Virus record (IMG/VR): IMGVR_UViG_3300034358_000013
Location: 1-41,641 of that record
Direction: 5' to 3' (one strand)
Source: a virus
Length of the DNA stretch: 41,641 bases
In this document: positions 1-41,641 of the stretch, piece after piece
Layout: the number at the start of each line of letters is the position of its first letter
Numbering within the stretch: the first letter of the stretch is position 1
Made by a program: the position numbers and the translations under genes
Notes under the pieces: model-generated
The model's input: only the letters and a program-made list of their open reading frames with translations
What the model was told of the DNA's origin: nothing
Database searches by the model: none

Positions 1-2
1 CG

Positions 3-236
3 ACACGCAACCGGTGCTCGATCATTCGCGAGGCTGAAATCGCAGCGTTGGCTGCGGACGGAATTATCGTCATGAACGGCAAGACGTTCACGGTGCCGCT
101 CCCTGAGTCCCGAACGTTGCAGACCCTCAGCGACGACGAAGTGAAGTATTTGGCTGAAACTCACAAGGGTGAGAAACGCGGTTCGGTGTCGGCTGCACAG
201 GCGAAACGCGAATTAGCGCGACGTGCGAAAGCGTAA
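3..236 (+). CDS. Partial small hypothetical protein (5' end outside window)
   Basis: The reading frame is open from the left edge to the TAA at 234-236, so the gene probably begins upstream of the window. If it does not, internal starts are TTG at 48 or ATG at 72, the latter giving 54 residues (MNGKTFTVPL...). The visible protein ends in a basic helical segment rich in Lys, Arg and Ala. I do not recognise a family. A hammerhead ribozyme begins two bases after its stop codon, so its mRNA 3' end would be the ribozyme's stem III hairpin. Real coding is likely because the frame ends exactly at the conserved element, as the other genes upstream of these elements do. Confidence 0.6.
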   Translation, partial: TRNRCSIIREAEIAALAADGIIVMNGKTFTVPLPESRTLQTLSDDEVKYLAETHKGEKRGSVSAAQAKRELARRAKA

Positions 237-237
237 A

Positions 238-304
238 TGTCGAAACCCCCTCGCGAGGGGGTCTGCAACGATTGGTCCCGTTGCACTGATGATGACAGAC
301 CAAT
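238..304 (+). ncRNA. Type II hammerhead ribozyme, copy 1, with pseudoknot
   Basis: Order and spacing match a type II (stem II open) hammerhead. Stem II is UGUC 238-241 with GACA 294-297. Conserved GAAA is 242-245. Stem III pairs 246-250 with 257-261 around TCGCGA, closed by A245-U262. Predicted cleavage is after C263 (GUC). Stem I pairs 264-270 with 279-285 (7 bp). The CUGAUGA core is 286-292, with one extra U (293) before stem II. The stem I loop (271-277, ATTGGTC) is fully complementary to GACCAAT at 298-304, forming a 7-bp pseudoknot. The GAGAGAG ribosome-binding tract of the next gene follows immediately. Core motifs are identical in all five copies while the stems vary compensatorily. 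Confidence 0.9.
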
Positions 305-319
305 GAGAGAGAAAACGAC

Positions 320-775
320 ATGACGAAAGCACCACGCGAAGGTTCCCGCAAAGCACAGGTCTATGACGTGTTCTTCGATCGGGGGCTTGATGCAGCGATC
401 GCGTTCGCGCAAACGCTGGGCCTGAAAGAGGGCACAGTCAAATCATGGGCGGGGGGCTGGGCGAAGGGCACGAAGCAGGCGCACACCCCTGCGAAGGTCA
501 CGACTCCCAAGCTCGCAAAGACTCCCTTGAACGAACTACGCGGTCCCGACATGAACGGCCCTGCGGCCGTCGGCTACAAGGGTTGCGTATTGCGCGAACG
601 AATGATGGTGGTCGAGATCGGGGTCGGCAAAAAACGTCCTGGTCGGATCGTGCAATTGGGGGGCCAACAATCGGGCGTCAAGTGGGACGTCGATACGCTC
701 CCGGTTTTGTTCGTGAGCAATTCATACCTCGCTCCCCTCGACACGACGACGAAGAAGGAGCGGGTGAGGCTATGA
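320..775 (+). CDS. Hypothetical protein with N-terminal helix-turn-helix-like segment
   Basis: 151 residues. ATG at 320 follows a GAGAGAG purine tract placed just after the pseudoknot strand of hammerhead copy 1. Residues about 10-45 (KAQVYDVFFDRGLDAA ... LGLKEGTVKSWAGGW) look like a small helix-turn-helix, suggesting DNA binding. The middle is rich in Thr, Pro and Lys. The second half (PAAVGYKGCVLRERMMVVEI...) could be a small beta-barrel. The C-terminus is the basic string KKERVRL, similar to two other early or mid proteins here. It overlaps the next gene by 4 bases (ATGA). Function unknown; a DNA-binding role is inference. Confidence 0.75.
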   Translation: MTKAPREGSRKAQVYDVFFDRGLDAAIAFAQTLGLKEGTVKSWAGGWAKGTKQAHTPAKVTTPKLAKTPLNELRGPDMNGPAAVGYKGCVLRERMMVVEIGVGKKRPGRIVQLGGQQSGVKWDVDTLPVLFVSNSYLAPLDTTTKKERVRL

Positions 776-1194
776 CAGGGAGGTTTGATCATATGAAAGC
801 GCGAGTCCGATTGGACGAGGAGTTGAACGCGGTCGAGCGTGCCGATAATTTTTCGAGCGCGGACGGCCTGATCAAATACGAAGAATGGGAAGAGCGTGTG
901 TTCCTCGCGTCGATCAAGTACAGTGTCAACATCCCCCTCGGGCGGGGCAAGGTCGACACGAAATGGTACCGAACGTATCCCGAGGCGATGTTGATCGCGA
1001 TGCACACTCCTCGCGGCATCCTGTATGCGACGACGCAATCAGGGCGCTCAGTGTGCATCACGCGCAAGGACTACGAGAAATACCTGGGGGTCTACAACAA
1101 GGCCACGGGTCAAAATTTGCAAATGCCGCGCGACCCCTTGAAGCAAGAGGCCGTGCGGACTCACAAGCGCAGTCGGGTTCGGGTGCGGTTGTGA
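772..1194 (+). CDS. Hypothetical protein, about 140 aa
   Basis: I chose ATG 772 because it overlaps the upstream stop as ATGA and is preceded by AAGGAG. An equally good alternative is ATG 793, which has GGGAGG 12 bases upstream and gives MKARVRLDEELNAVERA. The protein is mixed alpha/beta and charged, with a GILYATTQSGRSVCITRKDYEKYLG segment (split here: residues near 87-110) that looks like a compact domain. It ends in the basic tail RSRVRVRL. I do not recognise a family. It is translationally coupled to the preceding gene, and hammerhead copy 2 starts two bases past its stop. Confidence 0.72.
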   Translation: MTGRFDHMKARVRLDEELNAVERADNFSSADGLIKYEEWEERVFLASIKYSVNIPLGRGKVDTKWYRTYPEAMLIAMHTPRGILYATTQSGRSVCITRKDYEKYLGVYNKATGQNLQMPRDPLKQEAVRTHKRSRVRVRL

Positions 1195-1196
1195 CG

Positions 1197-1271
1197 TGTC
1201 GAAACTCCCGCGCGCAAATGCGCGGGGGTCTGCAACGATTGGTCCCGTTGCACTGATGATGACAGACCAAT
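1197..1271 (+). ncRNA. Type II hammerhead ribozyme, copy 2, with pseudoknot
   Basis: Stem II 1197-1200 with 1261-1264. GAAA 1201-1204. Stem III 1205-1213 with 1220-1228 is 9 bp with one G-U pair, and its sequence is quite different from copy 1. Cleavage is predicted after C1230. Stem I 1231-1237 with 1246-1252. Core CUGAUGA 1253-1259 with extra U1260. Pseudoknot 1238-1244 with 1265-1271 (7 bp). The last base of the pseudoknot strand is within an in-frame ATG at 1270, which could mislead start calling; the real start of the next gene is 1285 after GAGGAGAGA. Confidence 0.9.
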
Positions 1272-1284
1272 GAGGAGAGAGAAA

Positions 1285-1635
1285 ATGAAAGCGACATTTG
1301 CATTACTGATCCGCAAGCTCGAAAGTAAAATTACCGCCGCGCGTGCCGAGCCGAACGACAAGGGGTTCTACCTTGTCAACGTCACCGGGGGTTGGGTCGT
1401 CGTGCGCGACCCCGTCGATGGCAAGTACCTGTTCGATCGCGCGGGCGCAGGGGTCGGTTATCGTTTCGAGAAACAACACGAAGCGATGCAAGCCGGCAAC
1501 ATGTGGAACGCATGCTTGCAGTCCGAACAGCTCGACGCTGATTGCGCTGTGATGTCATACGATCACAAGCACTACATGCAGAAGCATATCACGCATTGCG
1601 AGCGCAAGCTTGCAGTGCTCCGCATTGCAGCCTGA
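1285..1635 (+). CDS. Hypothetical protein, 116 aa
   Basis: ATG 1285 is chosen over the in-frame ATG at 1270 because 1270 lies inside the ribozyme pseudoknot strand and GAGGAGAGA sits at ideal distance before 1285. The N-terminus MKATFALLIRKLESKITAAR is a short amphipathic helix. A beta-rich region with VTGGWVVVRDPVDGKYLF follows, then a His/Tyr-rich stretch (SYDHKHYMQKHITHCERK). That stretch could bind metal, but no known zinc motif is complete. No family recognised. It heads a three-gene block that ends at hammerhead copy 3. Confidence 0.75.
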   Translation: MKATFALLIRKLESKITAARAEPNDKGFYLVNVTGGWVVVRDPVDGKYLFDRAGAGVGYRFEKQHEAMQAGNMWNACLQSEQLDADCAVMSYDHKHYMQKHITHCERKLAVLRIAA

Positions 1636-1647
1636 GGAGAAACGAAC

Positions 1648-1893
1648 ATGAGTAAAGGTCCTGGTCCCTACACGGTTCAATTCAACGAACCGCAACGTGA
1701 CATGATCGCCCAGCTATTCGCTCTGGTTGATGAGTCTCGCGTCGTCAAGATTTCTGACGGCGTGAACGACGCTGACGCGACATATCGAATGCTCAAGGAG
1801 GCGTTCGCAGCACTCCCTGACGACGACGCAGCGATCCACAAGCGCTACGGCGAGGAGCACGCGCTCAACTGCATTCACGGGTTCGCGATATGA
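1648..1893 (+). CDS. Hypothetical protein, 81 aa
   Basis: A small acidic, mainly helical protein. ATG 1648 lies 12 bases after the upstream stop with TGAGGAGAAACGAAC before it, a clear ribosome-binding site. Residues about 5-40 (PYTVQFNEPQRDMIAQLFA...) look like a helix-forming segment and the remainder is acidic. No motif identifies a function. It overlaps the next gene by 4 bases at 1890-1893, so the two are probably translationally coupled. Confidence 0.72.
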   Translation: MSKGPGPYTVQFNEPQRDMIAQLFALVDESRVVKISDGVNDADATYRMLKEAFAALPDDDAAIHKRYGEEHALNCIHGFAI

Positions 1894-2252
1894 TTGAGTT
1901 CAAAGCGAAGAACGCAATATGCAAGGGCTACACGATCACGGTGCCGGGCAATAAGGGCGAGGAAGAACTCGTGATCATTTGCTCCCCCGGCCAGGACATG
2001 AAGTGGCGCGTCGTGATCGTCGCGGCGTCGGTTGATGGGGGCATGCAGATGCTCTACAACACGACCGCATTTAAGAGGGGCAGCGATCTCCCTGATCAAC
2101 AGACTGTGCTCTCAAAGATCCACACCATCGTGTTGACGTGGGCGCGAGGGGGAATACAGCCGACGGAAAAACAGAATGCGAGAGTCTATAGTGAGGTCAG
2201 TAAGCTCATGAAGCGCATTTACAAGTTTTATTGTTGGCACTGCGAAGCGTGA
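1890..2252 (+). CDS. Hypothetical protein, 120 aa
   Basis: ATG 1890 overlaps the previous stop (ATGA). The N-terminal half alternates short hydrophobic beta strands (ELVIIC, WRVVIVAASVDGG), as in a small beta-sandwich or barrel. The C-terminal third is basic and helical (KLMKRIYKFYCWHCEA) and ends with a C-x2-H-C cluster. I do not recognise a family. Hammerhead copy 3 begins directly after its stop codon at 2252. Confidence 0.72.
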   Translation: MIEFKAKNAICKGYTITVPGNKGEEELVIICSPGQDMKWRVVIVAASVDGGMQMLYNTTAFKRGSDLPDQQTVLSKIHTIVLTWARGGIQPTEKQNARVYSEVSKLMKRIYKFYCWHCEA

Positions 2253-2323
2253 TGTCGAAACCCCCGCACGATCGCGGGGGTCTGCGGGTAATGGTCCCCC
2301 CGCACTGATGATGACAGACCAAT
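2253..2323 (+). ncRNA. Type II hammerhead ribozyme, copy 3, with pseudoknot
   Basis: Stem II 2253-2256 with 2313-2316. GAAA 2257-2260. Stem III 2261-2267 with 2274-2280. Cleavage predicted after C2282. Stem I is UGCGGG 2283-2288 with CCCGCA 2299-2304, replacing UGCAACG/CGUUGCA of copies 1-2 by compensatory changes while keeping the 22-base hairpin length. Core 2305-2311 with extra U2312. Pseudoknot TGGTC 2292-2296 with GACCA 2317-2321. The DUF932 gene starts 15 bases after the element with GAGAGAG between. Confidence 0.9.
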
Positions 2324-2337
2324 GAGAGAGAACGAAG

Positions 2338-3297
2338 ATGGCACACAAGGTGGAGACGATGGCATACGCGAACGAAGTTCCGTGGCACGGTCTCGGCAAC
2401 AATGTTGCGGCTGATATGACTCCGGAACAAATGATGGTTGCGTCAGGGACCGACTGGACGGTCTCGAAGCGTCAGGTTCACTTCCCCGACACAGCGGGCA
2501 AGCTGATCCAGGCGAAGGGCGAGTTCGTGATTGCGCGCGACACGGACGACAAGGTCCTGACGACGGTCGGTTCAACATACACGCCGATGCAGAACAAGGA
2601 CATGTTTGACTTCTTCAAAAAGTTCACCGAGGCCGGTGGCATGACGATGGAGACGGCCGGTTCGTTGGCCGAGGGCAAATACGTCTGGGCCCTTGCGCGC
2701 ATCGGCAAGGACTTCAAGATCGGCACGGGCAAGGGGGCCGACGAGATCAGACCCTATCTCCTGATCATGTCGCCTCACGTTCACGGCAAGGCCCTGATCA
2801 TGCAGTATACGCCCATTCGCGTAGTCTGTTGGAACACGTTGTCGATGGCGCTTGGGTCTGATCTCAAGGGCAACAAGCACGGGTTCAAAATGGCGCACTC
2901 CCGCAAATGGGAAGTCGTCAAGGAAGAGGCCGAGGCGGTGCTCGGCTTGTCGATTAAACAGACCGACGAGTTCAAGGGGGCCGCAACGCTCCTCGCGAAG
3001 GCGAAGGCGAGCAAGGACCAGACTGAGGAGTTCTTCCTCAAGGTCCTGCAAATGAAACCTGACGCGAAGAAGACTCCGATCGCGTTGCCGAAGTTTCGCG
3101 CGGCTCTCGAGCATGCTCCGGGGTCGATGCTGACGACGGCGAAGGGCACCTGGTGGGGTGCGTTGAACGCAGTCACCTATGTCGTCGACCATGAACTGGG
3201 CAAGGACAAGGAGACGTCATTGCGAGGAGCGTGGATCGGCAATCACTCGAAGACGAAACGTCGCGCGCTCGAGCTCGCGATGGACTACGCGAAGTAA
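2338..3297 (+). CDS. DUF932 family phage/plasmid-like protein (TIGR03299-like)
   Basis: 319 residues, the usual length for this family. The N-terminus HKVETMAYANEVPWHGLG is diagnostic of the phage/plasmid-like TIGR03299/DUF932 family (Met...PWHGLG). The internal segment TPIRVVCWNTLSMAL and the C-terminal RRALELAMDYA also fit. Members occur widely in phages and plasmids near early or replication genes and their biochemical role is unknown. ATG 2338 is preceded by GAGAGAGAACGAAG right after hammerhead copy 3. The gene is followed by a terminator-like GC hairpin at 3318-3339 and two small genes before hammerhead copy 4. Confidence 0.88.
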   Translation: MAHKVETMAYANEVPWHGLGNNVAADMTPEQMMVASGTDWTVSKRQVHFPDTAGKLIQAKGEFVIARDTDDKVLTTVGSTYTPMQNKDMFDFFKKFTEAGGMTMETAGSLAEGKYVWALARIGKDFKIGTGKGADEIRPYLLIMSPHVHGKALIMQYTPIRVVCWNTLSMALGSDLKGNKHGFKMAHSRKWEVVKEEAEAVLGLSIKQTDEFKGAATLLAKAKASKDQTEEFFLKVLQMKPDAKKTPIALPKFRAALEHAPGSMLTTAKGTWWGALNAVTYVVDHELGKDKETSLRGAWIGNHSKTKRRALELAMDYAK

Positions 3298-3317
3298 TCA
3301 CTGACGACGCATTGCAG

Positions 3318-3339
3318 GGGGCCGCGATCGTGCGGCCCC
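3318..3339 (+). terminator. GC-rich hairpin after DUF932 gene (terminator-like, family 1)
   Basis: GGGGCCGC 3318-3325 pairs perfectly with GCGGCCCC 3332-3339 around a 6-base loop, followed by only two T residues. It lies 20 bases after the DUF932 stop and before the next small gene. Two near-copies of this hairpin occur at 21217-21241 and 37412-37432, also between genes. The weak T-tract makes it an attenuator or mRNA-stabilising stem as plausibly as a full intrinsic terminator. Confidence 0.5.
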
Positions 3340-3363
3340 TTCAACCTGTCGGAGCGAGACAGC

Positions 3364-3519
3364 ATGTCAGACTACGAACGGATCGAACTCGAACTCGCAA
3401 TCATCATGACCCAGCTCATGAAACGCGCGGTTCAGAAAGTGCGAGAACAACAGCTGGGCGAAGCGTTCAAGGACCTACCGACCAGCCCCCCATTAGCACC
3501 AACAGGAGATGAGAAATGA
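3364..3519 (+). CDS. Small hypothetical protein, 51 aa
   Basis: ATG 3364 has GGAG eight bases upstream. The protein begins MSDYERIELELAII and is a single predicted amphipathic helix over residues 1-35, followed by a Pro-rich tail (PTSPPLAPTGDEK). Its stop TGA at 3517-3519 overlaps the ATG of the secreted protein at 3516 (ATGA), which supports real translation. No family recognised. Confidence 0.6.
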   Translation: MSDYERIELELAIIMTQLMKRAVQKVREQQLGEAFKDLPTSPPLAPTGDEK

Positions 3520-3830
3520 AGCAAGCACTCGTGGTCGCGGTCGTACTGATCGCGACGGCAGCCCAAGCCGAGGTCGTAACGACGACGACCAAATGCGCGC
3601 GCAATTACTACACCGGTCTTGAATGTCGCACGACGACGTTGACCGGCACCGATGCGCCGAACTCCCCTCGACACAAGACCCGCGCGGAGATCGAACAGGA
3701 CGCGCGCGACGCGGCCGAACGTGCGGCCAAGTGGGAGTCGTTTTGCAAGCCGACTCCTGTCGTCGGCGACGATGGACTGACGCGCATCAAATACGCGCAC
3801 AAGAACTGCGACATCGGACGCGCCGAATGA
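3516..3830 (+). CDS. Small secreted protein with Sec signal peptide
   Basis: 104 residues. The N-terminus (Met-Lys, then a hydrophobic run VVAVVLIATA and AQA before Glu20) is a classical signal peptide with a signal peptidase I site after AQA. The mature part is about 85 residues with four Cys that could form two disulfides in the periplasm (KCARNYYTGLEC and later FCKPT, KNCDIG). The middle is a charged helix (RAEIEQDARDAAERAAK). A periplasmic location suggests a role in superinfection exclusion or host-envelope interference, but this is inference. GGAGATGAGAA precedes ATG 3516. Hammerhead copy 4 follows immediately after the stop. Confidence 0.78.
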   Translation: MKQALVVAVVLIATAAQAEVVTTTTKCARNYYTGLECRTTTLTGTDAPNSPRHKTRAEIEQDARDAAERAAKWESFCKPTPVVGDDGLTRIKYAHKNCDIGRAE

Positions 3831-3831
3831 A

Positions 3832-3899
3832 GTCGAAACTCCCGCTCGCATGCGGGGGTCTGCGGAGCATGAGCAACCCGCACTGATGATGACAGCTCA
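3832..3899 (+). ncRNA. Type II hammerhead ribozyme, copy 4, with altered pseudoknot pair
   Basis: Stem II is shorter, GUC 3832-3834 with GAC 3891-3893. GAAA 3835-3838. Stem III 3839-3845 with 3852-3858. Cleavage predicted after C3860. Stem I 3861-3865 with 3878-3882. Core 3883-3889 with extra U3890. The pseudoknot has changed on both sides to TGAGC 3870-3874 with GCTCA 3895-3899, instead of TGGTC/GACCA in copies 1-3. This double change is strong covariation evidence that the loop really pairs with the region beside the ribosome-binding site. Confidence 0.88.
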
Positions 3900-3920
3900 C
3901 TTTGAGAGAGAGAGAAGCAA

Positions 3921-4319
3921 ATGGCAAAACCGTTGATGATGACGATCCAGGTCGAGGAGATTGCATTCGGAAAAGTCTTCCGAACTCTCGACACAATGCC
4001 GGGCGTCATCGCGATCAACCTGCACGGGTCTGGTCCCAAGGAGCAGACCACGTCGTCGCCCCCGCGTCGAACCGGCGGTGCGACCGTGGAGTGCCTGATC
4101 CTCGGAGCACTCCGCGAAACGAAAGTCCCCTTGACCCGCACAACGCTAACCGAAGTGATTGTACAGGGGGGCAAGGCCGCGTCCTCGTTCCAGGACGCGA
4201 TCAGCAAGCTGGTCAAAAAGAAACACGTCACAAAGGGAGTTGACGGCAACTACAAGATCACGGCCGCCGGCTCGAAGCGATACGAGTCGGCGTGCGAGCT
4301 CGAAGCGGAGGCTGCGTAA
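3921..4319 (+). CDS. Hypothetical protein with winged-helix-like C-terminus
   Basis: 132 residues. ATG 3921 follows a GAGAGAGAGAGAAG tract. Residues about 55-125 (TVECLILGALRETKVPLTRTTL ... AISKLVKKKHVTKG, then GNYKITAAGSKRYES) have the helix, helix, recognition-helix and beta-wing rhythm of a winged helix with the usual 'G.Y.lT..G...' wing. This suggests a small DNA-binding regulator. The stop at 4319 directly abuts the ATG of the next, also HTH-containing, gene at 4320. The two may act together as regulators; that is inference. Confidence 0.75.
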   Translation: MAKPLMMTIQVEEIAFGKVFRTLDTMPGVIAINLHGSGPKEQTTSSPPRRTGGATVECLILGALRETKVPLTRTTLTEVIVQGGKAASSFQDAISKLVKKKHVTKGVDGNYKITAAGSKRYESACELEAEAA

Positions 4320-4655
4320 ATGGCAAAGAAAACAACACGCATCGGCGTGTATCGAACGTACCGGTTCATCGACAAGGACCCGGTGATCGACAAGATCCGC
4401 ACGGTGCTGCAGGACGAGGGCTTCGATAAGAAGCGTCACGTCGTCAGCCGCATGTCAGGGGTGTCCCCCTCGACATTGGCGAACTGGTTCGAGGGAGCGA
4501 CGAAGCGCCCTCAACACGCGACGCTCGCGGCCGTCATCACGGCGGTCGGCTACGAGTTCACATTCAGCAAGACCCGTGAGATCGACGAGCAGGAAGAGCT
4601 CGACAAGGCGAAGGCGTTTCGCAAGCGTCAATTGGAGGCACTGAAAAAGAAATGA
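4320..4655 (+). CDS. HTH (Cro/CI-like) DNA-binding protein
   Basis: 111 residues. Residues about 35-80 (KKRHVVSRMSGVSPSTLANWF ... TLAAVITAVGYEFTF) form a lambda-repressor-like helix-turn-helix. The SGVSPSTLANWFEG recognition region and the AVITAVGYEF closing helix are typical of XRE-family proteins. The C-terminal tail is a charged coiled-coil-like helix (EQEELDKAKAFRKRQLEALKKK). It probably binds DNA as a repressor or activator in the early region; targets are unknown. The start abuts the preceding stop and its end overlaps the next gene (ATGA at 4652). Confidence 0.8.
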   Translation: MAKKTTRIGVYRTYRFIDKDPVIDKIRTVLQDEGFDKKRHVVSRMSGVSPSTLANWFEGATKRPQHATLAAVITAVGYEFTFSKTREIDEQEELDKAKAFRKRQLEALKKK

Positions 4656-4837
4656 AACCTGATCCCCTGAAAGTCGGCGACAAGGTGCGTTCGAAGAACG
4701 CATTGCCGCACACCAAGCCTGGCGTGATTGAGGAGCTGCGAGTTCGCGGTATGTCTGATTGCGCACTCGTTCGGTACCCCGGTTCGCATGATGCAATCAC
4801 TGTCATTCGTGCGCACCTGATCAAAGTTGACGAGTAA
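4652..4837 (+). CDS. Small protein with SH3/KOW-like barrel, 61 aa
   Basis: ATG 4652 overlaps the HTH gene stop (ATGA). The sequence PLKVGDKVRSKNALPHTKPGVIEELRV resembles the first strands of small SH3-like barrels (KVGDKV ... GVIEEL ... CALVRYPG ... HLIKVDE), a pattern seen in many phage proteins of 60-70 residues with no known role. No catalytic motif is present. Hammerhead copy 5 begins within the last bases of the stop codon region. Confidence 0.72.
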   Translation: MKPDPLKVGDKVRSKNALPHTKPGVIEELRVRGMSDCALVRYPGSHDAITVIRAHLIKVDE

Positions 4838-4901
4838 GTCGAAACCCCCTCGCGAGGGGGTCTGTCACGATTGAGCCCGTAGCACTGATGATGACAGCTC
4901 A
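4838..4901 (+). ncRNA. Type II hammerhead ribozyme, copy 5, with pseudoknot
   Basis: Stem II GUC 4838-4840 with GAC 4893-4895. GAAA 4841-4844. Stem III 4845-4849 with 4856-4860 (same as copy 1). Cleavage predicted after C4862. Stem I 4863-4869 with 4878-4884 contains a C4866-A4881 mismatch and a U-G pair, so it may be the weakest copy. Core 4885-4891 with extra U4892. Pseudoknot TGAGC 4872-4876 with GCTCA 4897-4901. An in-frame ATG at 4888 lies inside the core; the real downstream start is 4921. Confidence 0.85.
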
Positions 4902-4920
4902 CGTTTCTGGAGAGAGACAA

Positions 4921-5178
4921 ATGACGTTACTATCCCACAAGAACATGATCGCGCACGCCCTGTTGACTGATCAAGGGGCCGCGGTTCATGCCTACAACCC
5001 CGCCGATCACGACGACGGCGACCCGGAGAACGGTCCCGGGTGCTGGGGGTTCCCCGCGTTCGACGTGTACAGCACCGACTCGCATGACATCGTGGTCAAT
5101 CACAATGGACTAATCGACGGCATGAGCCTGATCGATTGGGACGAGTTTCGATACCTCGAGAAGGAGGGCATGCTGTGA
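4921..5178 (+). CDS. Hypothetical protein, 85 aa
   Basis: ATG 4921 is chosen because GGAGAGAGACAA lies just before it; the longer frame from 4888 would start inside the ribozyme core. The protein is acidic with many Asp/Gly and aromatic residues (HDDGDPENGPGCWGFPAFDVY). That suggests a compact beta-rich domain, perhaps metal-binding. No family recognised. Its stop overlaps the next gene's GTG (GTGA at 5175). Confidence 0.7.
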   Translation: MTLLSHKNMIAHALLTDQGAAVHAYNPADHDDGDPENGPGCWGFPAFDVYSTDSHDIVVNHNGLIDGMSLIDWDEFRYLEKEGML

Positions 5179-5714
5179 AGAAGCGAGTGACAGTGACCCT
5201 GACGTTCGAACTCGACACGATGAAGTACCCACTCCGGCAATGGTTCCTGATATTCAATCAGCACATGGTCGACGTGCTGCGACATATCAACACGAACCCC
5301 AAGCTGGGAACGCTGATCGGGGCGACGAGTCAATTCGACGCCCTGAACCCACAACGTCTCGACCATCGCGCGGCCGGTCCTGCGAAGGCGGACCTGCCCA
5401 AGGTGTTCACGTTCTGCGCGTTGTGCCCAAACACGTCATGGTGCCGCACGCAAGGCCAATGCGTTCGCGCGGAGAAGGTGCGAGCGACGGGTTCGATCGA
5501 ACACCTGACGCGGGAGACGGTCAACACGCGACCGATAACCCCGATCGACGAACCGACGCTCAACAAGATCATCCGCGAGCTCAACGAAGAAGAGCTTGCA
5601 CGTCGACCCATCAAGAAGAACCCGGGACGCGCTGCCCCGGGCACAACGAACGTCAAACCCAAGGTCCCGTTTGCAGGGTCCGAAAAGCCGCGTAGCAGGA
5701 GTAAGCGCAAATGA
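5175..5714 (+). CDS. Hypothetical protein with Cys4 zinc-finger-like cluster
   Basis: 179 residues from GTG 5175, which overlaps the upstream stop (GTGA) and has AAGGAGG seven bases before it. Residues about 85-105 contain FCALCPNTSWC followed by QCVRAEK, giving a C-x2-C-x6-C-x5-C arrangement that could hold zinc. The N-terminus KKRVTVTLTFELDTMKYPL is beta-strand-like. The C-terminal 45 residues are basic and disordered (KKNPGRAAPG ... KPRSRSKRK), fitting nucleic-acid binding. Function unknown. Confidence 0.7.
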   Translation: MKKRVTVTLTFELDTMKYPLRQWFLIFNQHMVDVLRHINTNPKLGTLIGATSQFDALNPQRLDHRAAGPAKADLPKVFTFCALCPNTSWCRTQGQCVRAEKVRATGSIEHLTRETVNTRPITPIDEPTLNKIIRELNEEELARRPIKKNPGRAAPGTTNVKPKVPFAGSEKPRSRSKRK

Positions 5715-6484
5715 GCACCGCAGCACTTGATAAGGTAATCGATCGCATCCGCAAACTCCTCGCCCTCGCAACGTCGGCGAACGAGAACGAGGCCGCAGCG
5801 GCCGCGTTGAAGGCGCAAGCACTCCTCGCAGAATACAATCTCGACATGTCTGCCATCCGCGAGGAGCAGACCGAGGCATTCGTGATCGACGAAGAACTGC
5901 ACACCGACTCCCGTCCGTGGCGTCGCACGTTGGCCGCGAACGTCGCGCGGCTGTACTTCGCGGAGTACTTCTATGGCTACGTCAAGCAGCCCACGCTTGA
6001 GCGGGCCTGCGGGTACATCAGGTTCGATCGACACAACTTCGTCGGGTCCCCGCACAACGTGCTGGTCGCGAAATCGATCTTCATGTACCTATGCGACACG
6101 ATCGAGCGGCTTGCGGTCGTTGGTTCAATGACACACCCAGTGTCGGGTCGTACCTCTTATCGGACGTCGTTTCGTCATGCATGCGCGAACCGCTTGTCGG
6201 AGCGGCTTGCAGAACGATACGGTGCGGTCACGAATACGCTCCTACACAATGACGGGCGCAATCTCCCTGCGCTCTACGAGTCGACGCGCGAGGCCGTGCA
6301 AGCGTTCATGAACGAGCGGGTGGGGGATGTTCGCGCTGTCGTCAAATCGCGAGGGCGCATCCATTCGTTGGAAGGCGCGATCGACGGCAACAAGGCCGGT
6401 GATGCGATCGGTCTTGACGTTCAAGTGGAACAGGGGACCAGCACTCACATGCTGTCCCATCACACTGGCAAGCCCGCAGTATGA
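5711..6484 (+). CDS. DUF2786 domain protein
   Basis: 257 residues. The N-terminal 45 residues (KVIDRIRKLLALATSANENEAAAAALKAQ, shown in parts: KVIDRIRKLLALA, then NENEAAAAALKAQALL, then YNLD) are a textbook DUF2786 domain, found in phage and bacterial proteins of unknown function. The central region resembles the second conserved domain that usually accompanies DUF2786, with aromatic-rich strands and a helix SFRHACANRLSERLAERY. ATG 5711 overlaps the previous stop. The last codons coincide with a repeated promoter-like 12-mer (6476-6487), so the next gene may have its own promoter. Confidence 0.85.
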   Translation: MSTAALDKVIDRIRKLLALATSANENEAAAAALKAQALLAEYNLDMSAIREEQTEAFVIDEELHTDSRPWRRTLAANVARLYFAEYFYGYVKQPTLERACGYIRFDRHNFVGSPHNVLVAKSIFMYLCDTIERLAVVGSMTHPVSGRTSYRTSFRHACANRLSERLAERYGAVTNTLLHNDGRNLPALYESTREAVQAFMNERVGDVRAVVKSRGRIHSLEGAIDGNKAGDAIGLDVQVEQGTSTHMLSHHTGKPAV

Positions 6485-6487
6485 TTG
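6476..6487 (+). promoter_or_regulatory. Repeated 12-base promoter-like motif, copy 1
   Basis: The exact 12-mer GCAGTATGATTG occurs three times in the window (6476, 9634, 17818), each time 15-35 bases before a gene start. TATGAT resembles a sigma-70 -10 hexamer. No convincing -35 lies 17 bases upstream, so activator dependence or another sigma factor is possible. Here it overlaps the DUF2786 stop codon and precedes ATG 6506. Confidence 0.5.
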
Positions 6488-6505
6488 CGTGAGGGAGTAC
6501 TGATT

Positions 6506-7645
6506 ATGCAATTCGACATCGCATCAAATCTGGTTCGCGAGACCTACAAGCCCGCGCGTAAGAGCATGATTGCATCGGTGACGGGGCGCGACCCCGTCAA
6601 CCTACGCAAGGCCGTGCTCTCAGCGCGCACGTTTATCCTTGACGAGAAAATGTCGGAGTTCATGGCACACCTTGCTACGTCTCCGTTCAAGGTCGCGCAA
6701 TATCGCAGGGCTGAAACGTTGAACTCCCTGCGGCACTCCGCACGATTGCCCTTCCCCTCGATCTTCGTTCAGTTCGACGGGCGCGCGTTTCGTCGCGGCA
6801 TGTTGTCAGTCGCGGCCGATACCAAAGACGTTTGGGGGGAACAGCTCGTTCCCCCTGACGGCGACATCCTGCCCGAGGTCGGGTGGCTGATTGAGGAGAT
6901 GCCCGGCGACTCCGAATGCATCACGGTCACGGAGTTCTTCGAATGGGAAGGGGCTGTATCGACGCTGCCGTTCTGTTGGATCTATCGGGTCGACGACAAG
7001 CGGTTCCCGACGGCCGCCGAGGGAGTGCCTAAGCACTTCATGCCTGACGTGTATGCAGGTCAGTTCGCGCATGGGATCATCAACTACATAGATCCCAGCA
7101 TCGCGATCCTATACGTCAACCGCAGACCGTTCTCCCCTGATCAAATGATGGCCGTTCAGCAAGAGGGGCCGAACGGCGAGGCGATCGAATGGCAATGCCA
7201 TCGCCTGGTGCCCGAGTTCGGGGGCGTTGTGCGCTACGTGTTCGCGCTCCTCGCGACGCTCAACGAAGTCTCGGTCGAGCAGGTCCCTGTCAAACAGAAG
7301 CGAACATACACGGCCGCAGGGGGGCGCGAACGCCCGTTCCTGGAGCACACAGAAATGCGACTCGTGCTCCCGCATAAGACTACATACTCAGCCTACGCAA
7401 AGCGTTTGATCGCGAGCGCACGTCGCGGTTGGCATCAGGTGCGGCCACACTTTCGCACATACGCGCGCGGAGTCGGTCCGTACTGCGAGGAGCAGCAGCA
7501 CTTATGGCCAGCACTCGACGAACGCGGCCACGCGAAATGCATGCGATGCAACGCATGGCGAACCTGGATCGTTCTCCCGAACGGTCGAGGGGACAAATCG
7601 ATCGCGACGAAAGAGAAGACGGTTTTCAAGGTGACGCATGTCTGA
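6506..7645 (+). CDS. Hypothetical protein, 379 aa, C-terminal Cys/His region
   Basis: ATG 6506 is preferred over the in-frame TTG at 6485 because GAGGGAG lies 8-12 bases before it. No known family over the first 300 residues; they look like a globular alpha/beta domain with many aromatics. The C-terminal 75 residues carry WHQVRPHFRTYARG, a possible zinc site (YCEEQQH ... CMRCNAW) and RTWIVLPNGRGDKS. A VR-x-H-x-R ... W ... RGD signature like this recurs at the C-terminus of many uncharacterised phage proteins. It overlaps the next gene by 8 bases. Possibly its own transcription unit, given the upstream promoter-like motif. Confidence 0.75.
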   Translation: MQFDIASNLVRETYKPARKSMIASVTGRDPVNLRKAVLSARTFILDEKMSEFMAHLATSPFKVAQYRRAETLNSLRHSARLPFPSIFVQFDGRAFRRGMLSVAADTKDVWGEQLVPPDGDILPEVGWLIEEMPGDSECITVTEFFEWEGAVSTLPFCWIYRVDDKRFPTAAEGVPKHFMPDVYAGQFAHGIINYIDPSIAILYVNRRPFSPDQMMAVQQEGPNGEAIEWQCHRLVPEFGGVVRYVFALLATLNEVSVEQVPVKQKRTYTAAGGRERPFLEHTEMRLVLPHKTTYSAYAKRLIASARRGWHQVRPHFRTYARGVGPYCEEQQHLWPALDERGHAKCMRCNAWRTWIVLPNGRGDKSIATKEKTVFKVTHV

Positions 7646-7955
7646 CTGGTTCAATCAGGAGATGTCGAACTACGATTGGTGGCTCACGTTCCTGGCGCTC
7701 AGCGTCGTGCTGGTCGTTACGAACGCGAGGACTGTGTTCTCGTTGTTCCAACGCAGGAGCATCGACAATCAAGCCCACGTCCTATTCGTGCATTTGCGCG
7801 ACATCGGGTGCCCCGAATGTAACTACGTGATGTTGACGGCATGCAGCGGCGGGTCCGCTGCATGGCGCCGTCTCGAGTGCCCATCGTGCAAGACCACGTT
7901 CAACGTGTTCGAGCATCTCGAACTCGCAGAGACGGAGCAGGTCGGTGGCATTTGA
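7638..7955 (+). CDS. Small membrane protein with zinc-ribbon-like tail
   Basis: 105 residues. One predicted transmembrane helix covers residues about 14-31 (WLTFLALSVVLVVTNA). The cytoplasmic-like C-terminal half contains CPEC (about 57-60) and CPSC (about 81-84) pairs separated by about 20 residues, the spacing of a zinc ribbon. ATG 7638 overlaps the previous gene and its end overlaps the primase GTG start at 7945. Role unknown; a membrane anchor for a replication-associated factor is only a guess from location. Confidence 0.72.
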   Translation: MSDWFNQEMSNYDWWLTFLALSVVLVVTNARTVFSLFQRRSIDNQAHVLFVHLRDIGCPECNYVMLTACSGGSAAWRRLECPSCKTTFNVFEHLELAETEQVGGI

Positions 7956-8940
7956 ATGGCAGGGCTTCCTCGACTCCTATCGGGTGCCCTACGTCACGTC
8001 AGGGCCGAACGTGTCGCGCGGTCACGTCGCTGTGCATTGCCCGTTCTGCGGGAGTGCAGACCCCTCGCAGCATATGTCGATCGATCTCAAGGGGAGCGGC
8101 TGGAAATGCTGGCGCAATCGTGAGCACCGGGGCAAGCACCCCGCGTACCTGATCCAGGCACTCCTGCAAACAACGCTAGACCGCGCGCGTCAAATCGTGG
8201 GCGACTCCGTGTTCATTCCCGACGACTTCATGGGTGCTGTGTTGTCGAAGTTGGACCCGCCCAAGCCGATTAAGCGAGAGCCCCTGCGATTGCCTGCGGA
8301 GTTCAAACCGTTTCGCGACGTGCCGTCCGCGCGTCATTTCATCAACTACCTGACCGGCCCCTCGCGGCAGTTCACGCTTGATCAGGTGATGCGGTTTACG
8401 CGCGACTATAAGTTGCGCTACGCGACATCAGGACCATTCAAGGGGCGTATCATTTTTCCGATCGAGTTCGAGGGGGAGTTGATGACGTGGACGGGCCGCA
8501 CGATATACGCGCAAGAGGAGTTGCGTTACCGCACGCTCTCAACAGATGAGGAACTCGAGGAGCACCCCGCGTTCGGTCCGATCAACGACTACCTGCTGTA
8601 TTTTGACGAACTCGTTGAGAACCGAATGGACTGCGACACGTTAGTGCTCTGCGAAGGCCCCTTTGACGCGCTCAAGGTGCGAGTGCTCGGCGAGCGATAT
8701 GGGATTTGCGCGACGTGCTTCTTCACGGCGACCCCCTCGGTCCGTCAAATCGATCTGCTCCACGACGTTATGCACAGGTATTCACACCGGGCATTGCTGC
8801 TCGATCGCGGCACTCTGGGAACTGCCCTGCGATCACAATCGAACATGGCATCGTTAAAAACGCGCGTCGTTTCATTGCCCCCCGATGTCAAGGACCCCGG
8901 TACTCTGACGGAACGGCAGCTGCTCAAATTATTTCCTTGA
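7945..8940 (+). CDS. DNA primase (zinc finger plus TOPRIM)
   Basis: 331 residues from GTG 7945. The N-terminal zinc-binding module is HCPFCG (about 32-37) with WKCWRNREHRGKHP (about 53-66), as in CHC2/phage primases. A TOPRIM core follows around residues 230-290: LVLCEGPFDALKVRVLG supplies the catalytic Glu in the G-x-x-D context, and LLLDRGTLG is the likely second acidic motif. The C-terminal VVSLPPDVKDPGTLTERQLLKLF is the standard DPG...L ending of phage primases. No helicase domain is attached. It would make RNA primers for the PolA/clamp replisome encoded downstream. The motif set is good, though the DxD motif is reduced to a single Asp. Confidence 0.85.
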   Translation: MAFEWQGFLDSYRVPYVTSGPNVSRGHVAVHCPFCGSADPSQHMSIDLKGSGWKCWRNREHRGKHPAYLIQALLQTTLDRARQIVGDSVFIPDDFMGAVLSKLDPPKPIKREPLRLPAEFKPFRDVPSARHFINYLTGPSRQFTLDQVMRFTRDYKLRYATSGPFKGRIIFPIEFEGELMTWTGRTIYAQEELRYRTLSTDEELEEHPAFGPINDYLLYFDELVENRMDCDTLVLCEGPFDALKVRVLGERYGICATCFFTATPSVRQIDLLHDVMHRYSHRALLLDRGTLGTALRSQSNMASLKTRVVSLPPDVKDPGTLTERQLLKLFP

Positions 8941-8963
8941 TCAGTTGACTATCATACATCAAT

Positions 8964-9098
8964 GTCGGCGAACGTTCATTGCGTCGCCGACAATCCACGA
9001 TGGAGTCTGGTCATCAAGACGGGCATGCGAGTGCCCGTCGTCTCTCTCAGGGAGCGCCCGGGTCCCCACCAGTTCAACCCGGGGTCAATTTCAGGGGA
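8964..9098 (+). promoter_or_regulatory. Structured leader: three strong hairpins plus possible pseudoknot at the RBS
   Basis: Three successive perfect stems lie in the 168 bases between the primase stop and ATG 9109: 8964-8971 with 8984-8991 (8 bp), 9018-9025 with 9032-9039 (8 bp), and 9057-9063 with 9077-9083 (7 bp). The loop of the third carries CCCC (9064-9067), which can pair with GGGG 9094-9097. That GGGG is the Shine-Dalgarno region (AGGGGA) for ATG 9109. This suggests translational or attenuation control of the sigma-like gene. An upstream in-frame ATG at 8962 would translate through the hairpins and is less likely. Confidence 0.55.
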
Positions 9099-9108
9099 TC
9101 GAAAACAA

Positions 9109-9642
9109 ATGGACATGGACCGAGGGGTCAGGGGCTGGCTGCTTAATACGTGCAAGGAAAATTATTGGCGCGTAGCTGGGTGGTACGACTTCGAAGACCT
9201 GATACAAGATGGAATGCTGCACTATGTGCGCGTGTCAAACAAGTACCCGCACGTCACGAGTCAAAAACATTTGGGTGCCCTGTTCCGCACCGCGTTCACA
9301 AATCACATCCACGACCTATCGAAACGACGATCGCGCATAGACTGCGAGATCAATGAGTGCCTGTTAGGAGTCCCGATCGCTGAGGTCGAGTCCGTTGCGA
9401 ACACGCAACCTGACACGTCACTGATCATGGCACAACTCCCCCCCATTCTCCGTTCACTCCTCAACACGCTACAAGACGACCCGCGCGCATATCGCAGGTT
9501 TCGTCGTCGTCTCGACGGCACCCGCGAAACGAATAACGACCACCTCTGCCGCTTGATCGGGCTGGACCCGACCAGTACTGGCGACGTGTTGCAGTCTCTA
9601 CACCGGCACTTGATCGGGAGACCGCCAAAAATCGCAGTATGA
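9109..9642 (+). CDS. Sigma-70 region 2-like protein (putative phage sigma factor)
   Basis: 177 residues from ATG 9109 (AGGGGA ten bases upstream). The segment WYDFEDLIQDGMLHYVRVSNKYP followed by ALFRTAFTNHIHDLSKRR (split for length) is the region 2 pattern of sigma factors: the DL.Q.G helix, the core-binding helix, then an arginine-rich helix that would read the -10. The C-terminal half ends with an HTH-like stretch (NNDHLCRLIGLDPTSTGDVLQSLHRHL) that could act as region 4. It would redirect host RNA polymerase to phage promoters. It could instead be a degenerate regulator. An alternative start is ATG 8962, adding 49 residues. Confidence 0.65.
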   Translation: MDMDRGVRGWLLNTCKENYWRVAGWYDFEDLIQDGMLHYVRVSNKYPHVTSQKHLGALFRTAFTNHIHDLSKRRSRIDCEINECLLGVPIAEVESVANTQPDTSLIMAQLPPILRSLLNTLQDDPRAYRRFRRRLDGTRETNNDHLCRLIGLDPTSTGDVLQSLHRHLIGRPPKIAV

Positions 9643-9645
9643 TTG
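9634..9645 (+). promoter_or_regulatory. Repeated 12-base promoter-like motif, copy 2
   Basis: Exact copy of GCAGTATGATTG, 35 bases before the queD start at 9680. As in copy 1 it overlaps the preceding gene's stop (GCA GTA TGA). It may start transcription of the 7-deazaguanine cluster. The leader contains AATCAGAGAGGCAGTC as a ribosome-binding region. Confidence 0.5.
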
Positions 9646-9679
9646 CATGTAAGGCACGCAATCAGAGAGGCAGTCTAAA

Positions 9680-10144
9680 ATGTCGTCAGTGATCATTACC
9701 CGCCGCGCGGAGTTCGACGCGGGGCACCGTATTCCACAGCATGGTTCGAAATGTCGCAACGCGCACGGGCACCGCTACGTGATCGAAGCGACGATATCAG
9801 GGGTCGTCAACGACTCCGATGCGGGGCGCTCCGACGATGGCATGATTGTCGACTTCGGCGACCTCAAATCGATCATGCATGCGGAGGTCGTCGATCCGTG
9901 GGATCACGCCTTCCTCGTTTACGAGCGCGACGACGCAATGCGTCTCGCTCTTGATACCCTCGGTCCTGCGCATAAGACCGTGGTACTATCGATGGTGCCC
10001 ACCGTCGAGAATTTGGTTCAGATCGCGGCTGGCCTGATCAGCGCGCGATTGACCAAAGACCAGTCCCCCTTCCGCCTTGAGCAATTGCGGATGTTCGAAA
10101 CCCCGAACTGCTGGGCCGACTGGTCCCCCTACAGCTTCGACTGA
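9680..10144 (+). CDS. queD: 6-carboxy-5,6,7,8-tetrahydropterin synthase (QueD)
   Basis: Second step of preQ0 synthesis: it converts dihydroneopterin triphosphate to 6-carboxytetrahydropterin. 154 residues, slightly longer than bacterial QueD (about 120-150). Zinc ligands His16, His29 and His31 occur in FDAGH and HGH, and the catalytic Cys25 in CRNAHGH. The DPWDHAFLV segment supplies the catalytic Asp/His and PTVENLVQ the substrate-binding Glu. ATG 9680 follows AGAGAGGCAG. It opens the cluster queD, charged-repeat gene, queC, folE, dpdA and has a promoter-like motif upstream. Assignment is firm. Confidence 0.93.
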   Translation: MSSVIITRRAEFDAGHRIPQHGSKCRNAHGHRYVIEATISGVVNDSDAGRSDDGMIVDFGDLKSIMHAEVVDPWDHAFLVYERDDAMRLALDTLGPAHKTVVLSMVPTVENLVQIAAGLISARLTKDQSPFRLEQLRMFETPNCWADWSPYSFD

Positions 10145-10204
10145 ACCCCCCCTGAACTACACGACACTACCCACTCGCTTACTCAACCCAACTGGAGAAG
10201 ACAA

Positions 10205-11089
10205 ATGCCAAAGAGCGTAATTGAAGCCGAAATCACCAAGGTCACCAAGATCAAGCAGGGCACAAAGGAGGACCGGCAAACGTTCCTCGCGGCCCTCGCG
10301 ACCGCTGTGCAGGATTTGACCGACAAGCAATGGACGGCTTTGTCGGACCCGGCGCAGGAATGGACCAATGCCGCGGCCGTCGCGATCAAGGGCAAGAAGA
10401 CCATCAAGGACTTCCCCGATGTCGGCGACGTGAAACCCGGCAAGGACGACGACGGCGACGACGCGGCCGAGGAGAAGCCCGCGCGCGGTCGCAAGGCCGC
10501 AAAGGACGAAGACGACGAACCCGAGGAGAAGCCCTCGCGTCGCAAGGCTGCGAAGGCTGACGACGAAGAGCCCGAGGAGAAGCCGGCGCGACGTGCGAAG
10601 AAGACCGACGACGACGAACCCGAGGAGAAGCCCCGATCGCGTCGCGCGGCCAAGGACGAGGACGAACCCGAGGAGAAGCCCGCACGTCGCGCCAAGAAGA
10701 CTGACGACGACGACGCGGCCGAGGAGAAGCCCGCGCGCGGTCGCAAGGCCGCAAAGGACGAAGACGACGAACCCGAGGAGAAGCCGGCTCGCGGTCGCAA
10801 GACTGCGAAGGACGACGACGACGACAAGCCCGCTCGCAAGGCCCCTGCAAAGGACAAGCCGTCGGCGGGCAAGACCACGGGTGTCAAGCCCTCCGGTACT
10901 GGCGTCAAGAACTCCATCAAGCTCGCGATCCTCGAAGACACGGCGATCAGCGTTGACGACCTGGTCGCGAAGCTCGGCAAGGGCGGCGGGTCCGTGTCGA
11001 AAGTCACGGTCTCGAATATCCGCGCGGAGTTTCGGCACACGCTGAAGCTCCTCAAGGAAGAAGGCAAACTCAAGGGCGTGGAGATCTGA
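10205..11089 (+). CDS. Charged-repeat protein with C-terminal winged-helix-like domain
   Basis: 294 residues in three parts. Residues 1-75 form a helical domain (PKSVIEAEITKVTKIKQGTK ... FLAALATAVQDLTDKQW). Residues about 80-225 are a disordered polyampholyte built from repeats like DDEPEEKPARR and RGRKAAKDED. Residues about 230-294 look like a winged helix (SIKLAILEDTAISVDDLVAKL ... VSKVTVSNIRAEFRHTLKLL). It sits between queD and queC, so it may assist DNA modification, for instance by binding DNA, but no catalytic motif is seen. The same repeat type forms the tail of the SSB at 19759-21198. GGAGAAG precedes ATG 10205 and the stop is two bases before the queC start. Confidence 0.8.
   Translation: MPKSVIEAEITKVTKIKQGTKEDRQTFLAALATAVQDLTDKQWTALSDPAQEWTNAAAVAIKGKKTIKDFPDVGDVKPGKDDDGDDAAEEKPARGRKAAKDEDDEPEEKPSRRKAAKADDEEPEEKPARRAKKTDDDEPEEKPRSRRAAKDEDEPEEKPARRAKKTDDDDAAEEKPARGRKAAKDEDDEPEEKPARGRKTAKDDDDDKPARKAPAKDKPSAGKTTGVKPSGTGVKNSIKLAILEDTAISVDDLVAKLGKGGGSVSKVTVSNIRAEFRHTLKLLKEEGKLKGVEI
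10442..10850 (+). repeat. In-frame degenerate repeats coding D/E-K/R-rich tract
   Basis: Tandem degenerate units of about 36-60 bases built on GACGACGAACCCGAGGAGAA encode DEPEEKPARR-type repeats. A block of about 60 bases near 10460-10520 recurs almost exactly near 10706-10780, suggesting recent internal duplication. Such tracts are prone to replication slippage. The related tract in the SSB gene lies 10 kb downstream. Confidence 0.8.
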
Positions 11090-11091
11090 CC

Positions 11092-11841
11092 ATGTCCTCT
11101 GACCCGACGGTAGCGGTCGTGTTGTTCAGCGGTGGTCTGGACTCCACGATTGCGCTATTCGATCGGCTGCAACGTGCGCGCATGGAAGGGGGTCAGGTTC
11201 ACGCCCTGACCTTCTCCTATGGGCAACGGCACTCTGCGGAGATCGGCTATGCGCGAACCATCATGACGACGCTCGCGAAGAGCGAGGAGTACGCACCAGT
11301 ACTCGGAAGCCACGTCGTCCACAAGCTGCACTTCCCGCTGGTCGGCGGGTCGTTGCTGGGGGGCGAGCCTGTTGACAAGTACGCCGATGTCGAGAGCGCT
11401 GAGGCGATCGGGATGGACAATTCGTTCGTCCCCTATCGCAACTTGATATTCCTATCGGTCGGTGCCGTGTATGCGCACACACTCGGCGCGGGCGTATTGT
11501 CAACGGGTCTGCGAGGGGGGTTCCCCGATTGCACGATCGAGTTCGAGCAAGAGGTGCAGCGGGTCCTCAACATGGCCGTTCCCGATTACCCCCTGACGAT
11601 CGAAACCCCGACTCATGCGTCGCGCGCGGAATGCATCAACTATGCGCGATCGATCCCCGGATGCTTTGAAGCCCTCGCAACCACGTTGACGTGCTTTGAG
11701 GGGACGACGCCCCCCTGCGGGCATTGTCTCCCGTGCCTCAAGCGATCGCAGGGGTTCGCGGCTGTGCTGCTCGAGGACCCGATCCTGTCGCGTCGCGTCG
11801 CGTCAAACGTGATCGATAACCCGCAAAACGGGGCCCGCTAG
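11092..11841 (+). CDS. queC: 7-cyano-7-deazaguanine (preQ0) synthase QueC
   Basis: ATP-dependent ligase making preQ0 from 7-carboxy-7-deazaguanine and ammonia. 249 residues. The PP-loop SGGLDS is at 13-18, followed by the QuEC-type FSYGQRHSAE motif, the FVPYRNL motif, and a zinc site of C201, C209, C212 and C215 (CFEGTTPPCGHCLPC). Length and all motifs fit an intact enzyme. ATG 11092 lies 2 bases after the charged-repeat gene. The upstream enzyme QueE (radical SAM, CxxxCxxC) is not in this window, so it must come from the host or another part of the phage genome. The stop TAG is embedded in the duplicated element at 11836-11932. Confidence 0.95.
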   Translation: MSSDPTVAVVLFSGGLDSTIALFDRLQRARMEGGQVHALTFSYGQRHSAEIGYARTIMTTLAKSEEYAPVLGSHVVHKLHFPLVGGSLLGGEPVDKYADVESAEAIGMDNSFVPYRNLIFLSVGAVYAHTLGAGVLSTGLRGGFPDCTIEFEQEVQRVLNMAVPDYPLTIETPTHASRAECINYARSIPGCFEALATTLTCFEGTTPPCGHCLPCLKRSQGFAAVLLEDPILSRRVASNVIDNPQNGAR

Positions 11842-11932
11842 GGGAGGGCAGGAGCGGTTTTTGGGGGGGCCCCCCGCACAGGTCCCCCCGATTGCCCCCA
11901 AAACGTCCCCAGCAGCCCCCTGTCACACAAAA
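11836..11932 (+). repeat. Duplicated intergenic element, copy A (upstream of folE)
   Basis: Two blocks are identical to copy B (27843-27938): 24 bases at 11836-11859 and 33 bases at 11900-11932. The interior (40 bases here, 39 in copy B) is unrelated in sequence but contains a GC hairpin in both. The first block can form CCGCT/AGCGG (11835-11839 with 11853-11857). Its G-rich loop is complementary to TCCCC (11906-11910) and to CCTG (11919-11922) of the second block, so a pseudoknotted RNA is possible. It starts at the queC stop codon and ends just before ATG 11945. No known riboswitch or ribozyme class recognised. Confidence 0.6.
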
Positions 11933-11944
11933 AGGACCCCCCGA

Positions 11945-12589
11945 ATGCCCCCCCGAACCCCCCCAATCGACACGGACCCCCTGATCGACGACGAGATCCC
12001 GAAACCAGCCCCCTCAACGTACCCGGGGGTCATCACCCGATTGTTGCAATTCCTCGAACCGAAGCCCGATCGCGAGGGGTTGCGCGAAACGCCTGCGCGC
12101 GTCGTCAAGGCGTGGGCGCATTGGACATCGGGCTACGATGTCGATACCGACGCGCTCCTGAAATGTTTCTCCGACGGCGCGGAGAAATACGATGAGATGG
12201 TTTTCGTCGGGTCGATCCCGTTCTATTCGCATTGCGAGCACCACCTCGCTCCGTTCTTCGGGGTCGCGCATGTCGGCTATATCCCCGGCGACTGCGGCAT
12301 CGTCGGCCTGTCAAAGATCCCGCGACTTGTCGATGCGTTCGCACGTCGGCTGTCCGTGCAAGAGCGTATCACGACGCAGGTCGCCGACACGATGGAGCGC
12401 GTACTCAAACCGAAAGGGGTCGGGGTGCTCCTGCAAGCGCGTCATATGTGCGTCGAGTCGCGAGGGGTTTCGAAGCCCGGCACGATCACGACGACAAGCG
12501 CGCTCAGGGGCATCCTCAAGGAACATGCGGACGCGCGATCGGAGTTCCTCAAGCTCGTCCAGTTGCAGAGGGGGGCGGGTCTTGGTTAG
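11945..12589 (+). CDS. folE: GTP cyclohydrolase I (FolE)
   Basis: First step of the preQ0 pathway: GTP to dihydroneopterin triphosphate. 214 residues from ATG 11945. Zinc and active-site residues are in SHCEHHLAPF (Cys and two His) and HMCVESRG (second Cys). IVGLSKIPRLV, SVQERIT and TTTTSALRG-like TITTTSALRG are also conserved. It lacks nothing obvious. An alternative TTG start at 11861 has a well-spaced AGGAG, but would add a Pro-rich leader through the duplicated element; ATG 11945 has only a weak AAAGGA. It overlaps dpdA by 8 bases. The phage copy would raise the pterin flux needed for 7-deazaguanine synthesis. Confidence 0.93.
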   Translation: MPPRTPPIDTDPLIDDEIPKPAPSTYPGVITRLLQFLEPKPDREGLRETPARVVKAWAHWTSGYDVDTDALLKCFSDGAEKYDEMVFVGSIPFYSHCEHHLAPFFGVAHVGYIPGDCGIVGLSKIPRLVDAFARRLSVQERITTQVADTMERVLKPKGVGVLLQARHMCVESRGVSKPGTITTTSALRGILKEHADARSEFLKLVQLQRGAGLG

Positions 12590-13796
12590 GCGTGAACTCC
12601 TTACACCGGCTCAACAGAAGAGCGTCGCGAAAGACATCGCGCGCGGCATTCACAAGAGCAACCAGCGTATCGCGCAGTACCCCGTCAAGCTGTTCCTTGA
12701 CTCCGGCGTGTTCGGTGCCTGGAACAGGGGGCAGACCCTCGACATTCAAGCATACTGCGACTTCATCAAACGCAACGAACCGTGGCTGTCGTGCTACGCG
12801 GGCATGGACGTCATACCTGGCAAGTTCGGGCAAGCGCGCACGATGAAGCAGGTCGAGGAGTCGGCCGCGCAGTCTGCGACGAACCAAACGTTCATGCGCA
12901 AGCAAGGACTCTCGCCCATTCCGATCTTCCATCAGGGCGAGTCGTTTCAGTGGCTCGAAAAAATGTTGGCCGACGATGAACCGTATATCGGGATCTCGAC
13001 GGCGAAGGATCTGACGCAGCGCGAACATGCAATGTGGCTTGATCACGTCTTCTCCCTGATCACAGACCAAGCCGGCAACCCGTTCGTGCGAACTCACGGG
13101 TTTGGGATCACGACGATCCCACTGCTCCTGCGATACCCGTGGTACACTTGTGACTCGACGACGTGGTCGCTGGCTGCGGGCTTCGGTCTGATATACGTTC
13201 CGGGTTTGCGAGGGGGCAAGCCTGACTACACGCAAGTGCCAATGCGCATCATCATGTCGGGGCGCACGCAGATCGCCTGGTCGTCAGCGCGTCGTCAATA
13301 TGAGAACCTCGGTCCCTTCGAAAAACTACACGTCGACTCCTATTTGGAATACCTGGGTCTGTCGATCGAGCAAGTTCGATATCAGTCGTCCGCACGTCGC
13401 GCGGCCTGTCTGCGGTACTTCATCGACTTTCATGAGCACTTCAAGGTGCAGCCGTTCAAACATCGTCAGGGCGCGCAGCACGGCAAGTTCATCACGGGTG
13501 CGCGCAAGGCACCCCCGTTGTGGGATCATATGTCGATCGTGTTCGCCACGATGATGGCGAACGGCCAGTTCTCGCAAATCATGAACGCGGCGAAAGCACG
13601 CAATCGCCTCGTCTCCTACTACGAACTCCTCGGCAAGCCGGACGAGCCCCTGCGCCATTATGTTGAGCACGGGATCACAGACCTTAACTATCAACGTCGC
13701 AAACCGGCCCCGATCTGGAACGACACGTATACTTCGACCCGCCGCATGTCCCTTCTCAAACGCATAAAGGATTACCGCAATGCCGATGCAACGTAA
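12582..13796 (+). CDS. dpdA: DpdA-like DNA 7-deazaguanine transglycosylase
   Basis: 404 residues from TTG 12582, the only in-frame start near the upstream stop. It overlaps folE and has a GAGGGGGGCGGG tract before it. The motif VKLFLDSGVFGAWNRGQ (residues about 39-55) followed by CYAGMDVIPG matches phage DpdA homologues (DSGaFSAW), which are distant TGT-fold relatives that swap guanine in DNA for preQ0. GFGITTIPLLLRYPWYTCDSTTW is a second conserved block with likely base-binding residues. The context queD-queC-folE strongly supports this. The product base is probably preQ0, since no converting enzyme (amidotransferase or QueF-like) is visible. The next gene begins inside its last codons. Confidence 0.85.
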   Translation: MVRRELLTPAQQKSVAKDIARGIHKSNQRIAQYPVKLFLDSGVFGAWNRGQTLDIQAYCDFIKRNEPWLSCYAGMDVIPGKFGQARTMKQVEESAAQSATNQTFMRKQGLSPIPIFHQGESFQWLEKMLADDEPYIGISTAKDLTQREHAMWLDHVFSLITDQAGNPFVRTHGFGITTIPLLLRYPWYTCDSTTWSLAAGFGLIYVPGLRGGKPDYTQVPMRIIMSGRTQIAWSSARRQYENLGPFEKLHVDSYLEYLGLSIEQVRYQSSARRAACLRYFIDFHEHFKVQPFKHRQGAQHGKFITGARKAPPLWDHMSIVFATMMANGQFSQIMNAAKARNRLVSYYELLGKPDEPLRHYVEHGITDLNYQRRKPAPIWNDTYTSTRRMSLLKRIKDYRNADAT

Positions 13797-14871
13797 AGAA
13801 CTGATCGCCCTCATGGAAGAGGTCGCCCCCGCGTTGTCAGTCAACATGCTGGTGCCCGTGTTGTCGCACTTCTGGTTCACGGGCAAAACCGTGATGACCT
13901 ACAACGATCATATTGCGATCTCCGTGCCATGCGTCACGGATTTTGCAGGGGCCGTACCCCAGTCGCTCCTCGCGCTCCTGAAAACGTCGCGCGCAGAAAC
14001 CCCGATCGAGTTCAAGGTCGGCGACAAGGACGTGCTGCATATCAGTGCGGCCGCGTCGAAGTTCAAGCTCGCGATGATGCCCAAGTCGGACTTCATCTTC
14101 AAGATGCCCGGAGCGCCGTCTGAACCGTTCCCGTGCGATGCGGGTCGGTTTTTGCAGGGGCTTGAGTCCGTCATGCATTCGCTCGGCAACGACACGTCGC
14201 ATGCCGATCACCGGGGAGTCACCCTGATCACGCAAGGCGACTACCTGCATTTGTTCGCGACCGATCGCGCGACGTTATCGACCGCGCGCGTCAAGGTCAA
14301 AGGGGACCCCGGGTTTGATCGCGTGATCCTGACTACCGACTTCTGCAAGCAGCTCCTGCGCATCGGCAAGGGCGCGAAGAAACTGCTCCTCGACATCACG
14401 GACAAGGACGCGGTGTTCGAGCACGATGGGGTCACGTTGTTCGGTCTCAACGAAACGCCCGAGGCCGTCCCCCTCGACTTCCTCAACATCATGAAGCAAG
14501 CTTACACGTCGAAGCACAAGCAGGCATTGTGCGACATCCCGTCGAAGTTCGAACCCATCCTTGATCGCGCGTGCATCATTACCGATGCCGCGATCGACAA
14601 GACCAAGACCATCATCACCGTGTCGCAGGGCAAGGGCAAAAACCCGATCATGCATTTTGACTCCGTCTCCGAACGCGGCGAGTGCCACGACTCGATGGAA
14701 GTGGGCGAGATGCATCCCAATGTCACGGCGCACGTCGATCCCAAGCGCCTCAAGGACGGGTTCGGTCGGTACGGCAAGTTCCTGATCACGGAGGAAGCCG
14801 CGATCATGGTCAGCTCCGAAAACGACACAGTGACCGACATGGTTTATCTGGTATCGGCGACGCCCGGTTGA
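13780..14871 (+). CDS. Beta sliding clamp-like protein (DnaN-like)
   Basis: 363 residues, the length of bacterial beta clamps (about 366). Signs of the three-domain clamp fold are LVPVLSHFWFTGKTVMTYND near the N-terminus, LHLFATDRATLS at the end of domain II (bacterial LRLVATDGHRL), and an ending MVYLVSATPG resembling the C-terminal YVVMPMRL of DnaN. Identity is clearly low. It overlaps dpdA by 17 bases and directly precedes the polymerase gene, while a clamp loader follows 3 kb later, so it would tether the phage polymerase. AAAGGA lies before ATG 13780. Confidence 0.78.
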   Translation: MPMQRKELIALMEEVAPALSVNMLVPVLSHFWFTGKTVMTYNDHIAISVPCVTDFAGAVPQSLLALLKTSRAETPIEFKVGDKDVLHISAAASKFKLAMMPKSDFIFKMPGAPSEPFPCDAGRFLQGLESVMHSLGNDTSHADHRGVTLITQGDYLHLFATDRATLSTARVKVKGDPGFDRVILTTDFCKQLLRIGKGAKKLLLDITDKDAVFEHDGVTLFGLNETPEAVPLDFLNIMKQAYTSKHKQALCDIPSKFEPILDRACIITDAAIDKTKTIITVSQGKGKNPIMHFDSVSERGECHDSMEVGEMHPNVTAHVDPKRLKDGFGRYGKFLITEEAAIMVSSENDTVTDMVYLVSATPG

Positions 14872-14881
14872 GGAAACGAAA

Positions 14882-17512
14882 ATGGGTTTCTTCGGGCTTG
14901 ATGACGTAAAGCCAACTACGTCAAAGTCGGCCGGGGCCCCGCGCGGGGTCTCGGTCGAACTCCTTCACCGCACGGAATGCAAATCGTGCCCCCTCAATCA
15001 TGCACAGGTCAAGTCGCCCAAGATCGAACCAGCAGGGAGCAAGGACCCGCTGATCTATGTGCTGATGGGCGCCCCTTCATTGCGCTCTGACAAGACCGAC
15101 AAGCCCATTGCAGGGTCAGACTTGCAACTGATCCACTCGATGATGCCCAAGGCCGCGCAATTGCGCACGCGCTACAATACGATCATCCGCACGTTCCCCG
15201 GAGCGGGTCCGACGATCGAAACGAAGATGCTTGAACTAGCGACCGTGCGCGCACCAACGTTTGTCGAGATCGAATGCTGCCGGCCGTCGATCGTGCGCGA
15301 CATCGAGCAGTCACGACCGCGCGCGATATTCGGGTTCGGCGGCTTGCCCCTGAAATGGGCCGCGAATGAAACCCACGCTTATCAGTGGATGGGCCGACGC
15401 ATCCCCGTGCGCATTGGGTCGCATGTCTGCTGGTACTATCCGTTCATTGAACCGAACGACGCGCTCAAGGATCGCAGATGGGAAGGGCACGTCTCCGACA
15501 ATGAGTTCACCATGGAGAAAAAACTGCGCGCGGCGTGCAGGCAGGTGCTCAACGATGACGACCAGATTGACCCCGTCATCCACACACCCGACGACGTGTT
15601 CCGCGACGTGTCGATTGTGCGAGGAGATGGGGGCAAATCAGACCTGCGCACGATCGAGAAATTCCTCAACCAAGCTGTGCAGCACGAACTCGTTGGCATG
15701 GACTACGAGACCAACAAGCTGCGCCCCTACAACAAGGACGCGAAGATCCTGACCGCGGCCCTGTCAATCGAGGAGTCAACACTCGCGTTCCCGTTCAGTC
15801 ATCGGCAATGCAAATGGACTCCGGGCGAGGCCGACCAGCTACACGACATGTTCACCGAGTTCCTATACGACCCACGCCCACGCAAGATCGCGCACCAGCT
15901 CGCGTTCGAAATGGAATGGTCTGCGGAGTTCTTCGGTCCTGACGTGTTGCGCGCGGGCCTATGGGGCGACTCGATATCGCAAGCCTACGTGATCGACGAG
16001 ACGCAAGGACTCCTCGCGCTCGAGGCCCTGACGACGCAGTACTTCGGCGTCAACATCAAAGACCTGTCGCCCGTCAATCGCAAGGACCTCGACGCCGAAC
16101 CCCTCGACAAGGTGCTCAAATACAACGGCGGTGACGCGAAGTATCATCGGTTGTTGTATATCGAGCAGGAGCGCGAACTGCGCGCGTTGGAAATGCAGGA
16201 GGTCTATGAGCACCAACTGCGTCGCGTGCCCACGCTGGTGCTCACGCAACGCAAGGGCATCCCGATTGATCAGGACGAGCTCAAAAAGTTTCGCGTCAGG
16301 TTCGAAGACGAGATCGCAGAGGTCGAGGAGCAGCTGGCAGTGCTGCCCGAGGTCAAGCAATATCGTCAACGATACGGAGCGCCATATCGCCCCTCGGCCG
16401 CGCAAGACCTCGCGAAGATGCTCAAGCTTCTCGGCTACACGTTGTCCAAGACTGAGAAGGGGGGTGACGCGACCGACGAAAAGAACCTGCGCAAGTACGA
16501 TGACAAGGTGGTCAAGCTCACGATCAAGCATCGCAAGGCGTCGAAGATCCTGAGCACCTACGTCTCCCCCGTGTCACCCGGGTCGGAACACTTATTCGAC
16601 GACATGAAGATCCGACCCATCATTTCGACCTACAAGGTGCGAACGTGGCGCACGTCGTCGGAAGACCCCAACATTCAAAACTGGCCCAAGCGAGGGGTCA
16701 ACGTCGTGATACGCAAAGTCGTCAGTGCCAAGCGTCAGCGAATGAAGGTCGTCGCGTTCGACTACGCGGGCATTCAGGCGCGCAACGTCGCAATGGAAAG
16801 CTGCGACGAAGCACTCGTCAAGTCGTTCATTGATGGGTACGACATCCACAAGGACTGGGTCGAGAACCTTGCGGAGCGCTATCCGAAGTGGGCTTACAAG
16901 GACCTGATGTCAAACCCCAAGGTGTTCAAGGACGCGCGATCGGGCGTCAAAAACCAGTTCGTGTTTCCGACGTTCTTCGGCGCGGCCCCGAAATCGATCG
17001 CAGTCAGCCTTGGGGGGTCCGGTCGCGTGACGCCCCCCGTTGAAGTCGTTGAGGAGATGCAAGAGGAGTTCTTTGAGCGCTTCCCTCGCATCAAGGAGTG
17101 GCACATCCGACTCGATGAACTGTACAAGCGCAACGGCTACGTCACGGGTCTGTCGGGGCATCGTCGTCACGCACCGATCTCATATAACGAACGTATCAAC
17201 AGCTCGATCCAGGCCGACGAGTCGTTGATCGTGCTCACGGCAATGTCGGCACTCTCTGAACTGGACTACAAACTCTACCAACCGATGATGGAGATCCACG
17301 ACGACCTGACGTTCCTTTGGCCCGAGGACCAGGTCGACGTTCGCTCCGATGTCGTGATATCCGAAATGACGATGCCGCGGTTCGATTGGATCAACGTGCC
17401 GCTGGTCGTCGAAATGTTGGTCGGCGACAATTGGTGCGATCTCGAGGAAGTCGGGTCGTTCGAGAACGTCGGCCACAAGGGTGATTATCGTCAACTCAGC
17501 TCGAAAGGATAG
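14882..17512 (+). CDS. Family A DNA polymerase with N-terminal UDG-like domain and 3'-5' exonuclease
   Basis: 876 residues, the phage replicase. Residues about 25-210 resemble the uracil-DNA glycosylase fold (ECKSCPLN, LIYVLMGAPS, NTIIRTFPG, RPSIVRDIE, RAIFGFGGLPLKWA), as in the SPO1-type polymerases. The exonuclease domain starts with VGMDYET (Asp274, Glu276), has KIAHQLAFEMEW as the second motif and KYNGGD as the third. The polymerase domain has motif A VVAFDYAGIQAR (Asp627), motif B RSGVKNQFVFPTFFGA and motif C MEIHDDLTF (His806, Asp807). Motif A lacks the usual Ser-Gln (DYSQIE replaced by DYAGIQ). The UDG-like part lacks a clear HPS motif, so it may be structural. GAGGAAACGAAA precedes ATG 14882. 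Confidence 0.94.
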   Translation: MGFFGLDDVKPTTSKSAGAPRGVSVELLHRTECKSCPLNHAQVKSPKIEPAGSKDPLIYVLMGAPSLRSDKTDKPIAGSDLQLIHSMMPKAAQLRTRYNTIIRTFPGAGPTIETKMLELATVRAPTFVEIECCRPSIVRDIEQSRPRAIFGFGGLPLKWAANETHAYQWMGRRIPVRIGSHVCWYYPFIEPNDALKDRRWEGHVSDNEFTMEKKLRAACRQVLNDDDQIDPVIHTPDDVFRDVSIVRGDGGKSDLRTIEKFLNQAVQHELVGMDYETNKLRPYNKDAKILTAALSIEESTLAFPFSHRQCKWTPGEADQLHDMFTEFLYDPRPRKIAHQLAFEMEWSAEFFGPDVLRAGLWGDSISQAYVIDETQGLLALEALTTQYFGVNIKDLSPVNRKDLDAEPLDKVLKYNGGDAKYHRLLYIEQERELRALEMQEVYEHQLRRVPTLVLTQRKGIPIDQDELKKFRVRFEDEIAEVEEQLAVLPEVKQYRQRYGAPYRPSAAQDLAKMLKLLGYTLSKTEKGGDATDEKNLRKYDDKVVKLTIKHRKASKILSTYVSPVSPGSEHLFDDMKIRPIISTYKVRTWRTSSEDPNIQNWPKRGVNVVIRKVVSAKRQRMKVVAFDYAGIQARNVAMESCDEALVKSFIDGYDIHKDWVENLAERYPKWAYKDLMSNPKVFKDARSGVKNQFVFPTFFGAAPKSIAVSLGGSGRVTPPVEVVEEMQEEFFERFPRIKEWHIRLDELYKRNGYVTGLSGHRRHAPISYNERINSSIQADESLIVLTAMSALSELDYKLYQPMMEIHDDLTFLWPEDQVDVRSDVVISEMTMPRFDWINVPLVVEMLVGDNWCDLEEVGSFENVGHKGDYRQLSSKG

Positions 17513-17515
17513 CCA

Positions 17516-17806
17516 ATGGGAATTGAGAAGAAGATGCGCAGCGCGACCTCGGACCCGATCAAGATCATGCCGATGCTGGCTGAGGGGATGTATGACCTGG
17601 TCAATCGCAGGGGCGGGAACGCACCCCTGCCAGTGCTCGATGTTTCGCCCGGTGTGTATTTGTCGACCTGGGCAATCCATCAACGCGACGTGCGCAAACT
17701 GCTCCTCGGCAGAACCCCGTGCGCATTGCAACTCGTAGTCGACACGAACGTCCCCGGGCACCCTTCGGTCTCAATGTCGATCGTGCAAATCGCTTTGACG
17801 AAGTGA
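17516..17806 (+). CDS. Hypothetical protein, 96 aa
   Basis: ATG 17516 lies three bases after the polymerase stop with AAAGGA upstream. Residues about 15-30 form a hydrophobic helix (IKIMPMLAEGMYDLV). The rest is mixed alpha/beta ending PSVSMSIVQIALTK. No family recognised. It is probably cotranscribed with the polymerase and is followed by a promoter-like motif. Confidence 0.7.
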   Translation: MGIEKKMRSATSDPIKIMPMLAEGMYDLVNRRGGNAPLPVLDVSPGVYLSTWAIHQRDVRKLLLGRTPCALQLVVDTNVPGHPSVSMSIVQIALTK

Positions 17807-17817
17807 CTGCCGCCAGC

Positions 17818-17829
17818 GCAGTATGATTG
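17818..17829 (+). promoter_or_regulatory. Repeated 12-base promoter-like motif, copy 3
   Basis: Exact GCAGTATGATTG, this time wholly intergenic, 17 bases before the clamp-loader ATG. A TTGACG hexamer lies at 17795-17800 but the spacer to TATGAT is 21 bases, longer than sigma-70 prefers. Because this copy is not coding, the identity with copies 1 and 2 cannot be explained by shared C-terminal codons. Confidence 0.55.
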
Positions 17830-17845
17830 AACAGGAGCAGCAAAA

Positions 17846-18796
17846 ATGAATGACGTCCCCCAGGCACTACACACCAAGCACCGGCCCATCAGTTTCGAAA
17901 CCGTCGTCGGCCAGAGCGCCGTCGTCAAGTCCATGCAGAAGGTGCTCGACGCTGGCACCTCGCAGTCCTTTCTGTTGTCGGGCCCCTCGGGCACGGGCAA
18001 GACAACACTCGCGCGCATCGCCGCGTGCTATCTTGATTGCGTCGGCCGTGACGTGATCGAAGTCGACGGCGCAACATATAGCGGCATTGATCGCATGCGC
18101 GAACTCCAGGAAACGGTGCGATACGCGGCCGTCGGATCGGGCTCGGGTCGTGCCGTCATCGTTGACGAAGCGCATGGCCTATCGAAGAACGCATGGGATG
18201 CGTTGCTCAAGACTGTCGAGGAACCGAAACCGAACGTGTATTGGTTCTTCTGCACGACCAACATTGCGAAGGTCCCCGCGACAATCAAGACCCGTTGCGC
18301 GTCGTTCCAGCTCAAGTCCGTGTCGGAGAACGATCTCGTCAAGGTCGTTGAGCGCGTCGCGAAGAAGGAGAAGATGCAAGTCTCCGAGGGGGTGCTGCAG
18401 ATCATTTGTCGCGAGGCCAACGGGTCCCCGCGTCAGGCACTGACAAACCTCGCAATGTGCGCGGGAGTCGCGACGGCAAAAGAGGCATCGCAAATCCTGC
18501 ACTCTGCACAGGACTCCGACCCCGTGATCGAACTCGCGCGGTTCCTGATCAAGCCCGGGTCGTGGCTCAAGGCAATGGGCATCATCGCGAAGCTGCAGGA
18601 TGAAAGCTTCGAAGGGGTCCGCATTGTGATTTGCGCGTACCTCGCATCAGTGCTCAAGGGAGCGAAGACCGAACGCGACGCCATCGCGACGCTTCAACTC
18701 CTAGAGAACTTCGCGACCCCCTACAATCAGGCCGAGGGGATCGCGCCGCTGCTCCTGTCAATCGGCCGGTGTGTATTCAACAGCGAAGGAGAATGA
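17846..18796 (+). CDS. DNA polymerase clamp loader ATPase (DnaX/RFC-like)
   Basis: 316 residues, AAA+ ATPase that opens the sliding clamp. Residues 9-20 (HTKHRPISFETVVGQ) are the standard DnaX/RFC start. Walker A is GPSGTGKTT (46-54). Walker B is VIVDEAHGLSKNAWDALLK with EEP. Sensor 1 is FFCTTN. The arginine finger is in IKTRCASFQL (bacterial SRC). Bacterial DnaX zinc-binding Cys are absent, as in RFC and T4 gp44. The C-terminal 100 residues are the helical collar. GGAGCAG precedes ATG 17846. Only one loader gene is visible, so it may form a homopentamer or use host delta subunits. Confidence 0.9.
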   Translation: MNDVPQALHTKHRPISFETVVGQSAVVKSMQKVLDAGTSQSFLLSGPSGTGKTTLARIAACYLDCVGRDVIEVDGATYSGIDRMRELQETVRYAAVGSGSGRAVIVDEAHGLSKNAWDALLKTVEEPKPNVYWFFCTTNIAKVPATIKTRCASFQLKSVSENDLVKVVERVAKKEKMQVSEGVLQIICREANGSPRQALTNLAMCAGVATAKEASQILHSAQDSDPVIELARFLIKPGSWLKAMGIIAKLQDESFEGVRIVICAYLASVLKGAKTERDAIATLQLLENFATPYNQAEGIAPLLLSIGRCVFNSEGE

Positions 18797-18797
18797 C

Positions 18798-19037
18798 GTG
18801 GCGACCGCAAAGGAAACGATCGAGCAAGCACTGCGAGGCGAGGGGTGCTTGGGCAAGGCACACCCCGACGAACCCGTCTTCGTGCTACGCGCGCAAGATG
18901 TACACGCGGCCGATCTCGTGGAGAAGTGGGCAATCTGGGCATCCGTCAGTTCGACGATCCCGTCCCACAAGGTCGAGTCTGCAAGCGCGATCGCAGACGC
19001 GATGCGCGAATGGCCCATCAAGAAGCAACCCGACTGA
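18798..19037 (+). CDS. Hypothetical protein, 79 aa
   Basis: GTG 18798 with AAGGAG seven bases upstream starts just after the clamp-loader stop. The sequence MATAKETIEQALRGEGCLGK then FVLRAQDVHAADLVEKWA has a helix-turn pattern. The QDVHAADLVEKWA segment resembles short proteins found near phage replication genes that share 'LRAqD...a...i..W', a pattern I have seen but cannot name. No catalytic motif. Its position suggests a replication accessory. Confidence 0.68.
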   Translation: MATAKETIEQALRGEGCLGKAHPDEPVFVLRAQDVHAADLVEKWAIWASVSSTIPSHKVESASAIADAMREWPIKKQPD

Positions 19038-19050
19038 GGAGTATCAAGTC

Positions 19051-19605
19051 ATGGCGACCCGACCACGAGAACGATCGACACAACAAGAAGACCGGACTGA
19101 CAAGGACGGCGCCTTCCTGCAGCAGATGTCAGACGGCATGCAGATCGACAAGCACGCGCTCGACGAAGCACTCATATTGCAGGTCCACAATTTTCACCAG
19201 GTCTCGGAGCGCCTCGCGATCGAGATCTCGTTGCGTGATGCCGCAAAGGACGAACTCAAGGTCGTCGAAGCGGAGGTTGACGAAGTGGTGCGTGCCGACG
19301 CCGCGGAGTCTGAAAAGAAGATCACGGAAACCGCGATCAAGAACGCGGTCGCGGCCCATCGCGACGTGATCAAGGCGCAGAAGGAGTTCGCACGTCTCGC
19401 GAAGTCCGTCGGTCTGTTGCAGGCGCTCAAGGAGTCGTATCTGCAACGATCGTATGCGCTCAAGGAACTCGTCACCCTGTACATGGCGAACTATTTCGGC
19501 GAGGGGTCTGTCGAAAACGCGGGCGCGCGTCGCATCAAGGACGAGGGGGCGCAGGGGCATCGCAAGGCAATCAACGAAGAACGGCAGCGACGTGCGAGGT
19601 CCTGA
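19051..19605 (+). CDS. Helical protein, possible UvsY-like recombination mediator
   Basis: 184 residues from ATG 19051 (GAGGAG 10 bases upstream). Almost entirely helical: residues 30-60 bear a long amphipathic helix, 65-110 are highly charged (KDELKVVEAEVDEVVRADAA), and 110-160 contain AHRDVIKAQKEFARLAKSV and LKESYLQRSYALKELVTLY. The order of short helices, an acidic coil and a late 'alk...RsyalK.l' helix resembles T4 UvsY. The neighbourhood also fits: SSB immediately downstream and a UvsX-like recombinase after that. Sequence identity is too low to be sure; it could be another coiled-coil replication factor. Confidence 0.6.
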   Translation: MATRPRERSTQQEDRTDKDGAFLQQMSDGMQIDKHALDEALILQVHNFHQVSERLAIEISLRDAAKDELKVVEAEVDEVVRADAAESEKKITETAIKNAVAAHRDVIKAQKEFARLAKSVGLLQALKESYLQRSYALKELVTLYMANYFGEGSVENAGARRIKDEGAQGHRKAINEERQRRARS

Positions 19606-19769
19606 TGACGATCAGCACTGCATTTGTTCTTTTTCTATTCGGACTCCTCGCGATCTATTGCGTGGTCCGGTTACTGTTGGCCGCGTTCTTCGCGGCCAAG
19701 CGGCGTCATGTGCAAGACGTGTTGAATGCACTGTCACAAACCAACGGAGACAAACGACATGGTAAGTAG
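19605..19769 (+). CDS. Small single-pass membrane protein, 54 aa
   Basis: ATG 19605 overlaps the previous stop (TGATG). Residues about 5-30 (TAFVLFLFGLLAIYCVV then RLLLAAFF) are one long hydrophobic helix, followed by a basic patch AAKRRH that would lie in the cytoplasm. The stop at 19767-19769 overlaps the start of the SSB gene at 19759 by 11 bases, so the frames are tightly coupled. Function unknown. Confidence 0.6.
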   Translation: MTISTAFVLFLFGLLAIYCVVRLLLAAFFAAKRRHVQDVLNALSQTNGDKRHGK

Positions 19770-21198
19770 AGTTGGAAAAAAGAACGCGACCAAGGAGAAG
19801 GGGTCGTCGTTCAAATACACGAAGCGCACAGCGGAGGACGTGAAGAAGCGCGCGACGCAGACCGGAGGCCGTTTCGACTCCCCCTTCAAACAGGGGTTCG
19901 ACACGTTCCGGCCGAAGAACGGCGAGAACCTGGTGCGCATTTTGCCCGCGACGTGGGAAGACCATGATCACTACGGGCTTGACGTTTGGATGCATCGCTT
20001 CGTCGGCGGCGACAATTCGAACTACCTGTGCGCGCACAAGATGGAGGGCAAGCGGTGCCCGATTTGCGAGGAGCAGAAACTCGCGAAGGACGCCGGCGAG
20101 GACGACGAAGCGAAAGCTCTGTCGCCCACGAAGCGCACTCTCGTTTGGGTGATCGATCGCGACGACAAGTCCGACCCACCGGTCCCGCAGATCTGGGACA
20201 TGTCATGGACGCAGGACCGCGACATCGCGGGCATGTGCCACACCGAGCGCACGGGCAAGATCCTGCTGATCGACCATCCCGATGACGGCTACGATATCAC
20301 GATCAAGAAGTCCGGTCAGGGCCTCAAGACCAAGTACCAGTTCATCATTGATCGCGAGTCGTCTCCGATTGACGATGACGTAAATGTGCAGGAAGAGATC
20401 CTGCAATACATCACCGAAAACCCGTTGCCGACCGTGCTGCGGTTCGACACGCCGGAGCATATCGAGAAGCAGCTCTCCGGCACTGCCGAGTCCAAGGACA
20501 AGGACATCGACGACGACGAGAAGCCGCGTCGTGGTCGTGGCCGCGATGATGACGACGACAAGCCGGCGCGCGGTCGGCGGTCTGCGAAGGACGACGACGA
20601 CGAAGACGAGAAGCCCCGTCGTCGTCGTGGTGCTGATGATGACGACGACACCGAGGAGAAACCCCGGCGTCGTGTTCGTGCCGACGACGCCGACGACGAG
20701 GACGAGAAGCCCAGGCGTCGTGCGGCCAAGGACGATGATGACGACGAGAAGCCGCGTCGTCGCGTCGCAAAAGACGACGATGGAGACGAGGAAGAAAAGC
20801 CCCGTCGCCGATCACGCTCCGATGACGACGAACCCGACGAGAAGCCCGCACGTCGCCGCGCGCGTGATGACGACGACGAAGAGAAGCCCCGGCGCAGGGC
20901 TGCGAAGGACGACGAACCCGAGGACGAACCCGATCGGGGCGCGCGTCGTCGGTCTCGCGATGATGACGAACCTGAGGACAAGCCGGCTCGCCGTCGATCG
21001 CGTGATGATGACGACGAACCCGAGGAGAAGCCCAAGCGTGCGCGTGAGCGCGTGTCGTCGGCCGATGATGAAGACGAGAAGCCCCGATCGCGTCGCGCAG
21101 CGAAGGACGAAGACGACGAACCCGAGGAGAAGCCGCGTCGTCGGGCCGCAGCCAAGGACGACGATGACGACGAACGCCCCGCGCGGCGCCGTCGGTAA
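19759..21198 (+). CDS. gp32-like single-stranded DNA-binding protein with long charged tail
   Basis: 479 residues. Residues 38-66 (GGRFDSPFKQGFDTFRPKNG then ENLVRILPATW) are the conserved phage SSB start (RF..K.GEN.VRILP). A zinc site His79, Cys91, Cys100, Cys103 has spacing 11-8-2, close to T4 gp32 (12-9-2). The OB-fold region runs to about residue 255. Residues about 257-479 are a low-complexity tail of Asp/Glu blocks alternating with EEKPRRR-type Arg/Lys units. T4 gp32 has a short acidic tail that recruits partners; this one is far longer and mixed in charge. ATG 19759 (GGAG upstream) is chosen over TTG/ATG-like earlier codons. Confidence 0.88.
   Translation: MVSRVGKKNATKEKGSSFKYTKRTAEDVKKRATQTGGRFDSPFKQGFDTFRPKNGENLVRILPATWEDHDHYGLDVWMHRFVGGDNSNYLCAHKMEGKRCPICEEQKLAKDAGEDDEAKALSPTKRTLVWVIDRDDKSDPPVPQIWDMSWTQDRDIAGMCHTERTGKILLIDHPDDGYDITIKKSGQGLKTKYQFIIDRESSPIDDDVNVQEEILQYITENPLPTVLRFDTPEHIEKQLSGTAESKDKDIDDDEKPRRGRGRDDDDDKPARGRRSAKDDDDEDEKPRRRRGADDDDDTEEKPRRRVRADDADDEDEKPRRRAAKDDDDDEKPRRRVAKDDDGDEEEKPRRRSRSDDDEPDEKPARRRARDDDDEEKPRRRAAKDDEPEDEPDRGARRRSRDDDEPEDKPARRRSRDDDDEPEEKPKRARERVSSADDEDEKPRSRRAAKDEDDEPEEKPRRRAAAKDDDDDERPARRRR
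20500..21198 (+). repeat. Long in-frame D/E-R/K repeat tract in SSB gene
   Basis: About 700 bases of degenerate GAC/GAT/GAG/GAA runs alternating with CGT/CGC/AAG codons, encoding units such as DDDDEKPRRRVAKDD. Related in unit and codon choice to the tract at 10442-10850 (shared GAACCCGAGGAGAAGCC). Antisense frames stay open across it and generate spurious Ser-rich ORFs. Confidence 0.8.
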
Positions 21199-21216
21199 TC
21201 GCATCGCCTGACAAAA

Positions 21217-21241
21217 GGGGGGTCGCATGATGCGGCCCCCC
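21217..21241 (+). terminator. GC-rich hairpin after SSB gene (terminator-like, family 1)
   Basis: Eleven base pairs (GGGGGGTCGCA with TGCGGCCCCCC, one G-U) and a TGA loop. It lies between the SSB stop at 21198 and the recombinase start at 21267. It is preceded by an A-tract (CAAAA) and lacks a 3' T-tract. Shares TGCGGCCCC with the hairpins at 3318 and 37412. Confidence 0.5.
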
Positions 21242-21266
21242 AGTCGGTTCAAAGGGAAATCACGAC

Positions 21267-22274
21267 ATGATCGCACGAGTCAAGATCGACAAATCGGGTG
21301 GCAATTATTTTGCGAACCCCAAAACGAATTTGAAGTTCATTCCGTCGGGCTGCAAAGTCCTCGACCTCACACTGGGCGGCGGCTGGTGCGAGGACCGTAT
21401 AGCAAACATCGTCGGCGACAAATCGACGGGCAAGACCCTGCTCTGTATTGAGGCGTCGGCCAACTTTGCGTTCCTCAATCCCAAGGGCAAGATCCGATAT
21501 CGCGAGGCCGAGGCCGCATTCGACCAGCCCTATGCAAAGGCACTGGGCATGCCTGTCGATCGCATCGACTTCGGCGAACCCCTCGAAACCGTGGAAGACC
21601 TGTTCGAAGACCTGACCAAGATTGTTGAGGGGGCAAAGAGCAAGGAGCTTGTAATCGTCGACTCCCTTGACGCCCTGTCCGATCGGTCTGAAATGGAACG
21701 CGACATGGACCAGGGGTCCTACGGTGCGGAGAAGGCCAAGAAGCTCAGTCAGCTATTTCGCAGACTGGTCCGACAAATGGCCGACAAGAACGTGACGCTC
21801 ATTATCGTGTCGCAAGTGCGCGACAAGATCGGTGTGTCATTCGGTCGTAGCACGACGCGATCGGGTGGCAAGGCCCTCGACTTCTACGCATCGCAGGTCG
21901 TGTATCTCGCGCACGTCGGCCGCATCACGAAAACGATCTCGTCGCTCAAGCGCGTGACAGGGGTCAAGGTCCTCGCGAAGATCGACAAGAACAAGGTCGG
22001 CTTGCCGTTCCGCGAGGCCTCGTTCTCCATTCGGTTCGGCTACGGGATCGACGACGCGCAAGCATGCCTCGACTGGCTTGCGGAAGTCGGAGCGCTCAAG
22101 GAAGTCGGCATCAGCGAGAAAGACTCCAAGTTCTATTTGCAGGAGATCATGGAAATGACTCCGCAAGAGGGGGCCGAGGAGATCGAGCGCTTCCGCGAAG
22201 TCGTGCAACGCAAGTGGTACGAGGTTGAGGGCAAACTACTCACGCCGCGCAGCAAGTACGGGGCTGGGGCCTGA
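21267..22274 (+). CDS. RecA/UvsX-like recombinase
   Basis: 335 residues. Walker A is GDKSTGKT (50-57). Walker B is in ELVIVDSLDALSD. Loop L1/L2 region motifs are LIIVSQVRDKIGVSFG and TRSGGKALDFYAS, which match RecA ('SG..LKF.aS') and UvsX. It catalyses strand exchange in recombination-dependent replication and repair together with the SSB upstream and the putative mediator at 19051. Length is close to RecA (about 350). AAAGGGA precedes ATG 21267. Phage forms of this family are usually called UvsX-like. Confidence 0.9.
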   Translation: MIARVKIDKSGGNYFANPKTNLKFIPSGCKVLDLTLGGGWCEDRIANIVGDKSTGKTLLCIEASANFAFLNPKGKIRYREAEAAFDQPYAKALGMPVDRIDFGEPLETVEDLFEDLTKIVEGAKSKELVIVDSLDALSDRSEMERDMDQGSYGAEKAKKLSQLFRRLVRQMADKNVTLIIVSQVRDKIGVSFGRSTTRSGGKALDFYASQVVYLAHVGRITKTISSLKRVTGVKVLAKIDKNKVGLPFREASFSIRFGYGIDDAQACLDWLAEVGALKEVGISEKDSKFYLQEIMEMTPQEGAEEIERFREVVQRKWYEVEGKLLTPRSKYGAGA

Positions 22275-22278
22275 ACTG

Positions 22279-22755
22279 ATGCTGATGCGACCCGATGATA
22301 TGTGGGATCCAAATACGTGGGTGCTCGACGATCACGAGCACCGCATCTACGCGACCGACGACTTGGAGGTCTACGCGATCGTTGACGCGATCGACTACCC
22401 CTATCTGTCGCAGTTCAAATGGTCGGTGCATGATCGCAAGAAAAAGAAGCACCCGTACCTGCATCGCAAGACCCACGAACTGATCGCGCCCGAGGGCCCC
22501 GCTTACGTGTCGGAGTTCACGGGGCGATTGGTTCGCAATCGTCATCGGATACAGCGCACTGTATTCCTGCACACCGAAATAATGCTGCGCAAGGGCGAGC
22601 CCAAGCCGACGCCCAAACACAAGGAGCCCGATCACCTCGACCGCAACGTGTTGAACTGCCGTCGCGCAAACCTCAAATGGGCAACGCGATCGGACCAGGT
22701 CAAGAACAGTGAGAGTAAAAACAATGTCCCTCGCAAACCTCGAAGCAATGTTTGA
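22279..22755 (+). CDS. HNH-type homing endonuclease-like protein
   Basis: 158 residues from ATG 22279, four bases after the recombinase stop. The N-terminal region DLEVYAIVDAIDYPYLSQFKW is the typical 'd.ed...ls...W' segment preceding phage HNH endonucleases. The nuclease part is HTEIMLRKGEP ... PDHLDRNVLNCRRANLKWAT followed by DQVKNS, the HNH_3-like pattern (DH.D.N.LN.R..NLRwaT...N). It is probably a free-standing mobile nuclease inserted between recombinase and glycosylase-like genes. The end overlaps the next gene by 32 bases. Confidence 0.82.
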   Translation: MLMRPDDMWDPNTWVLDDHEHRIYATDDLEVYAIVDAIDYPYLSQFKWSVHDRKKKKHPYLHRKTHELIAPEGPAYVSEFTGRLVRNRHRIQRTVFLHTEIMLRKGEPKPTPKHKEPDHLDRNVLNCRRANLKWATRSDQVKNSESKNNVPRKPRSNV

Positions 22756-23464
22756 TCGCGCAACGCCCATCGACCTGGACGAGGGAGTGCTCGCCTACGA
22801 GCGGTACCATATCGTGATGCGTCGCATTGCCGAGTACTACACGTTCCCCCTCGAGCGCGTCGTCGCGTGCTTCGTGTCGCTGTCACCGAACTCCGATTAT
22901 GCGGGCAATTTGCGATCGACGGTTTCAGTGCTCGACGGTATCCGCAAGGGCATCGCTCCTGAACTCGTGACGGTCTCGACATATGGGCACTGCAAGCGAC
23001 GCGCGCACGCCTACGCGATCGGGGCGGCCTCGTTCCTCAATGAGACGAAGGGGCCGAAGATTCGAAACTTCTACATGAACATCCTGCAGCCCAAGTCGTG
23101 GAAGTACGTCACGGTCGACGGTCATATGTCAGCGATCTGGCAGGGCAAGAAACTGACGATGCGTGAGGCCCTGATCCCCGCGCGCACCTACAAACTGATC
23201 CACGCGGACATTGCAGCGCTCGCGTTCAAGTACTACATGCTGCCGAACCAGATGCAGGCCGTGCTCTGGTTCACGCGCAAGCGCGTCGAGAACGTCGTGT
23301 ATGACCCGCAGCTGAAATTGTTCGCGAGTCGCGATGATGTCTGGGAGACGCTGCGCGACGTTTCAACAATCAGACCGTATCCAATGAAGGGGACGACGAC
23401 ATGCGAGCCGGCGGCGGTAAAGCAAAAGGCGCAAGCTTCGAGCGAGTTATTTGCAAGGCCCTGA
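22724..23464 (+). CDS. OGG1/AGOG-like helix-hairpin-helix (HhH-GPD) protein
   Basis: 246 residues from ATG 22724 (GAGAG upstream; GTG 22709 is an alternative). I believe this belongs to a phage/actinobacterial family of unknown function (DUF7178-like). Three motifs align with bifunctional 8-oxoguanine glycosylases: LSPNSDYAGNL (53-63) with OGG1 SSNNNIARI; GPK with Lys112 like OGG1 GTK Lys249; and VTVDGHMSAIW with Asp132 like OGG1 PVDVHM Asp268. Lys-Asp spacing is 20 here and 19 in OGG1. The C-terminus PNQMQAVLWFTRKRV...VYDPQL is family-specific. Predicted to act on a base in DNA; substrate unknown. It overlaps the next gene by 64 bases. Confidence 0.6.
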   Translation: MSLANLEAMFDRATPIDLDEGVLAYERYHIVMRRIAEYYTFPLERVVACFVSLSPNSDYAGNLRSTVSVLDGIRKGIAPELVTVSTYGHCKRRAHAYAIGAASFLNETKGPKIRNFYMNILQPKSWKYVTVDGHMSAIWQGKKLTMREALIPARTYKLIHADIAALAFKYYMLPNQMQAVLWFTRKRVENVVYDPQLKLFASRDDVWETLRDVSTIRPYPMKGTTTCEPAAVKQKAQASSELFARP

Positions 23465-24087
23465 GTCTGTGGGTCTCGCATGGAGAACGCGAGGACCTGT
23501 TCTGGCGCTCTGCGATGTCAGGGGGCCGCGCGACGATCGGGCAACGCAAGGGCAAGGAGATGGCACACCAGGCCGGCGACATTACAGCGACGCATCCCGA
23601 CGGGCACGTGCTCACGGACAAGTGGTTCATTGAATGCAAGCGCGTTCGCGATATGGGTTACGAAGCCGGCATATTCAAAAACCAAGGACTCCTCGCGAAG
23701 TACTGGGCAGAAGCGACGGCGCAGGCACTCCTACACAAGCGCACACCGATGTTGATTGCGCGTCAGAACCTGGGCGAGACGATCGTTGTCGTGCCGTGCG
23801 CGTATCAGCTCGCGGCCGGTGCCGGGCACTACGTTCATTTGAACCCGCAGGGGTACCTGCTGCGGTCGATGCTGCTCAAGGCCGACTTCTATACGTTCGA
23901 CTCGATGATTGCGAAGCCCTTTGTCGCCGACGCATTTCAACTGCCGTTTGGGTCGTTCGGTCCTAAGCGCGAGCGCGTGCGCATTGACGATCATTTTGAG
24001 CGCGACCGCGGGGTCGTGCATCGCCCCCCGCACCCGAGTGAAAAAGAGTCGTTTGCTCCTCGCAAGCGTGTGAGGATCAAGCTATGA
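23401..24087 (+). CDS. PD-(D/E)XK nuclease (Holliday-junction resolvase-like)
   Basis: 228 residues from ATG 23401, which overlaps the end of the HhH gene. GGGKAKGASFERVICKALSLW has the conserved N-terminal Glu of Hjc/RecB-type nucleases. It is followed by the active-site residues AGDITATHP (Asp) and WFIECKR (E-x-K). The C-terminal 40 residues are basic and unstructured and end RKRVRIKL. It would cut branched DNA during recombination or process ends. Phage relatives are usually annotated as PDDEXK nuclease or resolvase. The fold is clear from motifs; the substrate is inference. Confidence 0.78.
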   Translation: MRAGGGKAKGASFERVICKALSLWVSHGEREDLFWRSAMSGGRATIGQRKGKEMAHQAGDITATHPDGHVLTDKWFIECKRVRDMGYEAGIFKNQGLLAKYWAEATAQALLHKRTPMLIARQNLGETIVVVPCAYQLAAGAGHYVHLNPQGYLLRSMLLKADFYTFDSMIAKPFVADAFQLPFGSFGPKRERVRIDDHFERDRGVVHRPPHPSEKESFAPRKRVRIKL

Positions 24088-24293
24088 CGATTGGCAAAGC
24101 CCTGTTCCCCGATCGCATGCCCGCGTCGTTTATCGTCGAGTGCGAGAACTGTTGGCCGGTTGGTTGTTTGAAGCCCGAGTCGTGCGAACGCAACGAGCAG
24201 TGTATGTATGAGCCCTGCCCGTTCGAAGGCCGCAAGCTCACGAAGATTCTAGACCTGTTAGCTGAGAAGCGCAAAAGGAGAGTACGCAAATGA
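24084..24293 (+). CDS. Small Cys-rich protein, 69 aa
   Basis: ATG 24084 overlaps the nuclease stop (ATGA). Six Cys occur between residues 20 and 45 (VECENCWPVGCLKPESCE then NEQCMYEPCPF), a density that suggests a zinc knuckle or other metal site. The C-terminal helix is strongly basic (KILDLLAEKRKRRVRK). Possibly an RNA- or DNA-binding accessory of the repair genes on either side. No family recognised. Confidence 0.68.
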   Translation: MTIGKALFPDRMPASFIVECENCWPVGCLKPESCERNEQCMYEPCPFEGRKLTKILDLLAEKRKRRVRK

Positions 24294-24976
24294 GCACCAA
24301 AGGGATCCCGCAGTTCTTCGGTATATCGGGAGTGCCGGCCGCACGTCGCACGATCAAGGAGTGTATCATCGTCGATATCGACGGCACGCTCGCGAACAAC
24401 AAGCACCGTCAGTTCTATCTCGAGGGCGACAAAAAGAACTGGAACGGGTTCTTCAAGGCCGCAGCCCATGACCGGCTGTTCCGTGAGATCCGACTGATCG
24501 TCAATTTGTTCTTCACGTCAACGTCGCACGCGATCTTCCTTTGCACGGGTCGGCCCTCGCAATATCACGAACTGACGATGCAGTGGCTACGCGAGCAGGA
24601 CGTGCAATACACGTCGCTTGTGATGCGAGCGCAGGGGGATGGTCGGCCCGATCCCGTGATCAAGAAGGAGATGCTCGAGGAGATCAAGATGCAGGGGTAC
24701 AAGCCCGTGCTCGCGATCGACGATCGTCCCGAGGTCGTGCTCATGTGGCGCGAGAACGGAGTGCCGTGTTTGCAGGCAGACCCATCGGACTGGGAGAAGC
24801 AGCCACAGCGCCAATGGTTGCGCTCCGTGACCGACGACATCCACCAGCTACGGCGCATGTATGACGACTCTAAAGCCGACCGCGTGCTCGACGACCTCAC
24901 GATCGCGGTTAACAACATGCACCGCATCATCATGAACCAGGCTGACGAACTCGAGCGCCTGCGGGATCGCGTCTGA
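24290..24976 (+). CDS. HAD-family 3'-phosphatase (T4 Pnkp phosphatase domain-like)
   Basis: 228 residues. VDIDGTLANN (Asp29, Asp31) is the catalytic DxD. CTGRPSQY is HAD motif II, and RAQGDGRPDPVIKKE followed by AIDDRPEVVLMWRENGVPC (split) reproduces the T4 polynucleotide kinase 3'-phosphatase (REQGDTRKDDVVKEE and AIDDR..VVEMWR). The kinase domain is absent. T4 Pnkp's phosphatase domain removes 3'-phosphates and 2',3'-cyclic phosphates. These are the ends made by nucleases and by hammerhead cleavage, so it may heal either. ATG 24290 overlaps the upstream stop, and its last base is shared with the next start at 24976. The C-terminal helix (ADELERLRDRV) is an addition. Confidence 0.85.
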   Translation: MSTKGIPQFFGISGVPAARRTIKECIIVDIDGTLANNKHRQFYLEGDKKNWNGFFKAAAHDRLFREIRLIVNLFFTSTSHAIFLCTGRPSQYHELTMQWLREQDVQYTSLVMRAQGDGRPDPVIKKEMLEEIKMQGYKPVLAIDDRPEVVLMWRENGVPCLQADPSDWEKQPQRQWLRSVTDDIHQLRRMYDDSKADRVLDDLTIAVNNMHRIIMNQADELERLRDRV

Positions 24977-26007
24977 TGCCCAAGATCCTGATCACCGCGG
25001 ACCTGCACTTGTCGGAGAACCCGCGCGACGAGTACCGGCATCAGTTCATGCATGGGCTTGTCGGTATCGTCAAACGACGCAAGCCCGACGCCCTGCTGAT
25101 ATTAGGCGACCTCACGCAAGAGAAGGACCGGCACTCCTCAGTGTTGGTCAACAGCGTCGTCAACCACCTTGACCTGTTGGCTGACGAGTGCCCAGTCGGC
25201 GTGCTGATGGGCAATCACGACTACGCGAATGAGTCGTTCCCGTTCTTCGCGTTCCTCGGCCGCATCCCCAATGTGACCTGGATCGATCGCGTGATGGACG
25301 GCGCACGATTGCCTAACGGGCTTGCGCGCGTGTTGGGCAACGCATTGTTCCTGCCACACACTCGATCCTATCAAGAGGACTGGGCAGAGGCGATCCCTGC
25401 ATTCGGGTCGTTCAAATGGATCTTCGCACACAACACGTTCAACGGTGCGAACGTTGGGTTCGGCCGCGAACTCGAGGGCATCCCCCTCGACATCTTCCCT
25501 CGCAAGGCGCGCGTCGTGTCGGGCGACATTCACGTCCCGCAAACATTCGGACCCATCACCTACGTCGGTGCCCCCTACACCGTCAACTACGGCGACGACT
25601 ACAAGCCCCGTCTCCTCGCGATCGAAGGGGGCGACGCGCACTCCGTGTCCGTCGCGTCGTGGCCGCAAAAGCGACTGATCACGATCAATGACGTTGCAGA
25701 CCTTGACGCGCTCTCGGAAACTCTCAACGCGGGGGATCTGTGCAAGGTGCGCGCGTCGATCGACGACATGGGCACGTGGCACTCAACGCGCAAGGCGATC
25801 GAGAAGTGGGGCGCGGACATCGGCGTGATCGTGCAGCGCATGGAACCCGTGATCGTCGCGAAGTCCATCAAGCGTCGCGTGAGGATCAAGGAGTCTGATC
25901 AGCACTCCGATCGCGACGTGTTGGAGCAGTTCGGTCGTCGCCACGATGTTGACGACAAGACCATGAAGCTTGGAGTTGAACTCCTCGAACTATCGGGTGA
26001 CAAATGA
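24976..26007 (+). CDS. SbcD/gp47-like exonuclease subunit (Mre11 family)
   Basis: 343 residues, calcineurin-like phosphoesterase. Metal motifs in order: TADLHLSE (D8, H10), LILGDLTQEK, LMGNHDYANE, a later FAHNTF, and VVSGDIHVPQ with its Asp/His. This is the nuclease subunit of the Mre11-Rad50-type complex, with the ATPase encoded immediately downstream (overlap ATGA at 26004). Its C-terminal domain includes SIKRRVRIKESDQ, then a short helical tail for binding the ATPase coil. It processes DNA ends for recombination and, in T4 (gp47/gp46), host DNA breakdown. Confidence 0.92.
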   Translation: MPKILITADLHLSENPRDEYRHQFMHGLVGIVKRRKPDALLILGDLTQEKDRHSSVLVNSVVNHLDLLADECPVGVLMGNHDYANESFPFFAFLGRIPNVTWIDRVMDGARLPNGLARVLGNALFLPHTRSYQEDWAEAIPAFGSFKWIFAHNTFNGANVGFGRELEGIPLDIFPRKARVVSGDIHVPQTFGPITYVGAPYTVNYGDDYKPRLLAIEGGDAHSVSVASWPQKRLITINDVADLDALSETLNAGDLCKVRASIDDMGTWHSTRKAIEKWGADIGVIVQRMEPVIVAKSIKRRVRIKESDQHSDRDVLEQFGRRHDVDDKTMKLGVELLELSGDK

Positions 26008-27848
26008 AGAGCGTAGAGTTCACACGCATCACGATTATCGACTTCAAGGAATTTCGAGGGGGGCCACACCGGCTCAATTTTTCGAAGTTGGGCACGGGCG
26101 CGCACTTCATGCGGGGCCGCAACCTCGTTGACAAACGACTGGGTTCGAACGGCGCGGGCAAGTCGTCGATATGGGATGCGCTGACCTGGTGCCTGTTCGG
26201 TGAGACGATTGAGGGCCTGAGGGGCGTTGACGTGCGCACCTGGGAGACGAAGAAACATCCGATGGTTCGCGTTGACGTGTTCATTGACGACACGGACCAC
26301 GTCATTGCGCGATCGACGACGAGCAACGGTCTGTGGCTTGACGGCAAGGTTGTCAATCAGGAAACGATCGACACACTGCTCGGCCTCACGATCGCGAACT
26401 TCCCGCACACAATCGTCCTGGGTCAGGGGCGGCCCCTGTTCTTCGACATGCGCGCGGGAGACAAACTCGCGCTGCTGTCGGAGACGTTGCAGCTCGACCG
26501 ATGGGAAGAGCGGTCTAAGCTTGCGGGCAAGATCGTCACGGAGCGCGAGTCTGCACAGACGAGAGCGATGCTTGAGCTGTCGGGCCTCGAGCGCAATCTC
26601 AAGACCGCGATGGCAGACCTTGACGACGCAAAGGCGCGGTCTGCGCAGTGGGAGGACGAACGCGCGCAAGCGCAGGACAGGCGCGAGCAGAACATCCGCA
26701 TCATTGAGAAGGCACTCGAACGTGCGCAGCTCGACCTGGGCGACTACGACCTCAAATACGATGGTGCCGAGACTGAACTTCGTCACGCGCAAAAGCAGCT
26801 CGACAAAGCGAACGAGCAGTACTCGGTCGCATGCGCGCGCTACGCGGAGTTCGGGGCGCACCACGATGCCCTCGACCGCGAACGTGCCAAGCTCGAACTC
26901 GATCTGCGCGACATGCTCGACGGCGACAAGTGCCCGACATGCGGCCAGGCACTCAAGGGCGATCACAAGGAGCACGCGCGCAAGCAGCGCGCAGCGATCA
27001 AGGCACAGACAGACCGCGTCGCAAAGGCGCGCGTGACATGGGAGTCTGCGGGCAAGGAGAAGTCCGCGAAGATGGGTGTTGTCGAGGAGTTTGAAAAGCA
27101 GGTGCGCACGTTCCGCGAGCAATCAAACCTCGCGATCGACGGCCGCACGCAAGCGCAGTCTCGAGTGCAGGAGTTCAAGGCGGGACTCGCACAGGCGAAG
27201 CAAATGACGCAAGACTCGTCCGACAAAGTGAACCCCTACTCCGTGTTCGTCGATAAGGCGCGCAAGTCCGTCAAGAACCTCAAGGCCGCGATCGACGACA
27301 AGGACCAGTCTATCGCGATCATGGAAAAGCAAAAGGCGCGGGCCGCGTATTGGGTCAAGGGGTTCAAACAAGTTAGACTGTACCTGCTGCAGGAAGTGCT
27401 CGACGAACTCACAGCCGTGACCCAAACCTTGCTCCCTCAGTTGGGACTCGACGAATGGGAAATCAGATACGCGATGGAGAAGGAGACGAAGAAGGGCACG
27501 ACTACGACTGGGTTGAATGTATCAATCATGAAGTCGGGCATGTCAGCATCAGCCAAATGGTTGTCGTGGTCCAAGGGCGAGGGGCAACGGTTGAGGTTGT
27601 TAGGTGCAATCGCTCTATCGGAAGTCCTGTTGCGTCGCGCGGGTGTGCAATGCGACATGATGGTGCTCGACGAACCGACATCGCATCTGTCGCCCGAGGG
27701 CGTTGCAGAGACCGTCGACTTCGTGATTGAACGGGGACGCGAGAACCAGCTATTTTATGTCGATCACCAGGTAATCGAGTCGTCACGTTTTGCAAGCGTC
27801 ATCACGGTGACGCGCGATCAAGGGGGGTCCCAAATTGACGTTCGCTAG
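26004..27848 (+). CDS. SbcC/gp46-like ATPase subunit (Rad50 family)
   Basis: 614 residues. Walker A is GSNGAGKSS (47-55). Coiled-coil arms run from about 165 to 480. The zinc hook CPTCGQ lies near residues 310-315. The ABC signature is in LSWSKGEGQRLRLLGAIALSE and Walker B is MMVLDEPTSHLSPEG near 553-566. Shorter arms than bacterial SbcC (about 1,000 residues) but like T4 gp46 (about 560). It forms the end-processing complex with the upstream gene. The TAG stop begins copy B of the duplicated element, and the downstream NusG-like frame is the same frame with no other stop in between. Confidence 0.92.
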   Translation: MKSVEFTRITIIDFKEFRGGPHRLNFSKLGTGAHFMRGRNLVDKRLGSNGAGKSSIWDALTWCLFGETIEGLRGVDVRTWETKKHPMVRVDVFIDDTDHVIARSTTSNGLWLDGKVVNQETIDTLLGLTIANFPHTIVLGQGRPLFFDMRAGDKLALLSETLQLDRWEERSKLAGKIVTERESAQTRAMLELSGLERNLKTAMADLDDAKARSAQWEDERAQAQDRREQNIRIIEKALERAQLDLGDYDLKYDGAETELRHAQKQLDKANEQYSVACARYAEFGAHHDALDRERAKLELDLRDMLDGDKCPTCGQALKGDHKEHARKQRAAIKAQTDRVAKARVTWESAGKEKSAKMGVVEEFEKQVRTFREQSNLAIDGRTQAQSRVQEFKAGLAQAKQMTQDSSDKVNPYSVFVDKARKSVKNLKAAIDDKDQSIAIMEKQKARAAYWVKGFKQVRLYLLQEVLDELTAVTQTLLPQLGLDEWEIRYAMEKETKKGTTTTGLNVSIMKSGMSASAKWLSWSKGEGQRLRLLGAIALSEVLLRRAGVQCDMMVLDEPTSHLSPEGVAETVDFVIERGRENQLFYVDHQVIESSRFASVITVTRDQGGSQIDVR

Positions 27849-27938
27849 GGGAGGGCAGGAGCGGTTCGGGCCCCTGATCAGGGGCAAGGGCACGTCATGA
27901 CGCGCAAAACGTCCCCAGCAGCCCCCTGTCACACAAAA
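27843..27938 (+). repeat. Duplicated intergenic element, copy B (upstream of NusG-like gene)
   Basis: Identical to copy A over 27843-27866 and 27906-27938, with a different interior that includes the perfect hairpin GCCCCTGATCAGGGGC (27870-27885). As in copy A it begins at the upstream gene's TAG. The first block can form CGCT/AGCG (27843-27846 with 27860-27863). Here the likely ATG of the NusG-like gene (27897) lies within the element, so the 33-base block is translated as KTSPAAPCHTKR. Confidence 0.6.
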
Positions 27939-28484
27939 CGGCCCCGTCCGAGGGACCCCAAGGCCCCCAAATCGAGGGGGGCGCCCCGCGTTCGCGTCGT
28001 GCTCGATCAATGGGTGCTCGTTCGCACGCAATCGGGACGCGAGAACTGGGCGCGCGTCAATGTCGAGAACCAAGGAGCGCGAACGTTCCTGCCCAAAGTG
28101 GAAGTGGGAACTAAGGGGTCCCTTGAAGTCCTGTTCCCCGGGTACCTGTTTGTCGAGGTCTCGACATGGGGGCACGCCTTCCTACGAGGGACATTTGGCG
28201 TGATCGGGTTTGTGCCGTCGAATGAACGCATCGAGCGCGTGCCGCGTCGCGTCATGGATCATTTGTTCGCGATCGTGAATGAAGAAGGGTATGTGCCCCT
28301 CCCAACGCAAAGACCCCTCCACAAGAAAGAACTGGTCATCGTCGATCGTGGGTCTTTCAAAAATTTCCTGGGTGTGTATATAGGGGACACCGGCGACAAG
28401 CGAAACGAGGTGCTCCTGCACTTCATGGGACGCGAAGTCAAGGCGACGTTCGAGCGACACGAATTGCGCCCCGTCAAGGATTAG
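27897..28484 (+). CDS. NusG/RfaH-like transcription elongation factor
   Basis: 195 residues from ATG 27897, which has AAGGG seven bases upstream; a GTG about 90 bases later would remove a Pro/Lys/Arg-rich leader. Residues about 40-130 are the NGN domain (WVLVRTQSGRENWARVN, FLPKVEV, LFPGYLFVEV, FGVIGFVPSN), which in NusG binds the polymerase clamp helices. Residues about 145-195 are a KOW domain (LVIVDRGSFKNFLGVYIGD ... LHFMGREVKATFERHEL). The protein probably modifies host RNA polymerase, as an antiterminator or competitor of NusG. A large hairpin (28485-28533) directly follows the stop and precedes the late-side genes. Confidence 0.88.
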   Translation: MTRKTSPAAPCHTKRPRPRDPKAPKSRGAPRVRVVLDQWVLVRTQSGRENWARVNVENQGARTFLPKVEVGTKGSLEVLFPGYLFVEVSTWGHAFLRGTFGVIGFVPSNERIERVPRRVMDHLFAIVNEEGYVPLPTQRPLHKKELVIVDRGSFKNFLGVYIGDTGDKRNEVLLHFMGREVKATFERHELRPVKD

Positions 28485-28533
28485 GACGTTACGCAGGGAG
28501 TCGAGGTTTTAACCTCCTTCCTGCGGTAGCGTC
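28485..28533 (+). promoter_or_regulatory. Long two-part hairpin directly after the NusG-like gene
   Basis: The outer stem pairs 28485-28497 with 28520-28533 (13 bp, one bulged G, one G-U). An inner stem GAGGT 28503-28507 with ACCTC 28512-28516 has a TTTA loop. It begins at the base after the TAG. There is no T-tract after it, so it is not a classical terminator. An RNase III site, mRNA stabiliser or antitermination signal for the NusG-like factor are possibilities. Confidence 0.6.
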
Positions 28534-28577
28534 TCCGCAATGCATCACGTCAACCAATCAGAGCGAGTACCGCAACA

Positions 28578-28745
28578 ATGAACTACGCACACCGCAACCC
28601 CAAACTCACACCGCATGAGCGTATCAAGCGCACAGAGATGCGACGTGAGATCGCAATGGGACTAACGATCGGTCTCGTCCTTGTCGTGTCAGCGTACGCC
28701 GCATGGGCACTCGTCGCTATCAAGATCGTCGCGGTTGGGGAGTGA
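28578..28745 (+). CDS. Small single-pass membrane protein, 55 aa
   Basis: ATG 28578. The N-terminal 25 residues are basic and polar (HRNPKLTPHERIKRTEMRRE). Residues about 27-50 (MGLTIGLVLVVSAYAAWALV) form one transmembrane helix with the basic side predicted cytoplasmic. Upstream AGAGCGAG is a weak ribosome-binding site. The stop lies 5 bases before the next start. Short phage membrane proteins in this position can be lysis or exclusion factors, but nothing specific is seen. Confidence 0.6.
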   Translation: MNYAHRNPKLTPHERIKRTEMRREIAMGLTIGLVLVVSAYAAWALVAIKIVAVGE

Positions 28746-28750
28746 TGACA

Positions 28751-28981
28751 ATGCAGGAGCATGAATACTTCGAGGACATCGCGGACTCGTTGCACTCCAA
28801 CAACGTGCCCCCCTTGCGTTCGATCGCGCGCACATTGCACAACCTCGAACGCATCGCAGACTCCCTCACAGCGATCGCGAACGCCCTCAACGCGGGTGTA
28901 CAGGGGGCCGCGTTGTTCGTGCCCCCGCGTCAGTCTGACGAAACAAACCCCAACAACGGGTCTAAGCACAAGGAGCGCTGA
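28751..28981 (+). CDS. Hypothetical helical protein, 76 aa
   Basis: ATG 28751 has GGGGAG eight bases upstream and is preferred to ATG 28745, which is too close to it. The protein has two helices (YFEDIADSLHSN and SIARTLHNLERIADSLTAIANALN) with leucine/isoleucine heptads, so it probably forms a small coiled coil. The tail PPRQSDETNPNNGSKHKER is disordered. No known family. Confidence 0.65.
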   Translation: MQEHEYFEDIADSLHSNNVPPLRSIARTLHNLERIADSLTAIANALNAGVQGAALFVPPRQSDETNPNNGSKHKER

Positions 28982-28984
28982 CGC

Positions 28985-29233
28985 ATGTCAAACACGCAGA
29001 CGAATAGCACTCCAAAACGGCCGCCCCCCAAGCCCCTGCCGATTTGGACCGCATGGCCCGATGTCACGGACGAGGGCACCCCGATGGCGCGCGTTCGCCT
29101 CGAATGCGGTCAGTACTCATTCACGGCCGGTTCGCAATACGACCCGAGCAAGGTCGGAGACTTCGCAAAGCGTGTTCGCAACGTCATCAACGCGATCACG
29201 CATCATGCAAACTCAGAAGGATGGCTCAAGTGA
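28985..29233 (+). CDS. Hypothetical protein, 82 aa
   Basis: ATG 28985, with CAAGGAGCG just upstream. The N-terminus is Pro/Thr/Lys-rich (NTQTNSTPKRPPPKPLP). It is followed by a compact region with MARVRLECGQYSFTAGSQYD and a C-terminal helix (KRVRNVINAITHHANSEGW). The stop overlaps the GTG of the next gene. No family recognised. Confidence 0.68.
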   Translation: MSNTQTNSTPKRPPPKPLPIWTAWPDVTDEGTPMARVRLECGQYSFTAGSQYDPSKVGDFAKRVRNVINAITHHANSEGWLK

Positions 29234-29589
29234 CACTCAAACCGCATCAGATCGGCGACAAGGGGCAACGATATGAGGCCCGCGCGACAAACTACCCAAA
29301 GGACGGGGAGAACGTGATCGGCTGGTCTGATACACGGGACGGCGCCCTCGCAATGTGCGATGCGATCGCACGCAACCCCCGCGTCACCCACACCCGCGTC
29401 ATTGATCGGTTCCCCTCGACAATCAATGAACCGATCAATGACGCGCACAACAGCATCGAACACGACTGGCCCCCTCAACGCCTGCGCACGTTTAGACCAG
29501 ACCCCAAGAGCTCGCGCTTGCAGGCATTCGACGACAAGGGCAACTGCGTCGTCGATACCGACTCGTTCTCACACGAGACGGAGCGATGA
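29230..29589 (+). CDS. Hypothetical protein, 119 aa
   Basis: GTG 29230 overlaps the previous stop (GTGA) and has AAGG nine bases upstream; the in-frame ATG 29221 abuts that AAGG and is less likely. The sequence alternates charged loops and short strands (KGQRYEARATNYP, VIGWSDTRDGALAMCDAIA, VTHTRVIDRF). No catalytic motif or known family. The stop overlaps the next ATG at 29586. Confidence 0.65.
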   Translation: MTLKPHQIGDKGQRYEARATNYPKDGENVIGWSDTRDGALAMCDAIARNPRVTHTRVIDRFPSTINEPINDAHNSIEHDWPPQRLRTFRPDPKSSRLQAFDDKGNCVVDTDSFSHETER

Positions 29590-29771
29590 CGATGTTAGAC
29601 TCGGAACTTGAAAAGGTGTGCTTGCGCGCAATGGACGAGTTTGCGATCGAACACGATGTCCCGCTCCCCCTCAACGTGCAAAAGATCGATCGGGGAGACC
29701 ACGTCGCGTTTTATGCATTCGCACCCAATGGCCGCGAGTTCCATATCACGGCTGCGAAGGAAAGATCGTGA
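29586..29771 (+). CDS. Hypothetical protein, 61 aa
   Basis: ATG 29586 overlaps the upstream stop (ATGA); ATG 29592 is an alternative. A helix (SELEKVCLRAMDEFAIEHD) is followed by beta strands (NVQKIDRGDHVAFYAFAPNG, REFHITA). The stop shares bases with the next ATG at 29771 (TGATG). Function unknown. Confidence 0.65.
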   Translation: MTMLDSELEKVCLRAMDEFAIEHDVPLPLNVQKIDRGDHVAFYAFAPNGREFHITAAKERS

Positions 29772-29992
29772 TGGCGCTCCGCAACAGAAAAACAATCCGT
29801 GAGCAATCACAGTACCAACGACGTGCGCGCGTGCAATGCATGTCGTGGGCCTCGGGCAACGTCTATCACAACAAGGTGGACGACGAATGCACGCCAGACT
29901 TCGCATGTTGTCAGCCATCGTTGTTCGAACAGGACGCGAAGAAACGATGGCAGCACTATCGTGATCAATACGGCACTGCTGGTCAAGTCTAA
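29771..29992 (+). CDS. Hypothetical protein with paired Cys, 73 aa
   Basis: ATG 29771 overlaps the previous stop and has AAGGAA upstream. Basic N-terminus (RNRKTIREQSQYQRRARVQ). Cys residues occur at about 27, 44, 51 and 52 (VQCMSWA, DECTPDFACCQPS). The C-terminal helix is KKRWQHYRDQYGT. The DECTPDFACCQPSLF pattern ('C.PDFSCC.P') is common in small phage proteins of unknown role that may bind zinc. Last gene before the packaging module. Confidence 0.68.
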   Translation: MALRNRKTIREQSQYQRRARVQCMSWASGNVYHNKVDDECTPDFACCQPSLFEQDAKKRWQHYRDQYGTAGQV

Positions 29993-29998
29993 GACCGA

Positions 29999-30026
29999 AG
30001 ACCGACCAGTCTAAACTACGCGGTCT
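29999..30026 (+). promoter_or_regulatory. Hairpin between early module and terminase genes
   Basis: AGACCG 29999-30004 pairs with CGGTCT 30021-30026. Inside, AGT 30008-30010 pairs with ACT 30015-30017 across symmetric three-base internal loops, closing a CTAA tetraloop. It lies in the 69-base gap before the putative small terminase. It could be an attenuator, or part of the packaging-site region often near terS. Stability is moderate, so the call is tentative. Confidence 0.35.
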
Positions 30027-30061
30027 ATTCCTCAAAAATAGAAATGTGGAGTGTGTGAAAA

Positions 30062-30490
30062 ATGGAACGGGTTCGCATCGACACGAATGGCAAGATCGAC
30101 AAGAGCAAGACTCCTGTCTATGAGAAGGGCCGCAGGGGACGTGCGAAGGGGTCTCCCAAGACAGGGGGCCGTCAGTTGGGCCAACAGAACCATCTGACCT
30201 ACATGATCAAGGATTGCATTCTGCAAGCCGCAACGCTCGCGGGGTCTGATGGACGGGGCAAGGACGGTGCCGTTGGATACCTCACGAAGATCGCGAACAA
30301 GAAGCCGGAGCTGTTCTGCCGACTGCTTGAGCGGCTGCTTCCCTATCAGGTCACGGGCAAGGACGGCGGTCCCGTGCAAATGCAGTACGGCACACTCGAG
30401 GAGATCCGCGACCGGCTCAAGGAACGTGGCATCCCCGCCGTCACACTCCTCGCAAAGCCGACCCACGTTGCCCCTGTCACGGAGCAGTGA
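30062..30490 (+). CDS. terS: Putative terminase small subunit
   Basis: 142 residues from ATG 30062. The basic segment KGRRGRAKGSPKTGGRQLGQQN resembles the GRPKG...GGR..G..N motif at the start of DUF5681-type and small-terminase-like phage proteins. A helical domain with ILQAATLAGSDGR and LFCRLLERLLPYQV follows. Its place two genes before the large terminase supports a DNA-recognition role in packaging. The identification rests mainly on position and this motif, so it may be another DNA-binding protein of the packaging operon. The ribosome-binding site GGAG (about 15 bases upstream) is distant. Confidence 0.6.
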   Translation: MERVRIDTNGKIDKSKTPVYEKGRRGRAKGSPKTGGRQLGQQNHLTYMIKDCILQAATLAGSDGRGKDGAVGYLTKIANKKPELFCRLLERLLPYQVTGKDGGPVQMQYGTLEEIRDRLKERGIPAVTLLAKPTHVAPVTEQ

Positions 30491-30493
30491 GCG

Positions 30494-31042
30494 ATGGGCT
30501 TCGCATGGGACGACGACGCGATTGCATTCGCACGCAGACACTGGGAAGACCCGCAGGGCTTGCGCGCATCAGAGATCGCAAAGGAGCTTGGGTGCTCTCG
30601 CAATGCGGTCATCGGCAAAATGCATCGCAAGGGGTTCGAGTGTGGGAGGGGTGATGGCTTGCCACGTTCACGCAAGGCAAAGACTGTGAAGGCCAAGACT
30701 CCTCGCAAGACGAGCTCGAGCACGCAGAAGAACTCCTCGCGGCTTGGGTCGTGGCGCACGTCGTCAAAGGGCGAGCGCACACCGCCCAAGGTCATCCCCA
30801 TTGTCGAGGACAGACCCGCAACGTCAGTGCCGTTGTTCGGTACTGACGAACGCGACTGCAAGTGGCCCACGAGTGCCGACGTGTTGTCAATGGAGGTGTG
30901 CGGTCAGGCGTCAACGATCGGCGCCTACTGCGACAAGCATGCGATGCTCGCATATCGTCAGATGCCCTCGCAGTCTCGCGTCGGTTCGTTCCGTGCGGAC
31001 AATGTGGAGCACACTAAGCGCTTGTGCGGGCCCCTGTCATGA
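30494..31042 (+). CDS. GcrA-like cell-cycle regulator homologue
   Basis: 182 residues. The N-terminal domain (FAWDDDAIAFARRHWED ... LRASEIAKELGCSRNAVIGK followed by MHRKG) is the GcrA helix-turn-helix, almost the family consensus (SAsqIA.eLGg.TRNAVIGK.HRLGL). The C-terminus RDCKWPTSADV ... VCGQAS ... YCDKHAMLAYRQ matches the GcrA C-terminal CRWP...FCG...YC..H..iAYqP. The middle is a basic disordered linker. GcrA acts with sigma-70 at promoters with CcrM-methylated GAnTC sites and is restricted to Alphaproteobacteria and their phages. This is the best host clue in the window. It sits between terminase genes and overlaps terL. Confidence 0.9.
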   Translation: MGFAWDDDAIAFARRHWEDPQGLRASEIAKELGCSRNAVIGKMHRKGFECGRGDGLPRSRKAKTVKAKTPRKTSSSTQKNSSRLGSWRTSSKGERTPPKVIPIVEDRPATSVPLFGTDERDCKWPTSADVLSMEVCGQASTIGAYCDKHAMLAYRQMPSQSRVGSFRADNVEHTKRLCGPLS

Positions 31043-32526
31043 ACTACGTCCCACAGCAGCCGTGGAACGAGCAGGACTTCGAACTGCTCGAGGAGTACTA
31101 CGCGGCCGAGTCACGCGAGTCGCTGTGGGCGTTCCGTCAATACATGGACCCAACGTTCCAGCGTGGCTGGTGGGTTCATGAGGTCTCGGAGCAGCTGCAG
31201 AAGTTCTTCGTGCGGCTTGAGAACAACGAACGACCCACACTGCTGCTCGAGGCACCCCCTCAGCACGGCAAGTCTAGGGGCCTGATTGACTTCGTCGCGT
31301 GGGCCTCGGGCAAGCGGCCAAGCCTGCGCACGATCTATGCGAGCTACTCTGACGACCTGGGTGTCGCGGCCAACATGTTTCTGCAGCGCATGTTCGACGA
31401 TCGCACGAAGTACGGTCGCGTGTTCCCAGCGACTGCGATCAACGAGACGAACGTCGTCACGATGACGGGTCGCTACCTGCGCAACTCCTCGTTCCTGGAG
31501 TTTGTCGGGCAGAAGGGCTCGTTCCGAAACGTCACGGTGCGCGGACAGGTCACGGGCAAGGGCCTTGACCTCGGCATCGTCGATGACCCGATCAAGGGAC
31601 GTGCGGAAGCACAGTCGCCCACGATACGCAACAGCACGTGGGCGTGGCTGATGGACGACTTCTTCAATCGGTTCTCGGAGTTCGCGGGTCTGATTATCAC
31701 GATGACACGATGGCACGTTGACGATCCTGCGGGTCGCTTCCTCGAGCGCTTCCCAGACGCTGTCGTGCTCAAGTACCCGGCGCTCGCGTTGGGCAAGCCG
31801 ATCAAGGGCAACAGCGCGAACGACCCGCGCGTCAAGGGCGAGCCGCTGTTCCCGGAGTTCAAGTCCAAGACGTTCTTGATGGAGCGCAAGCGCGCCTACA
31901 CCGAAGCGTCGTGGCAGTCGTTGTATCAGCAGTCGCCGATCGTGTCGGGCGGTGGGCTGTTCCCGATCGTCAAGCTTCACTACATGCCGCACCCCCCTGC
32001 GGCCGACGACATCAAGAAGACCGTGCGCTATTGGGACAAGGCCGGCACGCAGGACGGTGGTGCCTACACGGCGGGTGTGCTCATGCACGAACTCAACGAT
32101 GGGCGCTGGGTCATCGAGGACGTGCGACGTGGGCAGCTCAACGCATGGGACCGCGAGAAGCTGATCAAGGCGACGGCCGAAGCCGACGACGCGAAGTTCG
32201 CGCGCGTTGAGATCTGGGTCGAGCGTGAACCGGGCTCGGGCGGCAAGGAGTCTGCGGAGCGCACGATCGCAATGCTCAAGGGTCATATCGTCAAGGAAGA
32301 CCGCGTGACGGGCGACAAGGAGACGCGGGCCGAGCCCTACGCTGCACAATGGCAGGGGGGCAACATCCTGCTAGTCGCGGCGTCGTGGAACGCGAACTTC
32401 GTTGATGAGCACGAGTCGTTCCCCTCGGGCACCTACAAGGATCAAGTCGACGCGGCGGCGGGTGCGTTCGCGAAGCTTGTGAGCAAGACTTACAAATACG
32501 ATGCCACGATGTCGTGGGTCAAGTGA
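31039..32526 (+). CDS. terL: Terminase large subunit
   Basis: 495 residues from ATG 31039, overlapping the previous stop (ATGA). The ATPase part has LLLEAPPQHGKSR (71-80, Walker A variant), TIYASYSDDLG, the Walker B LGIVDDPIKGRAEA and the coupling motif LIITMTRWHVDD. The nuclease domain follows with RYWDKAGTQDGGAYTAGVLM (first Asp), VEIWVEREPGSGG and a late KDQVDAAAGAF (last Asp). This matches the psiM2/TIGR01630-like class. It cuts and pumps genome DNA into proheads through the portal encoded next. Confidence 0.95.
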   Translation: MNYVPQQPWNEQDFELLEEYYAAESRESLWAFRQYMDPTFQRGWWVHEVSEQLQKFFVRLENNERPTLLLEAPPQHGKSRGLIDFVAWASGKRPSLRTIYASYSDDLGVAANMFLQRMFDDRTKYGRVFPATAINETNVVTMTGRYLRNSSFLEFVGQKGSFRNVTVRGQVTGKGLDLGIVDDPIKGRAEAQSPTIRNSTWAWLMDDFFNRFSEFAGLIITMTRWHVDDPAGRFLERFPDAVVLKYPALALGKPIKGNSANDPRVKGEPLFPEFKSKTFLMERKRAYTEASWQSLYQQSPIVSGGGLFPIVKLHYMPHPPAADDIKKTVRYWDKAGTQDGGAYTAGVLMHELNDGRWVIEDVRRGQLNAWDREKLIKATAEADDAKFARVEIWVEREPGSGGKESAERTIAMLKGHIVKEDRVTGDKETRAEPYAAQWQGGNILLVAASWNANFVDEHESFPSGTYKDQVDAAAGAFAKLVSKTYKYDATMSWVK

Positions 32527-32539
32527 CAGGGGTTTGATG

Positions 32540-34576
32540 ATGGCTGCTACAAGGAAGAAGGCGCGCGTCGCGGACTCCGTGCCCAACGTGGGCAACGTGC
32601 GGCCCCTCGGTGTGACGGCCGACACGCTCATGAACTTCATGACCGGCATGGGCACGGAGAAGGACAAGGGCACCGCGACCATGTTCGGCTTCGCGGAGAT
32701 GCCGCGTGAGCAACTCGAGGCCGCGTATCGAGGCGACTGGATCAGTCGCAAGATCGTTGACATCCCGGCTTATGACGCGACACGCGAGTGGCGCTCATGG
32801 GAGGTCGACAAGAACGACGGCACCAAGATCTACGATGTCGAAATGGCACTGGGCATTCAGCGCAAGGCCATGCTCGCGATGCAGCGCGCACGGCTCTACG
32901 GTGGGGCGGCACTCGTCATCGGTGTTGATCAGGGCAAGGCCGAAGAACCGCTCGACGTGGAGCGCATCAAGCAGGGGTCGTTGAAGTTCGTGCATGTCGT
33001 CAATCGGCATGAGCTGACTGCGGGCCAGACCGAGTGGGACGTTAACAGCCCGTACTTCGGCGAGCCCCAGTACTACACGCGATCGCTGCAGTCGTCGGGA
33101 TCGTTGCGGCTACACCCCTCGCGTGTCGTGCGCTTCATGGGCCTCGAACCCCCTGACCTCAGCCTCAACCAGGGCTGGGGTGACAGCGTGCTGCAGTCTG
33201 TCGCGGACGCTGTGATGTCGGCGGGCACTGTGACGAACGCGATTGCGGCACTCGTCAATGAAGCGAAGATCGACATCGTGAAGATCCCAGAGCTGTCGGA
33301 GCGCATCAGCAACAAGGCGTATGAGGACCGACTCAAGTCGAGGTTCGCAATGGCGAACATGATGAAGTCGCTTTATTCGCTGCTGCTGATCGACAAGGAA
33401 GAGGAGTGGTCGCGCGTTCAGCAGACGTTCGTCGGCATGCCCGAGATCCTGCAGATGTACCTGCTCCTCGCGTCGGGTGCGGCCGACATTCCGGCCACGC
33501 GCTTTCTGTCGCAGTCGCCTGCGGGCATGAACGCAACGGGCGAGTCTGATACGCGCAACTACTACGACCGCGTCTCCACGGAGCAAAACATCACAGTCAC
33601 GCCAGCGCTGTCGCGGCTTGACGACGTGCTCCTGATGTCAGCACTCGGCACGAAGCCCGACGGCATCTTCTACGAATGGAACCCGCTGTGGCAGTTGGAC
33701 GAAGTGCAGAAGGCCACGATCGCGGTTCAGAAGAGCCAGGTGCTGCAAGCCGACGTGACGGCGGGCCTGCTGAACTCCATGGTCCTGCAGAAGGCACGCG
33801 AGAACCAACTGATTGAGGACGGTACCTACCCGGGCCTCGAGCAGATCATTGAGGAGTTCGGTGACGACATCGACGAGCGCGAGGAAGAGGCAGGGCCGAC
33901 GGACCCACGGCTCGATCCCGAAGACCCCGCATATGACCCCGCGTTCGCGGCGTCGGAAGCAGCCCGCATTGCAGGCGAGACAGCAGACCCCGCCGCCGTG
34001 CCCGCTCCTGCGAACGAGAACGAGCCGCCGGTCGCGAAGAAAAAGAAGAAGGCCGCGTTCGGTGATGCACAGGCGATGGCCGACCGCATCAGGCTCGCCG
34101 ATGCGTCGCGGCCTCGCACGCTGTACATGCGTCGAGACGTGCTGAACCAAAAGGAGATCAAGGCGTGGGCCAAGTCGCAGGGGTTCGACACGACCCTTGA
34201 CGATATGCACGTCACGATCATCTACAGCAAGACTGCTGTTGACTGGCTCGCGATAGGCGACCAGTGGGGTGGGGGCGACGACAAGGGCAACCTACACGTC
34301 AAGCCAGGCGGGCCTCGCGTCATTGAAGTCTTCGGCAAGGCAGTCGTGCTGGCCTTCGCGAACACGGACCTGCAATGGCGCTGGCGCGATGCGATGGACA
34401 GGGGCGCGTCGTCGGACTACGAGGAGTACACACCGCACGTCACGCTGACCTACAACGTCGGCACCGTCGTGCTGGACAACGTCGTGCCCTATCGCGGGGC
34501 CATCGATTTGGGGCCGGAGATCTTCGAGGAGATCAAGACCGGCTTCAACAATGAGACCGACACCAAGGAGTCGTGA
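32540..34576 (+). CDS. DUF1073-type portal protein fused to a 2H-phosphoesterase (Acb1-like) domain
   Basis: 678 residues; ATG 32540 is chosen (AGGGG seven bases upstream), and ATG 32537 is adjacent. Residues about 20-450 are the DUF1073 portal (LMNFMTGMGTEKDKG, YRGDWISRKIVDIPAYDA, TRFLSQSPAGMNATGE). Residues about 450-535 are acidic, then a Lys/Ala linker. Residues about 535-665 are a compact domain with two H-x-T motifs, MHVTIIYS (His557, Thr559) and PHVTLTYN (His633, Thr635), the catalytic signature of 2H phosphoesterases such as the anti-CBASS nuclease Acb1. The combination is recognised in family naming (Acb1-like N-terminal domain). The domain may be cut off or act in the capsid; not shown here. 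Confidence 0.88.
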   Translation: MAATRKKARVADSVPNVGNVRPLGVTADTLMNFMTGMGTEKDKGTATMFGFAEMPREQLEAAYRGDWISRKIVDIPAYDATREWRSWEVDKNDGTKIYDVEMALGIQRKAMLAMQRARLYGGAALVIGVDQGKAEEPLDVERIKQGSLKFVHVVNRHELTAGQTEWDVNSPYFGEPQYYTRSLQSSGSLRLHPSRVVRFMGLEPPDLSLNQGWGDSVLQSVADAVMSAGTVTNAIAALVNEAKIDIVKIPELSERISNKAYEDRLKSRFAMANMMKSLYSLLLIDKEEEWSRVQQTFVGMPEILQMYLLLASGAADIPATRFLSQSPAGMNATGESDTRNYYDRVSTEQNITVTPALSRLDDVLLMSALGTKPDGIFYEWNPLWQLDEVQKATIAVQKSQVLQADVTAGLLNSMVLQKARENQLIEDGTYPGLEQIIEEFGDDIDEREEEAGPTDPRLDPEDPAYDPAFAASEAARIAGETADPAAVPAPANENEPPVAKKKKKAAFGDAQAMADRIRLADASRPRTLYMRRDVLNQKEIKAWAKSQGFDTTLDDMHVTIIYSKTAVDWLAIGDQWGGGDDKGNLHVKPGGPRVIEVFGKAVVLAFANTDLQWRWRDAMDRGASSDYEEYTPHVTLTYNVGTVVLDNVVPYRGAIDLGPEIFEEIKTGFNNETDTKES

Positions 34577-35895
34577 TGTCGCTTAAGTATCACGGCCACG
34601 TCTTCGACGCATCAGCACACTGCTCGTGCTGCGTCGCGGACGCGGGTCAAGTGCTGATCGACCCGACGAACACGGGTCGGCTGCGCTCGCGGTTCAATGC
34701 GTTGATGGCGATCAAGTGGCGCTCGATGCGGGTGCTGACGCGCGAGATCATCATCAAGCACGACCTGCTCTCGCTCAAGTCCGCAGGACTGATGCAAGTC
34801 GCGGCCCCTGCGATCACGCGCGCGGGTACGAAGATGCAGATGTTCGAGCGCTGGTTCATGCTGGGCTTGACGAAGACGGTACTGGGCAATGATGGTTCAT
34901 GGATGCGACCGCTCCTCAATGCGGCCTACAGCGCGGGCACGGCGTTCGGCCAGTCGCAGAGCGGGGTTGCGAACGTCAACGTCCTTGCGCAGCATCGCGA
35001 GGACGCGCTGCAGGCACTCGCTGTCGTCGAACTGCAAGGCGTCATCAACACGGTCGTGCAGCAGTCGGTGCGTGCAGTCTCGCATGGGTTGTTAGTTTCA
35101 AAGACACCAATGGAGATCGTGCGCTCGGTGTGGGCCGTGATCGACAAGGTGGGCATCAATCGTTCGAAGGCCATGGTTGAACTCATGGTCATTCGTGCGC
35201 ACGCGGAAGCCTCGCTCGACATCTACGAGGCCAACGGTGTGCAACGTGTCGGGCTTGTTCCTGAGGGCAGGCCCGTGGTCACCGCTGATGCGGAGATGCG
35301 CGATGCGAAGAAAAAATCGAAGGCGAAGGCAAAGAAGGCGCCTGCGAAGAAGTCTAAATCAAAGACCAAGCCAAAAGCCAAACGCAAGCCAGCGCGACGT
35401 TCGGGCGCAGGGTCTCGCTCCTACTCCAAGGAGAAGGCCCCCTCGCAGCGAACCATTCAGCGAATTAGAAAGGCTGAGCGTGAGCTTGGTGCAAGGCTTG
35501 GTGAACGAGTTAACGTGCGCACTGCTGGTGATAACGATGTCTGTCCAGTGTGCGAGGACATCGCAGACGGTGGTCCCTACACGATCGCACGCGCACGATC
35601 CCTGATCCCCGCGCACCCACGATGCCGATGCACGTTCGTTCCCGCCGATGATGCGCGGTACGCATCAGACGACTCGCTGCCTGATGACGACGCACTGTCG
35701 CCGCAGGAGCAGGAGTTTGCAGCACGACGTGCTGCAGCCACGTTGCACAAGGCGCGCAAACCGCCTCAACGCAAGGCGTCGAAAGCAAACCCTTACTACG
35801 ACCCAGACACGGGTCAGTGGTCAAGGGCACCTGGTTCAATGCAGACCAATGCGATGGAGACTGCGACACCCACAGAAAATGAACCGACGACCTAA
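34576..35895 (+). CDS. Minor head protein (Mu gpF / SPP1 gp7-like) with Lys-rich insert
   Basis: 439 residues from ATG 34576, overlapping the portal stop (TGATG). The helical N-terminal half is typical of this family. The C-terminal motif VNVRTAGDNDVCPVCEDIADGG ... IPAHPRCRCTFVP (split) is the T..D..vC..C...G......HP.CRC signature. Between them, residues about 240-275 are almost only Lys, Ala, Pro and Arg (KKKSKAKAKKAPAKKSKSK...), like a histone tail, an unusual insert that could contact packaged DNA. The last 60 residues are acidic then disordered. It works with the portal at head assembly or DNA injection. Confidence 0.87.
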   Translation: MSLKYHGHVFDASAHCSCCVADAGQVLIDPTNTGRLRSRFNALMAIKWRSMRVLTREIIIKHDLLSLKSAGLMQVAAPAITRAGTKMQMFERWFMLGLTKTVLGNDGSWMRPLLNAAYSAGTAFGQSQSGVANVNVLAQHREDALQALAVVELQGVINTVVQQSVRAVSHGLLVSKTPMEIVRSVWAVIDKVGINRSKAMVELMVIRAHAEASLDIYEANGVQRVGLVPEGRPVVTADAEMRDAKKKSKAKAKKAPAKKSKSKTKPKAKRKPARRSGAGSRSYSKEKAPSQRTIQRIRKAERELGARLGERVNVRTAGDNDVCPVCEDIADGGPYTIARARSLIPAHPRCRCTFVPADDARYASDDSLPDDDALSPQEQEFAARRAAATLHKARKPPQRKASKANPYYDPDTGQWSRAPGSMQTNAMETATPTENEPTT

Positions 35896-35907
35896 GGACT
35901 AACGACT

Positions 35908-36669
35908 ATGACGACCCACGAAGAATGCACGATCCCCACCGGCTCCGCTCCCGTTCACGTCTCGATCTTCATCGGGGGCAAAGGGTGCGGGTCGCACGAA
36001 CACGGCGACGGCACGAACCCCGACGGCACGCCCTCGACATCGCAAGGTGCTGCGGGACCCGCAGGAGCACCCGGTACTGATGGACAGCCGGGGCCTGACG
36101 GTCAGCCCGGTCCCGATGGCTTGCCCGGTCCGCAAGGTGAAGCGGGACCCGATGGTCAGCCCGGTCCCGATGGAGCACCTGGTGCGATCGGAGACAAGGG
36201 GCCTGTCGGTGACAAGGGCGAGCCCGGAGACAAGGGTCCCAATGGCGACGCGGGCGAACCCGGTGCTGCAGGGGCTGAGGGTGTCAAGGGGCCTGACGGC
36301 AACCAAGGAGCACCCGGTGTCGCGGGGCCTGCGGGCGCGAACACGATCGTCCCCAATGAGCAGTCGTCGGACTACATCTGCCAGCTCTCTGACGACGGCA
36401 AGCAGATCGTTCACCCGACGACCGACACGATGCCGCGCAACTACAAGATCCCCGCGCATGTTGACGTGCCGTTCCTCGTTGGTGCTGCGATCACGTTCAC
36501 GAACCGTCACGGCGCGGGCAACGTCACGATCTCCGTGCTGGGGACCGATGCGTTGTATCTCGCGGGCACGGTGCTGACAGGGCCGCGACTCCTCGGCGCA
36601 GGCGGCCTCGCGACGGCACTCAAGGTCTCGCAGAACGAGTGGATGATCTCGGGCGCGGGGTTAGCGTGA
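35908..36669 (+). CDS. Collagen-like phage structural protein
   Basis: 253 residues. Residues about 47-143 are some 30 uninterrupted G-X-Y triplets (for example [19 protein letters not shown] and [14 protein letters not shown]), expected to form a triple helix. The N-terminal 45 residues and a C-terminal beta-rich domain (about 145-253: [30 protein letters not shown]) flank it. The C-terminal domain is probably the trimerisation/tip domain as in phage fibres. Virion surface fibre or decoration is likely. ATG 35908 follows AAGGACTAACGACT. The stop overlaps the next ATG at 36669. Confidence 0.85.
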
Positions 36670-37403
36670 TGGGCCGCGAACAACAGCTGGTCTATGGGGG
36701 CGCGGCACGCGCGCACCCAACGCCTTGGGTTCAAGAGGAAAGCCACGGACCGTTCAAAGGGTTCGCAGGCAACCTCGCGTCACCCATCGCGACACCGCCC
36801 AACTCCGTCGTGCTCGTGTACATTCACACGTCGCACAATGACTCGATCAATCACGCGACGACTGCAGGGTCGCCGACGTGTCCCGGTCTGACGTTCGCGC
36901 GGCGTTGGAACTTCGCGTTGAACAACCCCGACCTGTCAGGTGGGCAGGCGGGGGAGATGTGGTGGGCGAACGCGCCCGCCGCGATCGACAATAAGACACT
37001 GTCGATCAACATGAACCATGCGGGCGACATGACTGTGAACGTACTCTATGCGACCGGCTGCAAAAATCCTGCGGCCCCGTTTCATAGCAGTGTAGTTGGC
37101 ATGCCGGCGTATGAGCCCTGGAACCTGCTCGACGCAAACCACGAGCATCAGACAGGGGGCGTCACGATCGACGCACCCCTTGCAACGCTGATCGCGTGGG
37201 GCATGGGAGCACGACCCGGGTTCATCGCAGGGGACGGCTGGGAGCCGTTGCCCGGCACGTTCATTGAGCGCCATGGGGCCGGGTCTGTCTATTCGGTCCA
37301 GTCGATCATGACGCAGCCGCGGTTCGTGTTGTCGGCGAATGAGTCAATCGTGTTGTCCTCGAAAGCGGCACTCAGCTGCTTGATGGTCGACGCGATTTAT
37401 TGA
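36669..37403 (+). CDS. Putative virion surface protein, 244 aa
   Basis: ATG 36669 shares its first base with the collagen-like stop. Beta-rich with many Gly/Asn/Ala and aromatics (NSVVLVYIHTSHND, WNFALNNPDLSGGQAGEMWW, MTVNVLYATGC). This composition is typical of phage fibre tips, capsid decorations or adhesins. Position after the collagen fibre suggests it is part of the same appendage. No named family recognised. It ends just before the GGGGCCG hairpin at 37412. Confidence 0.72.
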   Translation: MGREQQLVYGGAARAHPTPWVQEESHGPFKGFAGNLASPIATPPNSVVLVYIHTSHNDSINHATTAGSPTCPGLTFARRWNFALNNPDLSGGQAGEMWWANAPAAIDNKTLSINMNHAGDMTVNVLYATGCKNPAAPFHSSVVGMPAYEPWNLLDANHEHQTGGVTIDAPLATLIAWGMGARPGFIAGDGWEPLPGTFIERHGAGSVYSVQSIMTQPRFVLSANESIVLSSKAALSCLMVDAIY

Positions 37404-37411
37404 ACCAACGG

Positions 37412-37432
37412 GGGGCCGTGACGTGCGGCCCC
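37412..37432 (+). terminator. GC-rich hairpin (terminator-like, family 1)
   Basis: GGGGCCG 37412-37418 with CGGCCCC 37426-37432, loop TGACGTG. It is nine bases after a stop codon and 27 before the next gene. Shares the GTGCGGCCCC right arm with the hairpin at 3318 and TGCGGCCCC with that at 21217. It ends in TCAAACTCTAAA with no T-run. Confidence 0.5.
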
Positions 37433-37458
37433 TCAAACTCTAAACGGGAGCAGGACCA

Positions 37459-38166
37459 ATGACCCAAAGCAACGACCTGTCGTGGACACGCGGCAGCACA
37501 GACCCCTTGGTGATGACGCTCGGTTCGGGCATCACCGACGTTCGTATCCGCGTGTTCAATGAGGACGGCAACGCTCTCGCGTTCACGGCACTGCTCTCTG
37601 ATGCAACAGTCGAGATCACGGACGCGCCCACGGGCAAGGTCACGTTCACGCCGACGAGCACGCAGACCAACAAGCTGTCGCCCAATGACAAGGGGTCGCC
37701 GCGCAACACCTACACGGTCGAGGTCAAGAAGGGCGGCGCGTGGCTCGACATTCTCGAGGGCTACATCTACGCCGACGGTGGCCCGATCGCAGTCGTCCCC
37801 CCGGGCGAGGGTGGGGGCGTACCCGATGTCGTGCCGGCAGACTTGTCGATCTTCAAGCCGGGCAAGCCGACGGCTGACGAAGTGCTGGTTCATATCGAAG
37901 TCGCGCGAGGCTTCACCTGGCCCGTCTCCCTCGCGTCGTCGAAGTTCAAGGCGTTGGTCGCCGCGACCGCGACCTATGTCGTGACGATCAAGCGCAACGG
38001 GTCGTCGATCGGCACGCTGTCATGGGCCGCCGCGGGGACGGTACCGACTGTGACGTTCGCGGCCGCGGTCGATTTCGCCGCAGGTGACACTCTCGAACTC
38101 GTCGGGCAGACGACCCCTGATGCGACGATCGCAAACCTGTCGTTCACGTTCTACGGGAGTCGTTGA
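37459..38166 (+). CDS. Putative tail/fibre-associated structural protein, 235 aa
   Basis: ATG 37459 follows GGGAGCAGGACCA. Residues 1-110 resemble an immunoglobulin-like beta-sandwich found at the start of phage baseplate or fibre proteins (LVMTLGSGITDVRIRVFNEDG, then GAWLDILEGYIYADGG). A Gly/Pro linker is followed by a second beta domain (TYVVTIKRNGSSIGTLSWA ... GDTLELVGQTTPDATI) of the kind that often closes fibre proteins. Part of the virion by position; no motif gives the exact role. Confidence 0.72.
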   Translation: MTQSNDLSWTRGSTDPLVMTLGSGITDVRIRVFNEDGNALAFTALLSDATVEITDAPTGKVTFTPTSTQTNKLSPNDKGSPRNTYTVEVKKGGAWLDILEGYIYADGGPIAVVPPGEGGGVPDVVPADLSIFKPGKPTADEVLVHIEVARGFTWPVSLASSKFKALVAATATYVVTIKRNGSSIGTLSWAAAGTVPTVTFAAAVDFAAGDTLELVGQTTPDATIANLSFTFYGSR

Positions 38167-38168
38167 TC

Positions 38169-38765
38169 ATGGCTGGTGTGGGCTGGAACCCGGCAGACGT
38201 TTCGGCACAGGTCGTCCTGTCCGACAACAATCGCCTTGCTGCATGGGCGGGCGCGGGAGACAAGGGCGGCCGCTGCATCGCTCACAAAGCATCGGGCGAC
38301 GGCAAGTTTTATTTCGAACTGCAGGACGTCGTGATCGTCAACAACGACTCGGGCATCGGTCTCGCGTCTGAGGAGTTGGGGCTCGGCAACTACAGCCCTG
38401 CGGTCTTCGCGCTCGGCTACGGCTCGATGCTGAGCACGAACCCGACTGGCAAGACCCTAGGCGTCGCAGTCGATTGCGACTCCGATGCTACGTACTTTCG
38501 ATGCTGGTTGCGATATGACAACGGTGTGTGGACGTCGGCCGGCAGCAGTGCTGTCACTGGGCCGTCAGACCCATCATCTGGTAACGGCTTCTACAAGCCG
38601 ACGAATGAATGGGTCGCACCTGCGTTCCGCATCCGCGTCGCAACGGAACAGGTGCGTGTCGTCACGGCCGCGTCTGACTTCCTATTCGCGATGCCTGCGG
38701 GATACTCCGAATGGGCGGCCGGTGAGTCGTCGTTCATTAAGCCCCCGCTGATCGCGTGGAGCTGA
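38169..38765 (+). CDS. SPRY/concanavalin-like phage surface protein, 198 aa
   Basis: ATG 38169 with GGGAG ten bases upstream. The segment GKFYFELQDVVIVNNDSGIG ... FALGYGSML ... TLGVAVDCDSDATYFRCW is the SPRY pattern (yfEv...vGia...GY...G..vGv.lD), found in phage fibre proteins and often binding protein or sugar. The C-terminus VTAASDFLFAMPAGYSEWA is the usual domain end. Likely a surface-exposed fibre or decoration element. Confidence 0.75.
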   Translation: MAGVGWNPADVSAQVVLSDNNRLAAWAGAGDKGGRCIAHKASGDGKFYFELQDVVIVNNDSGIGLASEELGLGNYSPAVFALGYGSMLSTNPTGKTLGVAVDCDSDATYFRCWLRYDNGVWTSAGSSAVTGPSDPSSGNGFYKPTNEWVAPAFRIRVATEQVRVVTAASDFLFAMPAGYSEWAAGESSFIKPPLIAWS

Positions 38766-38771
38766 GACCCT

Positions 38772-38795
38772 GATGCGACGTGCCCCAATCGCATC
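38772..38795 (+). promoter_or_regulatory. Hairpin with C-rich loop before Thr-rich gene
   Basis: GATGCGA 38772-38778 pairs with TCGCATC 38789-38795 (7 bp), loop CGTGCCCCAA. The loop CCCC (38783-38786) could pair with GGGG at 38809-38812, giving an H-type pseudoknot similar in plan to that at 9057-9097. It lies in the 71-base gap after the SPRY gene. Possibly a transcript-processing or translation-control stem. Confidence 0.35.
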
Positions 38796-38836
38796 GGTGA
38801 ACACTGCAGGGGTTTAGACCAAGGAGCTTGACGACA

Positions 38837-39415
38837 ATGGCAGAACAGACTGACGCGGCAAACCTCGCCGCAACTGGCAACGCGGGCACGACCACGGGCA
38901 CGACGACGGCGACTGCGCAGCCCGAGACGGTCGTGACGAAGGAAGCGGCGACGACTGCGCAGCCGCAGACCACGACCTGGGAAACGTCTTCGACGGCACA
39001 GCCCGCGGCGTCCGAAGTCACGAAGAACGTCACGATCAACGACGCGGCGACCAGCAGCACGACCAGCACGCTGACCGACTCGTCGACTGATGCTGCTGTC
39101 ATCGCGGCTCAGGCGAAAGCCGACACCGCGAAGAAGGACGCGGAGCTGACGGCCGCTCGCGAGGAGTCGGGGTCCACGTTCACGAAAACCGACGTGACGT
39201 CCGACGACGCAATCAAGTCGCAGATCGAGGCCACCGACAAGGCACTCGAGGAGCGCTCGGCTGCAAACGAAGAAGGCTACGCGAAGCTGGAACAGAAGAT
39301 CGTCGAGCAGGCCGAGGCCGCGGCGAAGGCTTCCGAGCTCGCACCGACGACCGGCAAGGAATGGAACCGCAACACGCCCCGGCTCGACAAGGCCGGCAAC
39401 AAGATCTGGGATTGA
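38837..39415 (+). CDS. Thr-rich protein with coiled-coil C-terminus (scaffold or decoration-like)
   Basis: 192 residues from ATG 38837 (AAGGAG upstream). Residues 1-80 are low-complexity Thr, Ala, Ser and Gln (NAGTTTGTTTATAQPETV...), resembling an extended stalk. Residues about 95-170 form a charged coiled coil (AAVIAAQAKADTAKKDAELT, ALEERSAANEEGYAKLEQK). The end is NRNTPRLDKAGNKIWD. Scaffold proteins usually precede the major capsid gene, which probably lies beyond the window. Its place in the head cluster fits but this is inference. Confidence 0.68.
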   Translation: MAEQTDAANLAATGNAGTTTGTTTATAQPETVVTKEAATTAQPQTTTWETSSTAQPAASEVTKNVTINDAATSSTTSTLTDSSTDAAVIAAQAKADTAKKDAELTAAREESGSTFTKTDVTSDDAIKSQIEATDKALEERSAANEEGYAKLEQKIVEQAEAAAKASELAPTTGKEWNRNTPRLDKAGNKIWD

Positions 39416-39454
39416 TCCTTCGCGATCGGAACTACACGAAAGGGAATGCGCGTC

Positions 39455-40369
39455 ATGCCGAGTTTGAAAGTCTGGTGCTACAGCGACGCCCACAACTGGG
39501 GCACCATGTTGTCGCAAGAGGCCGCAAAGCGCGGTCATGACGCGCACCTATTCGAAGACCCACGCCAGCCCGATGCGGGCTACGTGTTCGTCCATATGCA
39601 TCATCACCCACAGGTGCGGATGCTACACAAGAGACTCATGGCGATTATGGCCATGAACCCGAACCTGACCCTGATCCCTGAGTACCGATCGTCGGTGCTC
39701 TATGACGATAAGTTAGAGCAGGCGCGTCAGCTGCCCAAATGGATGCCCCGCACGCGCGTCTTCTACACACCGAACGCGGCCCGTCGGCATCTCGATGCGG
39801 CACCCGCGCTCCCGATCATGAGCAAGTCTGCGGAAGGCGCGTCGTCGCACAACGTTCGACTGCTCACGACCTATGAGGAAGCACGACAAGAGATCAAGCA
39901 TGCGTTCTCCGACATCGGTATCAAGTGCCGGTACGGTCAAACGCAACGCGGCTATCTGTTGTGGCAGGACTTCGTGCCGGGCAATGAGGGGGACATTCGC
40001 ATCATCGCGATTGGTACCCAACGGCTGATCCTGCGCAGGGGCAATCGTGCGGACAGGCCCATGGCGTCGGGGTCTGGCAACTTGACTCCGATCACATCGC
40101 TTGATGACAGCGACGTCTGCGCGGCCCTCGACAAGGCCAACGAGTTCTTCGCGTTCGAGCACTTCAACTGGTGCGGGATCGATCTCGTCAAGGACGAGCA
40201 GGGGGTCTGGTACGTGTTGGAGACGACGGTCGGCTGGACGTTGCATGGGTACTACGACTGCGCGTTCATTGACTGTCGCGACGTGATGGCACCGCGCGTT
40301 CGCGAGGAGCGTGGGGACAAGGTGTGGCAGGTGCTGCTCGAGGAGATCGAACGCGGAGTCTTCGAGTGA
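39455..40369 (+). CDS. ATP-grasp fold ligase-like protein
   Basis: 304 residues from ATG 39455 (AAAGGGA ten bases upstream; ATG 39446 is too close to it). The ATP-grasp core is seen as MSKSAEGASSHNVRLL (about 120, phosphate-binding loop), LLWQDFVPGNEGDIRIIAIG, RLILRRGN and the metal-binding stretch GIDLVKDEQGVWYVLETTVG (Asp and Glu ligands), as in RimK and glutathione-synthase-like ligases. Such enzymes join carboxylates to amines. The substrate is unknown. It lies between the Thr-rich gene and a glycosyltransferase, an odd place inside a head-gene cluster; the two may modify a virion or cell-surface component. Confidence 0.82.
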   Translation: MPSLKVWCYSDAHNWGTMLSQEAAKRGHDAHLFEDPRQPDAGYVFVHMHHHPQVRMLHKRLMAIMAMNPNLTLIPEYRSSVLYDDKLEQARQLPKWMPRTRVFYTPNAARRHLDAAPALPIMSKSAEGASSHNVRLLTTYEEARQEIKHAFSDIGIKCRYGQTQRGYLLWQDFVPGNEGDIRIIAIGTQRLILRRGNRADRPMASGSGNLTPITSLDDSDVCAALDKANEFFAFEHFNWCGIDLVKDEQGVWYVLETTVGWTLHGYYDCAFIDCRDVMAPRVREERGDKVWQVLLEEIERGVFE

Positions 40370-41100
40370 TCAACATCGTGCTCTGGAAATGGGACCAGCC
40401 CAATCACGCGCGCACCTACACGGCGGACCACGTCAACGTCATGTGCTCGATGCTGCGTCGCAACCTCGACAAGACCCCGCACCGGATCATTTGCATCACG
40501 GACAAACAGGCTGGGATTTCGGAGTGTGAGTGCGTGCCGTTGTGGCACGACTGCGAGGACATGCCGAACGCGACGAAGCGGAACCTGCCGTCGTGCTATC
40601 GACGGCTCAAGCTTTACGATCGCGCGACGCAGCGCGACGTGCTCGACATTGAGCGGGGTGAACGCATCATGTCGATCGACCTTGACGCGATCGTAACAGG
40701 GGACTTGCGCGCGTTGATCGCGACCGAGGGGCGCTACGTCGGTTGGCATTTGCCGGGTACTAATCACCCCGTCGTGTTCAACGGGTCGCTGCAGATGTTC
40801 AGCGCTGGCGACTTGCAGGAGATCTGGTCTGAGTTTGATCCCGCATCATCGCCCAAGGCTGCGTTGCATGCGGGGTACCTGGGGTCTGATCAAGCCTGGT
40901 TGTCGTTCAAGCTGATCGACAAAGAAGGGAGCGTCGGTCTGACACAACCGCTCGTCACGTCGTTCCCCTTGCAGAACCGCATCCAACAAAACCTGGATGC
41001 GCGAACGCGACTGATCTTCTTCCACGGGTCGATCAAGCCGTGGGATCGTGAAGCAACACAAAGCGGCACCTCATGGGTCTCGCGATATTGGAGGCACTGA
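40366..41100 (+). CDS. GT-A fold glycosyltransferase-like protein
   Basis: 244 residues from GTG 40366, which overlaps the ATP-grasp stop (GTGA) and has GGAG eight bases upstream. HRIICITDKQAGI (after the first strand) and ERIMSIDLDAIVTGDL (about 105-120) give the nucleotide-sugar-binding pattern with the D-x-D metal motif DLD. YLGSDQAWLSFKL and LIFFHGSIKPWD, with its His, are the acceptor/metal-side motifs. This fits the glycogenin/LPS-type glycosyltransferase-like superfamily. The donor and acceptor are unknown: capsid or fibre glycosylation, or host surface change, are both possible. Confidence 0.82.
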   Translation: MINIVLWKWDQPNHARTYTADHVNVMCSMLRRNLDKTPHRIICITDKQAGISECECVPLWHDCEDMPNATKRNLPSCYRRLKLYDRATQRDVLDIERGERIMSIDLDAIVTGDLRALIATEGRYVGWHLPGTNHPVVFNGSLQMFSAGDLQEIWSEFDPASSPKAALHAGYLGSDQAWLSFKLIDKEGSVGLTQPLVTSFPLQNRIQQNLDARTRLIFFHGSIKPWDREATQSGTSWVSRYWRH

Positions 41101-41101
41101 C

Positions 41102-41641
41102 ATGTTCGAATTGGCCGACCGCTTTGAGATCGAGGACGCGAGCAAGCTGCGACGAACGCATGACGGCTATCTCGTCGCGGCCCCTCGCGTCGCGCGCGTG
41201 GGGATCCAACTGTATCGTGGGTCGGAAGTCGGCAAGCCCACGATGGATGTTGTTCGCGTCATGCGGCCTGAGTCCGAGGTGTTCCAGTCGGACTCGATGT
41301 CGTCATTTGGCTACAAGCCCGTGACCGACAATCACCCGCCCGTCGCCGTCAACGCGGCCAACTGGAAGGACTACGCGCGGGGCCAGTTAGGGGGCGACGT
41401 TGCGCGCGACGGCAAGTTCATTCGAGTGCCCATGGTCTTGATGGACGGGCCGACGATCGACAAGGTCGCGACTGGCAAGGCCGAGCTCTCGGTCGGCTAC
41501 ACCTGCGATATCAAGTGGGAGCCGGGCGAGTTCGAGGGGCAGCAATACGATGCTGTGCAGACCGGCATTCGCGTCAATCATGTTGCCGTGGTTGATCAGG
41601 CCCGAGGGGGCAAGGAATTGCGCATCGGCGATGGGACGGGA
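41102..41641 (+). CDS. DUF2213 protein (head maturation protease-like), 3' end outside window
   Basis: 180 residues are visible from ATG 41102 and the frame is open to the right edge. The start RRTHDGYLVAAPRVARVGIQ with the later YKPVTDNHPPVAV, KFIRVPMVLMDGPTI, KAELSVGYTCDI and RVNHVAVVDQARGG matches DUF2213. This phage family lies beside portal and minor head genes and is likely to be a prohead protease (its conserved H and the SVGY/NHVAVV strands resemble U35-type proteases). The major capsid gene probably follows. It starts one base after the glycosyltransferase stop. Confidence 0.88.
   Translation, partial: MFELADRFEIEDASKLRRTHDGYLVAAPRVARVGIQLYRGSEVGKPTMDVVRVMRPESEVFQSDSMSSFGYKPVTDNHPPVAVNAANWKDYARGQLGGDVARDGKFIRVPMVLMDGPTIDKVATGKAELSVGYTCDIKWEPGEFEGQQYDAVQTGIRVNHVAVVDQARGGKELRIGDGTG

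Follow-up and report, generated by a model that had tools for sequence, protein, structure and literature searches.

Type II hammerhead ribozymes at gene block borders of an uncultured phage and at conserved positions in R4-like Streptomyces phages

Five hammerheads between gene blocks

The window, as the whole stretch of DNA analysed here is called, comprises the 41,641 bases of IMG/VR record IMGVR_UViG_3300034358_000013, which derives from an uncultured phage encoding a GcrA homologue and may be a fragment. The 15 genes up to position 6484 are joined by 14 junctions, six of which show a 4-nt overlap, two have spacings of 0 and 12 nt and one, located inside block 3, is a gap of 66 nt that carries a plain GC hairpin; the other five are gaps of 83-90 nt, each of which holds a ribozyme (Table 1). 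The ribozymes are thus found only between blocks, and most genes within a block look translationally coupled. All five copies are located on one strand, every one at a block border, as is characteristic for clustered prophage arrays. The placement between a stop codon and the next start, pointed out in an earlier note on this DNA, holds for all of them, with the ribozyme starting 0-3 nt past the stop codon and ending 14-20 nt ahead of the next ATG.

The Rfam model for type II hammerheads, RF02276 (Hammerhead_II; gathering score 37 bits), matches the window five times, with four matches above the gathering score and copy 4 short of it by 0.9 bit. This covariance-model search, which the earlier note had proposed as a check, together with the full catalytic core present in five of five copies confirms the claimed type II hammerheads, and the GUC cut sites had been correctly placed. 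Chance is excluded for copies 1, 2, 3 and 5 because of E values of 7e-8 to 4e-6 and for copy 4 because an E value of 8e-4 is combined with the core common to all copies. A search of the 41,641-base record with RF02276 at E values up to 1 did not reveal a sixth hammerhead, and no other ribozyme kinds were found in the window. Because the contig starts within a gene, the array may extend past its left end.

Table 1. Hammerhead ribozymes and neighbouring gene blocks in the window
Feature	Position	Strand	Description
Copy 1, hammerhead type II	238..304	+	RF02276 51.6 bits, E 6.7e-8; predicted cut after C263
Copy 1, stem III	245-262	+	
Copy 1, stem I	264-285	+	
Copy 1, core	286-292	+	CUGAUGA
Copy 1, stem II		+	UGUC/GACA
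Block 1	320..1194	+	Genes 320-775, 772-1194; ATGA overlap; no known family
Copy 2, hammerhead type II	1197..1271	+	RF02276 45.0 bits, E 3.6e-6; predicted cut after C1230
Block 2	1285..2252	+	Genes 1285-1635, 1648-1893, 1890-2252; no known family
Copy 3, hammerhead type II	2253..2323	+	RF02276 51.1 bits, E 9.3e-8; predicted cut after C2282; upstream of DUF932 gene
Block 3	2338..3830	+	DUF932 protein 2338-3297 (PF06067, E 2.4e-43), small ORF 3364-3519, 3516-3830
Copy 4, hammerhead type II	3831..3901	+	RF02276 36.1 bits (<37), E 7.6e-4; predicted cut after C3860
Block 4	3921..4837	+	Genes 3921-4319 (weak DUF4364), 4320-4655 (weak helix-turn-helix), 4652-4837
Copy 5, hammerhead type II	4837..4903	+	RF02276 45.6 bits, E 2.5e-6; predicted cut after C4862
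Block 5, first genes	4921..6484	+	Genes 4921-5178, 5175-5714, 5711-6484 (DUF2786); 4-nt overlaps

Ribozyme anatomy and pairing

All five copies display the same order of elements, that is NGUC-GAAA, the stem III hairpin, GUC, the stem I hairpin, CUGAUGA, a U, GACA and the tail, so that judged by sequence stems I and III are closed by loops and stem II is open, the type II order. The core is invariant (CUGAUGA, GAAA and the GUC cleavage site) and agrees with the type II consensus of CUGANGA, GAAA and NUH. Stem II consists of GUC/GAC, which copies 1-3 lengthen to UGUC/GACA, and a single additional U stands between CUGAUGA and GAC. This U was considered as a special feature and rejected, as forms with and without it both occur in related phages; scans of the collection favoured one stem II form or the other depending on the pattern used. 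A pseudoknot of 5-7 bp between loop I and the tail can be drawn in every copy, with AUUGGUC/GACCAAU in copies 1 and 2, UGGUC/GACCA in copy 3 and, read by eye, UGAGC/GCUCA in copies 4 and 5.

Upon unconstrained folding, the hammerhead is the minimum-energy structure for copies 1-4, and copy 5 adopts an alternative fold. Stem I of copy 5 contains a C-A mismatch, as read directly from the sequence, and stem I of copy 4 is shorter. Because copies 4 and 5 look like the weaker folds, equal activity across the copies is not to be assumed, and copy 5, followed by copy 4, would be expected to cut most slowly. The copies are also mosaic, with stem III identical in copies 1 and 5 and stem I identical in copies 1 and 2.

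That the pairing is maintained becomes evident from an alignment of 25 copies, taken from the window and from two contigs related to it, where 92.3% of the cells are paired, both sides have changed in 15 of 23 pairs and the covariation score is 0.462, compared with 0.139 for shuffled and at most 0.137 for slid alignments. Similarly, of 282 distinct candidates, 68% allow loop I to pair with the copy's own tail by at least 4 bp, compared with 19% upon swapping of the tails.

Arrays in other phages and relation to known systems

A pattern scan of IMG/VR retrieved 16 stretches with close copies. On their whole records, contig G003 shows 11 matches to RF02276 (12 counting one seen by pattern only) and contig G009 shows 10, and wider pattern scans, which are biased by the patterns used, led among the matches listed to records carrying 15 copies (G133), 10 (G053), 8 (G060), 7 (G085, G100 and G134) and 6 (G101). 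In the related contigs G003 and G009 the ribozymes are placed in the same way as in the window. Homologues of window genes 320-775 (58%), 772-1194 (68%), 2338-3297 (DUF932, 69%) and 4921-5178 (55%) are encoded by G003, and the first, third and fourth of these are directly preceded by a ribozyme in both phages; the DUF932 gene is directly preceded by one in G009 also. Genes are arranged in a different order in the window and in G003, and the overlap of the two, with nine shared genes, provides weak statistics by itself; the argument is carried by the R4-like phages described below. DUF932 as a marker of arrays was rejected, since an RF02276 match was found in none of 16 more distant DUF932 contigs, many of which are fragments. 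A PNKP 3'-phosphatase as a fixed partner was equally rejected: the window, G003, G061 and G101 contain one, but it is missing from all four R4-like phages that were tested. In two contigs, twister ribozymes are located near hammerheads.

A weak match led to Streptomyces phage Diane, which harbours nine type II hammerheads, and eight relatives of Diane, including phage R4 with nine copies within 41776-49461, carry 8-13 each. The feature tables consulted for these Streptomyces phages contain no hammerhead annotation, and in the regions searched in the eight relatives type I or type III hammerheads did not pass the cut-off. Among the phages possessing the gene in question, six downstream gene families are accompanied by a ribozyme in 9/9, 8/8, 9/9, 8/9, 8/8 and 6/6 cases, with protein identities of 33 to 96% and the phages belonging to several genera. 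Ribozymes at matching positions are most alike (similarity of 0.773) and those within one phage (0.679) are at background (0.675), and therefore the positions have been kept by descent and the copies have not been homogenised. The spacing from the upstream stop codon is looser than in the window, often 12-17 nt. A noncoding RNA excised by a conserved pair of ribozymes in these phages was considered and rejected, because the segment contains a short, similar-looking ORF and is probably a small gene.

Clustered hammerheads in prophages have been described previously, with array members in Agrobacterium tumefaciens (a triple array), Azorhizobium caulinodans and Clostridium scindens; cleavage was demonstrated for three arrays in vitro and for one in E. 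coli, and processing into operon-length mRNAs was already proposed for the clusters (Perreault et al., 2011; PMC3088659). Five hammerheads in series, which the earlier note had set against known single hammerheads, are thus not a new kind of arrangement. Nor is the number unusual, with 6-15 copies in several phage contigs among the matches listed and 8-13 in each of nine isolated Streptomyces phages. As in the arrays of 2011, several hammerheads in the window flank single genes or short blocks in phage DNA; the window differs in that its five copies are all of type II and derive from an uncultured phage encoding a GcrA homologue, its relatives reach up to 15 copies among the matches listed and the R4-like arrays are positionally conserved. 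We found no report in the open literature of arrays this long or in R4-like phages, which may be recorded elsewhere, and finding conserved arrays in phages that can be cultivated is a more useful result than the window itself.

With the RF02276 family the window copies share the core, the stem order, the GUC site and the pseudoknot formed by loop I with the tail, but their stem II has 3-4 bp and CUGAUGA is followed by the additional U, treated as an insertion in the Rfam alignment. Most type II hammerheads possess the pseudoknot, which mutation shows to be needed for fast cleavage (Perreault et al., 2011). The variant hammerhead HHphage of Halovirus HF1/HF2 is likewise found immediately ahead of a start codon, within an early region that is polycistronic, with a mapped transcript 5' end at most 3 nt from its cut site; in contrast to the window, it is a single copy with a variant core in an archaeal virus.

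Proposed processing of polycistronic RNA and alternative readings

The best explanation for the array, to which we assign a probability of about two in three, is that a polycistronic RNA is cut during its transcription into uncoupled gene blocks with hairpins at the new ends. Each hammerhead would fold during transcription, held by stems I-III and the pseudoknot, and cut after its GUC in the polycistronic phage RNA, whereby the array would split the translationally uncoupled blocks into individual mRNAs. The stem III hairpin, for which -12 to -20 kcal/mol were computed, would form the 3' end of the upstream RNA 25-36 nt beyond the stop codon, expected to carry a 2',3'-cyclic phosphate, and the downstream RNA would begin with a 5'-hydroxyl and with stem I at its very 5' end, having no unpaired leader and the start codon 54-60 nt further on. 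In this way every block would decay at a separate rate and have a defined leader beside the ribosome-binding site. Cutting, as predicted from these sequences, is well supported by homology; against it counts that in the tests of 2011 no cleavage in vitro was obtained for 4 of 18 consensus hammerheads. From the same anatomy we infer protection of the ends, and co-transcription and cleavage of these copies as well as stabilisation and insulation of the products would be expected; cutting could alternatively destabilise the RNA. It follows from topology that, among the three classical orders, only type II places a complete hairpin at each of the two new ends, and this order may have been selected for hairpins on both ends.

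The array may be seen as a natural counterpart of engineered ribozyme insulators. In RiboJ, as described in PMC7190835, cleavage of the hammerhead produces a structured 5' leader of defined sequence ahead of the ribosome-binding site (Lou et al., 2012), with which the window anatomy appears compatible; RiboJ is described there as an engineered single part after a promoter, in contrast to a natural array between genes. The same paper cites a report that the cleaved RiboJ leader stabilises its own mRNA.

Programmed cutting of one early polycistronic RNA, as formulated in the earlier note, is the best-supported reading in view of the motifs, the covariation, the placement and the positional conservation in relatives, with the exception of the word 'early', since it is the gene content that suggests an early status of the region. 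A single early transcript is assumed, because promoter and terminator scans of the window stayed at chance level. The stem III hairpins as intrinsic terminators were rejected, as they are missing from the terminator scan and lack a U-tract.

Alternatively, the ribozymes could be regulated switches, where translation gates cutting and cut and uncut RNA are expressed differently. With a ribosome at the stop codon, stem II and the GAAA core would be masked, and one at the start codon would extend to the pseudoknot tail, so that gating is conceivable given the tight spacing in all five window copies and a comparably tight spacing in relatives, and a possible regulation of cleavage in phages had been brought up in 2011. 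On the other hand, tight spacing may simply mirror compact genomes, it is relaxed upstream of the R4-like copies, and the window copies are without a ligand-like domain and have short, constant loops, which leaves this reading unlikely. That the hammerheads are neutral or selfish passengers, which spread in phage genomes and persist since cutting between blocks is harmless, would agree with their ready emergence in selection experiments (discussed in Perreault et al., 2011; PMC3088659) and with downstream genes that differ between phage groups, but is improbable, since nine R4-like phages from several genera keep ribozymes ahead of the same genes and diverged copies have preserved their pairing. 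A function as DNA linkers, with border repeats that let homologous recombination shuffle gene blocks and self-cleavage being secondary, is suggested by the mosaic copies and the gene order differing between the window and G003, but is improbable as compensatory changes preserve pairing and destroy DNA identity and as R4-like copies resemble each other by position and not by phage.

Beyond the proposed processing of polycistronic RNA in the window, a wider picture of positionally conserved, ribozyme-punctuated operons widespread in tailed phages, with the type II order selected for hairpins on both ends and with ribosome-gated cutting, is tentative and, taken as a whole, rather doubtful. The arrays are nevertheless located at conserved places in cultivable phages, including R4 of Streptomyces coelicolor, which makes the purpose of such clusters directly testable. 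If the processing model holds, phages have long used natural ribozyme insulators, and phage mRNA maps are not readable from promoters and terminators alone. As a separate observation, genes annotated as OCR-like antirestriction genes in R4 and Marav are direct neighbours of a ribozyme, reminiscent of the ardA genes that had been noted downstream of hammerheads in 2011 (PMC3088659).

Paired hammerheads and gene starts in R4-like phages

In eight of the R4-like Streptomyces phages, two ribozymes flank a segment of 158-209 nt, which in most of the eight harbours a short similar ORF of approximately 30-40 codons, the Diane version of which extends over 34 codons and is without annotation. Should both of the back-to-back hammerheads of phages Thestral and Marav cut, a short RNA would be released. 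Predicted hammerheads are also overlapped by two annotated genes, R4 gp72 and Diane gp65, whose true starts probably lie downstream of the annotated ones.

Features in the window, the R4-like phages and other contig stretches
Feature	Location	Details
Back-to-back hammerhead pair	L324 1027-1161 (Thestral); L325 342-476 (Marav)	spacing 1-2 nt
Ribozyme pair around segment	L318 (Diane, reverse complement) 2502-2709	equivalents in L319-L325
R4 gp72	L319, NC_019414.1 45302-45832	hammerhead 45747-45812
Diane gp65	L318, NC_054663.1 43525-43941	hammerhead 43858-43927
Small-subunit rRNA match	L320 550-667; Omar NC_054662.1, approximately 48633-48750	score 68.4 bits (Rfam), spanning 106-311 of the model
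Twister-P1	L054 3121-3173	under its cut-off
Twister-P5	L057 14-74	
PNKP-type 3'-phosphatase domain	window 24290-24976	PF25109
PTPS/QueD-like, QueC-like, queuine tRNA-ribosyltransferase-like genes	window 9680-13796	
GcrA cell-cycle regulator homologue	window 30494-31042	
Portal protein with C-terminal Acb1 anti-CBASS domain	window 32501-34576	PF23474, residues 539-683, E 1.3e-37
64-nt repeat, two copies	window 11899-11962; 27905-27968	identity 80%

Other RNAs and a candidate end-processing enzyme

On two contig stretches, type II hammerheads are located near twister ribozymes, constituting mixed ribozyme clusters. An Rfam small-subunit rRNA match sits within the Omar phage genome. Ribozyme-made 3' ends could be a substrate of the PNKP-type 3'-phosphatase encoded in the window; this domain is found in some of the phages and contigs with several type II hammerheads, and was not found in any of the four R4-like phages tested.

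Further features of the window

Up to position 6484, the 66 nt at 3298-3363 are the sole large gap without a hammerhead, and neither a ribozyme nor a U-tract is present there. A GC hairpin lies inside this gap. The gene set at 9680-13796 probably represents a deazaguanine DNA-modification cluster, and the GcrA homologue suggests an alphaproteobacterial host. Both copies of the 64-nt repeat, which have CAAAACGTCCCCAGCAGCCCCCTGTCACACAAAA in common, are situated close to gene borders.
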